64,000 nt of DNA from Magnolia sinica (lineage: Eukaryota; Streptophyta; Magnoliopsida; Magnoliales; Magnoliaceae). Under the pieces are notes generated by a model, which saw nothing but the letters and a program-made list of their open reading frames with translations, was not told where the DNA came from and did not search any database. This document shows, piece by piece, positions 1 through 64,000 of this stretch (position 1 is its first letter; every line of letters begins with the position of its first letter). Made by a program: the position numbers and the translations under genes. The DNA is taken from the NCBI RefSeq assembly GCF_029962835.1, contig NC_080574.1:38011501-38075500 (forward strand). The letters are read 5' to 3'.

Positions 1-607
1 TCCCATCACGAGATATGTGTTATATCCAAACTGGCCAATTATTTGGTGAACTCATATCAAGGCTTGAGACGTAAGGTAAGACAGATCTAACCATCAAGTG
101 GACCACACTGTAAAAGGTAGTGGGGAATTGAAGGTCTACCATTGAAACCCTTTTAGGGTTAAGAAGTTTTGGACCAATGTGAAATTTGTTTTTCCTCTTC
201 GTACTGTTCTTTGTGTCGTTATTAATAGATTGGATGAAAAGTAAATGTTACAGTGGGCGTACGAAATTTTTAACGGTGAAGACCAGTTTTCCCGCAGCTA
301 TTTGTGGTGTGTTCCAGTTGTTCTTTGGATATGATTTTTTTATTTTTTATTTTTTGGATAATTCTCTGTAATGATCTCGAAATATGGATGAACGCTGTGG
401 ATATAATAAATACATAACTGTGGGTCCCATGTAACTTTGACCTCTTTTGAGCCGTTCGCACAACTCGAAGTTCGAGGCGCTCGTCTTCGCACAACAGCCA
501 ATCCGCTTCCGGAAGAAATGGCGGGGTATTTTGGTCCGATGATAAGTCGCCCGTATACGAGGGGGCGTAGTTTGGTATGACAAGTGTGGACGGGCGTCGT
601 AAGTAGA
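1..607. mobile_element. Right-end-type terminal repeat of a Mutator/foldback-like element (cut by window edge)
   Basis: This stretch aligns along its length with the right terminal repeat of the large element at 6560-18983 (18340-18983) in the same orientation. Shared parts in order are the hairpin module (hallmark CAAGTGGACCACACTGTAAA at about 98), the GATATGATTTTTTTAT segment, the ATCTCGAAATATGGATGAACG segment split by few differences, and the CGTTCGCACAACT/GAGGCGCTCGTCTTCG segment. The outer tip is diverged; GGGCGTCGTAAG near 595-607 is the best match to the tip GTACAGTCGTAA. The element interior should lie left of base 1, so this is a second copy of the family of which only one end is visible. 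No coding capacity. Confidence 0.65.
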
Positions 608-836
608 GCTGGACATCGGACCGAGTCGAATCGGATTGGGCCCAACTCGACCAGATCCGAGTTCTGCATGGCCTGACCCGAACTCGGTCAGAACCGGGAC
701 CGAGTCCTGGTCCTCTGACCCAATCCGATCCTAACCCATGTGGCCCTGGACCGATCAGAGTTCGACTCGGTCAGGAAAACCGAGTCGGATCAGATTGGCC
801 CAGTTTCGGATCCGATCCAAGAAAAACAAAAAAGAG

Positions 837-880
<44 letters not shown>
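608..880. repeat. GC-rich CGGACCGAG/CTCGGTC repeat followed by (GA)n
   Basis: About 190 bases alternate short inverted words such as ACCGAGTC and GACTCGGT, starting at AGAGCTGGACATCGGACC. They resemble the CGGGTCGGG-type non-autonomous elements also present at 5560-5775. A perfect GA microsatellite follows at about 838-876. No clear terminal repeats or target duplication were found, so the class is not fixed; a hAT-like short element is possible. Confidence 0.35.
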
Positions 881-884
881 GTAC

Positions 885-1120
885 CTTGATATGACAAATG
901 GCATCATGAAGTAATACGCATAGCTCCAGAAGATCCAAGTAAGAACGGCTACCGACATCCCTGTAAAAGCATACCCTGCATATGCGATAATGTCCAGCAG
1001 TGGAGCTTCACCGCTCCCCAATGAATATAGCAGGACTTTGAGCAAGGCGACCTGGAAGAACCATCCGAGCAGTCCCTTACTCCCTTTGTGAACTGTAGGC
1101 TCAGAGCTTCTGGGCTAAAC
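885..1120 (-). pseudogene. YIF1: Single exon of YIF1 (Yip1-interacting factor) homologue, captured fragment
   Basis: The minus strand reads SPEALSLQFTKG, then GLLGWFFQVALLKVLLYSLG, SGEAPLLDIIAYAGYAFTGM and a hydrophobic stretch ending MMPFVISR. This matches the conserved central region of YIF1-family ER/Golgi membrane proteins, which partner YIP1 in vesicle transport. An acceptor (TGCAG/G at 1121-1125) and a donor (AAG/GTAC at 881-885) bound the exon, so it came from intron-containing DNA, not from mRNA. An 8-base insertion (GTAAGGGA, a local duplication) after QFTKG shifts the frame. The exons encoding the rest of the protein are absent from the flanks. It is a gene fragment, not a working gene. 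Confidence 0.75.
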
Positions 1121-1477
1121 CTGCATTTACCACAGGAGAAAAATATTAAAAGAAAATGGAGGGATTAAAAAAACAAAATGTGATATGAAAAGGAAGCTTT
1201 TAGAGCTATGCGAATGGGATTCGCTCGTTCGACTCACACCACAGGTCTAGGTGGGTCACATTTGTGAGATCCAGATCACCAAGCATGTCCCAGAGTATAT
1301 GCATGCAAGAAAACAAAATCAGGCTGGTCTTGCTCATCAAGTGGGCCAGATGTTCCTCAGGAAAAATGGGAGGTATTAAATGGAGTGCTTGATTAGAACA
1401 GATGGTTTTGGAAATAATCTAAGGGGTAGACATAAAGAGCTTTGCTACGTGCATATTTGTGTTTTCTACATTCAAGT
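1121..1477. other. No gene recognised
   Basis: The first bases are probably the intron that came with the YIF1 exon (polypyrimidine tract in minus orientation). The remainder carries weak hairpin-module words (ACTCACACCACAGGTCTAGG near 1232) but nothing with coding or boundary signals. Confidence 0.4.
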
Positions 1478-1620
1478 CTGCTTGTTGGATATCTAAAAAA
1501 TATAGTAGTGGCTTATGAAGATTTCAACCGTGAATGGCATTATACCCGTTGTTTCTTGTGGTGCAGCCCACTTAATTGAGCTTCTGTTTGCTTATTTTTT
1601 GGATCATGCCTTCAAATGAG
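1478..1620. repeat. 143-bp direct repeat, copy 1
   Basis: Nearly identical (a handful of differences) to 3163-3303 in the same orientation, starting GTCTGCTTGTTGGATATCTA and ending AAATGAG. Its inner end belongs to the hairpin module: copy 2 continues into GCTGGAAAAATAGATGGACA, while copy 1 stops at ATGAG, exactly where the SNU114 exon begins. The repeat therefore marks a rearrangement junction. Confidence 0.85.
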
Positions 1621-2028
1621 TTTGAGGTGGGCGTGAAGGATTCGTCCACATACGTCTCAACCCAATTTCTTCTTGGTCTAATGTCAAATCCCACCCTCAT
1701 TCGCAATGTTGCGTTGATTGGGAACCTCCAGCATGGCAAGACTGTTTTCATGGACATGCTGGTCGAGCAGACACACCACATCTCCACCTTTGATCAAAAT
1801 AGTGAGAAGCACATGAGGTGTACGGATACAAGGATTGACGAGCAAGAGAGGAGGATTTCGATCAAGGCAGTGCCCATGTCTCTAGTTCTCGAAGATAGCA
1901 ATGCAAAATCCTATCTTTGTAATATCATGGACACTCCTGGCCATGTAAATTTCTCTGACGAGATGACTGCTGCACTCAGGCTTGCTGATGGCGCTGTGTT
2001 AATTGTGGATGCTGCAGAAGGAGTAATG
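1621..2028 (+). pseudogene. Single exon of the U5 snRNP GTPase SNU114/CLO (EF-2-like), captured fragment
   Basis: A 136-codon open exon. It begins FEVGVKDSSTYVSTQFLLGL, contains the G1/P-loop GNLQHGKT, the switch region DTRIDEQERRISI and the G3 box DTPGH, and ends AAEGVM before a GTAAAA donor at 2029. This is the start of the GTPase domain of the spliceosomal U5-116K protein (SNU114; CLOTHO/GFA1 in Arabidopsis). The G4 NKVD box, later domains and the acidic N-terminus are not found nearby, so only this exon is present. The 5' edge coincides with the AG that closes a module-derived repeat. The exon itself has no stop or frameshift and all three visible GTPase motifs are intact, so capture may be recent or this may be a misassembled piece of a live gene. 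Confidence 0.8.
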
Positions 2029-2908
2029 GTAAAAAGTTCTTTTTTCTTTTTTGGGGACAGATTCAAACTGAAAGACCATGGCTACCCAATGGTTTGGACC
2101 TATCTTGAAGTGTGATAAATGAAACCCTATGCCCCTTCTTCCCTCGAGTGATCTTGGCTCGCAAACTTCATTCAATAATTGCCAATCTCATACTATCCAC
2201 CTTTCAATTTTCTATAGCTAAGAAGAAAAACCCCACATATGCTCCTCCATGTAATTTTGCATGGAAAATCTGGTCAGCAGTTCTCAACAGTTTTACCGTC
2301 AGCTGGTATATCCACAATCGGCAAGTGCTTTATTCTTTATTTGTAGTTTAGCATCAGTTGGTTTATCGAACTTCATAATTTACACTTAATTCTTCCCACA
2401 ATCATGTCCAATAAATGATTGGCTGGCTTACTGATGCAAAGAGGGAGTCTGAGATAAGCAAAGGGAAGTTTATGTGGTTTACATCTGAAAACCCAAGAAA
2501 GACATATTTCTTTGCTCAGCTAATAACCCAGCAATTTCCTTTGCTGAATGTCCACATTTTGCCCAGATACCACCTTGGAATGACAAAGAACCTTGCACAA
2601 ATTATCTAAATCACACTCAGACATTCTTAACCATCTGATTTAACTGCTGAATTTGGACCATAGAACATTTTCTTTTACCATCAATTTGATGGTTATCATT
2701 TGAATGGTTAGGATCGTACAATCTATGTAATTTAGACATTGGGACCCATGATTTGGACAAGCCAGATTGGCATGCATGTATTCCACATGCACAGAAGATG
2801 AGTTGCTGGACCAGAGAGGGGACTAGTTTGCCTGATTTTACTTTGCCCTTCTTCAAATCAGTTTAAAATAAAGCGACTAGCAGTATCAGAATGCAAGGGA
2901 GCACTAAC
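2029..2908. other. Intron-like and anonymous sequence
   Basis: Starts with the donor-side intron of the SNU114 exon (T-rich run at 2038-2053). I see no further SNU114 exon, tRNA or recognised repeat. Bases 2617-2760 contain short inverted words around TACCATCAATTTGATGGTTA (2678-2697). Confidence 0.4.
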
Positions 2909-2979
2909 CTTAATACTTGCTCAGGGGCCTTAGCAATGCGCTCTTGAAAACATGCCCAACTTCTTTTATCGTCATTTCC
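2909..2979 (-). pseudogene. Exon of a PDCD2-like (programmed cell death 2) protein, captured fragment
   Basis: On the minus strand an acceptor (CATGCAG at 2980-2986) precedes 71 bases reading GNDDKRSWACFQERIAKAPE then QVLR, followed by a GTTAGT donor (2903-2908). The FQERIAKAPEQVLR motif is the hallmark just before the PDCD2 C-terminal domain; the family chaperones ribosomal protein uS5. No neighbouring PDCD2 exon is recognised. The open frame extends upstream as FGIMLQDAQIFTCASFGSSM, which may be coding or intron. It is the third gene fragment from an unrelated locus within 2.1 kb. Confidence 0.65.
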
Positions 2980-3112
2980 CTGCATGGAGGATCCAAAAGA
3001 AGCACATGTAAAGATCTGAGCATCTTGAAGCATAATTCCAAAATCAACCATGGAGTCATACCTTGAACAAATTATTTAAACAACTAAAACAGGTCGGACA
3101 AATCTATAACAG

Positions 3113-3330
3113 GAAATAATCCTTGTGGTGCAGCCCACTTAATTGAGCTGAGCATCAGGAAGTCTGCTTGTTGGATATCTAAAAAATATTGTAGTGGCTT
3201 ATGAAGATTTCAACCGTGAATGGCATTATACCCGTTGTTTCTTGTGGTGCAGCCCACTTAATTGAGCTTCTGTTTGCTTATTTTTTAGATCATGCCTTGA
3301 AATGAGCTGGAAAAATAGATGGACAACATG
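3113..3330. repeat. 143-bp direct repeat copy 2 and hairpin-module fragment
   Basis: Bases 3163-3303 repeat 1478-1620. The right end continues as normal hairpin module (GATCATGCC, GAGCTGGAAAAATAGATGGA, GGATAAATAACACAC). CTTGTGGTGCAGCCCACTTA also occurs at 3121-3140 and again at 3240-3259, so the module end is itself duplicated. Confidence 0.75.
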
Positions 3331-4740
3331 GATAAATAACACACATTACAGCCCTTTTTGGATTCATCATCCTTTTCAATGTTCTCTTCACTCTTGCTCT
3401 CATGTATCTAAATCATAAGTAGTATTTCATTGCCATTTATTTTATTTTATTTTTTTTGCTTCAAGTTTGTATGTAGGGAACTGTAATGTCTACATTGGGA
3501 GGGTAATGTAGTCATGATAAAGATTGTTTGACACATTCTCAGTGTTTAAGCATAGCATAAGGTGGCTCCCACAACAAGCACATGCAAAAATCAAGCGGGT
3601 CCTCTATTTAGGCAAGATAAACGATTTTTGTTTAATGTGGACCGTTGGTGATGTAGAATATATCGTGGATAACTTCATAGATGCCTAAGTTTGAAAGAAA
3701 TTAGGTCAGAAAGTTTGATCTATGGCAAAAATGGCCTAAACTCACCTTAAAGCTTCCAGCGCCATAGATTTGCAACTAGTAATTGAATTAGTACATACAA
3801 TATACTATTAAAAAGCCATTGATAAACCCTACAACATGACAAATAATAAAGTTTGCTTAAGTTTTGGAAGATATTAAATGAACGACTTTGATTCATCCAT
3901 GATTGCACTATTGATTTTTGACATAAGCCAAAGAGGGTGTATTTTGATAAGTTACAATGTTTTAAAACCGAGATCAGGTGGGCCGTCAGACCGGTTCGGA
4001 CCGGAACCCGGCATACACAAGAGGAGTTGCATCTACATCCATCAGAGCTCAAACCTTGACTTTCACTAGAAAAACCAAAATGCTTAAAACTACTAGACTA
4101 GCTGTAATTTTATTGTCTTTCATTATTTTTCCTGATGCATATGGTGAATGAGAAGGTCTAACCAGGTGGACCAAACTGCCCACAAAACCAGTCAGCATCT
4201 GTTGATGGTTTATAAGTGAAATCCACATAGTATGGCTTATACTATTCTGAGTTTCTCTACAACCAAAAGTAGAAAGGATTAGTGTACTTATCAATCAAGA
4301 CGGGTGCCAAGAACAATTTCCAATCTCAATCATACACATCAAAATCAAATAATCGAAATGTGGTGTTTATATAGCCCAAGCTCGAGACCAAACCCAACAC
4401 ATCCTACCTAAGCCCAACACAATGTCAGGTCGGTCATGGGTCGGGCGGGTTCCCGCCTGACTTTCAGCCCTAATATATACACTGGTTAGAGATATTAAAA
4501 TTGATTTAGTGATTATATTAAAATCCTTACCAATATACTATGTATAACCACTTCTGGATTACAGTGATTCTGAATCCAGGATGCAAATCCAATAAAGTCA
4601 GGGGATTCCAATCCAGGTTTCAAAATCCACGCTTCCAAACATGCCCTTAGGTTCGGGGGAACATTTTCATAAATACAAAAGTTGCAGGCATTTTCTCATA
4701 AAACCTGAAATTGTGAGGAATTTTCGGAAAAAAATCCTTA
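3331..4740. other. No gene recognised; scattered repeat fragments
   Basis: AT-rich sequence with short open frames that look accidental. Bases about 4130-4270 hold diverged hairpin-module words in reverse (GGTGGACCAAACTGCCCAC, TGGTTTATAAGTGAAATCCA). Bases 4380-4470 carry a GTCGGTCATGGGTCGGGCGG stretch of the pseudo-GC-rich element type. Confidence 0.4.
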
Positions 4741-5126
4741 TTTTCTATTTCAACCAATGGCCCACTCACGGTGGGACCCAGTAGATGAATGGTTCACATT
4801 CATCAAAGGCAGCCACCGGGCTTGGCTGGACGCCAATCTTGCACCAAAAAATAAAAAATAAAAAACAATCGACCCAGAATGATAACATTGTTTTGAACGT
4901 ATGGTAATTACCATATGTCGAAGGTGTATGGGCCCACCCATGATGTATAGATAGCGTCATTTTTACGTTGTTCACTTTGGTGTGGCCCACCTGAGTTCTC
5001 CTATCGAGTCTGATTTTTCAATGTATAGATAGCGTAAGGGATCTCTCCTTACGGATGGATTCGATTTTCGTACGCAACATGTGGGCCCCACATTTTGTTC
5101 TCCTAAAGATATTTTTTTTTCTTTTT

Positions 5127-5157
<31 letters not shown>

Positions 5158-5290
5158 TTGGATGGAAAGTAGAGAACCTGGAGAGCTCGGCCGTAGGTAG
5201 TAAAGAAGAAGGGAATGGGAACAGAGAAGAATCCCTCGATGAGAAGAAGATATTCTTTCCTCAGGCTCTCCGTCCACTCCCCAGGATCAA
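4741..5290. repeat. Hairpin-module fragments and (GA)n tract
   Basis: GTATGGGCCCACCCATGATG (4927-4946) and GTGTGGCCCACCTGAGTTC (4981-4999) are module halves close together. The words ATGTATAGATAGCG occur twice (4943 and 5020). A GA microsatellite follows at about 5131-5158. No protein gene seen. Confidence 0.5.
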
Positions 5291-5515
5291 AACTCAGCAG
5301 CGCTCGTCCCGTCGTCCGTCGTTCGGGTGCGGTTAGGGTAAGAAAAGAGGGGAACGGAGAGGAAGAACCGAAGAAGAGGAGAACGGTTAGGGTAAGAAAA
5401 GAGGGGAAATGGAGAGGCAGATCGTCGGGCAGCAGCGCTCGTCCCGTCGTCCGTCGTTCGGGTGCGGTTAGGGTAAGAAAAGAGGGGAAATGGAGAGGCA
5501 GTGAAAAAAAATGAG
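5291..5515. repeat. Tandem duplication of about 133 bp
   Basis: CAGCAGCGCTCGTCCCGTCG and the following CCGTCGTTCGGGTGCGG appear at about 5297 and again at about 5430. GTTAGGGTAAGAAAAGAGGG occurs three times (about 5331, 5387, 5466). The open frames here are Arg/Glu-rich by-products of the repetition. Confidence 0.75.
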
Positions 5516-5559
5516 GTTAGAAATGTTAGGGTAAAAAAACTGAAAAAGATGTTTTATAG

Positions 5560-5775
5560 CACCCGCCCGCCGTTCGGGTCGGGTCTGTTCGAGTCGGGTA
5601 TACGGGTCGGGTCGGTCCAGACATAGGGCTATCCGGACCCGATCCGAAAATAAACGGATCTGAAAATTCTAACCCGATCAGGCCCGATCTTGACCGTCGG
5701 TTCTGTTCGGAACGGGCCTGATCGGGTTTGATCGGGTCGGATCCGGCGGATCGAGTCAAAAATGTGCACCTCTAG
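5560..5775. repeat. GC-rich CGGGTCGGG / ATCCGACCCGATC repeat element
   Basis: Dense inverted words (CGGGTCGGG, GACCCGATCCG, GATCGGGTTTGATCGGG) ending GTGCACCTCTAG. This resembles non-autonomous hAT-like elements whose tips read TAGAGGTG; the right tip fits, the left tip is not clear. Confidence 0.4.
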
Positions 5776-5848
5776 TCGTAAGGTTGCTGGCTTAAAGGTG
5801 AGGCATGAAAAAACTCATGAGACTATCACTGTGTCATTGCGTCACCTT

Positions 5849-6176
5849 AATGCCTGAGAAAATTACCATTGTAGACCCTACCTTTCATCCAGTGTCTTTT
5901 ATAAAAGATCTAAAACTTACCTTCTCAACTTAGACCTTGCACGTATGAACAGAGCATTTGAGGACTAAAATTCCTCCGCTTTTCAAAGTGTTTTTTGTTT
6001 CTGTGGAACTAAGGCTACGGATTATAACAGTAGAAATAGGCAATGTATCTAGGGGCATTTTCATCCTTAAATGCTCTGTTCGTACATGCAAGGTCTAAGT
6101 TGTGAAGGTAAGTTTTGGATACTCCATAAAAGATGCTGGATAAAAGGTGAGGTCTACAATGGTAATTTTCTCCCTT
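5849..6176. mobile_element. MITE with terminal inverted repeats of about 120 bp
   Basis: GAGAAAATTACCATTGTAGA near 5856 reappears inverted (TCTACAATGGTAATTTTCTC) near 6151-6170. Homology continues inward through ACTTAGACCTTGCA and AACAGAGCATTT. Flanks CCTTAATGC and CCTTAAGC suggest a worn 9-bp target duplication, hence Mutator-like. Two short arms around about 90 bases; no coding capacity. Confidence 0.7.
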
Positions 6177-6275
6177 AAGCGCACTTACACCACAATGGGT
6201 CACCTACAGCCAAGGACTCCCACCTCGTAGTGACTTATCATCTCTGCTGTCAACATACCACTTATGTCACATGCT

Positions 6276-6452
6276 CGTATGAAAACTGTGGGCCCCACCA
6301 TGAAGATCAGCTCGACGAAAATCAAGCTGGTCTGCTAATTTCAACGGACAACCAACAATCTGACTCAACACACAGATGTGGTCCACCTAGTAAGTAGATC
6401 AGCTGATTTTCAAGATGGATGATCTTCATGGTGGGGCTTAGTGTTTTCATGG
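6276..6452. mobile_element. Short hairpin MITE
   Basis: TGGGCCCCACCATGAAGATC (6291-6310) is matched on the other strand by GATCTTCATGGTGGGGCTTA (6421-6440), and the outer arms ATGAAAAC and GTTTTCAT also pair. Related to the hairpin module. Exact tips unresolved. Confidence 0.6.
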
Positions 6453-6559
6453 TATGGATTTCCTAAAAAAGTATCATGTTGGTGGGAGAGTTTGGTGCGG
6501 CACACAGCTTGAGTGCAGTCGGCGGCAGGCGATTAGTTCTCTGCAAAGACATCGGAAGC

Positions 6560-8246
6560 GGGAAATTTGCGACTGTACGACCCATTTATGGCCCTATTTA
6601 CGAGACCAAGCCCACCTTATTTTCCCCTGCGAGAATACGCCCCCGCTGTACGGATGGCTTGCCAAAGGTCGAAAATGCCCCCTGCTTGTTCCTTCAAGCG
6701 GATAGGTGGTGCTCGAAGACGAGCGCTGACGCTCCTCGAACTCCGAGTTGCACGAACGGTTCAAAAGGAGTCGGGATACTCTGTTATTAGGTCAATAGAG
6801 AATTCCTGTTACCCTAATGGTTTGGCGTCCGAAGCTGTTTTTTATTTTTTTTATTTTTTTAGTGAGTGGTGACGTGGACCAATGAGATTTTGGGTATCAG
6901 GAATTCTCTGTTGACTTGATAACAGAGGATCCGGACTCGTTCAAAAGATATCAAAGTTACATGGGCCCACAGTAATGTATTTATTATATCCACAACGTTC
7001 ATCCATATTTCGAGATCATTTGGGAGCACTATCAAAAAAAAAAAAAAATCATATCCAAAGATCAACTGGACCACACCACAAAGAGCAACGGGAAAATTGA
7101 TTTTCACCGTTAAAAATTTTGTGGGGCCCACCATAACATTTATTTTCCATCCAATTTATTCATAAGGTCACAAAAGCCTGGATGAAGAGGAAAAACAAAT
7201 TTTGTAATGATCCAAAACTTCTAGGACCCCTAAAAGGGTTTCAATGGTAGACGTTCAATCTTCCACTACCTTTTACAGTGTAGTCCACTTAATAGCTAAA
7301 TCTATCCTATTTTTCTTCCCAAGCGTTAGTACGAGTTCGCCAAATAGATTAACGGTTTGGATATAACACATACCTCATAAAAGGACCCACAAAGACGGTG
7401 GGAATTACAATAGGAAAAAAAAAGCCTGGTATCTATAGGTACGGATTATAACCGTAAAGATAACTGCAGCCAATGCTTTTTCAATATGTCCTCTACTATG
7501 CATCGAAGGTCTTTTGATATGTACTTCGATATATCGAATGTCTTTCGATTAATCGAAAAAGGTCCAAAACTGTCTAACAACTTTGCATAAAAAATCCTGC
7601 AATTTTCGATCAATCGAAGTGTATTCGATATGTATCGAAGATATAGTTATAGATTATAGCCGTAGCCATGACTGCAGTCCGTCAAAGTCTATGCAAACTT
7701 TTTTATTTTTTTATTTTTTATTTTTTATTTTTTATTTTTTACATGGAGAACTTTATTCTACCTACAATTTTCTCTAATACATATTTATATAAATATGTAT
7801 ATATAAGCATATAAAAAAAATTCTCTCATTTTTTCATTTATTTCTCTATTCATTTAACAAGAAAATCTTCTAAACCAAAATTAGTTACTTAATGTACCCT
7901 ATATGATTTTGGGGTAGGAGAAGATACTTTAGCCAACTAACCTAGTTATTTTCCAAGATTCCATCAGGTTGATGGTCGAAAATCCATTTCATTCACTTTG
8001 TGGTCAATTTCAATCAGTTCGTGGTCATTTCCATGTATTTCATCGTCAATTCCTTCCACTTCACGGACAATTCCACGCATTTCACGGTCATCCCAAACTA
8101 TTCCGTGTTGATTCACGGTCATTTCGAGGCATTTCCTAATCAATGCTCTTCACTTCATGGTCATTTGCATGCATTTCGCGGTCAATTCGCATCAATTCAT
8201 GATCATTCCCATGCACTTCACGGTCGTCCCAAACTATTCTGCGTTG
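6560..8246. repeat. Left terminal inverted repeat
   Basis: Inverted match of about 17463-18983. Zones: terminal sequence 6560-6767; inserted MITE 6768-6938; hairpin module 6945-7400; CGATAT zone about 7500-7640; AT-rich about 7690-7870; GATTTTGGGGTAGGAGAAGA (7908) and TTGATGGTCGAAAATCC (7972), both present inverted at about 17735-17815; satellite in minus orientation 7980-8246. Confidence 0.85.
6768..6938. mobile_element. 171-bp Mutator-type MITE inserted in the left terminal repeat
   Basis: Perfect 9-bp target duplication GTTCAAAAG at 6759-6767 and 6939-6947. Terminal inverted repeats of about 45 bp begin GAGTCGGGATACTCTG on the left and GAGTCCGGATCCTCTG on the right, with AGAGAATTCCTG further in. 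The uninterrupted site ACGGTTCAAAAGATATC is present in the right terminal repeat (reverse complement near 18777-18795), which proves the insertion. Confidence 0.93.
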
Positions 8247-8282
8247 ATTCACTGTTGTTTCGAGGCATTTCGCGGTCAATTC
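7980..8282 (-). repeat. 21/136-bp satellite, minus-orientation block and inversion point
   Basis: Carries the satellite in reverse complement (TTCACGGTCATTTCGAGGCA words). At 8247-8282 the orientation flips. The arms 8147-8246 and 8283-8382 are a near-perfect inverted repeat around a 36-bp spacer; the innermost 50 bp pair without mismatch. Confidence 0.85.
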
Positions 8283-9519
8283 CAACGCAGAATAGTTTGG
8301 GACGACCGTGAAGTGCATGGGAATGATCATGGTTTGATGCGAATTGACCGCGAAATGCATGCAAATGATCGTGAAGTGAAGGGAATTGACCACGAAATGC
8401 CTCGAAACGACCGTGAATCAACACAGAATTGTTTGGGACGACCGTGAAATGCATGGGAATGATCATAGTTTGAAGCGAATTGACCGCGAAATGCATGCAA
8501 ATGATCGTGAAGTGAAGCAAATTGACCGCGAATTGCCTCGAAACGACCGTGAATCAATACGGAATTGTTTGGGACGACCATGAAGTGCATGGGAATGATT
8601 ATGGTTTGAAGCGAATTGACCGCAAAATGCATGCAACTGACTGTGAAGTGAAGCGAATTGACCACGAAATACCTCGAAATGACCGTGAATCAACACGAAA
8701 TTGTTTGGGATGACCGTGAAATGCATGGGAATGATCATGGTTTGAAGCGATTTGACCGTGAAATGCATGCAAATGACCGTGAAGTGAAGGGAATTAACCG
8801 TGAAATGCCTCGAAACGACCGTGAATCAACAAGGAATAGTTTGGGATGACCGTGAAGTGCATGGGAATGATCATGAATTGATGCGAATTGACCGTGAAAT
8901 GCATGCAACTGACCGTGAAGGGAAGGGAATTGACCGCGAAATGCCTCGAAATGACTGTGAATCAACACGGAATTGTTTGGGACGACGTGAAGTGCATGGG
9001 AATGATCATGGTTTGAAGCGAATTGACCGCGAAATGCATGCAACTGACCGTGAAGTGAAGGGAATTGACCGCGAAATGCCTCGAAACGACCGTGAATCAA
9101 CACGAAATTATTTGGGACGACCGTGAAATGCATGGGAATGATCATGGTTTGAAGCGATTTGACCGGGAAATGCATGCAAATGATCGTGAAGTGAAGGGAA
9201 TTGACCGCGAAACGACCGTGAATCAACACGAAATTGTTTGGGACGACCATGAAATGCATGGGAATGATCATGGTTTCAAGCGAATTGACCGTGAAATGCA
9301 TGCAAATGACCGTGAAGTGAAGCGAATTGACCGCGAAATGCCTCGAAACGATCGTGAATCAACACGGAATTGTTTAGGACGACCATGAAGTGCATGGGAA
9401 TGATCATGGTTTGAAGCGAATTGACCGCGAAATGCATGCAACTGACCGTGAAGTGAAGCGAATTGACCGCGAAATGCCTCGAAACGACCGTGAATCAACA
9501 CGAAATTGTTTGGGATGAC
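8283..9519 (+). repeat. 136-bp satellite array, left block
   Basis: About nine units. Each unit is five 21-bp monomers (type TGACCGTGAAATGCATGGGA plus one base) and one 31-bp monomer containing GAATCAACACGGAATTGTTT. Many monomers begin TGACCG, read as Asp-Arg-Glu on the plus strand. Because 136 is not a multiple of 3, open frames here are by-products and break each unit. The array is interrupted by the LTR at 9520 and resumes at 13487. Confidence 0.92.
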
Positions 9520-10944
9520 TGTCACGTCCCAAACTCGGAAAACGGGCTCACAAAATTCCCGATCGCCGAATCTAGTGCCGACAGCCTCCGTAGTGTCTCA
9601 TTCTCAGATTCCGGCACTCTCATGCCAGATTCCGATCCTGGGATCCTACAAGGAGGATTTTCAGTAGAAATTTTTTTTTGTAATAGAGCATAACCATAAG
9701 CATAACCAAGTCACAAAACAACATCACCACATAACCACTATATCGAAAACTTTTAAGTACAATGCAGAAAGGAAAAATACAGGGTGATTAAAAGCTTCAA
9801 AATAAACTGATGTGCGCTCCGGCCTCAGCGCTGCTGCTGTCCAACACTACCTGCACGCAACGGTCGTGCATAAGCTTACAAAAGCTTAGAGGGTACTGTA
9901 AGTGTGTGTGCAAGGCCAGCGCCAAGTGTACAATAACAGAGTAATGCGGAAATATGCGATAAGTCCATGAATGCTATCAGCTGTACCAACGCTATATGAT
10001 GCAAGACATGAATGCTATCGGCCATACCAAGGCCATGCGATGCGAGGCCTATGTAGCCAAATGTCATATGCGAGATGCGAAGCAAACATGTCAGTCCTCA
10101 TCAAGTACACATATCAGTACAGTTCCTCTCTGGATATCACCGGGGTCTAATACACCTTACACTGACTGCCTCCCACTGATGCGCCACCAAGCAAGTGGAA
10201 GAGACCACACTATCCGCCCGACTCATTTGCCAAGCAGTAGCCTGCTTGTCGATAGCGGACTCATTTGCGATGGTCAAACTCACTAGCTTATAGCCCCTCA
10301 CTCGGGCGGATAAGGCCACACCCCCTTCCAACCGACCACGAAACATTGGGAGACGCAGCCTCACGGTATTCGGCACTCGGCGCTCGTGTATCCACTCGGT
10401 CTAGACGTTGGAGCATCTCCTGGTACCAAAAAGGTTCTGGGACTTTCACCCAAGGACATCCTAAGTGCCCATAGTGCTAGAACCAAGCATTTCCGGTATC
10501 CGATACGGCCATCCACGATGTGTCTATGGAGCCACGGCCCTAATGTCGCTAGGGCGTGCAGTGATCAAGTCACACATATGCAAGATGCATGAGTCACACC
10601 GTACAATCATGCAGCAATCTCACGCGTACCACGCAATCATGTGGGGCACTCCGTCTCATAAGGAGTCCCGTAAATGTCTCAGTCCAACGGCTTATGCTAT
10701 GATCAAACATTCCTCATATCAAGCATACAAATGATGCATATGGGTATGAATCATGGGGCTATACTAAGCATGTTATAAAGTGGTGAACTATCAACAAATG
10801 TGGCCTACTAATGGGCCCTAGGGAGAGTTATAATGCGGACATTTAACCAACATTATTCTTACAACGTGGACGTCAAACCAACATTTCTCCCAAGGCATAA
10901 CCTGTCGTCAAACATTATTACACACACTATGGGGGAATCCCTCA

Positions 10945-11190
10945 TTGCAATGGACCCTAAGGACATCCTGTTGGGCCTCGACCCATGGGCCTTATATTCA
11001 TCAAATGGGCCGCATCATATGGGCCTTTTATAAATCAAGTGGGCCACATCGAAGGGGCCTTATGTACATTGCAATGGGCCATATCCCACGGGCCTTTGAA
11101 TGCATCACAATGGGCCTTGTAACATGGGCCTCAAATACATTGAATGGGCCCCATCACATGGGCCTTACATGTTTACCAAGGTGGGCCACA
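10945..11190. repeat. GGGCC-rich minisatellite inside the LTR
   Basis: ATGGGCC or GGGCCTT words recur every 18-20 bases (for example 11005, 11040, 11083, 11112, 11128, 11147, 11160), giving a period of about 36-40 bp. Peptide frames through it are not genes. Confidence 0.7.
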
Positions 11191-11254
11191 CCAAAATACA
11201 AGTGATGATGATGATTTCCACCATTAAAATCCCTAAGGCCCACCAACAAATATA

Positions 11255-11435
11255 TATTATATGCAATATAACATATATAATATAATATATATATATATAT
11301 ATAAATATATATATACATATATATATTATGATATATATATATATATAGATAATAATATATATATTTATATACACACACACCACACGCACGCACGCACACA
11401 GTACGCACGCACACACACGCGCACAGGGGGGGGGG
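11255..11435. repeat. Compound (AT)n - (AC/CG)n - (G)n microsatellite
   Basis: Runs of TATATA from 11255 to about 11370, then CACACA with CGCACG to 11426, then a G homopolymer. Confidence 0.9.
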
Positions 11436-13486
11436 GGTCCCACCGTCCAGGGTGGACGGTGCGGACGAACACATACAGCAAGGTAGGCCCCACCGTCCGT
11501 CTGGACGGTGGGCAGCAACACATACATTTCTGTGGGTCCCATGTGGGGCCCACCATAACGTTTATCTTCCATCCAACCCGTTCACAAGGTCGCACGGGCC
11601 TGGAGGAAGAGGAAAAAAAGAATTTCAGCTTGATCCGAAACTTCTGTGGCCCATAAAAGGGTTTCAATGGTAGAGTTCAATCACCGCTGTTTTCTTGTGG
11701 TGTGGGCTACCTGAGGCCTGGATCTGACTAATTTTTGGAGGGGACCCACCTCAAGGGGTGGTCCACCTCATGGACGGCGTGGATACAAAATATACATCAT
11801 GGTGGGGCCCACATGAGAGGCCGTGGGACCCTGCAAGGACGCCCGCCCGCCTGGCGCTGTCAGCGTCTCTGACGCCACAGCAGCAGCAACTGCTGCTGCT
11901 TGTTGATATTTTTTTATTTTTTATTTTTGAAAAAACCTCTGTTCTCAAGGTTTTGCATACGTGAGGCCCGCATCAGGGAGATCTGAGCTCGCCATCGATC
12001 CCCATAGCTCAAGACAAGAAGGATGAGCCCAATATTCAATATATTTGGTGAATAAAAACAGCAGTTGGATTTTTAACGGTAACCACCACTGTTTCTCATG
12101 CTATGGCCCACCAGTTACTCGGATCTGCTTCATTTTTCGGCTCAACGCCTAAAATGAACTCAAGAATGGAATGGACGGCATGGATTGATCTCATACATCA
12201 ATGTGGGGTCCACACAAGTGGACCACCTCAATAGGGTGTGAACCAAGCTGATATTTGTGCTTTCATTTCAGTCCAGGGACGGCCTATGCATAGTGCATGC
12301 ACAAGGTGGGCCTTGCTCCTGTGGGCCACCAAATGGATGAATGGTAAGGATAAAACATACATTAAGGTGGGGCTCATCCAAGTAAGTCACATGGCCACCC
12401 CATCACACACAAAGCTAAATAAATAAATAAATAAAAGAGAAGGAGAGAGAGAGATAGAGAGAGAAATGGGACACGCATGATGGAGGGCTCCGCCACTATG
12501 AGCCCTCCCTTACAAGCAATCATACATCGAGTGGGTCCCATTGCATGTGGGCCCACCAAATCAAGGATCAACGGTGGAGATCCCTTCTCCACCAAAATGA
12601 AAGGTCTAGATGACCCTTTACAAGCTAGAAAATAGACATCATGATGGGGTTCATAGAGAATGGCCCCATCACGGAATGATCATGAAGATCAAGGTGGGCC
12701 ATCGACCACATCTTAAGGTCCCAAGTGAGATCCATACCATTGATCGGTAGGCCTCACTTGGTCCATCATCAAAACATGAAAAACCTATCCTATAAGGCAC
12801 CCACCGTCCGATCTTCTAGGTCCGATGGAAAGCCGACCTCCTTGTGCTTTACTTTGATGGTGGGAGATGAAGATTCAAGGGCTAAGATGGAAGATTTTGG
12901 GATGGAAAGTGGGCCACACTACTCACTTCTCTTTTTTTTTCTCTCCTTGGAAAAATGTGGACGTGTGAGGCTTATGGGTTGCTTGGAATTGGTGTGAGAA
13001 AAGAGAAAGAGAGAGAGAGAGATAAGGAGAGGTGATGGGTGTGATGGGTGAGTGATGTGAGGTGAGGGATGGGTGAAGTGAGAGGTGGTTTGACTTTGGT
13101 GAGAAAAAGCATGGGTTGCTTTACTTGTGGAGAAAGGTGATGTGTACTTGACATGAGGTGATGGATGGGATTGATTGATGGGATTGATTTGACACATTGT
13201 AGAGATTCTCTTGGGATCGCAAACGCACGGCGTTTTCTTCGAAATAAACGCCGGCTCACATCTTCCTGCCAGGGTATCGGATCGGTACAAGAGACGCGGC
13301 GTTGGAACCGCGGCGACGGTGCGGTCGCAATGGTACAAGTCTTGTTTTAAGCCGACTCAAATCTACAGCATAAGGCTTAGGGTTGATCGCAACGTCGATT
13401 ATACGTCACAGGTTGCCGAAATTCGACAGGAAGGATCGCGGGATTCGACGGAACAGAACGGACTAGGATACGGGTCTTACAATGAC

Positions 13487-13804
13487 CGTGAAATGCATGG
13501 GAATGATCATGGTTTGAAGCGATTTGACTGTGAAGTGAAGGGAATTGACGGCGAAATGCCTCGAAACGACCGTGAATCAACACGGAATTGTTTGGGATGA
13601 CTGTGAAGTGCATGGGAATGATCATGAATTGATGCGAATTAACCGTGAAATGCATGCAACTGACCGTGAAGGGAAGGGAATTGACCGCGAAATGCCTCGA
13701 AACGACCGTGAATCAACACGGAATTGTTTGGGATGACCGTGAAATGCATGGGAATGATCATGGTTTGAAGCGATTTGACCGCGAAATGCATGCAAATGAC
13801 CGTG
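13487..13804 (+). repeat. 136-bp satellite, continuation after the LTR
   Basis: CGTGAAATGCATGGGAATGA picks up the unit cut by the LTR. About 2.3 units follow to CAAATGACCGTG at 13804, where the array ends against non-satellite sequence. Confidence 0.92.
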
Positions 13805-13970
13805 CAACTTAAGAGACTAGAAGAAGCACACTGTGAACACAACTTGGATAACATGGAGTGTGTACCGACGTGGGTGTGTACTAACAAGCTAACCTAAAAA
13901 AGCAAAACAAAAAAATTTTAAAAAAAAATTAAAAAAAAACACATTAGAAAAAAAAAACGAAAAAATTACA
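13805..13970. other. Non-satellite spacer, A-rich at its right end
   Basis: Begins CAACTTAAGAGACTAGAAG and turns into an A-rich run (13893-13970). No gene recognised. Confidence 0.5.
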
Positions 13971-14385
13971 CTTCGATATATCGAATAGAACACGATATAT
14001 CGAAACTCTTCGATATAATCGAAACCTAATCGATTAATGGTAGAGTAAGTTGTCGATTATATCGAAATCTAGTCGATATAATAGTAGTAAGTCATCCTTA
14101 CAACCGATCGATATATCGACTATTATTCAATTGATCAAAAATGGTCACACACTGTCCAGCGACAAAATGCTTTTTAAATTGTATTATCGATATAATCGAG
14201 TAGATGTCGATATATCGGGGTATCGATATATCGACTAGATTTCGATATATCGAAAATTGTCAGAAAATGTCCAGCGTCGAACTGCTTTTTTAGTGCAATT
14301 ATCGATTATATCTCTGATATTTCGATATATCGAAGTAAGTATATATCGAGTAAATATCGATATATCGAAAATGTACCTCAATGGT
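13971..14385. repeat. Array of TCGATATATCGA palindromes
   Basis: About 15 copies or near-copies of the palindrome TCGATATATCGA (variants with TATAAT or TTAATC centres) in roughly 400 bases. Words of the type CTGTCCAGCGAC or TGTCCAGCGTCG recur at about 14153, 14267 and 14385, giving a coarse period near 115 bp. The same palindrome type and GTCCAAAACTGTC-like spacers occur in both terminal repeats (about 7500-7640 and 18070-18215). Candidate protein-binding or hairpin-forming zone; function unknown. Confidence 0.8.
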
Positions 14386-15436
14386 CCAGCAACCAGAATC
14401 TTATTGACTGGGGAAGGATTTCAAGTGGAGGAGGTGGGCCACTATTCGCTGATCGAGAAGCTCGATTTAAATGAAGAAGGGAAAGGAGATGGTGATGGAA
14501 TCGAGGGTATGTTGTTGTATGGGTCAATTGAGAATGATTGTCCATCATCATTTGGTAAAGAATCTCTATTGATCGAAGTACTCAAAGAAAGATATGATAA
14601 TGGACTGGAGGATGTGATATTGCATCGGTCAATAGAGAAATCATCAGGTGAAGGATTTGAAGTGGAAGTGGACCACCATCCACCGATCGAAAGGATTAAT
14701 TTGCATGAACAAGGGGTATGAGATGATGACAAACGCGAGGATATATCATTTGATGAGTCAATAGAGAGAGGGCCAGTTTCATCATCTTGTGGAAGATCTG
14801 AAGTGAAGGAGGTGGGCCACCATCTTAAAATTGAGGATATCTATTTGCATGAAGGGGGAGAAGGAGATTGTAGTGATTTAGAGGGTGTGTTATTCCATGG
14901 GTCGATAGAGAACAAACCACTATCATCATCTCAAAAAGTATTTGAAGCGGAGGGAAGCCACCATCCACCAATCAAGGGTTTTGATCTACATGAAGGGGCA
15001 GAAGGAAATGGTAATGCACTGGAGAGTATGTTCTCCATGGATTCATAGATAAAGGGCCGCCATCATCTTCTGGTGAAGGATTCTAAGTGGCGGAGGTTCC
15101 CTACGATCTGCCTAGCAAGTAACCTGGTTTACATACAAATGGGGGTATAAGAGATGTCAATAGGAGAGAGAGTGCATCATTCAATGCATCAAATGGGAAA
15201 GGATCCCAATTGTTGCCTAGTACAGGAAGTGAAGTTGACAAGGTGGGCCATCATCAGCATATCGAAGAACTTGGGTCACATTTAGCAACCACAAACGATG
15301 TGGTAGCACAGCCAAGGAAATGTTCCCAATCTGACCAACAAAGGCATTGGATGACAGGAGGTAGTCGATCACAGACAATTTCGATTTCTTTCAAGTGTGG
15401 GAAGGTTGGACACTCGAATGCACGGAATTGTCGAAA
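14386..15436 (+). pseudogene. Degenerate tandem-repeat ORF ending in a zinc-knuckle-like motif
   Basis: Not recognised as a known protein. One plus frame from 14257 to 15048 is interrupted by a single stop (near 14719). It carries an acidic repeat of about 47-50 residues with landmarks GEGFEVE, GHHPPIE, LHEGGEGD, LEGVLFHGSIEN and SSS, seen at least four times (about 14404, 14640, 14790, 14935). A shifted continuation gives GEGF at about 15075 and GHHQHIEELGS at about 15247. The C-terminus reads ISFKCGKVGHSNARNC, a CX2CX4HX4C zinc knuckle in which the first Cys is Ser. The TGA stop is formed by the first TTGACCGTG satellite monomer. A transposase C-terminal knuckle, a gag knuckle or a host protein are all possible origins. 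Confidence 0.55.
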
Positions 15437-15645
15437 TTGACCGTGAAATGCATGGAATTGTCCGTGAAGTGGAGGGAATTGACGGTGAAATGCATGGAAA
15501 TGACCATGAAGTGAAGGGAATTGACGGTGAAATGCACAGAAATGACCGTGAAGTGAAGGGAATTGACCGTGAAATGCATGGAAATGACCGTGAAGTGAAG
15601 TGGAATCGTCGAAATTGACCATATATTGCATGAAAATGAGCGTGA
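15428..15645 (+). repeat. Simple 21/42-bp satellite block
   Basis: About ten 21-bp monomers alternating two types, one with GTGAAATGCATGGAA and one with GTGAAGTGAAGGGAA, giving a 42-bp period. No 31-bp monomer is present, so this is the simplest and perhaps ancestral form of the satellite. It begins inside the stop codon of the preceding ORF. Confidence 0.9.
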
Positions 15646-15898
15646 AATGATATAGTAATTGATTGAAATACTTGAAAGAAAAGTGCCCAGTGTATATTCT
15701 CTCAGGTCAGACTAAGCGTTTGCTAGGGTGATGCCGTTGAAACCAATATCGATATCTGTACAATTATTCTATAATCTTAAGAGAATAGGGGGAACGATCA
15801 CCACCTACAACCAGTGGCACGCCACAGCCTAGTTTCTGCCTTCAGAAATTTGTATGTGCATATGTATCTCGGTTGCATGTGATCAGTCCTCAAAAAAT
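15646..15898. other. Spacer between satellite blocks
   Basis: About 250 bases of unique-looking sequence, including GCCTTCAGAAATTTGTATGTGC and GGTTGCATGTGATCAG. This could be the 3' flank of the preceding ORF. Nothing else recognised. Confidence 0.4.
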
Positions 15899-17740
15899 AA
15901 AGGGAATTGATCGCGAAATGCATGCAAATGACCATGAAGTGAGGGGAATTGACCGCGAAATGCCTCAAAACGACCGTGAATCAACACGGAATTGTTTGGG
16001 ATGACCGTGAAATGCATGGGAATGATCATGGCTTGAAGCGATTTGACCGCGAAATGCATGCAAATGACTGTGAAGTGAAGGGAATTGACGGCGAAATGGC
16101 TCGAAACGACCGTGAATCAACACGGAATTGTTTGGGATGACCGTGAAATGCATGGGAATCATCATGGTTTGAAGCGATTTGAGCGCGAAATGCATGCAAA
16201 TGACCGTGAAGTGAAGGGAATTAACCGCGAAATGCCTCGAAACGACCGTGAATCAACACAGAATTGTTTGGGATGACCATGAAATGCATGGGAATGATCA
16301 TGGTTTGAAGTGATTTGACCGCGAAATGCAAGCAAATGACCGTGAAGTAAGGGGAATTGACTGCGAAATGCCTTGAAACGACCGTGAATCAACACGGAAT
16401 TGTTTGGGATGACCGTGAAATGCATGGGAATGATCATGGTTTGAAGCGATTTGACCGCGAAATGCATGCAAATGACCGTGAAGTGAGGGGAATTGACCGC
16501 GAAATGCCTCGAAACGACCGTGAATCAATACGGAATAGTTTGGGATGACCGTAAAATGCATGAGAATGATCATGGTTTGAAGCGATTTGACCGCGAAATG
16601 CATGCAAATGACCGTGAAGTGAAGGGAATTGACCGCGAAATGCCACGAAACGACCGTGAATCAACACGGAATTGTTTTGGATGACCACAAAATGCATGGG
16701 AATGATAATGGTTTGAAGCGATTTGAGCGCGAAATGCATGCAAATGACCGTGAAGTAAAGGGAATTGACCGCGAAATGCCTCGAAACGACCATGAATCAA
16801 CATAGAATTGTTTGGGATGACCGCGAAATGCATGGGAATGATCATGGTTTGAAGCGATTTGATCGCGAAATGCATGCAAATGACCGTGAAGTGAAGGGAA
16901 TTGACCGCGAAATGCCTCGAAACTACCGTGAATCAACACGTAATTGTTTGGGATGACCATGAAATGCATGGGAATGATCATGGTTTGAAGCGAATTGACC
17001 GCAAAATGCATGCAAATGATCGTGAAGTGAAGGAAATTGACCGCGAAATGCCTCGAAACGACCGTGAATCAACACGGAATTGTTTTGGATAACCACGAGA
17101 TGCATGAGAATGATCATGGTTTGAAGCGATTTGAGCACGAAATGCATGCAAATGACCGTGAAGTGAAGGGAATTGACCGCGAAATGCCTCGAAACGACTA
17201 TGAATCAACAAAGAATTGTTTGGGATGACCGCGAAATGCATGGGAATGATCATGGTTTGAAGCAATTTGATCGCGAAATGCATGCAAATGACCGTGAAGT
17301 GAGGGGAATTGACCGCGAAATGCCTCGAAACGACCGTGAATCAACACGGAATTATTTGGGATGACCGTGAAATGCATGAGAATGATCATGGTTTGAAGCG
17401 AATTGACCGCGAAATGCATGCAACTGATCGTGAAGTGAAGGGAATTGACCGCGAAATGCCTCGAAACGACCATGAATCAACACGGAATAGTTTGGGATGA
17501 CCGTGAAATGCATGGGAATGATCATGGTTTGAAGCGATTTGACCGCGAAATCCATGCAAATGACCGTGAAGTGAAGGGAATTAACTGTGAAATGCATGGA
17601 AATGACCGTAAATCAAAACGAAATCGCCGGGATTGACCGTGAAATGCATGGAATTGATCACGAAGTAAATGAAATGAGTGAAATTGACCGTGAACTGATT
17701 GAAATTGACCGCGAAGTGAATGAAATGGATTTTCGACCCT
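15899..17740 (+). repeat. 136-bp satellite array, right block
   Basis: About 13 units with strict 136-bp spacing: the same ATGACNGC frame start recurs at 15949, 16085, 16357, 16493, 16765, 16901, 17037, 17173, 17309 and 17445. Units differ by only a few bases. From about 17580 to 17740 it decays into single 21-bp monomers and joins the right terminal repeat. Confidence 0.93.
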
Positions 17741-18983
17741 AGATCTAATGGAATCTTGAAAAATAACTAGGTTGGTTGGCTAAAGTAGCTTCTCCTACCC
17801 CAAAATCATATACGGTACGTCAAGTAACTAATTTTGGTTTAGGAGATATTCTTGTTAAATGAATAAAGAAATAAATGAAAAAAAGAGGGAAATTTTTTTT
17901 TATATGTTTATATATACATATTTATATAAATATGTATTAGAGAAAATTGTAGGTTGAATAAATTTATCTATGTAAAAAAATAAATAAAAATAAATTAATT
18001 AATTTAAAAAAAATTCATAAACCGTCATAGAATACAGTTATGGCTACGGTTATAATCCGTAGCTATTGGTCATATCATCTTCGATACATATCGAATACTC
18101 TTCGATATGTATCGAAAATTGCAGGATTTTTTAAGCAAACTTGTTGGACAGTTCTGGACCTTTTTTTATTAATCAAAAGACCTTCGATACATATAAAAGT
18201 ACATATCGAAGCGGCAAAGGCTACGGCTATGGCTACGGTTATTATCCGTAGCTATAGAAAACACCGTAGCCATAAGTTCCTTGCCTATTTATTTATTATT
18301 ATTTTATTTTTTACTTTTGTAATCCCCACCGCTTTTTATGGGCCCTATGATGAGGTATGTATTATATTCAAACCGTCCATATATTGGACAAACTTGTATT
18401 AAGGCTTGTGATGAAAAATGAGACAGATCTAGCTATCAAGTGGACCACACTGTAAAAGGCTGTGGAGGATTGAACGTCTACCATTGAAAACCTTTTAGGC
18501 GTCACAGAAGTTTTGGATCATTATGAATTTTTTTTTTCCCTCTTCAACCAGGCTTTTGTGACCTTATGAATAGATTGGATGGAAAATAAATGTTATGGTG
18601 GGCCTTACAAAATTTTTAACGGTGAAAATCAATTTTCCCGTTGCTCTTTGTGGTGTGGTCCAGTTGATCTTTGGATATGATTTTTTTTATATAATGCTCC
18701 CAAATGATCTCGAAATATGGATGAACGTTGTGGATATAATAAATACGTAACTGTGGGGCCCATGTAACTTTGATATCTTTTGAACCGTTCGTACAACTTG
18801 GGAGTTCGAGGAGTGTCAGCGCTCGTCTTCGAGCACCACCGATCCGCTTGACGGAACAAGCAGGGGCATTTTGGACCTTTGGCAAGCCATCCCTACAGCT
18901 GGGGCGTATTCTCGCAAGGGAAAATGAGGTGGGCTTAGTCTCCTAAACGGGCCATAAAGGGGTCGTACAGTCGTAAATTTCTC
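17463..18983. repeat. Right terminal inverted repeat
   Basis: Mirror image of the left repeat, uninterrupted. Satellite plus-orientation to 17740, AT-rich zone 17850-18010, CGATAT zone about 18070-18215, hairpin module about 18340-18765, terminal sequence to 18983. It preserves the empty site TTTTGAAC for the MITE that sits in the left arm. Confidence 0.85.
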
Positions 18984-18984
18984 C

Positions 18985-19400
18985 ATCAGAGCGGATTGCC
19001 TGTGACCGCGGGCACAGAGATATTTCTGTGCCTGCGGCACTGTGTGGTTCACAGGGATGTCTGTGAAGAATCCACTCCGTTCATCTGTTTTAAAAGACCG
19101 CAATAGGAAATTAATCTAAAAATCATCCAGATCCAAAATTCGCGTGGGCCATACCACAAGAAACAGTGTGGATTGAAAGACTGGGGTGACAGAAGTTTTG
19201 TATCAGGATGATATTTGTGACTACAGTTTATCTGAGTGTTAATAATCCTATGAACAGTTTGGATGGCAGATATACATCATGATCAGCTCTAGAAAGGTTT
19301 CAATAGCGGATGTTTTCGTTTCCATTGTATATGTATATCATGCAATCAACGGGGGAACTCATTCATCGGATGGGAGATGTTGTGCTTGGAAGAAGTTTTC
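18985..19400. repeat. Diverged hairpin-module half and stem-loop words
   Basis: CACAGAGATATTTCTGTG (19014-19031) is a short palindrome. Bases 19100-19330 carry the module in degenerate form (GTGGGCCATACCACAAGAAA at 19144, ACAGTTTGGATGGCAG at 19255). No gene seen. Confidence 0.5.
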
Positions 19401-19589
19401 TTCATTCAATGTTTTATTTTTAACCGAGAATTTTTTTTCCAAGCTGGCAGCAAACTAGACAGCCTAACCTTCTTGATTTACACAAATCATCAACATCAAC
19501 ATCAACATCACACATCATCCATCCAAAAAGACAACAATAAGGAAAGAGAGAGAGACCAAGAACATACGTCAGAAAACCCAATTTAGGAG

Positions 19590-20489
19590 AGGTGGGCAAG
19601 TGCATGAGGTGCAAGGATAGGCACATGAGAATTTCTGTCATATCTCTTGGCATCAGTGGCAGAGAAGAGAAGACTAAGTAGACAAGCACAAAAGGTGCCT
19701 ACAACCTCAGCACCCAAACCATCACCCAGGGTGTAGCCATGGTTCACAACATTGGCTATCTGAGGTATGACAATTAACCACTTGATCTCAAAGCTCGAAT
19801 TGAAAAGGCATGGCCAATCAATCCTCTTATCTCATAGCTCAGGCTCCACGTCTTATGGATTAGGTCCTCAGTCGAACCCCCCTCGCGAGCCCCACATCAC
19901 ATGGGTTCCACCTCACATGGGCCGCCCATCCCGAGTGTGCCCTGCATCTCACAGGCCACCCCACTCGAGCCCGGTATGAAAATGCCTTTGCATTACTCTC
20001 CCACCCAATATCTGGTAAAAGCCCTTTTGGAACCCTTTAACCACACCACTTCCATAGATTGCCCCCAAGCACTGCATCACCATATAGAAAACAACAGTTG
20101 TCAGGACAGTTTCCTGGCCAGCAGCAGCCCAAAGGTCACAGATGGGTTTATGTGTCCACCTGAAATCCCAGCCGCAAAGTAGACTAAGGCAAATATCGTG
20201 CCACCAAAGGCCCATGCAATCCCCTGAATTCCCACAGTGGCACACATGCTAGGTGACCTTTTGCACCCAGGACAGTGAGGATAGTGATGTGGAGGAATAA
20301 GAAGGTAGCCATGAACTCTGCAATCCAAGCCTTCTAAAATGACCATGATTTGAGATCATCAGGCTCAAACAAGGGTGCTGGTGGCAGTTCCTTGTAATCC
20401 TTGTCTTGGCTGTGTGCTGCTGTCCCTATGGGCTGCCTCTGTGAGAACTTGTTTGCTCCCAGCTTCACATCTCCCTCCTTTCCTTCCAA
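19590..20489 (-). pseudogene. PIP1: Processed pseudogene of a PIP1 plasma-membrane aquaporin
   Basis: The minus strand spells a PIP1 water channel: [20 protein letters not shown] near the N-terminus, [16 protein letters not shown], then [71 protein letters not shown], and [16 protein letters not shown]. The usual intron between GIS and GGHINP is absent, so it is an mRNA-derived copy. Defects: the start ATG reads TTG (20487-20489), a stop follows WSF, several one-base shifts occur, the first NPA box reads NPS, an insert lies at about 19756-19998, and the last third is missing. Host gene copy, not functional. Confidence 0.85.
19756..19998. mobile_element. Insert of about 240 bp splitting the PIP1 copy
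   Basis: Lies between the codons for QILGG and ANVVNHG of the aquaporin copy. It contains GGGTTCGACTGAGGACC on the minus strand, resembling a tRNA-type B box (GGTTCGANNC), and GGGCC-rich words. A SINE or short solo LTR is possible. Tips and target duplication were not resolved. Confidence 0.45.
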
Positions 20490-20528
20490 AATCTCATGTT
20501 TGATAAGAGAGAAAAAATTTAATCCCAC

Positions 20529-20746
20529 GGTCCCACCCGTGCCGTTGTTCAAATAAACTGGAAAAAGGAATCAAACCATCCATCCAGCCATATCTAAGAA
20601 CACACCAAGAAGCATCCTCTCCTTCAAACAATTGCATGGTCCCACCCGTGCCGTTGTTCAAATAAACTGGAAAAAGGAATCAAACCATCCATCCAGCCAT
20701 ATCTAAGAACACACCAAGAAGCATCCTCTCCTTCAAACAATTGCAT
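20529..20746. repeat. Perfect 109-bp tandem duplication
   Basis: 20529-20637 and 20638-20746 are identical base for base (GGTCCCACCCGTGCCGTTGT start). A third, diverged partial copy follows (GGCCACCTATGCCATTGTTC at 20760). It lies just upstream of the PIP1 copy. Perfect identity implies a very recent duplication or an assembly repeat. Confidence 0.93.
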
Positions 20747-20779
20747 GATCAGACAAGCAAGGCCACCTATGCCATTGTT

Positions 20780-21803
20780 CAAATATTCCAAATGACACAT
20801 TCCAAACCTAATAATAATGATAATGATAATTGTTTTATAAAGAAGTAAAAGAATCAAATCTCTAATGTCATTAGAATTAAGAGGACTTAAGTTTTCAGTT
20901 TGTAAGAATAGTGGGTCCCCTGTTCAGTGATCCTCACCTTCTAACTGATGAACCCCACAGTCGATAGACCATGCCTTCAAAAATCATATACATCCAAAAC
21001 TCCTTACCGTATATGGTCCATCTGCAGTTAATATCATATCTGTTTCTTACAATAGTGATTAATTTCGAATTTTGAGAATGCTACAAGAAGCCCCAAAAAC
21101 TCTTCACTTTCAAATCCTCCTGCTTTTAGATATTTCACTTTCATACAAGTAGCCCCAAAGATTCTTGACTGGAAGCCAACATCAATCAATTTCATTAGAG
21201 GCAAATTAATCAGTTACTTAGGGTGCATTTAGTTCAATTATCATTTAGAACTGTCCATCATATGGACCCGACCAAGTTTTTGTATGCATAAGAAAGCAGA
21301 CAACCCAATATCAGGCACTGAAAGAGTCACGCTACAAATCAAATACCTCTTGTCATGGTTCTTATGTCAAGATAGACGATGAATACATCTGCAATCAGTT
21401 TGAAGAGAAGATCACCATCATGGAATAAAAAAAAGTAATTAGAATTCTTGGGTTATCTTTATTTGATTACAAAATTTAATTGGAATTACACAGACTTTTA
21501 ACAGGATCCATGTGATAGACAGGTCTAAATGATAATTGAACCAATCAGGTTTTCTGGGTGCTTTACATCTCATTGAAATTGGAAGCCACCAATTCAATGA
21601 CATTGACTGGTATACTCTACTGAAAAGCATATGGTGTTTGCTTCTAAATCTAGAACCATTGATTTATTGAAAGAAAAACCCGAGTACATGAAGGTGAGGG
21701 CAGGGACGCCGTATACAGATCCAAACTCAAATAAATTATCTGCCAACTCTTCTACTCCTAAGCTTTCCATTTTATTCTTCTATTTTGTTTGATGATGATT
21801 CAG
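20780..21803. other. No gene recognised
   Basis: AT-rich sequence with a short ATAATAATG run (20808-20830). Bases 21600-21800 end in a T-rich tract followed by CAG and may be intron for the candidate exon at 21804. Confidence 0.35.
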
Positions 21804-22004
21804 GGATGTTTCATGCACAACTGAACCCCTTGAGATGCTCAATTCATTGGGTTTTGATAACTCAAAGAGAAATGTTGTGCTAACCAAAGATTTAGTTGTC
21901 AATAGTGGTGACAGCCCCTCCATGAAGTTTGGTGAAAATGGGAGGGTGGACAGCCATCAACTTGATAGCTATAGGAATGGAAAATCCTCTGGCCAGGCAT
22001 CCGT
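21804..22004 (+). CDS. Candidate internal exon of an unidentified gene
   Basis: A 201-base stretch open in one frame between a TTGATGATGATTCAG acceptor and a strong GTAAGT donor (22005). It reads DVSCTTEPLEMLNSLGFDNS, then KRNVVLTKDLVVNSGDSPSM, KFGENGRVDSHQLDSYRNGK and SSGQAS. The Ser/Asn/Asp-rich composition suggests a disordered segment. I do not recognise the protein. It has no start codon, and no partner exon is evident within 2 kb, so it may be another captured fragment. Confidence 0.35.
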
Positions 22005-22319
22005 GTAAGTATTGAGAGTCAAAGCACTGGACAAATATCAATGCAGCAATCTTGCAAGTTGATGATCAAGAGGCCGGGTTTCAAACAAACTTGGAGGAAT
22101 TTGAAGGTTTGTTGATGTTGCATTGAATTATGGAGGATACCAATTATGTACTTTCCACAACCATTAGAAACACTAAAGACTTTTCTAGTACTCATTACTA
22201 AAAATTGTATTCTAGGCATGTTTGGATGTCCCCTGAAATCATCATCTTCTTCTTCTTTTCAAGCAATGCAAAGAAAAATGAAGATTCTCAAAACCCTAAC
22301 CCAAGAAATCCAAGATCAA

Positions 22320-22404
22320 AAGAAGATAATGATGATGATGATGATGATGATATGGCAAATCTCCAAAATCGAGAATTCATTTTTTCTTAAATGAATGAAA
22401 GAAT

Positions 22405-22452
<48 letters not shown>
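22320..22452. repeat. (GAT)n and (GA)n microsatellites
   Basis: GATGATGAT run at 22328-22352 and a pure GA run at about 22410-22450. Confidence 0.9.
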
Positions 22453-22454
<2 letters not shown>

Positions 22455-22829
22455 AACGGGATCAAAATCCTAGGTCATTGAGCCGATTTGAGGGATTTGG
22501 AGAAGATAGGGAGAGAGAGACGTTGGAGCAAAACCTTGGGAGAAGATGGGGAGAGTGAGAGGCGTAAGATACCCCTCTTTTGAAAAGGGCAAAGTTGTCA
22601 CTTAGAAAAGTTTTAAGGATATTTCACTCAAAGTGACAAAAGATTTTAACCAAAATCACTTACCACATTCAAGGTTGACTGAAAAGCTTTAAAAACTAAC
22701 TCTTTTCAGTGACAAGCAGTTAATTTTTTGAATTTGCCAAATAATCTAAATCTGGGAAAATCACTTAAAATAACTCATTTCAGTGATAAGCGCTGAAAAT
22801 AAGTTTTAGCAAACGGGCCCTTAGATGGT

Positions 22830-23070
22830 TTGGTCATGTGCAACTGAGACTAAGAATTGCACTAGTTACAAGGAGTGAGTTGGTACAAGTTGAAGGCTCT
22901 AAAAGAGCAAGGGGAAGGCCGAAAAGAATGTGGATGGAGGTAGTAAGAAAACGCTTGATGACCTATGGTCTAACTTAAGGCCAGGCCCTTGATAGAGTGG
23001 AATGGCGGAACAGGATTCCTGTAGCCGGACCCAATTAATTGGGACGAGGCTTAAATGATGATGATGATGG
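22830..23070 (+). mobile_element. 3' end of an RTE-type LINE
   Basis: The plus strand reads WFGHVQLR, RSELVQVEGSKRARGRPKRM, WMEVVRKRL, WRNRI and DPTNWDEA, followed by a (GAT)n tail (23053-23069). This is the C-terminus of the plant RTE reverse-transcriptase ORF and its typical microsatellite tail. It is 5'-truncated and carries in-frame stops. Confidence 0.8.
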
Positions 23071-25032
23071 GTGTGAGAGAGGTCAATTCTATCATTTTCT
23101 TCTTCAAAACTTCTATTTTCTCTCCTTTCTTCCTTCTCATTCTCTCATCGTGAAAACTAACATTGAAAAAGCTTCTCAGCTTGATATTTTGACAAGACAA
23201 CACATAAAACACCATGGCTGTAGCAATTGCAGCACATCTGCAGTTGTCTAACACTACTGGGTAATTCCTTTCAAGGTACCAAATGGCTTCAAAATTGCTC
23301 GAGTACAGCAAAATCACAGGAGCACGTTCAACTAAGAGTCCAAGACAACATGCGGCTGTATTGCCAAATTGTGGTTGCAGGGCATTGAAAATCAACTTAC
23401 TGCACTTGGTGTTTGGGGCCACATGAAAACACAAAAACTACATTAGGCATGCTAGCATTTTAGCTCATTTTCTACTCCAAAACATGGTTGAGATAAGCAT
23501 GCTAGTGCATCTTGTCAACCTTGGGAGCCACAAACAACCAAACATACCCAAAAGATGTCATCACAATCCATTATGTAGTTTATAAAATTATGATATGGAC
23601 CGTTCAGTCACCAAGTACAGTGGTAAATGGGTCATAGGCCAAAAGCTTCAGGTATCATACTATCCTAGCCATTCAAAAATGTGTATAAAAATACGAAAAT
23701 TTGGGCCTCTCTTCTTTTTTTTTGCATCATTTTTACATGGTCAGGTTGTTCAATCACCACGATTGTTGATCTATGCCTCATTTATTGAGCCTTATGATCA
23801 ATGAGCTATTCAGATACACATGCCATATGTGTAGTATAGGTAGTACTCCATTTCACATGACCACATGATTGGAAAGAAGCTAGAAGTCAAGCAATAGCTA
23901 TGAACTTGTTAATCAAACAAGGGGAATGCCACATGCAATGCAATGCACATGGAGAGAGTAGGGGAGAAAAACGGACACATTCAGGTAAAGGGTTTGGGAC
24001 ACAGGTGCAGGCAACAGGAAGAGAGAAAAGGAGAGAAGTCCAGAGGCGTCCTCCAAAGGTGGATGATCCATCCCCACTCAAGCTTCAAATCTGCTTCAGT
24101 TTTTTATTGACGCCCTAATATGAGCTGGTACAATAGATGTGCAGTGTCATCATTGTGGGCCCCAAAGAGCCTTCGTTGTATGGTTTCCCTGATAATACGC
24201 TTTCTGTGAGGGCCACACCCAGAGAGCAAGAGAAGTGGAAGTGGGCTACTCGCATACATGAACTCAAAAGACAAACTCAAAACTACTACTTAATGCCTCT
24301 CCCCACGACTAATTGCAGGGGTACACTTAGCCAAATGCTACTTGCGTTATATATGGTAGAGATTAATCAATTTCAAGAAAAGTTTCAAATTGTTCGTTCT
24401 TGTGGTTACATTGAAGATAGTGTAGGCTGATGCAAGTAATAACTGTTTTGGAGATAACGAGACAAACATTACAGACTATAAATTCTAAGAACTGCTCAGT
24501 TTTGAGGATTTTGAAATCTCCAGATCAACAAATAATGCATTGGATAAGAACTTTAAAACTTTTCTATTTTTCATACCTTGCAAGCTGAACTGTTTTCTTA
24601 ATCATCAGAATACTGTCAGCGATCCAATTATCGGCAGATGAAAAAAAAAAAACCAGCAGATGAATGCAATGATAATGTGCGTGCCTCATGGAGTTTCATG
24701 AAGACAGACCGAAACATGAAGATGTGCAATTGCGTATGGGTGGCCACGTGGATGGGCCATGGCCTAAAGAGCAAAGTGAATGTTCTATGGCAACCATTTG
24801 ATCAACAGCCTGAAAAATGGATGGATGGTTAACTGAAAAGGAGAAAGGTCCACAGCCAAAGGGCAAAACTCGAACAAATTGGTTGGTCAGACGTCCAATC
24901 CCTATGATTTTGGGTAATGGTTATGGCCCCACCAGATCAATGGTTGTGTTCACCATACACGTTTACCGCTTGAACAGTGGGGATGGCACTTCACAAAACT
25001 TCATTAAGCACATGTTGAAATAGCATTTCTCT
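23071..25032. other. Intergenic, no gene recognised
   Basis: A minus open frame at 23051-23434 reads NALQPQFGNTAACCLGLLVE and looks faintly like a helical-repeat protein, but I cannot place it and see no splice context. Purine-rich stretch at 23940-24040. The last 200 bases are the 3' flank of the PPR gene. Confidence 0.4.
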
Positions 25033-27744
25033 TCACCAGTAATCCCCACAAGAGCAAAACCCATCTCTAAAATGATGGAAACGGTTGGCATCCCTCACTA
25101 TTAACTCCCTTGCAGTAACAAGGGATGTCAGTTTTATGACTGCATGGCAATCGCCACAGACACGAAGGTTCTTCATGACATGAATAGGTGCCCAAGCAGG
25201 CAAGCTAATCAAGCCAAAAGCAACTGCCAGCTTCTCGCTGTGATAGCTTCGAGATCTGGAATTAGTTTCATTCACATACCCCTTATCTCCAATCTTCTCA
25301 ATTACCTCGTCCAACATCTGTAGAATATTGGCAATTCGTGGGTGGGCCATATCATCGGCAGTAAACACATGTATCCTGTTATCAACCTCAATCCAGCTGC
25401 AACCTGGGTTTTTACGGACTCCTCTGTCTCTCATCAGTTTCCTCACCTCTGCTACATCATTTGATTTGCCTGCATCTGCATATATATTGGCTAGTAGAAC
25501 ATAACTTCCGGAATCCTTCTGATCCAACTTGAACAGATGCTTCACTGCACACTCTGCGAGATCTGTGTTGCCATGAATTCGACAGGCACCAAGCAATGCT
25601 CCCCAGACACCAGCACTTGGTTCGATAGGCATCTCGTCTATCATTGCTTTAGCCTGTTCTAGTAAGCCTGCCCGACCAAGAAGATCCACCATGCAAGCAA
25701 AATGCGTGGGCCCTGGAGAAATGTCATGATCTGTAGTCATGGAATTGAAGTAGAACTGCCCTTCAGACACAAGACCTGAATGGCTACAGCCTGATAGGAC
25801 AGCGACATAACTTATATGATCAGGTTTTGGGCCTGCTTGTAACATGTACTCAAAGACCTCAATTGCTTCCTTTCCTTGGCCGTTTTGAGCATACCCGGTG
25901 ATCATGGAGTTCCAAGAAACCAAATCCTTGTCAAGAATCGCATCGAAGATCTCACGTGCTTCTTGAATCCGTCCGCATTTCGAGTACATGGTAACAATAC
26001 CATTTGCTACAGAGACATTGAAATCAAGCCCGCTTTTTGTGGTCTGAGCGACGATTTGTTTGCCAAGTCTCAATGCTGCTGAATAAGAACATGCACTTAG
26101 TAACGTCGCGAATGTAATCCAGTCTGGCTTCACGCTTTGTTCTCTTAGCATCAAAATGTACATTTTGAGACCCTCTTCTGCATGCCCATGCTGTATGTAT
26201 GCAGCTAACATTGAGTTCCAAGTGACGACATTCCGTTCGGGCATCTTGTTAAAATATTCACGGGCATTTTCCACATCACCCATCTGAGAGAACGCTGTTA
26301 TCATTGCCGTCCATGAAATTATGTCTCTCATGGGCATTGTCTGAAAGACAGCATCGGCGATCCAAACACTATTGCACTTTGCATACATGGTAACAAGAGC
26401 ATTAGTCACAGGAACAGATGAATCATATCCAATCTTGATTGTATAGGCATGGAACTGAAACCCAATACTCAAATTCTTTATACTCGAACATGCTCCTAGA
26501 ACTGTAGCAAGAGTGAACTGGTCTGGAGCAATCGGTTCTTGTCTCATTTGATTGAACAGCACCAAAGCTTCTTCCTCGAACCCAGACTGCACAAATCCCC
26601 CTATTATGGAAGTCCATGACACCACATTGCGATCGGGTAAGCTATCAAACATTTGCTTCGCGGGTTCTATGCGGCCACATTTTGCATACATATCAATCAG
26701 AGCACTGCCCGTGAAGACATCAATGCTCAATTCAGATCTAACTATATGAGCGTGTAGATGCTTGCCCCATTCAAGATCGGAAACACTTGAGCATGCGCTG
26801 AGAGCACTAGCATAGGTCATGGAATTCGGTTTGAATCCTTGGTTCTGCATCTCTATGAACATGTAAAGAGCTTGGGTCCCATAACCATGTTGTGACAAGA
26901 TCGAGATCACCGTGTTCCAAGAAACAGCATCCCGTTCAGGCATTCGATTAAACAGTTCAAGCACATGGCCCACGCCCAATGATTTCGAAGAACCCATGAT
27001 CATACTATTCCAACAGAACAAGCTTGGGTTGTCAATACAGTCAAACTCTCGACTAGCTAAATCCATTGCTTCACATTTAACATACATATCAAGAACAGAA
27101 GTTCTGACAAATGGGTCCCTCCCAAAATCAAACTTCAACGAGAAACCATGCAACTGAAGGCCCAAGTCAAGAGTACGAAGGCTACCACAAGCCTTCATGA
27201 CACAACCCAATGTAAACAGATCTGGTTCACACTTAGCACTCCGTATCATTGAAACAAAAACCTTCACAGCTTCCTTGCACCGCCCCTCCCGGAAATATGC
27301 CGTCATCATTGTATTCCACGAAACAGAGTCTCTTTCAGGCATTTCATCAAACATTCGCCGTGCTTCCTCTACTTGCCCCAAATTTGAACACCCCGTAATC
27401 AAGGTATTCCAGGAAAAGACATTTGGATTCTTTATACTGTAAAACATGCAGCGGGCATCATCAATCGACCCGCAATTCGAGTACATGTTCAAGAGGTGAT
27501 TCTGTAAGAAGATAGATGAGTCGAGGCCAATGGAGATGAGATGGGCATGGATTTTTCGGGCGACGGATATTGATCGGAGGCGTCCGCAGGCGGTCATTGC
27601 TTCGGAGAGTGTTTGAGAGAGATCCATGTAGGATTTTTTCTTGGAAGCATCGGAGTAGAGAGAATTCATGGCTTCTGTGAGGAGATTTTCTGGGCAGGAG
27701 GAGAGAGAGATGGATTTTGAGCGTGGCCATGAAATCCTGACCAT
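25033..27744 (-). CDS. Pentatricopeptide repeat protein, PLS class with E and DYW domains
   Basis: Intact single-exon gene, 903 residues. Residues 1-25 are Arg/Ser-rich and acid-poor (MVRISWPRSKSISLSS), consistent with an organelle targeting peptide. P-L-S repeats run from about residue 45 to 710 with recurring motifs VSWNTM, LLNMYSNCG, MYAKCGRI and FDEMPERD. An E/E+ region follows (WGALLGACRIHGN at about 714), then the PG box NPGCSWIEV (779-787) and a complete C-terminal DYW deaminase-like domain: HSE (835-837), CGDCH (863-867), HH (890-891), CSC (897-899) and terminal DYW. All zinc ligands and the catalytic Glu are present, so C-to-U editing of mitochondrial or plastid RNA is the likely role; the target cannot be read here. 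The stretch between PG box and HSE is shorter than usual. The start is the first ATG of an uninterrupted frame. Confidence 0.96.
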   Translation of the reverse strand: MVRISWPRSKSISLSSCPENLLTEAMNSLYSDASKKKSYMDLSQTLSEAMTACGRLRSISVARKIHAHLISIGLDSSIFLQNHLLNMYSNCGSIDDARCMFYSIKNPNVFSWNTLITGCSNLGQVEEARRMFDEMPERDSVSWNTMMTAYFREGRCKEAVKVFVSMIRSAKCEPDLFTLGCVMKACGSLRTLDLGLQLHGFSLKFDFGRDPFVRTSVLDMYVKCEAMDLASREFDCIDNPSLFCWNSMIMGSSKSLGVGHVLELFNRMPERDAVSWNTVISILSQHGYGTQALYMFIEMQNQGFKPNSMTYASALSACSSVSDLEWGKHLHAHIVRSELSIDVFTGSALIDMYAKCGRIEPAKQMFDSLPDRNVVSWTSIIGGFVQSGFEEEALVLFNQMRQEPIAPDQFTLATVLGACSSIKNLSIGFQFHAYTIKIGYDSSVPVTNALVTMYAKCNSVWIADAVFQTMPMRDIISWTAMITAFSQMGDVENAREYFNKMPERNVVTWNSMLAAYIQHGHAEEGLKMYILMLREQSVKPDWITFATLLSACSYSAALRLGKQIVAQTTKSGLDFNVSVANGIVTMYSKCGRIQEAREIFDAILDKDLVSWNSMITGYAQNGQGKEAIEVFEYMLQAGPKPDHISYVAVLSGCSHSGLVSEGQFYFNSMTTDHDISPGPTHFACMVDLLGRAGLLEQAKAMIDEMPIEPSAGVWGALLGACRIHGNTDLAECAVKHLFKLDQKDSGSYVLLANIYADAGKSNDVAEVRKLMRDRGVRKNPGCSWIEVDNRIHVFTADDMAHPRIANILQMLDEVIEKIGDKGYVNETNSRSRSYHSEKLAVAFGLISLPAWAPIHVMKNLRVCGDCHAVIKLTSLVTARELIVRDANRFHHFRDGFCSCGDYW

Positions 27745-27952
27745 TCAAGAAGATCTCAGATTTGAAGGAGAGAGATTTCATTTGAATTTGTGTCGCCCTG
27801 TGGTTTGTATTTGGCGGGAGCGAGGGGAAGGCTGGTTTTTACTAATAGAATAGGGCCATGTCTCTGTACTCCGCCGGACTACTATAATTTGAGGTGTTGC
27901 AGTGGAGAGACTGGGCCGTACGTCTGGTGGACCACGCTGGGACGCGGTTTGG
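27745..27952. promoter_or_regulatory. 5' flank of the PPR gene
   Basis: About 200 bases between the PPR start and the first downstream-lying repeat. GAGAGAGAT runs sit close to the start codon; no convincing TATA box was seen, as is common for PPR genes. The promoter is inferred from position only. Confidence 0.35.
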
Positions 27953-28420
27953 CCAGTGAGCCCAACACCAGCCAGATAGCTGTGTCAAAGCTCTGCGGGC
28001 CCCACCATGATATACGTTGTTTCATCCATGCCATCCATCCATTTTTCAGCTCATTTTAGGGCATGGGCCTAAAAATTAAGCAGATCCGAATCTCCGGTGA
28101 ACCATACCACAGGGAACCACAGGAATTGAATTCTTACAGTTGAAAACTTCCCGAGGGCTAATAGTCGTGTTTTCTCATTATCATCCAGGGCTGTGTCACC
28201 TTATTAACAAGTTGGATGGCAGATAAACATTACTGCAGGAGTTTGTAATGGTGGAAGTTCAATCAATACTGTTTTCCCACGGTGTAGTCCATGGTAATTT
28301 TGGATCTACCACGTTTTCAAGAAAATACATAAATTGAGCTGGGTGTGGATAAAACACACACATCATGGTGGGCCCAAAGAGTTTTGACACCAGTTATCTG
28401 GCTCTGGTTGGGTCAGTGCA
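27953..28420. mobile_element. Hairpin-module MITE
   Basis: The left arm GCCAGATAGCTGTGTCAAAG with GCGGGCCCCACCATGATATA pairs with the right arm TCATGGTGGGCCCAAAGAGT and TTTTGACACCAGTTATCTGGC. The interior is the full module (TCATTTTAGGGCATGGGCCT; AGCAGATCCGAATC). Target duplication not resolved. Confidence 0.8.
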
Positions 28421-28634
28421 CGCGGAATGCGACTAAGTGTGGTTCACTCGAGCGTGGGATCTGACTATTTTTGTCCACATACCTTGAAATGATACGAGAG
28501 AATGAATTTACGGCAAGACCGCCTACCTAACTACGTGTTCATGGCGAAGAGACGGGCAGGGTACAATGCATTCCGCCTTTATGGTCATAGCCAAACCACG
28601 TCCGCATTCCACAGCGCTGGGAGTGATTATGAAG

Positions 28635-29165
28635 TGAGACCCTGGCCTCACCGACGGTGCGTCCCTTAACGTGGGGCCACCCTTAACGTGGGCCACCTTG
28701 ATGTGTGTATTCTGTACCTACTCCATTCATCTATTTTTTTCAGGTCATTTTAGGGTATTAGTCAAGAAATATAATAGATTCTAATATCAAGTTGACCATA
28801 ACATAGGAAACAGTAATGATTGACCATTAATGAGCCACAAAAGTTTTGGATCAAGTTAATATTTGTTTTTCTCCCCTCATCCAAGCTTATGTGACCTTAT
28901 CAACAAATTGGATGGAAAATAAACGCTACAAAAACATTAATCTACTACTTAAGAATTTTTTTAATGGTAAGATGTACAATCACCACAGTTTTCTAGATTA
29001 TGGGCTACTTGATTATTGAATCTTCATCATTTTTGGGATCATGCCCTAAAATAATATGGAAAAATGGATGTACAAAGTGGATACAGAATAAATATATTAA
29101 GGTGGGCCCCATAATAAAGACCGCACTGTCTTGGGTAAGGCTAGGTCTCACCTAATCTGGGACTT
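28635..29165. mobile_element. Hairpin-module MITE, GGAGCGGATTAGGTG family (diverged)
   Basis: The left arm GACCCTGGCCTCACCGACGG and the right arm CGCACTGTCTTGGGTAAGGC...CTCACCTAATCTGGGA enclose a complete module. Same family as 35806-36348 and 36499-36976. The outer bases are worn. Confidence 0.7.
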
Positions 29166-29169
29166 AGAT

Positions 29170-31100
29170 TGCGCGAAAGTTTGGCAGGCTACGGAATGAA
29201 AGGTATGTCATGGAGAGTTGAAAGGACCAACTAAAATTTTAGCCAATTAAATCCACATTTGCTTACTTAAACTAATATATAAATTAAACTAAGTAAAACA
29301 ATTTAACATTAAGGCTTCCAAGCCAATAGTGGGTCCAATCACATAAACTACAATATATATGCTAATGAGGTAACTAGTCTATAAACAAGAATACAAGATA
29401 GTAAGCATGTATGTGAGATATGTTAACTATCAACTCCTAGCATTCATCTAATCATGTATATATATAATTCATCAATCAACCACGCAAGTATAATAAAAAC
29501 AAGTTATTAAATGACAATCACAAATACAAGCATGTATAGTTGTTCGGTTTCTCTACTCTACTCTCGGCGGATGCATTTAACCCATGAGTATACCAGATTT
29601 CACTATCAGAGGTTTTAAATTAGGTTCACATCTAACATTTACAAGCGTACACTCCTGTGGGAGGCCTACTTAAGGACTTACCCATGTACTCATCTGTGTT
29701 GGTGGCCTATGCAAGGACTTACCATATACACACCCATGTCGGTGGACTACACAAGGACTTACCACGTACACACTCGTGTCGGTGGTCTATGCAAGGACTT
29801 ACCACGTTCACACCCATGTTAGTGGCCTACTCAGGAACTTACCTACGTACACACCTATGTCAATGGCCTACACAAGGAGTTACACACGTACTCACCCGTG
29901 TCGGTAGCAATATGGTCCTACACGATGACCTACGTGAATTTGGGTTATAAACTCTACACTCAATCCTACACAGAGTGTGCAAACTCTTACAATTCGATAA
30001 CTTATTTGTAGGATTGGGACCCTTTTGATGCGTCGATTTTGAGTCACTTCTTCACAGCTCTCCAAAGCTTGAATCCGCTCCTTAATTGCTTCCTCGATTA
30101 TTGATGTCGATGCATTGTCAATGCTTCATCTCCAAGATCAAACGCCTTGCATGCAATACTTTGTTTTGGTGACCAAAGTGATGGGAGGTTGGGTGAATCC
30201 ATACAACTAATGGAGAGTTGAAATCCTAAGTGATTTAGCTAAAAGGGTCTTTTAGAGGATTTAGACAAGCATTTAACTATAAGCTTAGTGTCTAATCTCT
30301 AGCAAGTGGTAGAGTTTAATATCATCTTTAAGGTGAAGGTTGAAATCCTCATTAGAGTAAAAATCTCAATAAAAATAACTTGAAACTCATGAGATTAGAT
30401 GTCTAGGATGCGGGATATTAACCTGGAATCATTTAGCATTTTATTGCACCAACAATCCCTCAAATGCCCAAAGACTGAATGTTCCATATAAATGGATTGA
30501 GTTTTAACGGTAAAAAAATAGGTAGAAATAACTAGTCTTCGGTCGCACTGAATAGGGCTTTGGTCATATGTAATTAGACAGAAAAGTCATTGGATAAATT
30601 TTGGCACTTTCAATCGCATTAAATGTGGTCTTCGATTGGACTGAATATGGCATTCGATTGTAGTCAAATTACCTAATTTTTGTTAAAACATGTTAACCTG
30701 TTTTCACCGATTTCAGTCGAACCGAAGGTGGGACCAAAGGTTATTGAATTTGTGTAGTTTTTTTAGCAATTCGGGACCTCTAAAGCTAATTTAAATATGT
30801 TCAAATGAGGCTCCTAAGGCTAATGGATGATCGATAAAGGAATTACCTATTAGAGTTAAGATCATCTAAATGTTTAGGTTGTTTTGAGTCAGGGTTTAGG
30901 GTCATCAAGGCACCTCATATACCCGTTCTTTACTCATTGATCCTCCACCTTCACTCGTGTCTTCGGTCTTCAACTTTCAAGGGCTCGACTGACTCTCTAA
31001 CATAATGACTTATATGATTGACAAATAAGGTGCACAAAAACAACAATATCAAGATGATCCCTAGCGATCTTAAAACCATATAAAGTCGAAAGTATCTCCT
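29170..31100. repeat. Anonymous, probably LTR-derived region with a 40-bp minisatellite
   Basis: No gene. Bases 29660-29905 contain about six 40-bp units built on GGCCTACACAAGGACTTACC and ACGTACACACCCATGTCGGT. The surroundings (TTGTAGGATTGGGACCC, CTTCAACTTTCAAGGGCTCG) read like LTR-element sequence, but I could not fix ends. It is a fossil of uncertain family. Confidence 0.5.
29660..29905. repeat. 40-bp minisatellite, about six units
   Basis: GGTGGCCTA..CAAGGACTTAC.CA recurs at 29660, 29700, 29740, 29781, 29822 and 29863. The open frame over it repeats with it and is not a gene. Confidence 0.85.
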
Positions 31101-34100
31101 TAACAAGAACTAGTTTTGGCCCTCATTCCTCATTATCACCAAGTGTTGATTGCAGCACACCGAAAATGTCTACGATATGGGTAAGATTTTTCGAGGCAAT
31201 ATGATCGAGAATATTTAAACAAAAAGAAATGCTCAATAAAACGTTCAATCCCTTAGCATTCTAACGAGCCAGGATAACATCTAGAGCTTTACAAGCAGCG
31301 ATTACATCCTCTAATCAATTGAAAGACTCAAGCGCGAAAATCCCCACCTGCCGCCTGATAGGAGGATGGGGATGGAGGAGCGCATGTTCTGTCCCCATAT
31401 CTACTCGAGGCAATAAGAGGTGCATCGGAGAGACCTTCAGTGGTCATTGGAAGAGCGCCATCTAGAAGGCCCTCTTGCTTAGTATCCCCTAAGAGCAAAG
31501 AGTACTACTCTCTGGAACTCTCTTCGGAGGAGAAGATTCTACTAAAATACGATCCACGGGGAAAGAGTCATTGGTCCCCAATCTCCTTCCTTGGTCAGTT
31601 GAAGAATAAGTTGATGATCTTGTAATGGAAGCATTTCCTCCGAGGACCAAGGCATTCGTACCTTAGATAGTCACTATAATCTCGCCATCATAAAAATATG
31701 TCAGAACAGAAGGAAGAGAACTTGGATGGGCCGTTGATGTTTCAAACGAAAGGAATATATCTTTTCTCTTTTTGGCTTTTGAGAATAATAATAAAAAATT
31801 TTTATCACAAAAGACATGTTTGAAAAAATAATGAAGAGTTTACACAAAGCTTAGACTTTCCCTTTGGGAAAGAAGGGCTGGGTAGACTTTCAGAATGAAG
31901 GATAACTCAAGTAACTTGTTGAGCAGCAGAAAATTAATTTGATAAGTTCTTGAATCTTGACTCTAGGAGAAGGACTGCTAGATTCCATCAATTATTTTCT
32001 AAAAGGATCTTTGATCATGGGCTGTTTCTACCTTTTCTTATCAACATTTTCTTGTGATGTATTTTCAGCTCGATCATCAGTCAATGGCTATTTTGAAGTC
32101 ACCTGTGAGAATGTTGAGACTCAATAGCAAGATCACCTGGAGAAGGATGTACTCCCGCAAATGCTTGGGCTACTACGATGACATTATAAGCAGACTTGGC
32201 CTTGGTCATGAGGTTTGTAAGCAAGTTGGTAGCTCCACAACATGTGGAGGTGATCATCTCTATGGTTGGAGGAATTTGTATCCTGACCAATAAAAGATTT
32301 TATAGGTCAACAATCTGGAAAGAAGAGTACTAAGTGTCTTAGTACGATTCCCACCAAGCTTGGAATTCGAGCACTCCACATGAATGAAGCACTAAAGAAT
32401 TTGGGAAGGTAAAACTGTTGGCCGTTTCTTCGAACTCTTTCTTAATAAAGCAAAGCTCTTCCTAGCTATTGAGGAATATCCTCGAGAGTGGGTGAGTGTT
32501 CATCGAAGTACAAAAAGGGGGAGAGGAATTCCTTGAGTCAAACCAAATTGCCGTGTACATAAAGTAGCTGGATAAAACTCAATGCTTGTCTTAGGGTTGA
32601 GATTGTTGATTGGAAATGTGCCACTGTATGGAAGATCCCATGAGATCAGGAAACAAGGCCATAATTGACGAATCAATTACAAGATCTCATAATTAAAAGG
32701 ACCACATCGAAAACATATGAACCATGTTTGGACCATAAATCACTTTAGTGAAAGGAAGGAAAGATTCATCTGGAAATTTTTTTAGGTCAATTTGAAAAAA
32801 GCGAAGGAAATTCCCAAATGACTGTTCTCTTAACCAATAGTATGTTAGTTGGCGAGTATCATAAGTTGGGGACTGAGAAGGTGGCTCAGAATATTTTTTT
32901 TAAAAAAAACTAAGTGAAGAAAAGTACTCACAAAGCCATAATTGAAGGAGTCACAAAGGCCTTCCATAGTGATGAAGGTTCTTAGTCACGAGATGATGAA
33001 GAGTGCGGTGAAGATGAGATAAAACAAGAGTAAGAGGCATATGTCTGCCAACGGCTAGCGACTTAAGCAATGCACTATATTCGTTAGTTATCTGTCCAGC
33101 TAGAACACATAATATAAAATGACATAACTACATTAACAAGAAGGAACAATGCTCCTAATGTGTAATAGAGCCTTGCACCAAATTCTCCCTGAATGAAGGC
33201 ACTATAAGCAACATTGGCCCGTTGATTGTTAAAAGAAGAAGGCGATCGAATATTGGATGGTTTTACAAAGTCACATAAAGGGTGGGAAGCTGGTGAATGC
33301 ACAAATATATAATACGGTTGGGTTCATAAATCTTCGAGGTAAGCGGAAGCAATTGGTGGAAGAACCCCCAGAATCACATGGCTGTCACCAGAAGATGAGG
33401 ATCCATGGTCACCTCGAGTGGAGAGAGATGGATACAACTGAATATCCCGATAGTCTGCCATCGTTCTCCAAAGGCATATTTTACACGATCTAGCCAAGAA
33501 ATCCAGTCTAAAGTAGGGGAAGGCCATGAACGGTGACGAGACCCGAAAAGACTCCATTGCGACCAATTCAAAAAAGAAGCTCGCAGAAGAAGTTCATCCT
33601 TCAAATACAATGGGAAGAAGGAAAAGAGAGAAGAAAAGTCATTGGTAGGAGTGGGAGAAAAGGTTGGACCAAGAAAATATTGGTCTAGTGGTCCATCATC
33701 GTAATAAGTAAGGATGTCTGGAAGAATTAAGTCGGCCGGGTTGTCGATAACAAGATTGATAACCTCTGAAGCAGGAATTTCCATAATAACATAATCAAGC
33801 TCAGATAATAAGGTTCTGGTAGAAGAGGCCATCAAATTGGATAGTAATGCAAAGATCAAAAGCCGATCGAAGGAGAAATAGGAAGACAATTGCTATGGAA
33901 ACATAACTATATAAAAGAAAAACTAGCTATTGCGATTCGCATCCGCATTGAATCCGACAATCGTGCTGAGAGAATTCCAATGATTGCATTAACTCATACG
34001 ACGGTCGAACATGAACCCCGCGTTGACACTTTTTGAGAAATCGAACGGCTGTCGAAAACTCGGGTATCAAACGTCTTATCACACCTCTCGATATGAAGGG

Positions 34101-34969
34101 ACGTGGGGGCATTGTTTACACCTATTTTTACGTAGACCAATAGGAAGACGTCATGTAAAGACACCACATATTTGGTGTATGCATAATTCATACTTGCATG
34201 CACCCAAAGAGATTTACTTTTGATCTTCCTTTGGCGCTACGTTTTCTGTTATTAAAATGATGGTATTGACTCTTATCAGGCCCTTTAAGGGGATAAATCT
34301 TCACGTGCCACGTGACCACAATTAAATTGCCCATTAAATGAGGCAACATGTCTAGCACGTCTATAAAAGACTCGTCCAGCAAATCCTATCTCATAATTGG
34401 ATATGATCTCATATAGGAGGTTGTCCCTCACAATCCTTTCAAAATGAGATATTTCTCCAGATATATTCAGAGAACTAGTAACGATCCAGAAGATTACGAA
34501 GACTAAGAGGTCAAATCGACATTCTAGCCAACTATGATGTGGTCCTAGACTTGGATCATTCTATATGATGATCGTAGTCAAGAGAACGAGAGATCTGGTT
34601 TATCTAAATGGCATATTAGTATTGGGTGTCAAATCCTATCTCACTCCAGGCCATCACCTTAAGAGCTGTTTAGAATAAAAGGTGGTTTGATCTAGGCCGT
34701 CTAACACCTCAAGATTGACAAGGTGGGCCATAAACAAAGATGTTGATTGGCCATAATCGGTTTGGAGCTAGCTCTTGAGGTTCTCGGGCCTAATATTTAG
34801 TGCCGCGTGATCAGACGTGCACATGTACAACCAATCTAACCCCTTGGTCACACAAGCTACCAGGCCCTCGGTCACACCAGTTACCCAACTGAACTGAGGG
34901 CAACACCAATATCGACCAATACCAATGGAATCCGAGTCAGGTTGACTGGGGGACTCGAATTCTGACACC
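31100..34969. mobile_element. Tat-lineage Ty3/gypsy fossil: antisense extra ORF and a candidate LTR
   Basis: On the plus strand GACGTGGGGGCAT at about 34100 looks like a polypurine tract. It is followed by a candidate LTR starting TGTTTACACCTATTTTTACG (34114) and ending about TTCTGACA (34969), with a TATA-like CTATAAAAGA at 34361. On the minus strand 33374-33889 reads FALLSNL, WPSPTLDWISWLDRVK and WQTIGIFSCIHLS, reminiscent of plant mobile domain (PMD) proteins. Some Tat elements are known to carry antisense extra ORFs of this kind near the 3' LTR, which fits this order. The fossil is old, with many breaks and only one end seen. Confidence 0.45.
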
Positions 34970-34984
34970 ACCGGCACCCACCCC

Positions 34985-35157
34985 GCGCTGGAAAAGTTTT
35001 CATGTGTCCCGCCCTGATGGATATACATCCAGTTTTTCCACCTCATGTTAAGACACGGGCCTAAAAAATCAGGTAGATCCAAGTCTTAAAGTGGACCACA
35101 CCATAGGAAATATTGGTGATTGAACGGTCACTATTAAAAACTACCCCAGGATATTTG
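34985..35157. repeat. Hairpin-module half, cut by the next element
   Basis: GTCCCGCCCTGATGGATATA through AAGTGGACCACACCATAGGA to the GGATATTTG target site. The matching continuation appears at 35699 after the inserted element. Confidence 0.7.
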
Positions 35158-35698
35158 GGAAACGGATTGGCTACTCCCCCTGCCACCAGCCAATGGCTGG
35201 TGGTCGGTGATCTTTGGGCCCCACCATGATGTATGTGTTTCATCCATTCCGTCCATCTATTTTTCTAGATAATTTTAATATATGAGAAAAAAATTTGAGG
35301 TAAATCCCAATCTTAATTTGACCACATTAAAGTAAACAGTTTTTAATGAGCTTCGACCATTAAAAACTTTTTAGGGGCCATAAAAGTTTTGTCTCAAGCT
35401 GATCTTTGTTTTCTTCCCTTCATCTGGGCTTGTATGACCTAATCAACAGATTGGATGTCAAATAAACAGTACATTGGGCCTTAGGAGGATTTTAATGGTG
35501 GATATCCAAATACTATTGTTTTCCTATGGTGTGGTCCACCTGAGATTTATATCCCTCTCATTTTTTATACTCAAAACTAAAATTATCTTTAAAAATGGAT
35601 GAACGGAATCGATGAAACACATAAATCATGGTGGGGCCCACAGAGCACCGACCACCAGCCCCGGGGCTGGTGGCAGGGGGAGTAGCCAATCCCTTTCC
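35158..35698. mobile_element. Mutator-type hairpin MITE, GGAAACGGATTGGCTACTCC family, copy 1
   Basis: Perfect 9-bp target duplication GGATATTTG at 35149-35157 and 35699-35707. The tips GGAAACGGATTGGCTACTCC (left) and the reverse complement of GGAGTAGCCAATCCCTTTCC (right) match over more than 30 bases; the interior is the hairpin module. 541 bp, no coding capacity. Confidence 0.94.
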
Positions 35699-35805
35699 GG
35701 ATATTTGCGCCCACGTGTTAACGACAGCTGGTCAAACTGATGGAAGAGTAGATATTTTAAGGACATCCTAGTGGACTTCGTAGCCTGGCCCAGAAGGGCA
35801 GCACG

Positions 35806-36348
35806 GAGGATAGCAGATTAGGTGCGGCCCAGCCTTACCCAGAACCGTGCGGCCCTTACCATAGGGCGACCTTTATATATGTATTTTATATCCATGTGGT
35901 CCATTCATTTTTCTGGATCAGCTTAGACCATTAGCCAAAATAATGAAGTAGATCTTATTCCCAGGTGGACCATATCATAGGAAATAATGGTGATAGACCA
36001 TTAGTGGGCCACATAAGTTTCGGATCAAGCTGATATTTGTTTTATCATTCATCCAGTTTCACATGACTTTATCAACAGGTTTTATCAACAGATTAGATGG
36101 AAAATAACATTCCCAAAACCTTATGGTGGGCCATAAGAAGTTTTTAATGGTAGAGAGTTCATTCACCACTCTTTCCTATAATATGGTCCACCTAAGATTT
36201 AGATCTACTTAAATTTTGAGTTCATGCCCTTAAAATGATATGAAAAAACACATGAAGGGTGTGGATACAGAAGACATACATCAAGGTAGGCCCTACAGTA
36301 AAGGCCGCACTGTCTTGGTGAGGCCGGGGCCGCACCTAATCCGCTCCC
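35806..36348. mobile_element. Hairpin MITE, GGAGCGGATTAGGTG family, copy 1
   Basis: The left arm GCAGATTAGGTGCGGCCCAG and right arm GGCCGCACCTAATCCGCTCCC enclose the module. Flanks GGCAGCACG and GGCAGGCAG are a possible worn 9-bp target duplication. The left tip is altered, so the start is approximate. Confidence 0.75.
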
Positions 36349-36498
36349 GGCAGGCAGACAAGAAAGTCGCATCTGAGCCAGACTAGCCATTTGGCAGCAT
36401 ACGAGTAGGCCGTCTATGCGCCGCCCCGGCCCCTGGAACTCGAGTAAGGAGTATGGCCTGTCTTACGCCACCGGCCCACAGGTAAAGGTGAGTATGTT

Positions 36499-36976
36499 GG
36501 GAGCGGATCTTAATAGGTGTTAAACTTATCATGGCCCACCTTGATGATATGCTGTCTATCCACACCGTCCATCCGTTTTTTCAGCCCATTTTAGAGAACG
36601 GTCCCAAAAATTAAGCAAATCTAAATTTTAGATGGACCATACCGCAGGAAAGAATGGTGATTGAATGACCACCATTAAAAACTTACTAGGGCCCACAGTA
36701 ATATTTATTTTCCATCCAACCTGCTGATAAGGTCAAGCAGACCTGGATGAAGGGAAAATATAAAGATCAGATGTGGCCCACAAAAAGTTTTTAATGGTTA
36801 TTCACCACTTTTTCCAGTGGTGTGGTCCACCTGAGATTTAAATCTGCTTAATTTTTGGGGGTACGTCATAAAATTAGCTGAAAAAAATGAATGGACGGCG
36901 TGGATATAAAAAAAAATCATCAAGGTGGGTCCCACACGGTCTGGGTTACCCGGGTAACAGTACCTAATCCGCTCCC
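36499..36976. mobile_element. Hairpin MITE, GGAGCGGATTAGGTG family, copy 2
   Basis: 9-bp target duplication GAGTATGTT (36490-36498) and GAGTATGGT (36977-36985), one mismatch. The tips GGGAGCGGAT and ATCCGCTCCC and the interior module are clear. 478 bp. Confidence 0.88.
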
Positions 36977-37003
36977 GAGTATGGTCCGCAGGTCAGCTTT
37001 GCC

Positions 37004-37542
37004 GGAAACGGATTGGCTACTCCCCCTGACATCGGCCCCGGAGCTGGTGGTCGGTGCTCTGTGGTCCCCACCATGATGTATTTGTTTCATCCATTCCGTT
37101 CATCCATTTTTAAATATCATTTTATATCTTTATCCCAAAAATGAGAGGGTTATAAATCTCAAGTGGATCACACCACAGGAAAAAAATAGTGATTGGATAT
37201 CCATCATTTAAATCCTCCTAAGGCCTGCTGTACTGTTTATTTGACATCCAATCCGTTGATTAGGTCATAAAGACCCAGATGAAGGGATAAAACAAAGATC
37301 AACTTGATCCAATACTTTTATGGCCCCCAAAAAGTTTTTAACGGTCAAAGTTCATTCAACACTGTTTCCTGTAATGTGGTCTACTTCAGATTGGGATATA
37401 TCTCATTTTTTGTGTATTACCATAAATTGATCTAGAGAAATAGATGGACGGAATGGATGAAACAAATACATTATGATGGGCCCACAGAGCACCGACCACC
37501 AGCTCCGGGGCTGGTGTCAGGGGGAGTAGCCAATCCGTTTCC
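37004..37542. mobile_element. Mutator-type hairpin MITE, GGAAACGGATTGGCTACTCC family, copy 2
   Basis: The tips GGAAACGGATTGGCTACTCC and GGAGTAGCCAATCCGTTTCC are exact inverted copies. Flanks AGCTTTGCC and CTCTTTGCC form a 9-bp duplication with two mismatches. 539 bp, same family and nearly the same length as copy 1. Confidence 0.9.
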
Positions 37543-37559
37543 CTCTTTGCCCAATCATT

Positions 37560-38085
37560 CATTCTAAGTCCCTATCGTACAAGTATGCTCCGCTTCTGAT
37601 TAGTGGAAGAGTCTGACACAGAAGAAAGGGCATGCTAAAAATACACGCGCAACCCGAGGATGACCATGTCCCTTACACGTGTGCCAGATTGTCACACGTG
37701 CATCTAGCATGCCGGCCCATGTGAATTAAATTGCTACAGCGGCTCCCGCGAGGGGAGTCATGAGACCGATATACACTCACGTGCCTACGAGTCACATGTG
37801 TAAGATATCTGGTCCACGTACCGTGTGGGGCATGTTGTTGTGGCCCTCCTTACTGGATTGCCTGAGTGATGTCCCAGTGAATTTAAACGGCTGGATCGAA
37901 TCGATCATTGCATGTACGTCTTCCGTAGTTTGGCACGTGTGCTGCGATTCACCTCTTCAGTATCTCCTCGCGCGTACCGCCGTAGAAATCCGTCGTCTCC
38001 AACACCAAAGCCTCGTGCGCATCACACGCGCGGGGTCTCCCACAGTCTGCAGAAGGACAGCTCCTTCTGACGGTCTCTTGAATCT
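37560..38085 (+). promoter_or_regulatory. Candidate promoter with clustered ACGTG motifs
   Basis: Within 250 bases there are TTACACGTGTGCC (37672), TCACACGTGCATC (37693), CTCACGTGCC (37776) and TCCACGTACC (37813), the core of G-box/ABRE sites bound by plant bZIP factors. CpG content rises toward 38085, unlike the surrounding repeats, and a pyrimidine-rich leader follows. It precedes the candidate exon at 38086. Regulation by ABA or light would be inference. Confidence 0.4.
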
Positions 38086-39170
38086 ATGAGACTGCCCTCC
38101 ATTTCTATGGTTTTCAGACAGGTACGTTCTCTCCCTCTATCCGATCTCCTCTCCCTTCACATCGATCTCCCATTCTCCGTTTCAAGCTCTGCAAATCGAT
38201 GCAGATCTCTTGCATGTCTACCTCGATTCGGGGCTGAACAGATCTTCAGATTCGATTTTCTACTCTAGTTGCAGTTCCGTTCTGCATTTTGAATTTCTAT
38301 CGCTGATTGAATCCCTGCGATTGCTAATCATTGGAAAATTCTGATTACGGAGGTTGCAACATGACATTTGATATCCAAAGAGAATTGGGGTGCGTTTGGA
38401 TGCTCAATTGAAATGACTTGCAATAATTTAGTCGATAAAGTGGAAATTAAAAAAATAGGGACGGCCCCAAGCATGTTAGTAATTAAGGAGAAGCCTTCCA
38501 AATTGCTGTCATTATTGTTTATAGTCCGACTAGAAGCGCATTAGACTGCAATTGGGTGTTTGGTTTTTGTGATGGATTATGGTGCATACCGGAATTAAGG
38601 TTTTTGTTACCGTTATGACTAAGGTGGCCAAAAAATAAAAATAAAATAAAAATAAAAATCAAGAGTTGCTGAACTCAAAGGGCAGTAAGTAGACCTGAAC
38701 ATATGGGTGATCTCTGCTACTGATTTCGATCACAATTGGCCTTTTGGTGTCCAATCGTGGGAATTTATCTTTGATGGATCGTCTCATGGGAATCTGGGTC
38801 CCCATGTTGGGGTGATTCCACAGGAATAAGGCAGTCTGGTAATAACGGACTTCCATTCAAGAAATGCTGTCCTTTGGCGTTCAAGGGGCATTTCAGGGAT
38901 ATATGCGTTCATACTTTCAATGTTTTTCTGTTCTTTATTGGTCAGATATTCGGTTTTTGTCTTTTATTTTTATTTTTATTTTTAACTTGCATATAAATGC
39001 TTACACTTGCTATCTTCTGCTTGTAAGCGTTGGTTTATTTTTCATTTTTTGACTTGTTTTAACACAGGTGATATGCTTCCTCACTTTTGATGGTCCATCT
39101 TAAAAGGCCATGAAAGTTCTTCAACCTTCAGGTTTGGATATGCTCACTGGATGCTGTACGGATTTTCTAG
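38086..39170 (+). CDS. Candidate first exons of an unidentified gene (with upstream ORF)
   Basis: Exon 1 could be 38086-38121 (MRLPSISMVFRQ) with a strong CAG/GTACGT donor. The downstream TTTTAACACAG acceptor (to 39067) would join it in frame to VICFLTFDGPS and a TAA at 39101-39103, making a 23-codon upstream ORF. Seven bases on, ATG at 39110 opens MKVLQPSGLDMLTGCCTDFL before a GTATAA donor at 39171. I do not recognise the protein and did not find later exons with confidence; the LTR fossil at 41044 could lie in an intron. The intron (38122-39067) contains a (TTTTA)n-like run. Confidence 0.3.
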
Positions 39171-39269
39171 GTATAATGCTGTGAAATATTACTGCTATTT
39201 ATCATACATTTGTATTTATTGGCTACCAACTAATATACGGTCAGTAGAATTTTCTTGCTAATTTAACAG

Positions 39270-39375
39270 GGTTTGAGCCAGCAGCTCAATGGTAGACAGG
39301 GCGTGTTTCAACATTGAGCTCTTTGGTTTGAGTCCAGCTTACCTATAAATAAATCTCTTTTAATAAAGGTCTTGT
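39270..39375 (+). mobile_element. tRNA-derived SINE-like fragment
   Basis: CAGCTCAATGGTAGACAGGG (A-box-like) is followed after about 30 bases by GGTTTGAGTCC (B-box-like) and a short AT-rich tail TATAAATAAATC. It is too degenerate to be a tRNA gene. Ends are approximate. Confidence 0.5.
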
Positions 39376-39865
39376 TATCTTGTTAAAAAAACGGTGGTAA
39401 CGCCAAGGGGCAAGTGAGAGAGTATTTTTTTTCAAGCACTTGACCATCCCAACAGAGTCTCGAAGGGCATACCATCATGGATATCAATGCATGTTGCAAG
39501 TTATCATGAACAACTATGCTCTATCAACATTGGTCGTTTGCTTCTTACTTGAATCCTTGATATCGGAAACTTTCCATAGTTTTCTACGTTGTTCCTTTTT
39601 CCGAACCTTCTCTTCACATGACATGAGTTTCTCCTTTCAAATGACTGTGAAAAAGTGGCCTACTTCTCACGGGAGTGTAGGACAACATGCTTGGCCACAA
39701 AACGAAATCAACGTTTGATGAAGCAAGAAAACAAAGACTGTTGATCCCTGGATTTCTTAGAGGTAAATTACTAACAAAAGCTGCAAAACCTCTTGTAGGG
39801 GCCCCAAACGCACACGCCACAATTGTGCAAGACCCCCCATTTTCTTGAAAACATGGCAAGAAATA

Positions 39866-40165
39866 TTATTAAATGATGCAACTACGGGCTGGAGAGTGTA
39901 TACTAGGAGAAAGCATCACTTGCAAATCTAGATATCTAAAGAAATATCACTAATTTGGATCATTCGACAACTTCAATTTTCTGGTCAAAGTCAACCCTAT
40001 GGCTGTTATTATTAAGGAAGTGATGCAACTATGGGCTGGAAAGTGTATGCTAGGAGAAAGCATCACTTGCAAATCTAGAGAGCTAAAGAAATCTAAAATT
40101 TTTAGACAGTTGACAACTTTGACCTTTTGGTCAAACTCAACCATTTGACTGTTGACCTTTGACCA
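39866..40165. repeat. Tandem duplication, about 147 bp, two copies
   Basis: ATGCAACTACGGGCTGGAGA and AGGAGAAAGCATCACTTGCA (39876-39921) recur as ATGCAACTATGGGCTGGAAA and the same 20-mer at about 40022-40067, followed in both by CAACTT..A and TGGTCAAA.TCAACC. Confidence 0.8.
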
Positions 40166-40834
40166 AGTTATCACATGGGCAACATTGGTCTCATCTGGCA
40201 GGCCTTGGGATACGCGCACCGGATTCATTTTTATTTTTTGATTTGGATTGGTAGTTTGAGAGTTATTGAGTGTTTTAGTGTTAGTTTCGTTGGGAGGGGT
40301 ATTTATGTAATATTGGGAGTACGGCATCTCATGGGGCATGGGATTTGGTTGCTTATAAATACCTTTTATATGTTAAACTTTAGGGTTGCTTGTTATTATT
40401 CTCAATAAGACTTTTCATATGAAAACTTCAGAGTTTTGAATTTGCATATGCATGAATGTCTAATATCTCAGCACGAGAAGGGTGTGATACATTTCTTCTA
40501 ATCTTTGGGTGAGTCACATCCCAGAGGAGTATCTACTATTTCTAGTTTTTTATACTTCTATTTTCTCCATGTTTCTCTGTATAATCACTACCATACGAAT
40601 TCTTGCTCTTGTTTGAATATGTTCAGACATGATTCCACAAGTTCTATTAGATTCTATTCAATCAAAGCTATTGGTTTCTGATCGGTAGATTAATCTGAAT
40701 CTGCAGATTGATATGAGGATTTATTTTAAACAAATCTTCTCTATTTCTGGTTTAGACTCTTTTTGTTGAATCTGATTTGTGATTCATAGTGACTAAATTG
40801 TCAGACACAATTGAGTTGGTTGAAATAGATTAGC

Positions 40835-40975
40835 CTATGAAATCCTGGCTACAAATTTCCCTGTTTGTTTCATATATATATCCTAGTACAAATCTGTGTT
40901 TTCTGTGAGATCCTAGCTACAAATTTCCCTGTTTGTTTCATATATATCCTAATACAAATCTGCGTTTTCTGTTAA
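40835..40975. repeat. Tandem duplication, about 68 bp
   Basis: GGCTACAAATTTCCCTGTTT and TACAAATCTGTGTTTTCTGT are repeated directly (about 40846 and 40915) with few differences. Confidence 0.85.
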
Positions 40976-41043
40976 TCAACCTAGAGTTATCTTGTTTTCA
41001 CCACTGACAGTCCAGTCCATTACCCAAATAGCCTATAACCTAT

Positions 41044-44000
41044 TGTTTGGGAAAAATGTGTAATTTTTGTTTAAGACTTGTGATTGGGTGTTCTTTCTGA
41101 CCTTTCCATTGGCTGTTGGGCATTAGGCATCTCATATAGCTATGGTTGGTGTCATGGGTTTGACCATGAGAGGCAATGGTGTCAAATAGTTGATTATCTA
41201 GTGAGTCGTGAGAAAGGGATAAATTGTTGTGAGGAGATCCAAAGTCTCTTGACTACATTAAGGAATTGTTGCTGTCCTTGAGGAGTGGTTGAGTATTTTG
41301 AGCCTTGCTTGCAAATAAACATGAATACTCACGCATTGTGCACCCAAAAGAAAGTTAGGCTGAGTGGTCTTAATTAACATCCGAGAGTTGTTACATTCTG
41401 AGCTGTGTCTGACTAGTTACATCCCTGGGGAAAGCCTTTTATTAAAAGGTAAAAACCGGAGCAAGTGTCCTGTCTCATGGCGTAGGATGTGTTTTGAGTC
41501 TTTGGTATTTCATCTTCAGAGTGTTTAGAATTAAGAAGGTTGTGTTGGTTCTGGGGTACATGAATAGTTGACTTGACAACACCATGGGGGCTCACATGCT
41601 AGTGATGGGTGGATGATGGTTCCAAGTGTGTAGAGATCCTGGGGCTAGACTGGCGTACCAGTTGAAGGCCTCTCCTATGAGAGAACACTAAAGAGTAGCA
41701 GGCAATATTGTGGTACAATAGACTAATTGCCCATCGATATTAGAAAGTGGAATAGGTGCTCTTGCGGCGACCTAATGCTGTTGAGCTTTTAAAAGTCCGA
41801 TTGTAAAGCCAGCAGGGAAGGCGAAATTGTCAAGTTTTGTTGGGTATGGCGTTCTGAAGATGAACTTGGTGTGTGCCTCTCTTTGTTGTTCTTGATGGAT
41901 AATCTCTGGAAGTTGGCCTGAGCTGGGGTCAATAGTGGTGGCTGAACATAGGTCCCAATGGTCAAAAGTCGTTGTTGTGACGCGAAGCTCCCGCTAAGCA
42001 GAACCTGCTCATTAAGGACTGGCACCTCCAATGTTGGTGGGGGCGCTTGAGCTGTTGATGTGAAGACATTGAACCGTGCCCTTGTGGCAGTGATGAATGC
42101 CATCATTTCATCTAGCTTTGTTTGCATGTTCGCATTTTCTTAGAGGATGCGGACCATTTGGTCCTCTTGTGGAGGATCTAATCCTTGTGCTCCGGCCATC
42201 ATGATAGAGGCAGTCTACATATGAGAGAAAGGATCAATTGGTGGGCTAACGGTATGAGCCAACATAGGTGAAGATTGCCAAGAGGAGGAAGTCGCACGGC
42301 TCGACTTAGGCGATTGAGCATTCGAGGAATTACGCAGAGTGGATGTAAAAGAGTTCCCAGAGGAGATGGGAGGAAATTGTTGTGCCAACAGCAATAACCG
42401 TGGCTAGATGGCCAACTGTTGGGGGATCGACAAGGGTGCCTTATCAGGAAGGGCACATACCAATCCCCTTGTGACGGGGCCCTCGGTGCATGAGGTGCAT
42501 AGTTAAGGATGTATTGGTAGGCGAGTGGGGGTGGAAGTAGATCCGCTTAAGGTGCTGGTGGATGCAGCGGGGGCATGCAATGGATTGCGGTCTGGAAGAG
42601 GTTGAGATGGGCCCGACGAAGGCTATGGGGGTCATGGTTGTTGGAGCGAATGAGGCCCAAAGGTGAATCCCTTTGTGCGGCAGCAGAGGCCGGAGCTCTG
42701 GTTGTTACGTGGCTCTTGACCCGGGTTGTCAGTTCGTAGGAGGAGACATGCTTGATCATTGATGTGAAGGTAGCCTGGGTAGGGGCCTTGATTGTTGAGG
42801 TAGTCTTGGCTAGAGATGCCGCCTTGATGGTAGGTTGTGCCGTTGTGATGGCACCAGCCTGGGACACAACCTTGGATGGAGTGGAGACCTTAGCCATTGT
42901 GGCCTCCTTGGCTATAGTATGTGCTGTTGTGGTTGCACGATTCTAAGAACGGCCTTGGCCGTTAAGCAGGCCTTAGCCGTTGTGGTGGCCTTAGCTTGTG
43001 CTGAAGTGGCAGTTGGTATGGTTAGGCCATGTGGCACAATGACTGTGAATCCTCTAGTGGGGAGGAAAAATAGGAAGACCTCTTGTGAAGTGAATGCCAT
43101 TGTTGCAGGGAAGTTGGATGCTGTCTCTTGTAGATTCAATAATAATGACGATGTCTTCTTGGCAGTGTTTTAAATATTGACGATATTAGCCGATATATCT
43201 TGTATCCCACCCGTGCGATACGAAATGCACAGGTAGTGTCGATATATCTCACATATTTGATCCAGTGAGCATTTTCAATTTTTGATCCATGTTTTTATTG
43301 TAAATCATGTTAAACCAGTGTCAAATGGTTACAAATCTATGATTCTTCATGTTTTCCATTCAAAATCATGGATTTGAAACTTTGATTTCGAGATTTGACG
43401 GACATGGGTCAAGTTGCGGAAAATTAAGAAAATCAAAATTTCTCAATTTCTCGCAAATCAGTTACAATCTTTGTATCCAAACACAAAATTAAACATGTAT
43501 GTAACCTGATCTAGTCATTCTTCTTTTGCTTTTGAATGTATTTCTTGTGTTTCCATATGTCTTCTTACGTTTATAAATTATATGAATAGACTTTGAATAT
43601 TAGGACCTCATACAAAGGAAACCCTTATTATGTGTACTTTTTTTTTGTAATGTTTTGATTTCTAAGTGTGTATTGATGTCTTTTTCAACAATCCCTGAAG
43701 TTTCATTGAAAAATTCGATCAATTTCCCAATGTTCCCACGTTTCCCAACAACATCGATACATTACGCGATACAACTGATATATCCCTTGCGATAACCAAT
43801 ATATATCCGTATCCCAAGGGTGCGATACATTACGTGATAACGATATTTAAAACATTGCTTCTTAGAAGTATAAAAGACAATCTGACAATGTAACTCATTC
43901 CGCTTTGGTTGAACCTTAAAGATGAAGGGAGGAATGTCCCCATTAGGAGTTGCCATTTTTGGCATCAAAGGGGTACTAAAAATCCCACTAAGTTATTCTT

Positions 44001-45512
44001 GGTGCACGATGTGTAAAGCATTCACATTTATTTACAAACAGAGGGGGAAGCACTTGAACAACTTCCTTAGGAAAGCAATGTTCCTTTTTGCATCAGGGCA
44101 CGTGCAGAATTCCTCACTTCAATTTATCAGAACCCGTGAAGTACCCAAATCCCAAGCGCAATTGAACATTTTGGGTTGAAGTCCCTAGTGGAGTCGCCAA
44201 TTTTTTTTTTTTTGGGACAAAATGTGTAATTGTTGTTTAAGACTTTTGATTTGATGTTTTGACCTTTCTGTTAGCCGCTGGGCATTAGGCGTCTGATATA
44301 GTTGTGGTTGGCTTCATGGGTTTGACTATGAGAGGCAGTGTGTCAGATAGCTGATTGGCCAGCGAGGCGTGAGAAAGGGACAAATTGTTGTGAGGAGATT
44401 TAGAGTCTCTTGACCGCATTAAGGTGTTGTTGCTGTCCTTGAGGAGTTGTTGATTATTTTGAACCCTACTTGCAAATAAACATGAATACTCACATGTTGT
44501 GTACAGTGTACTTGAAAGAAAGTCGAGTTAAGTGGATTTCATTAATATTTGGGAGTTGTTACATTTCGGGATGTGTTCCGACACAGGCCCTTAATTACAT
44601 CTCTGGGGAGAACCCTTGGTTAAAAGGTAAAAACCAGAGCAGGTGTCCTATCATGGCATAGGATGTATTTTGAGTCCTTGGTTTTTCGTCTTTAGAGTGT
44701 CTAGAATCAAGAAGGTCGCGTTAGCCTTGGCGTACATGAGCAAATGACTTGACAATGTTGTGGGGGCTCACATGCTAATGATAGGTGGATGATGGTTCTC
44801 TAGCTCTCACCATGGGGTTATGAGATCCTTTGCGCTGGTGCCAACCGTTAAGGGGGGTATGCGCCTGATCCGGGGTGTGGCTGTATGAGAGGTCCACCAT
44901 GGGATGTCTTCGCCCGTAGCCATCCTGTGGGTTAAAGGAGAACTACGCTTATGCGCAGATGATGTTGGTGGATCTGTGTTTGGGCGCAAAGCTCAATCCA
45001 ATAGCGCTTGGCACTTGGCATCAAGGCTTGCATCGTGGGGTCTCGGCGCATAGTGCAAGGCTTCTCCATTCATTGAGATCCCTAGCGCATGGAGCAAGGC
45101 CATCCTAATGAAGGGGACAAAAGGTTCAGGCAAGTGAGGCTCACCTTATGGGCGTATGTGCCTGGAGGTTCTAAGTTCTCCGTCTCTTTTCGTCTCGATC
45201 TCTCTTTTGTTATGATTCTTCTCTCTCTCTCTCTCCCCCCCCCCCTCTCTCACTCTCTCCGTCGTCTCTAGTGAGTGTCAGGGGGATTTATAGGGTTGTG
45301 GGCCTGATTTTCTCGGTGCCTGGAGGTGTGGATCTCTGCGCTTGCCTTGGTAGTTTGCAGCACAGAGCCTTCCATTGGTTTCCTGCTTCCTCGTGCGATG
45401 TGATGATGTCATTGTTCGATGTAGAGCTACTGGAGCTGAGCTGATGTGGCGCAATGGTTTTGTCGAATGTGTGGGGCCATTTTGGCTAAGTACCAAAATT
45501 CATATGTCAACA
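41044..45512 (-). mobile_element. LTR retrotransposon fossil, Tat/Ogre-like, TSD CCTAT
   Basis: Perfect 5-bp target duplication CCTAT at 41039-41043 and 45513-45517, with TG...CA ends. Direct repeats at 41044 to about 41.6 kb and 44213-45512 are its LTRs. On the minus strand TTGGCGACTCCACTAGGGAC (about 44180-44201) next to the upper LTR is a tRNA-Arg-type primer-binding site as used by Ogre/Tat elements, so the element reads on the minus strand. The internal region holds a Pro/Ala/Thr-rich remnant (41789-42897) perhaps from gag; no pol was recognised. Broken, non-autonomous, moderately old. A MITE at 43164-43857 is inserted in it. Confidence 0.8.
43164..43857. mobile_element. CGATAT-type MITE, copy 1
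   Basis: Starts AGTGTTTTAAATATTGACGA and ends CGATATTTAAAACATTG (inverted tips), with worn 9-bp flanks CTTCTTGGC and CTTCTTAGA. The terminal zones are rich in GATATATC words (GCCGATATATCTTGTATCCC; TGCGATACATTACG). 694 bp, no ORF. Same family as 53297-53977. Confidence 0.85.
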
Positions 45513-45517
45513 CCTAT

Positions 45518-47975
45518 TTTCCTTTAACCCTTGAACTCTGAGCCTACCCTATCCAGTCTTAATTTCCCTTATTTTAAACAATAAGCCTATCCTGTTTGTC
45601 CCATACTTTGCTGAACCAAGCCTAGATTCAGAATTTGTTGTTATTTTCCAAGACCCCCATCTGAGACTACATCAGGAAGGGGAATGGAATTCCCGATACA
45701 AAAAGCAGGACGGGATGTGCCTGAGTTAGCCAAAGCTGAAACAACAGAGTTAACACCATTCGGAGCCAGGGCAAATGAAATATTTAGCCTGGCAGCAATA
45801 GTGTTAATCGCTTGATGACTTAAAATCATGGACCAAGGTGCAACATCGACTCCTGAAATCCAGGGAATTACATCAGAATGGCAGCATCCCATTCTAATTG
45901 GTTTGTCGCAAAATGCAATAATACTTCTGGATGTTGAGCAGAGATTCCTAAAGGGCCAATGGTATGACCTGCTGGCTTGACTTCCTGAAGGGCCAAGATT
46001 GTCAAACACAGGAAGAACAAATTTTTTAGTTATAAAACTATAAAGCTGGTCTTTCTTCTCTTCTGTACATCTTTTATAAGCAAAGCTAAAACAAACCCTA
46101 TTTAACTTCTATTCTCATCACTAATTTTATAAATGTTAGCGACTTTTAGTCCTAACCACTAATCTTATAAATCTTACTTACGTTTAATCCCCACCACTAA
46201 CTATTTAAAAGTAGCAAAATACCTTCAAAAAAAAAAGGCTTAAAAGTTGAGATAAGTTTCATTGCCTTGAAGCCCAAAATGGTGACATCTCACAATACTT
46301 GTAGAGACAATTGTTAGATCTAGAGAAAAGACTGCTGAAACTAGCTATGAAATGCTCAAAATGGACACCGGGGTGAAAAGTTGCGCCTCCTGAAAGGCAG
46401 TTGTCCGAATCTCTATGGGGTTTGAAAATTCAGGACGCATTTTGTGGCATCCTTTCATTGTTGCTTCAGTTAATTTTGATCCTGGTTGATCCAACATTCC
46501 TGCATAAGTCATCTATCGAAAAAAAAAAAAGAAAAAAGAAAAATCCCGCATCGGTCTGAGATTCTTGGTTTGAAAGATTTTTTGCATTGAACTGCTGGAG
46601 GCAGCCTCAAGTGCAGGGGTTTGGATTTGTTACATCTTCAACCTTTGCTATTTTATGCAGATTGTGATGCCCATTATTGATGGTCTGTATCACAAGTGTC
46701 ACATTGATCAAACAATCTTAACCATGTGCCTATCATGGTTACGAAGAAAAGTTGTCAGTTTCCAAATTCAACGGGTAAATAAGGTGCTCAACTGTCATGA
46801 TCGTCTGATCAATGTTTTTGTGGGTTATGATCCATAAACAATTGGGCCAACAATTCTACTGGTCTAGATCACCACAAATCTGTTCGACAAGTACAATGAA
46901 AGGGTCACCATGTGTTCAACAATCACTATAGGGTAGCTCTTCTAAATATAAAAAGAGACACCAACATGGAGTGCCTCCCATGTGCAATCGCATGCGCAGT
47001 TTTTAGTAGTAATAAATATAACCCTAACCCTGGCACAAGACTAAGCCACACTTAACCTAACCTTAATTGTTTTTTTTTTTTTTTAAATGGCTAACCTAAC
47101 CCTAACCATAACCATAATCATATTTCCTAATTAACTGAACTCCCAACCAAACCCAACCAATTATAGGCCATGTGTAAATAAGTAAAACTATGTTACAAAA
47201 GACTTCTGTTTACTTGGGCCGTGAGCATCCATCATTGAAGGAGTTACAAAGGTGGGGCCTTCCATACGTTTCCTAATAGCCATAGGTAGTGCAAAAATTT
47301 CCTTTTACACTGAGACTTGGGCCTTGAGCATCCATCATTCATTGGGTGCTGCTCTCTTTCTTTATGTTTTTTTTTTTTTTTTGAGAAGATATTGAAGATT
47401 CCATTAAATTAAAGAGAGGAAGTAGAATTTTCAAACAACAAAAAGTGGAGTGCCCCTGAGGTATCGAAAGAGCCTAGTGGATTGTCAGATCCATTATCTA
47501 GTGTCTGAAATTACATCTTCAATATTCCCTGAAACAAAACCTAACCTCCTGGGCCCTGGTCCATTGTAACAAAGCGGAGTTGCTTAGAACGATCCTTAAG
47601 GATAGATCTGAGAAATGCTCCTTTGCCATTGTTAAGGACTCTGTGTTTCTTTATGTTGATGGACTGAAGGCTATGAAGGGCCTTGGAGGCCCACTTCCCT
47701 TGGCCTTCTGTTTCCTAGTTTTTTGGGAAACTTCTTCGTTTTTTACATCAGAAGCTGCTGCACCACCCACTCATTTCTTGTCTTTTAATTAAAGTCCTCT
47801 TCACTATAGCTCTTAGCTTTCCATGTAGGAAAGCAAAAGAATTTTGGCTCCACACTCATCCACCCACCGCCACCCACCCAAACTCACTCACAGACACACA
47901 CACACACATCATTGTTTCTCCATCAAGGAATGTTAAGGTGCCTCTTGATAAGTACTGTTTTTCAGCTTCAGTGTA
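45518..47975. other. No gene recognised; unassigned minus ORF at 45641-46009
   Basis: The minus frame 45641-46009 (122 codons) reads FDNLGPSGSQASRSYHWPFR and INTIAARLNISFALAPNGVN; its composition is plausible for protein, but I do not recognise it. A TTTTATGCAG acceptor with an open frame IVMPIIDGLYHKCHID occurs at 46651. Short CCCTAACC words at 47020-47110 are telomere-like but irregular. Nothing else supportable. Confidence 0.3.
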
Positions 47976-48482
47976 CGGGGGCAATGGGCTGGGTAGCCTG
48001 CCCGACCCGATGAGTCCAACCTGGCTTTGGGCTGGGCAAGAACCTGTTAGCTTGGCTCATGGGCAGGGCTTGGGCCTTGCATGCATGGCCTGATCAACTT
48101 TTGGGTCGGGCTTGGGCTCATGTCATTTTAGCCCAGTCCAACCAAATTTATATGTACATGTGTTATATCCTACAAATATGCCATTCCAATCTTCAGTTAG
48201 GCAACCCATCCATCTTGAATATAGATAGTTGCTGTCATTTCTCTAAAATGTCTATTTCTTTGTGGATGTGGGCCATACTTGATCAACGGATATATTAGGG
48301 TTATTCAAGTGGAAAAATAGGGATTTTATCAATTTTCAGGATTGGTGGAAAATTTCAGTCTCAGGCTTGGGCCTGCTGTTTTAGGCTAATCAGGGCTCGG
48401 GCTGGGCTCATGCCTTGGATCTTAAGTGTCAGGTCAAGCCTGGGTCTAGCCTAGTCCAAACCCGGCCCATTGCCACCCCTAC
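47976..48482. mobile_element. hAT-like non-autonomous element, GGCAATGGGC tips
   Basis: The left end GGGGGCAATGGGCTGGGTAG pairs with the right end GGCCCATTGCCACCCCTA. The interior is rich in GGGCTTGGGC and GCCCGACCCG words. Such TAGGGGTGGCAATGGGC tips are typical of plant hAT MITEs. The 8-bp duplication was not resolved. Confidence 0.65.
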
Positions 48483-48514
48483 TTACGTGTAGGGAGTGAT
48501 GGTTCTAAGAGGTT

Positions 48515-48594
48515 GTCAGTTAAGATCTCTATATTGCTTTTAGACAATGTCTTTTCAGTTAAGATCTCTACATTGCTTTTAGACAATGTCTTGT
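48515..48594. repeat. Tandem duplication, 39 bp
   Basis: CAGTTAAGATCTCTATATTG plus TTTTAGACAATGTCTT is repeated at once with a single change (ACATTG). Confidence 0.85.
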
Positions 48595-48854
48595 TCAAAA
48601 TGCAAGTGATGATTGTATATACACATTAGTTCTTTTAGATGTTCAAATCACTCCACATGCACTTCTTTAACTTACTGATTTTAATAAACTCGTTGGTTGT
48701 AATCAACCATGTTATAGACTATTAGATAGCGCTTGATTGTAATTAACCTATGTAATAGTCTATTACATAGCACCTATGGGAATTTTGTGCTATTATTGCT
48801 GGTCCCCAGTCCTGATAAAGGAGGGTTCCGTCAAGTTGGCAGCCGGTGTCAAAC

Positions 48855-48955
48855 TTACACCGTAACTTTCATCATGAATCCAAAGAATGATGGAACAAGA
48901 TTCATGTTGCCAATCCCATTGTGGGATGAGGCTTAGATGATGATGATGAGATGTT
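48855..48955 (+). mobile_element. 3' tip of an RTE-type LINE
   Basis: The sequence before a (GAT)n tail reads WNKIHVANPIVGWDEA with small shifts, the same C-terminal signature as at 22830-23070. Very short, 5'-truncated copy. Confidence 0.65.
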
Positions 48956-49125
48956 CATTAAGAAATTGAAAGTGACACTTCACTAATTTTTATGTTTGTA
49001 GGTCTTCTATCTAAAATAAGTTCGCGGATCAGTATTTGACCATTAAAGCATGGTAAGTTCTTATAAGTTATAATGTACTAGATCACATTGCAATTGCATT
49101 GATTGATATTTGAATTTGCATCTTA

Positions 49126-50216
49126 GGGCCTGTTTGGTTTGGTGAAAATACAGGTAAACTATGGTAAAAGCATAATAATGAGCAAGGGCGTTGTTTGAAA
49201 TATTGGTGGAATTTCACGTTGAATTTCACACAAAGCTCAACCTCGTAGAAGCAAAAACTCTGTGGGCCCCACCATGATGTACGTGTTATATCTACACTGT
49301 CCATTCATTTTCTCAGATCATTTTAGGACATGAGCCGAAAAATGAGGCAGATCCAAAGCTCAAGTGAACCACACCATAGAAAACAGTGGGTTCAATGGTG
49401 GAGTCATTATTCCCACTGCTTCCTTTAGTGTGGTCTACTTGATCTTTGGATCTTCCTCATTTTAGGGTTGATGTCCTAAAATGATTCGGCAAAATGAATG
49501 GACGGCGTGGATATAACACATACAACATGGTGGGGCCCACAAAGTTTTGCCACGTATACATTGTAAGGATGTCACGCAAATTGAGTGACCTTTGGATTGC
49601 CGTACCTGTCAAATCTTGCTGGAGTAAATACGAATGTAATTACCTTAGGGCTTGTTTGATTGGTTGTAATTACATGTAGTCAAATGTAAATAAGAAATAA
49701 TTATTAACTTTTGCATTTAAAAAAAAAAATGTAAAGGGAGCTGAGGTTGGTTACCGCGCTACGTGACAAAATTTGTGGGCCCTACCATGATATATATATG
49801 TTTCATCCATGCCGTTCCTTCATTTTGTCTGATCATTTTAGGGCATGAGCCTAAAATGGGGTTAGATCCAAAGCTCAAGTGGCCCACAATGGGAATAATG
49901 ATGTCCACCATTGAACCTACTGATTGTTGTGGTGTGGTCCACTTGAGCTTTGGATCTGCCTCATTTTTGGGCTCACACAATAAAACGATTTGAAAAAATG
50001 AATGAGCAATGTGGATATAACAAATATATCATGGTAGGGCCTACAAATTTTGGCTTGGAAGAAGGTTGAAATTTGCATAGTTTTTGAGGTGGAGATTCTG
50101 CCTTTTCCAAAAACCTGCAAAAGCTATCATTGTACTTTTACCATCAATTGTCTGTATTTACTGACTATCAAACATGCCCTTAATTTACCTTTAATTACGT
50201 GGAACCAAACAGGCCC
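49126..50216. mobile_element. Tourist-like (PIF/Harbinger) element, outer
   Basis: The tips GGGCCTGTTTGGTT and AACCAAACAGGCCC are flanked by TTA on both sides (49123-49125, 50217-50219), the PIF/Harbinger target duplication. It includes a hairpin module at 49248-49556 and a complete nested element at 49648-50179. Confidence 0.85.
49648..50179. mobile_element. Tourist-like element nested inside the previous one
   Basis: The tips GGGCTTGTTTGATTGG and ATCAAACATGCCC are inverted copies, flanked by TTA (49645-49647 and 50180-50182). It encloses its own hairpin module (49770-50056). 532 bp. Confidence 0.82.
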
Positions 50217-50749
50217 TTAGTGGGCACTAGATGTAAGCATTTGAATGGTTGTATCATCATTATTATTATTGTTTTTTTTTTTCGTGTATTCGACAGGTAA
50301 GATTGTTCCCATGCAAACAGTTGATCTAAGAAGTATCTTTTGTTAAACTTAGTAGGTTACCTCATTGACATGAAAACTGTGACTAAAAGATCATCTCAAG
50401 CCAACTAGAGAAAGTCTAAGATCTCTAGACAACTCCAATGTCTCATCAATGTACTTGCTAGCCTCCAAGAACCGGATTCATTTTGAAATTGCTTTCCACA
50501 AGTAGATGATCCTCCCAACTTATTTATTTATTTATTTTCTTGATCAACTAACTAAAACATTCATTAAAGGCAAAGAACTGCAGCACAGGATTAAAAATAC
50601 AAGGCACAACTTGAAAGAAAACTACAATGCGATCCCACACTTACTGGTTAAACGAAGTGTTTAACCAGGGAGGAGACGATGGTAACTAATGTTATCCCCC
50701 TCTGCTACACCATTCATCCACACCACAACACTGGACCACCTGGTGAGCT

Positions 50750-52140
50750 CCTCTATGTAACCTGACTATTCGAAGATGGAGCCTTTAATTTTGTCGATAA
50801 AGCCTTTGATGGGAATCTGGACGTCCCTGAAGATTTTGGTATTTCTTTCTTTCCACAAGAGTTAGCTGACTGCATATCAACTTCGCTGGATACTTGACGA
50901 AGAAAGGACTTTGCCGTGAATTTTATGGATTTCTCCCAAATCCAGACTCTTTCATCTACATTCATCGGGGGATAGACGGACATTCTGTAATATAGATAGC
51001 AGGGATTGAAACTTGATCATTTCCTCATCTTTTAAATTCCTTCTTAATATAATATTCCACCCAATATTCTCACATCTAATTTCCACACAATCCTTCACTG
51101 ATACATGCTTCTTCCCCACCAGTCTGTAGAGGTTCGGGAAACTGGAAGCCAGCAAGTTGTTGCTTGCCCACACATCCTCCTGGAAAAGCGTCACCTCCCC
51201 ATTGTTGACGGAGAACCTAAAACCATCTCCCAGTGTCTTGCCCCAGCGCTTCGACCTGTTTCCTGAATCAGCAACGTCTCTCCACATTTTTAACACGGCA
51301 TTCCTCCGAGGAATGTTTTGGTCCCAACCCCTGTTTGATTCCCCTTCTCTACAATTAATTTCCACCAAAATGCCTCTTTTTCTCTCCCAAAATGCCACCA
51401 CCATTTACTGAGTAAACTTCTATTTCTTTCTCTAACCTTTTCGTTGCCTAGCCCACTTGCCTCTTTTGCTTTTCAGATTGCCTTCGATTTCATCAAATGA
51501 AGATTCTTCTTGTCCGCCAATGATCCCCATAAGAACTGCCTTTAGATTTTTTCTATTCTTGTTGCAACCGAAGTAGGAATCTTGAATAAGGATAAGAAGT
51601 AGACGGAGATTGGTCAACATCGATCTAATAAGTGCAATCCACCTCCCAAGGACAGGTGGCCTCTCTTCCGTGAAGCCTCTTCTCAATCCTTTTGATCACC
51701 GGATTCCAAATTCTCGATGATGCCCCCACCACTCCCAACGCAAACCAAGGTATGTGATAAGGAAATTGAGGGATTTGCAACCTATCTGATTAGCCAGAAA
51801 CTTGAGGCTCTCTTCATTTATTCCAATAAAGGACAACGAGCTCTTGTATAGGTTGATTTTAAGACTTGATACCACCTCAAAGCATCAAAGAATGGCCTTT
51901 ATGTTGATGATTTCATGTGTATCTGCTTAGTAGAAGACCACAACATCATCTCCAAATTGGAGATGTGATATCGTAAGCGATCCAACCTTGAAGCCTTCTA
52001 TCATACCCTATTCATTTATCCCAATTCCCAATCTTGGATAACAAGCTCTTGGACAAGTTGACTTTAAGATTCGATATTGCCTCAAAGCATCAAAGGATGG
52101 CCTTTATGTTGATGATTTCATCTGAATCTGCTTTGCAGAA
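50750..52140 (-). mobile_element. L1 LINE ORF2 C-terminal part (minus)
   Basis: Minus-strand frames give HLQFGDDVVVFY (the FADD-type reverse-transcriptase box, about 51940), IKRIEKRLHG, RWIALIRSMLTNL, the later WGKTLGDGFRFSVNNGEVTL and RRNLKDEEMIKFQSLL, all in L1 order. Bases 51,790-51,930 and 52,010-52,140 are diverged copies of the same segment in the same orientation. Several frame breaks; dead. Confidence 0.8.
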
Positions 52141-54482
52141 GAGCATAATGCCGTCTCCGAGGCGGATCCGCAGCAAGTCGACAACCTTCGTAAAGCTTTC
52201 CTTTGTTTTGAAGCTGTGTCGAGCCTGCACATTAATGAAAGCAAGTATGAACTATTGGGTATCAATCTCCCTCTGGAAGAAATCAGCATTCTAGCGATGA
52301 CGTTTGGATGCAAAGTGGGGACATTCTCGTCTAAATATTTGGGCCTCCCTCTCTGTTTAGGTTAGGTTGGTAAGCATCTCTGGGACCCATCATTGAAAGA
52401 TTCGAGCGCAAGTTATCAATGTGGAAAAAGAGATGTATGTCTATTGGAGGTAGAATTACGATGATCAAGGTGGTTCTGTCAAGTGTTCCTTTGTACTTCA
52501 TGTCCATTTTCAGATGCCTGAAGAGTGTTCTGGACAAGTTGGAGAAGTTAGGAAGAGATTTCCTCTGGCAAGGGGGAGAGGACAAGTGGAAGTTCTAACT
52601 CTTGAGATGGGATTTGGTTTGTATGCCTAAGGAGGCATGTGGTTTAGGTGTGATAGACCTAGACTCCATGAACAGGGCGCTATTGGGAAAATGGCTTTGG
52701 TGTTTTGTGTCAGAAGAAGGTTCTCTCCGGAAGAAAGTCATAGGTAGGAAGTGTGGGGTGGAGAAAGAGGGCTCGTGGCCCAAGAATTCCTCAGTGTACA
52801 GGGCTCAGGGGTTTGGAGAGCTATCATGAAGATGAAAAGCTCTATTAAGAAGGGGTCTGTTTTGTTGCAGGTATGGGTTCAAAAATCCAATTCGAGAAGG
52901 ACACTTGGCTAGGCGAGAGATGTTTGCTGGATCAATTTCCAAATTTAGCTCGTGCAATGTTGAATTTGGATGTCACTGTAGAAAAGTGCTATGTTAGGCA
53001 ATGACCCTTTGGTCACGAACTTCCTTTGATTTAGAGAAATCTGTCGGAAAATGAAGAGGACGAACTATTGTGTTTGCTTAGTATGCTTGTTTCTGTGCAT
53101 CTCACGGAGGATCCAGATTCGGTTTGATGGAATGTCAACAAATCTAGGTATTTCACCGTTTCTTCCTTCTTTCGCTCTCTTTCTGGTACCGGGGCTAGGC
53201 TTCGCAATCTGTTTTGTTCGGTTTTATGGTCATATGGGGACCCTTCCAAGATTTCAACATTTGCATGGTTGGTTAGAAGAATCCTTACTTATGATTAGTA
53301 TTTTAAATGTCGACGATATCGGCCGATATATCCCACGATATATCTTGTATCCCACCATTGTGATACGAAATGCACAAGTAGTGCGATATATCCCACATGT
53401 TTGATCTGGTGAGCATTTTCGAATTTTGATCCTTTTATTTAATGTAAATCATGTTAAACTAGTGTCAAATTGTTATAAATCCATGATTATTCATTTTTTG
53501 CATGAAAAATCATGGATTGGGAGCTTCGATTTCGAGATTTGGAGCTTCGATTTCCCAATTTCTCGCAAATCTTTTGCAATCTTTGTGTCCAAACATGAAA
53601 TCAAACATGTAACCTAATCTAGTGATTCTTCTTTTGCTTTTGAATGTATTGCTTGTGTTTCCACAAGTCTTCTTACATTTTTAAATTATATGAATAGACA
53701 TTGAATATACTTGCATCAATTCAGTTAGACAACGCATAGATTAGGACCCCATACGTGTGTACTTTTTTTTTTGTTATGTTTTGATTTATAAGTGTGTATT
53801 GATGTCTTTTTTAACAATCACCGAAGTTTCATTGAAAAGTTCAACCAATTTCCCAATGTTTACAACAACAACAACGATACATTACACGATACAACCGATA
53901 TATCCCATGCGATAACCGATACGTATTTGTATCCCAAGAATGCGATACGTAACACGATACCGATATTTCGAACATTGCTTATGATAACTTGAGAAAGCAT
54001 GGTCTAGTGATTATCAACGCTTGTCCCATGTGTTTATGCAGTGAAGAATCAATGGACCACCTTCTCCTGCTGTCCTTTTGCCAAGGAAGTATGGGATAGT
54101 TTTCTGGCATCTTTTGGGGTAGCTTGGGTATTCCCCAATTTAGTTAATGACTTGCTAGTTCATTGGCATGGCGGTGATGTTGGAAAATTGGGCCGAAAGG
54201 TGTGGTGGCTTTTGCTTCTTGCGGGTTTATGGTGCATCTGGATTGAAAGAAACAATAGATGTTTTAATGACTCTTCTAGGAATGTGAAGTCAGTCTTTTG
54301 CATTGTGTGATCTCTAATTATGGGGTGGGCGGTTGCGTCCGCAAAGCTTAGGGATTGTAACCTTTCCGGCTTTGATTGGTCTTCTTTGTGATTTTCTTTT
54401 GTTGTATTCTTTGCAGCTTTGCCGCCTTCTTAATAAATTCATAGTTAACCTTAAAAAAATAAAAATAAAAATAATAATTTCA
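52141..54482 (+). mobile_element. 5'-truncated L1 LINE (plus) with poly(A)-like tail
   Basis: Reads VDNLRKAFLCFEAVSSLHIN, GCKVGTFSSKYLGLPL, WKKRCMSIGGRITMIK, LGRDFLWQGGEDKW, KEACGLGVIDLDSMNRALLG and, after an insertion, CPFAKEVWDSFLASFGVAW and RKVWWLLLLAGLWCIWIERN (zf-RVT end). An AAAAATAAAAATAAAAATAA tail ends at about 54482, next to minus-strand L1 sequence. Interrupted by the CGATAT MITE at 53297. Many stops; dead. Confidence 0.8.
53297..53977. mobile_element. CGATAT-type MITE, copy 2
   Basis: 9-bp duplication CTTATGATT (53288-53296) and CTTATGATA (53978-53986), one mismatch. Begins AGTATTTTAAATGTCGACGA, ends CGATATTTCGAACATTG. Terminal zones are full of CGATATATC words. 681 bp, closely related to 43164-43857; both lie in other transposons. 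Confidence 0.9.
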
Positions 54483-55740
54483 TCTCCGAATTTGAGAAGT
54501 GATATCTTAAGAGATGCCTCTTTGAAAAGATATCTCATATCCGCAACTACCATCAAGAACAAGAAGGGGTAGAGAGGATCTCCTTAGCAAATACCTCTAG
54601 AGCTCTTGAAGAAATTGCATGACGAGCCATTCGTTATGATGGAGAAATGGGCTGACGAAATGCATTCTGTAATCCATTTGATCTATTTGGCTTTAAATCC
54701 CATTCTGTTCATCATGTATATTAAGAAACCCTAGTCTACTCTATTGTACGCCTTCTCCATGTCAATCTTGCAAACAACTCTGGGGATTTTAGCAATATGC
54801 ATAGGATGAATGCATTCATTCGCTATAAGAATGCCGTCTGAGATTTGCCTCTCTTCCAAGAAGGCTCCTTGGGATGGGGAGATTAGAAAATGCATAATCT
54901 TTCTTAGTCTATTAATAAAGAATTTTGCAATGATTTCATATAAACTACCTATTAGACTGATGGGTATGAAGTCTTTCAATTCTGCCGCGCGGCGCCCGTC
55001 TTTTTTTGCGATGAGGTAGATAAATGTGGCGTTCAAGCTCCTGTTCAATTGACGTCTATTGTAATATTCTCTAAAGAAGTCCATCATGTCCTCCTTAACG
55101 ATCTCCCAATAGTGCTTAAAAAACTTGATCGTAAAGCCATCAATCCTTAGAACCTTGTTGCTATCCATGTCCATAACCACACCATTGATCTCCTCTTTTT
55201 CGAAAGGACTTTCTAGTCCATGAAATGTTTCTTCTAGTAGGGATTTGAGTTGGATGCCTTTAAACAGAGGTCTATGGAGCTCCTCCTTAGAGTACAAGGT
55301 TTTAAAGAACTCCACTCTCGCCTCTTGGATCTTCTCTTTCACTTCAGGCCATCTGCCGTTAACTTGATGGCGCTTGATCGTGTTCCTCGCATTGTCCATG
55401 CTGTGAAAGTATGCGGTATTTTGATCTCCCTCTTTCAACCATAAGGCTCTGGAATGTTGTCTCAATGCAAGTTCTTCCTAATGGATAAGGAACTTCCATT
55501 CTCTTCTGGGATCCAGCCTTTGAGCCCTCATGCACTCCTTGATCCCACCTTGCACTTCTTTGATGTTTACTTCTTCAACGTAGTGTGGGATGAAGTCAAA
55601 TTTGGTTTCTTCTATAGCCTTCCGGTCCTTGGCCCAAGCTTGCAAATTGGATTTGATAACCTGTAACTTTTTGCAAAATCTGAAATGAGCCCACTCAATA
55701 ACATTATATTCGGACCACCAGGCATTTGCCATTTTGAAAA
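54483..55740 (-). mobile_element. L1 LINE ORF2 reverse transcriptase, N-terminal part (minus)
   Basis: A 244-codon open stretch (54731-55465) reads RALWLKEGDQNTAYFHSMDN, ATFIYLIAKKDGRRAAELKD and FIPISLIGSLYEIIAKFFIN (plant L1: AFIVLIPK.. FRPISLI), plus VCKIDMEKAYNRVD. Upstream, 55478-55732 is the linker before the RT. It is probably the first part of the minus L1 whose C-terminal part lies at 50750-52140, separated by the plus L1. Confidence 0.85.
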
Positions 55741-55744
55741 AAAA

Positions 55745-56920
55745 GACTTGGACCTTTAATCACTTATTTTCAAATTGGGTTGCTTCTCATGATTCGGTTG
55801 ACCTTCCCTTAGGGGGAGCTAAATTTACTTGGTTAAACGATTAGGCTAATCCTATTCTCTCTCGTTTGGACATGTTCCTAGTCTCGCTTGAATGGCTCGC
55901 AAAATTTCTCCTAGACACTCAATGGGGTTTGCCAAGATTAGTTTCTGACCATAGACCAATTGTTTTGGAGGTTTCTGATTTAAATTGGGGTCTTAGACTT
56001 TTTTGGTTTGAGGCGGCCTGGTTGGAAATTAAAGGTTTCTCGAATCTTGTCAAAGACTAGTGGTCCTCCTCTGTAGCCCATGGCCATGCATGCTTTGGGT
56101 AAAGTCGAAACCTTAAGATGTTGAAAGATAAAATTAAATTCTAAAAGGATGCCCTAGGTGCGAGTGAAGCTGAATTTGATTATACATTGCTCAAGATTCA
56201 AGATCAGGACATCAAGGAAGACGCTAGCTTATTATTGGAAGAAGATCGGGGAGAAAGAGCATCCTTACCTGCTAACTATGCCTCATTTTTAGAGGAGGAC
56301 GGAATCAAATGGCGGCAGCGATCCGGAGCTTCGTGGTTGAAAGAGGGGGATAAGAATACTCGATTCTTTCATTGCTTGTATAGTGCTCAAGCTCGAGTTA
56401 ACAAAATCAGTTCTTTAGTGGTGGATGGTTCTAACACTTTGGACAAGGGACAAATTTGCGACTCCATTGTCCTTTTTAATGAAAAGTTGCTTTCAATTGC
56501 TTAATGGAGGTGACCGTTATTAGATAATCTGGAATTCCCTAGACTATTAACTGAAGATGCAAACTTCCTTAATAATCCAATTGTAGAAGAAGAAGTCAAA
56601 TCTGCCCTCGATTCGATGTGGTGATAAAGCCTCGGGCCTGACGGCTTTCCAATAATGTTTTTTTTTTTTTTTTTTTTCTTTCCACAAGTTTTGGCCATTG
56701 GTTAGCTATGATGTGATGGATTTCATTTCAGATTTTTTTTGCTAGTAGTTGACTTTGAACTTAGTGCGACCTTCATAGCTCTCATTCCCAAAATTGAAGG
56801 AGTGCAGATGTTAAAAGACTTTCATGTTATTATCCTTATAGAAAGCTCATATAAAATTTTGGCCAATGTTTTGCTCTTAGATTCAGTAAAGTCTTATCCA
56901 AGATCATTTTGTAAAATCAA
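55745..56920 (+). mobile_element. L1 LINE, endonuclease end to RT start (plus)
   Basis: Reads LVSDHRPIVLEVSDLNWG (endonuclease SDHRP motif, about 55950), SGASWLKEGDKNTRFFHCLY (about 56320), then ATFIALIPKIEGVQMLKDFH (about 56770). Cut at 56921 by the chromovirus LTR. Several stops; dead. Confidence 0.82.
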
Positions 56921-59900
56921 TGCAAGACATAAAATTCAAGTATGATGTGCAAGATGTTCAGTCTTTAGAACACACTAGTTTAGAAACAATTACACAAAAT
57001 TCCACATCCCACATAAAAAGTTCAAACACTCAATCAAGGGGAATCTTATGCGGATCCAGGTCTACACATGCTAGGGCCGGATCAATCAAAATTATAGACC
57101 AAACAAGAATCAAAGGAGGGTAAATTCATTCACACATGTACAAAAATAATTTCCCCAATCCAAGGGATTCAGAAATTTCTATTTGAGGAACCTTAAGGTT
57201 GAAGAAAGGGCATAAAATTGGGGATCTGAGTAATTTAGGGTTAGGTTTAGGGATTTTGGGTGAAAGAGGAGTGAAAGAGAGGAAAGAGACGAATCGGATA
57301 AGTACTGCACGTGTGGACAACGACAATGGCCCAGACGCATGTGCGTGTGATCCCGACCGCACGTGTGTGGGGCCCACTATTCAGAAAAAGGCCACCTTGG
57401 CCCTGGTCGGCTAGTGATGGACTCCAAAACCCCCAAATCTCAGCTCGATCCGATGATCAATCTGTGCGTGGTACTCCGCCGAAGTTTCAGCTCTCCTGCA
57501 GGGCCAAATTCCAGAAATCTGTTGTATAAAAGAAACATCTGCAAAATATTGATGAATTTGCAGAGAGATGGCTGTAGGAGAAGAGAAATATGGAAGGTAG
57601 AAGGTGGGAACGAATCAGAATTCGTGTGGTTTCGCACCACGGTAGTCAGCCCTTCAAGGAAGGGAGGGTTTCACACCCAATTGGATTTTCCCAACTTAGA
57701 AACTCAGGGAAGCAGGAAAAAACTGCAAAAATTTTATTAATCTTCAATGAGAAAAAAGACTACAAGGGGTGCCTATTTATAATAAAACCCTATACCCCAA
57801 AACTCGCGCCATGTGCGCAACCTATTACTTGGAGACGAAGTAATAAAAAATAACAACCAATCAAAGCAATCTAAACCATCCATGATATTCCTAATAATAA
57901 TAATAAGCAAAACCCAAAGTACTAGATTAATTAGAATAGTGGGCTACGATCATGAGAACCCATGGTGGGATTCACATGACTATCGGGTCCACTCCAACGA
58001 ATCAAAACGCCGTCCTCTAATTAGGAGGCCCTCCCTGGACGTCGTTATCAATCCAGATCGATGGTGGGGCCTCCTTGCGTACGTGCGTAAGGGGCGTTCG
58101 TGTGCGCGATATGTCCCCATCAATTCTCCCCGGTTGCAAAGGTTTCACCACTGGCGAAACAAAACTCTTGAACTGCTCCGAGATGTCAAGATCAAGTCTT
58201 TGAAGCTCTTCCTTAGCGAGCCATGTACTGTCTGAAGCTGGGCATGACTTTCACTTGACCAAAAACTTTTGAAATCCACCATCCAACGTCGATACTATCT
58301 GATGGTCTAGAATATCCTCTATCTCCTCTCTGGGTGTGGGAAGGGTAGGTATGGGAGGTAGAGGCTGGGAAGATGGGTCGGGAGGGGGCCATGGATCAAG
58401 GAAAAGGTCTGGGGAATCAGGATGGATTGGTGAAAGGCAGAATCGGATTGTGTATTGAGTAACTCAGTACGCTAAGGCATACTGAGTTGACGTGTCACGA
58501 GCTTATTGGCTCTAAGATGTGGGGTCGCATCCCTCCTCCAAACGTCAAAACAAACGCCGTTAGCTTCTCTCTCTTTCTCTCTCTTCCGTGTAATGAGGAA
58601 ACGTAGAAGGATCTACCGCTCCTCTCTCCCCAACAGAAAAAAAAAAACAATATGAAATTCAGTATACTCAATTCTTTTTCTTTATCTAAACTAAAGGTTT
58701 TGATATAGTAGAGTCAACTGAGTTGTTGTGAGGATACAGGTGAAGCTCCCCTCCCGTATAAACATGACTTGTAGCTCAAATCCCAGCCACCCAAATGTGA
58801 GACCCATTGTAGATGGATTATCACCCAAAATCTATACTTAAACTATGTTCTTAACTGGTCGATTAGCAGACACCTGATGCATTGCAAAAGTGTAAAAGAA
58901 AGTAGTCAATGGAAAAGATTCCACAAACCCATGTCCGCTAATCAGAGGTCTGGATTTTCCAATCAACCTAATTTTGAGTACACAACAAATCAAAAGTGTT
59001 TCCCACTATTTTAGCGGTTTGGATTCACTATTCATGCCACGTGTACAGTAAGGAGCCTCACTTATCTGCTATTGACAGCACAGTTGATCACGCTTTATCA
59101 GAAACCCCAAAATACTTCAATCTGTTCACGAATCAAACCAAAAACTCAATTCTTCATTTTTATTGCTAAATTCTTGACAGAACATTGATTTTTTTTTTTC
59201 CCAACATTAAATTATTCCACAAACCCATGTCCACTAATCAGAGATCTGGATTGTCCAATCAACTAGATTTTGAGTACACCACAAATCAATATCATTTCCC
59301 ACTATTTGCACAGTTTGGATTCGCTATTCATGCCACGTGTACAGTAAGGAGCCTCACTTATCTGCTATCAACTGCTATCAACAACACAGTTGATCACGCT
59401 TTATCAAAAACCCCAAAATACACAATTTGTTCACGAATCAAACCAAAAATGATTCCATAACTATGAAATTCATGAAACTCAATTCTTCATTTTTATCACT
59501 GAATTCTTGACACAATATTGATTTTTTCCAACATAATCTAAATCTAGAATTCACAAAGCGGAATCCGGAATTCACAAAACACAGACCAATTTTTCTTTTT
59601 GAATAAAAATCAACGTTAGCATTCAAAAGACAATGGTGAAGTTCGCTGAACTCAATTCTCTTTCTTTATCCATACATTATTCACAACCACCGACCACTCC
59701 AAACTTGGTATTTCAAAATAAGGGTTTTGATGGAGCAGAGTCAACTGACTTGTAGCTAAGAATCAGATGAAGCTCCCCCACCACAAACATGGCCTCTACA
59801 TCTCAACCGTACAAAAAGTGGGACACACGATAGACAGATTATCACCCAATATCTACACTAAAACCATGTTTCTAACCTGTCAATGGTGGACACTTAAGCA

Positions 59901-62900
59901 TTGTAAATGCATAAAAAATAGTCAACGGACAAGATTCAACAAACCCATGTCCATTAATCAGAGGTCTGGATTGTCCAATCAACTTGATTTTGAGCACATG
60001 ACAAATCAACAACGGTTCCAGCTATTTGGGTGGTTCGGATTCAATATTCACACTAGGTATATAGTAAGGAGCCTCACTTGTCTCTTAGCGACACAGTCAA
60101 CTGCACTCTATCAAAGAACAAAAATAATTCAATCCGTGGAGTCCTTTTCTTTCATTTTTTTTTGAATCAAACCAAAAATGATTCAGTAACTACGAAGTTC
60201 ACGAAACTCAATTCTTCCTTTTCATCAATAGTTTTCCCTTCATCCATGTCTTCATGATATCATGAACAGGTTGGATGACAAATAAAAATCATTGTAGGGC
60301 CTACCAAGGTTTCAATAGTGGAAATCATTACTCCTATTGTTTCCTATAGTATGATCCACTTGATCTTTGGATATGCTTAAATTTTGAGCTGAACGCCTTA
60401 AATTAGTTGTAAAAACTAATGGACGGCGTGGATAGACCACATACATTCAAGGTGGGCCCAACTAAGTTTACTTTGTACGATAAAACCGTACTGAGTAACT
60501 CGGTATGCAATCCGATTTCCGTTGGGGATAGAGGAGCGGCAGATCCTTCTACATTTCCTCCTTGCATGGAAGATAGAGAGAAAAAGAAGCTAACAGTGTT
60601 TGTTTTGGCGTCTGGAGGAGGGAAGCGGCCCCACATTTTAGAGCCAATAAGCTCGTGACACGTAACTTAGTACGCCTTAGCATACTGAGTTACTCAGTAC
60701 ACAATCTGATTTCATGAAAGGCCGGACAATGTATTAGTGATCCTCTGAAATGCAACTAGATCCTCCTAATTCCCATGGAAGGTGGAAGATCTACCACATA
60801 CACATTGAGACTATTTCATTTTATAATTTTGAATGGTCTAGTGTTACGTGCGTGTAATTTACAAACAACTCCCTAAGGGTATCGATCTGACTTGATGCAG
60901 ACCATCATAGAGTCCCTTACATTAAATTCCTTGAAACGTTTATGTTGGTCTGTAGAAGGTGTGTAATGTTCATTACTAGTTATGATCTTCTACCTGATTT
61001 CTTGATGTCATGAATGAATGGATGCGCAAAAGACTCTACAGACTCTGACGGCCTATGGCCCAGTGACATAGGGATAATATCAATAGGTTTCCTAGGTTTA
61101 TTACCAGTAATTCAAAAGGACTTGGACCTGTGGACCGATCGACAGAACTATTAAATGCAAACTCGGCTATAGGTAGTATGGTGTCCCATGTCCTGGTGTG
61201 CTGTATATCCTTCATAGGGGAAAACTCATCCGGTAGATCATCAGGAAAGATATCATGAAACTCATCCACTACCGGAATGGCCTCAGTGGGTAACTCTACA
61301 CTAGCCTCTGGTGTACTCTCTAGCCACAAGGCCGTACATGTCGTACCACTAAAAAAGGTGATCCATGTCTGCCAACCAATCTTGAAAAGCTTTAGGGTCC
61401 AAGTGGTCATCAAACGTGGGGGCATCTACTCTAACTCCTTTGAGAAGTTGCGCATCGGGGTCATAGTAGTCTTGATGTCCCTCAAGGGATGGGTGCACGG
61501 GTGCGCGCCCATAACTGATTCCTTGGCTGCTACCTCCATTCCTTGGTCTATCTCCCTGACCACCTGCCCGATATTGGGCATCTTCCCCAATGGTGGGGTT
61601 TTCCCTGGCGGAAGTCTCTAGTTGGGTAATGTGCACATCAAGCTGTTCAAAGCGTTGGTCCATACATTGTTCCAAGTGCCTACCCAAAGACTTAAACTGC
61701 TGGGTTAGCTTGTTCATTGACTCTTGCAATTGCTCCATGTTTAGTGTAGGGTGCAAGCTAAAACCACGACCCGTACGTGTGGGCATACAACTACTAACTC
61801 AATCTAAGGACCTTCTACTACGACTTATGCGCCTAGATAGGACTAAATGCTCCTATAGGACTCTATATATAGAAAACGACACAATACTACTCAATTTTCA
61901 ACAATCTATTTGCCCAAAAAAATCTGTCAACAGAAAATCCAACAAAGAGATATGCAGATTTTCTGATAGTAGAAAATTCAGTAGCCTATATCAGAAATTA
62001 TAGACCTCTAAACAACTCTATATGATGATACTTAATGCATAATGGACACAAATAAACTAAACCCTAAACATGCAATGCATTCCCCTATAAGAACCCTAAG
62101 CTCTTATACCAAATTTGATGTAGGACATGAAATTCAAGTATGATGTGCAATGCAGGATGTTCAGGCTTTAAAACACTCTAGTTTAGAAACAATTACACAA
62201 AATTCCACATCCCACACAAAAAGTTCAAACACTCAATCAAGGGGAATCTTATGCGGATCCAGGTCTACACATGTTAGGGCCGGATCAATCAAAATTATAT
62301 ACCAAACAAGAATCAAAGGAGGGTAAATTCATCCACATGCACAGAAATAATTCCCCCAATCCAAGGGATTTAGAAATTTCAATTCGGGGAACCCTAAGGT
62401 TGAAGAAATGGCATAAAATTGGGGATCTAAGTAATTTAGGGTTAGGTTTAGGGATTTTGGGTGAAAGAGGAGTGAAAGAGATGAAAGAGACGAACCAGAG
62501 AAGTACTACACGTGTGGACAGCAGCAATGGCTCAGACGCACGTGCGTGTGATTCCGGCTGCACGTGTGTGGGGCCCACTATTCCAAAAAAGGCCACCTTG
62601 GACCTAGTCGGCCAGGGATAGACTCCAAAACTCCTAAATCTCAGCTCGATCTAATGCACGGTTTGTGCATGGTGCTCTACCGAAGTTTCAGCCCTCCTGT
62701 AGGGTCAGATTCTGAAAATTTGCTGTAGATGGGGAAACGGCTGCAAATATTGATGGATTTGCAGATGGAATGCTTGTAGGAGGAGAAATATGGATGGAAG
62801 AAGGTAGGGGCGAATCGGGATAGGTGTGGCTTTGCACCACAGTAGTCAGCTCTTCGTGGAAGGGAGGGTTTCACACCCAATCGAATCTCTACAACTCAGG

Positions 62901-63319
62901 AATTTAGAGGAGCAGAAAAATGCAGAAATTTTATTAATCTTCAATGAGAAAAAAAGACTACAAGGGGTGCCTATTTATAATAAAATCCTATACCCAAAAT
63001 TCGCGCCATGTGCACAACCTATTACTTGGAGACGAGGTAATAAAATATAACAACCAATTAAAGCAATCTAAACCATCCATGATATTCCAAATAATAATAA
63101 TAAGCAAAACTCAAAGTACTAGATTAATTAAAATAGTAGGCCACGATCATGAGAACCCATGGTGGGATTCACATGACTATTGGGTCCACTCCAATGAATC
63201 AAAACGCCATCCTCTAACTAGGAGGTCATCCCTGGACATCGTCATCGATCCAGATCGATGGTGGGGCCTCCTTGCGTAGGTGTGTAGGGGGCTTGCGTGT
63301 GCGCGAGATGTCCCCATCA
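56921..63319 (-). mobile_element. Chromovirus (Ty3/gypsy) fossil, minus strand
   Basis: LTRs at 56921-58122 (3') and 62119-63319 (5'), about 1.2 kb each. They read TGATGGGGACAT...CATGTCCTACA on the minus strand and differ at roughly 8-10% by eye, so the copy is several million years old at least. A tRNA-iMet-type primer site (TTGGTATAAGAGC) abuts the 5' LTR at 62099-62112. Parts: gag 61340-61786 (LDPKAFQDWLADMDHLF), small reverse-transcriptase and integrase remnants 61036-61340, integrase end about 60715-61020, and a chromodomain-like stretch near 58140-58440 (KFLVKWKSCP). Much reduced and broken in many places. A 2.3-kb DNA element is inserted at 58439-60713. Confidence 0.85.
58439..60713. 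mobile_element. 2.3-kb inverted-repeat element inserted in the chromovirus
   Basis: Terminal repeats of about 200 bp: AATCGGATTGTGTATTGAGT (58441) pairs with ACTCAGTACACAATCTGATT (60693-60712), and both arms carry CGTGTCACGAGCTTATTGGC or its complement. Flanks GTGAAAGGC (58430-58438) and ATGAAAGGC (60714-60722) are a 9-bp duplication with one mismatch; the empty site GTGAAAGGC stands at 63627-63635 in the neighbouring chromovirus copy. The interior has three diverged copies of a segment of about 300 bp (CACAAACCCATGTCC at 58921, 59217, 59938) and a hairpin module (60240-60460). No ORF of note. Probably Mutator-like, non-autonomous. Confidence 0.88.
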
Positions 63320-64000
63320 ATTCTCCCTGGCTGCGAAGGTTTCGCCACCGGTGAAACAAAACTCCTGAACCGCTCCGAGATGTCTGGATCAAGTCTTTGA
63401 AGCTTCTCCTTAGTGAGTCATATACTGTCTGAAGTTGGGCATAACTTCCACTTGACCAATAACTTTTGAAATCCGCCGTCCGAAGTTGATACTATCTGAT
63501 TGTCTAGAATATCTTTTATCTCCTCTCTGGGTGTGGGAACAGTAGGTATGAGAGGTAGAGGCTAGGAAGATGGGTCGGGAGGGGGCCATGGATTAAGGGA
63601 AAGGTCTGGGGAATCAGGATGGTTAAGTGAAAGGCTGGATAATGTATCAGTGATCCCCTTAAATGCAACTAGATCCTCCACATTAAATGTGGAACTAATT
63701 CCCATGGAAGGTGGAAGATCTACCACATACGCATTGAGACCGTTTCGTTTTATAATTTTGAATGGTCTAGTGCTACGCGCGTGTAATTTACGAACGACTC
63801 CCTGAGGGTATCGATCTGACCTGATGCGGACTATCACAGTCCCTTACATTGAATTTCTTGAAACGTTTATGTTGGTCTGCAGAAAGTGTGTAATGTTCAT
63901 TACTAGTCATGATCTTCTGCCTGATTTCTTGATGCCATGAATGAATGGATGCTCAAAAGACTCTGTAGACTCTGACAGCCGATGGGGTATTATATAGTGA
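63320..64000 (-). mobile_element. 3' end of a neighbouring chromovirus copy sharing the LTR
   Basis: Minus-strand integrase end RKLHARSTRPFKIIKRNGLN with MGISSTFNVEDLVAFKG (63562-63837), then a chromodomain-like stretch up to the LTR at 63319. It is collinear with about 58123-58438 plus 60714-61020, lacking the inserted element. Pol sequence upstream of an LTR that is also the 5' LTR of the next element indicates an LTR-internal-LTR-internal chain. Fossil; runs off the window. Confidence 0.82.

Follow-up and report, generated by a model that had tools for sequence, protein, structure and literature searches.

The sequence at 6560–18983 of the 64-kb window (the whole stretch of DNA analysed) is a foldback-shaped TIR transposon carrying satellite DNA. 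We propose, with a probability of roughly 0.6, that it is a probably Mutator-like element whose own minisatellite grew in place into satellite arrays. The element spans 12,424 bp including nested inserts, and is probably one old DNA transposon with long foldback-type inverted ends that is no longer mobile. The features of the region are as follows.

1–607, + strand: module and partial tip belonging to a related element's diverged right end, truncated at the edge of the window; outer limit imprecise
6560–6767, + strand: left terminal tip, starting GGGAAATTTGCGACTGTACGACC; 91% identical to the right tip by BLAST,.919 in the arm alignment
6768–6938, no strand: nested MITE of 171 bp that has inverted ends and is flanked by a perfect 9-bp TSD (GTTCAAAAG, second copy at 6939–6947)
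6939–7376, + strand: left-arm hairpin module; its first 9 bases are one copy of the MITE TSD; 89.5% identical to the right-arm copy
7377–7690, + strand: left-arm CGATAT zone, resembling the core units; limits set by eye
7691–7984, + strand: left-arm AT-rich zone, 23% GC; 90% identical to the right arm
7985–8283, − strand: left-arm inverted satellite, with 21-bp repeats at the outer edge
8283–9519, + strand: left satellite array of 136-bp monomers, after an orientation flip at 8283
9520–13481, no strand: nested solo-LTR-like insert (TGTCACGTCCC...GGGTCTTACA), with a 5-bp TSD, ATGAC, at 9515–9519 and 13482–13486
13487–13806, + strand: remainder of the left satellite array, past the LTR-like insert
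13807–15434, + strand: core, comprising CGATAT tandem units (about 13960–14390) and then a decayed reading frame
15435–15642, + strand: simple 21/42-bp minisatellite that starts where the decayed frame has its stop codon, and from which the 136-bp unit may derive
15643–15899, + strand: spacer sequence between minisatellite and right array
15900–17726, + strand: right satellite array; its 136-bp units number about 12.9 and reach to 17660
17727–18020, − strand: right-arm AT-rich zone, from the arm alignment
18021–18310, − strand: right-arm CGATAT zone; limits set by eye
18311–18785, − strand: right-arm hairpin module, lacking the MITE; aligned by BLAST with the left module over 18352–18785
18786–18983, − strand: right terminal tip, from BLAST and the arm alignment

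Inverted arms, nested insertions and class of the element

The left arm (6560–8283) pairs with 17441–18983 in inverted orientation at 88% ungapped identity. Alignment of 6540–8283 with the reverse complement of 17441–19003 gave 1,320 matches, 178 mismatches and 311 gapped columns (88.1% ungapped identity), 180 of the gapped columns being the nested MITE plus one copy of its TSD. The original prediction of inverted arms of about 1.5 kb is confirmed by this alignment, and the zone order that it described (tip, hairpin module, CGATAT, AT-rich, satellite) is true of both arms, each of which also has private changes. Identity was.919 in the tip,.912 in the module,.82 in the CGATAT zone,.902 in the AT-rich zone and.857 in the satellite. 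The arms face each other with their tips outward, and both pass from the AT-rich zone into satellite at matching positions. The module is weakly hairpin-like: its self-inverted score is 118 in the left arm and 104 in the right, whereas 200 dinucleotide shuffles reached at most 58 and 68. Compared with the core units, the CGATAT zones of the arms scored 80 (left) and 66, where dinucleotide shuffles gave at most 55 and 47. When CGATAT-type motifs were masked the scores dropped to 41 and 34, within the shuffle range; the likeness between arms and core is therefore mostly the motif itself, and homology beyond it is not supported.

Two later insertions, shown by their exact duplications, lie within the element, neither of which was mentioned in the original prediction. 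The MITE is present only in the left arm, the corresponding right-arm site being empty, and the window holds no second copy at E 0.01. Likewise, there is no second full copy of the solo-LTR-like insert in the window. Excision of the latter restores an in-phase 136-bp monomer (left/1132-1267) which is 97.8% identical to another left monomer, and the block pattern of the left array spans the insertion site; both insertions would postdate the growth of the arrays. The LTR-like insert (3,962 bp) makes up 32% of the element and the HMM-defined satellite (3,883 bp) only 31%, so the interior is not mostly 136-bp satellite, as had been claimed. Without the nested inserts the element measures 8,277 bp, 47% of it satellite.

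The element's own flanking duplication is imperfect (CATCGGAAGC / CATCAGAGC, edit distance 2), and 85 of 4,000 random point pairs equalled this match. The joined outer flanks found no match across the join in the rest of the window, and hence no empty site for the element was found there.

As to class, the TIRs of about 1.5 kb and 88% identity are long in the manner of MULEs. Since some MULEs have no TIRs and long TIRs are possible in other superfamilies, this property is not decisive. MULE TIRs are commonly hundreds of base pairs long and their TSDs measure 8–11 bp, according to the description in PMC6446971. The core pieces searched against Pfam showed no DDE-domain MULE transposase, although a non-autonomous member would lack one too, and we do not file the element as a proven MULE. 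The name Mutator given by the original prediction is thus plausible, the element being most likely Mutator-like and either non-autonomous or decayed, but membership is unproven given the lack of a transposase in those pieces and the imperfect TSD. Its shape is that of a foldback element, the long inverted arms being built of repeated subunits around a variable middle, with tandem repeats common to both arms in the inner 300 bp. As in Tetris-type elements, tandem repeats lie within the TIR and are amplified inside the element. The arm alignment and the satellite HMM mapping together bear out the earlier view of a foldback-type element carrying satellite. We have seen one copy of the element with satellite.

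The satellite arrays and the core

The 136-bp satellite that had been reported is real, and is confined to the element. Only 16 of the 3,883 HMM bases fall outside 7985–17726, adjoining that range, and none were detected elsewhere in the 64-kb window (E up to 0.01). The original prediction held that the transposon may seed satellite; within the window, no satellite outside the element attests to this. In the left arm the satellite runs inverted for some 300 bp before the flip at 8283; since all later arrays are on the + strand, the large arrays are not mirror images. In the right array 21-bp repeats occupy the outer edge (about 17532–17726), and the part from 17441 lies within the inverted-arm homology. 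The 136-bp unit is itself built from 21-bp repeats (about 6.5 x 21 bp), which also occur at both outer array edges, and a 21/42-bp structure is found at 15435–15606. Derivation of the satellite from tip or module is not supported: its 9-base core, GACCGYGAA, has no exact match (the only kind sought) in the tips, modules, CGATAT or AT-rich zones. A satellite-derived pattern had 0 matches among viral contigs, a result with no bearing on plants.

In a tree of 24 left and right monomers the labels cluster by array: 4 changes are needed, where shuffled labels averaged 8.2 and 8.1 and none of 500 shuffles was as low. Only 3 of the 23 inner branches of this tree are well supported. The left array contains a 6-monomer block duplication, visible as a lag-6 identity of 0.947 over 5 pairs (permutation p 0.002 for the maximum over 7 lags). 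A lag-3 signal in the right array was not significant (p 0.12). The original description of the satellite as amplified gains support from the array-wise clustering, from the block duplication and from the precursor-like repeats found in the core and along the array edges. Transitions in the monomers affected 42 of 519 CpG, 41 of 992 other C/G and 24 of 1698 A/T positions, the first two classes differing at p 0.0019 (Fisher). This pattern of cytosine transitions, highest at CpG, suggests past methylation and silencing of the arrays. Between the arms, CpG-type sites showed 15 transitions and 12 transversions of 99, against 56 and 50 of 1,097; since transversions are raised as well, no clear methylation signal comes from the arms.

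The decayed reading frame of the core consists of repeats of about 47 amino acids and ends in a degenerate CCHC-knuckle-like motif. One trait by which MULEs are recognised is a zinc finger (SWIM or CCHC) next to the transposase. A 25-residue piece matched zf-CCHC at E=0.071 and 13.7 bits, below the cut-off of 20.8, and the whole 105-residue piece gave no zf-CCHC match at E up to 5. In three rounds of Pfam searches, covering four, two and another two pieces of the frame, no family reached its cut-off and no known domain was found; a match to CLIP_1 (E 0.0035; 17.7 bits, the cut-off being 26) is regarded as fortuitous. Differences at the three codon positions of the core repeats (.384,.293,.353) reveal no clear coding constraint.

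Origin of the arrays

We suggest the following course of events. The 21-bp minisatellite, observed at the stop codon of the decayed gene, may represent the ancestral array, and the gene may have belonged to the element itself. The inner ends of both arms carry similar 21-bp repeats and CGATAT motifs, so that these motifs are common to arms and core. The 21-bp repeats would then have given rise to the 136-bp units, which expanded by local block duplication within each array; duplication is supported in the left array, and unequal exchange is its presumed mechanism. A short hairpin template switch at 8283 may account for the reversed orientation of the left array. The junction is palindromic at 84 of 86 bp across a 36-bp spacer, but the next-best candidate scores 80/86, close enough that the switch is only suggested.

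Alternatively, an ordinary genomic satellite might have been captured by the transposon rather than born inside it. MULEs are described as taking up foreign DNA (PMC6446971). We consider capture unlikely in view of the simple 21/42-bp repeats in the core and the 21-bp repeats at both outer array edges, of the inner 300 bp of satellite common to both arms, and of the lack of detectable satellite elsewhere in the 64-kb window.

It is also possible, if doubtful, that the repeats were functional. By analogy with VANDAL and VANC they would be binding sites for an anti-silencing or transposase protein encoded by the element, and selection for more sites would have driven the arrays. Both arms and the core contain CGATAT motifs as well as 21-bp repeats, and the targets of VANC are described as tandem repeats in non-coding parts of VANDAL elements (PMC5735166, PMC10398659). 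The best-conserved stretch of the monomer, AAATGCATGCAA (10-base windows at.991), speaks for this reading, but it contains no CpG, so that a lower mutation rate may explain its conservation. Further points against this explanation are the want of a known domain in the pieces of the decayed frame and the degenerate TIRs reported for VANDAL (PMC10398659), unlike those found here. As to a VANC-type protein, Pfam, which may or may not include a model for it, matched no family in the core pieces. A role for the repeats is compatible with their growth in place. Combining the two, a Mutator-like plant family might have, at the end of its gene, a minisatellite to which its own protein binds; this repeat would have been copied to both arms and have grown into a higher-order 136-bp satellite. 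Such a family would give rise to new satellite DNA as it moves, as Tetris does, and would have VANDAL-like motif arrays besides; we regard this extension as decidedly unlikely.

The imperfect TSD and the presence of a related end at 1–607 would also fit a pair of related elements, inserted in opposite directions, between which satellite has expanded, although the other end of the one at 1–607 would fall outside the window. Against this distinctly improbable history, the arms enter the satellite from the AT-rich zone at matching positions with their tips outward, and the flanks are still weakly alike as a decayed duplication. Misassembly often affects satellite arrays and inverted repeats, but a false inverted duplication is hardly credible here: the arm zones differ by 8–18%, and the MITE and the LTR-like insert, with exact TSDs, are each on one side only, the MITE with its perfect 9-bp duplication in the left arm, so that the arms are not an assembly copy.

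Comparison with known elements

How satellite DNA starts is an old question. This one locus seems to preserve several stages together: an array of 21/42-bp repeats resembling a precursor, 21-bp repeats at the array edges, a higher-order unit of 136 bp and a block duplication. The locus lends itself to testing whether transposons of the foldback type act as satellite nurseries in plants, as Tetris does in flies. Most plant satellite examples among the table rows examined in PMC9659126 stem from LTR retrotransposons. Those traced to DNA transposons there involve En/Spm (Arabidopsis), the Tnr1 MITE (rye) and CACTA Jozin (Chenopodium), which belong to other superfamilies, and the same rows hold no Mutator or foldback plant entry.

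The original prediction knew of no described family with this architecture, but precedents exist. Tetris, a foldback transposon of Drosophila virilis, is close. As described in PMC4079207, its TIRs (up to 1,735 bp, with TSDs of 8–10 bp) comprise an outer flanking domain and inner tandem repeats, the repeats became satellite arrays by amplification inside the element, and the middle domain has no apparent coding capacity, which we liken to that of the present element. The Tetris unit is about 220 bp and shares a 37-bp stretch with the outer flanking domain, whereas here it is 136 bp and made of 21-bp repeats. Tetris repeats form large arrays of up to 66 copies (PMC4079207); the large arrays here have one orientation and are known from one locus, in a plant rather than a fly.

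VANDAL, Rehavkus and Phantom also carry tandem repeats. VANDAL of Arabidopsis is a plant MULE group with short motifs in fast-evolving non-coding tandem repeats, but is described as having degenerate TIRs and VANC anti-silencing genes (PMC5735166, PMC10398659), in contrast to the long TIRs and lack of a recognisable gene here. Rehavkus has a minisatellite before the 3' TIR and a 9-bp TSD, and aphid Phantom a minisatellite after the transposase ORF; unlike the present element both have animal hosts and a transposase, and the account in PMC6446971 mentions no higher-order satellite for them. The TIRs of the Tm1 Mutator/foldback family of Meloidogyne are likewise composite, containing short motifs repeated a variable number of times, and the TSDs measure 9 bp. 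Its motif C is mostly 14 bp in 1–9 units, with no satellite mentioned in the description in PMC3169594. MuTAnT and FARE-type foldback MULEs are plant elements with long modular inverted ends, as here, but no satellite body is mentioned in the account in PMC4486113. Plant MULEs with multiple long TIRs contain repeated TIR-type modules, but what is repeated there is the TIR, and the text of PMC3310237 uses neither "satellite" nor "tandem repeat". Among the titles and abstracts that searches of open-licence PMC papers brought up, none described a satellite-bodied MULE from a plant; the nearest is VANDAL, through its tandem repeats.

The original prediction held that the sequence at 1–607 was a further right-end copy, and the element hence a member of a family. 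The window edge cuts this sequence before any satellite zone, so satellite as a family trait is not shown by it, and the right tip has no match there at E 1e-3. It is nevertheless a related end: its module is 81.5% identical over 444 columns, and the left tip matches 1–607 over positions 77–208 at 72%.

Inverted arms and nested insertions

The element at 6560-18983 spans 12,424 bp and possesses inverted arms, as the original prediction had proposed. When the left arm (6560-8283) was aligned with the reverse complement of 17441-18983, the ungapped identity was 88.1% (1,320 matches, 178 mismatches and 311 gapped columns over 6540-8283 versus 17441-19003). From the outside inwards both arms contain, in the same order, a tip (.919 identity, left versus right), a hairpin module (.912), a CGATAT zone (.82), an AT-rich zone (.902) and satellite (.857). 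BLAST returned the pair as a single match of 1,377 bp at 82%, gaps counted. This homology is far above chance, and since many private changes are found in each arm, a copy made during assembly is ruled out. A foldback-shaped terminal-inverted-repeat transposon is well supported. It carries two nested insertions:

6768-6938: MITE, 171 bp, bearing inverted ends of its own; 9-bp duplication perfect, GTTCAAAAG
9520-13481: LTR-like insert, 3,962 bp, starting with TGTCACGTCCC, ending in GGGTCTTACA and flanked on each side by ATGAC

At the MITE position the right arm represents an empty site. In silico removal of the LTR-like insert regained an in-phase 136-bp monomer (left/1132-1267) with 97.8% identity to another monomer of the left array. 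Both insertions, which were overlooked originally, are younger than their host. The larger resembles a solo LTR, judged solely by its ends and 5-bp duplication. Without them the element measures 8,277 bp, 47% of which (3,883 bp by HMM) is satellite; as it stands today, satellite makes up 31% and the LTR-like insert 32%, and the description of the interior as mostly satellite was not borne out.

Part of the hairpin module (6939-7376) has an 82% copy inside the LTR-like insert at 11542-11682; one module is thus present in two kinds of element. Weaker partial copies (approximately 65-86%) are located at about 3.2, 28, 29, 35-37, 49-50 and 60 kb.

Satellite arrays and their growth

The main satellite unit is 136 bp (TRF), with 9.2 copies in the left array at 8283-9519, a further 320 bp beyond the LTR-like insert, and 12.9 copies in the right array at 15900-17660. 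Its consensus can be aligned, with gaps, to a repeated 21-bp unit, and autocorrelation is elevated at lags including 21, 42, 94, 115 and 136. A simple 21/42-bp array (15435-15606; 42-bp period, 90% matches) starts where the decayed core reading frame has its stop codon, and 21-bp repeats are also borne by the outer edges of both arrays. The window was searched at E values up to 0.01 with an HMM built from 12 right-array monomers: all but 16 of the 3,883 satellite bases lie in 7985-17726, those 16 adjoin it, and no further match was obtained in the rest of the window. CATGCA/TGCATG, known as the RY motif and recognised by B3 proteins of plants, occurs 30 times in 7985-9519 and 37 times in 15900-17726; by comparison, 608-6559 has 10 occurrences and the 45 kb on the right side 39. 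Repetition alone may explain the count in the arrays.

With the left array joined across the LTR-like insert, 26 monomers had at least 100 aligned bases, of which 11 come from the left array and 13 from the right. On the tree of these 24, in which only three of 23 inner branches have good support, the array labels need four changes (shuffled means 8.2 and 8.1; 0 of 500 shuffles with as few). Mean identity was.923 left-left,.910 right-right and.906 left-right. Left-array monomers six apart are the most similar (.947 over five pairs, permutation p =.002), and since this pattern continues across the LTR site, the left array probably expanded before the insertion. The best lag in the right array, 3, was not significant by permutation (p =.12). 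The arrays may have grown in place by local block duplication, that is, by unequal exchange, which fits both the tree and the lag pattern.

Satellite orientation reverses at 8283, where the flanks form a palindrome (84 of 86 bases, 36-bp spacer; runner-up elsewhere 80 of 86). Perhaps a hairpin template switch caused the flip.

Scored against the consensus of the 24 monomers, transitions affected 42 of 519 CpG sites, 41 of 992 other C/G sites (Fisher p =.0019 for these two classes) and 24 of 1,698 A/T sites, which suggests past methylation of cytosines in the arrays. The arms gave no clear signal of this kind, CpG-type sites being raised in transitions and transversions alike.

The CGATAT motif, the core and affiliation

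The 7-base motif TCGATAT/ATATCGA has 21 occurrences in the core (13807-15434), three in each arm CGATAT zone, two in the spacer (15643-15899) and one in the LTR-like insert, versus none in 608-6559 and five in the 45 kb lying right of the element. Alignment of the arm zones with core units scored 80 and 66 (dinucleotide-shuffle maxima 55 and 47). Masking of CGATAT-type motifs lowered them to 41 and 34, inside the shuffle range. Arms and core thus share the motif, and the masked scores give no sign of common ancestry for entire zones.

In the core reading frame, which is interrupted by stops and a frame change and terminates in FKCGKVGHSNARNC, four repeats of some 47 residues were recognised. 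The sole relevant Pfam hint was zf-CCHC on a 25-residue piece (E=0.071, below cut-off); the whole 105-residue piece gave no zf-CCHC match. A decayed transposase tail is possible, because PMC6446971 lists MULE groups whose C-terminus carries a CCHC finger, as well as MULEs in which a minisatellite follows the transposase ORF. Differences among the core repeats by codon position (.384,.293 and.353) lend this no support.

Membership in Mutator is likely but unproven. The long TIRs agree with this assignment; the two copies of the target duplication do not match perfectly (85 of 4,000 random pairs were equally good) and a Pfam search of the core-frame pieces found no transposase. The related end at 1-607, at the window start, matches the module at 81.5% and a portion of the left tip at 72%; the right tip gave no match to it at E 1e-3. 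Its reading as evidence of a family holds where the module and that portion of the tip are concerned and does not extend to the satellite; the window starts there.

The architecture had been thought undescribed, a claim that fails because comparable elements are known. The Drosophila virilis element Tetris is built on almost the same plan, its satellite arrays having arisen inside it (PMC4079207); VANDAL elements contain motifs in tandem repeats to which VANC binds (PMC5735166, PMC10398659); Rehavkus and aphid Phantom elements bear minisatellites (PMC6446971); and Tm1 has composite TIRs containing repeated motifs (PMC3169594). PMC9659126 lists plant satellites that have been traced to DNA transposons from other superfamilies. 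Within the open-licence literature searched, what seems new is such a plan in a probable plant element that has precursor-like and higher-order repeats together at one locus.

Other features of the window

1576-2112, + strand: frame encoding a GTP_EFTU domain (E=8e-30)
20529-20747: 109-bp unit present twice (100% matches), either a recent duplication or an assembly error
25036-27744, - strand: 903-residue open frame, residues 1-300 matching PPR repeats (PPR_2, E=2.2e-35); PPR genes of this kind are typical of plants, and on these grounds a plant host is assumed
35157-37543: separate element of about 2.4 kb whose inverted ends (about 543 bp) are 85.7% alike, with GGGAAACGGATTG close to the outer end of each arm
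54734-55477, - strand: frame matching reverse transcriptase weakly (RVT_1, E=2.7e-05, below cut-off)
56920-58438 and 62118-63635: two copies of a direct repeat (about 1.5 kb, 88% alike), about 5.2 kb apart, possibly an LTR pair
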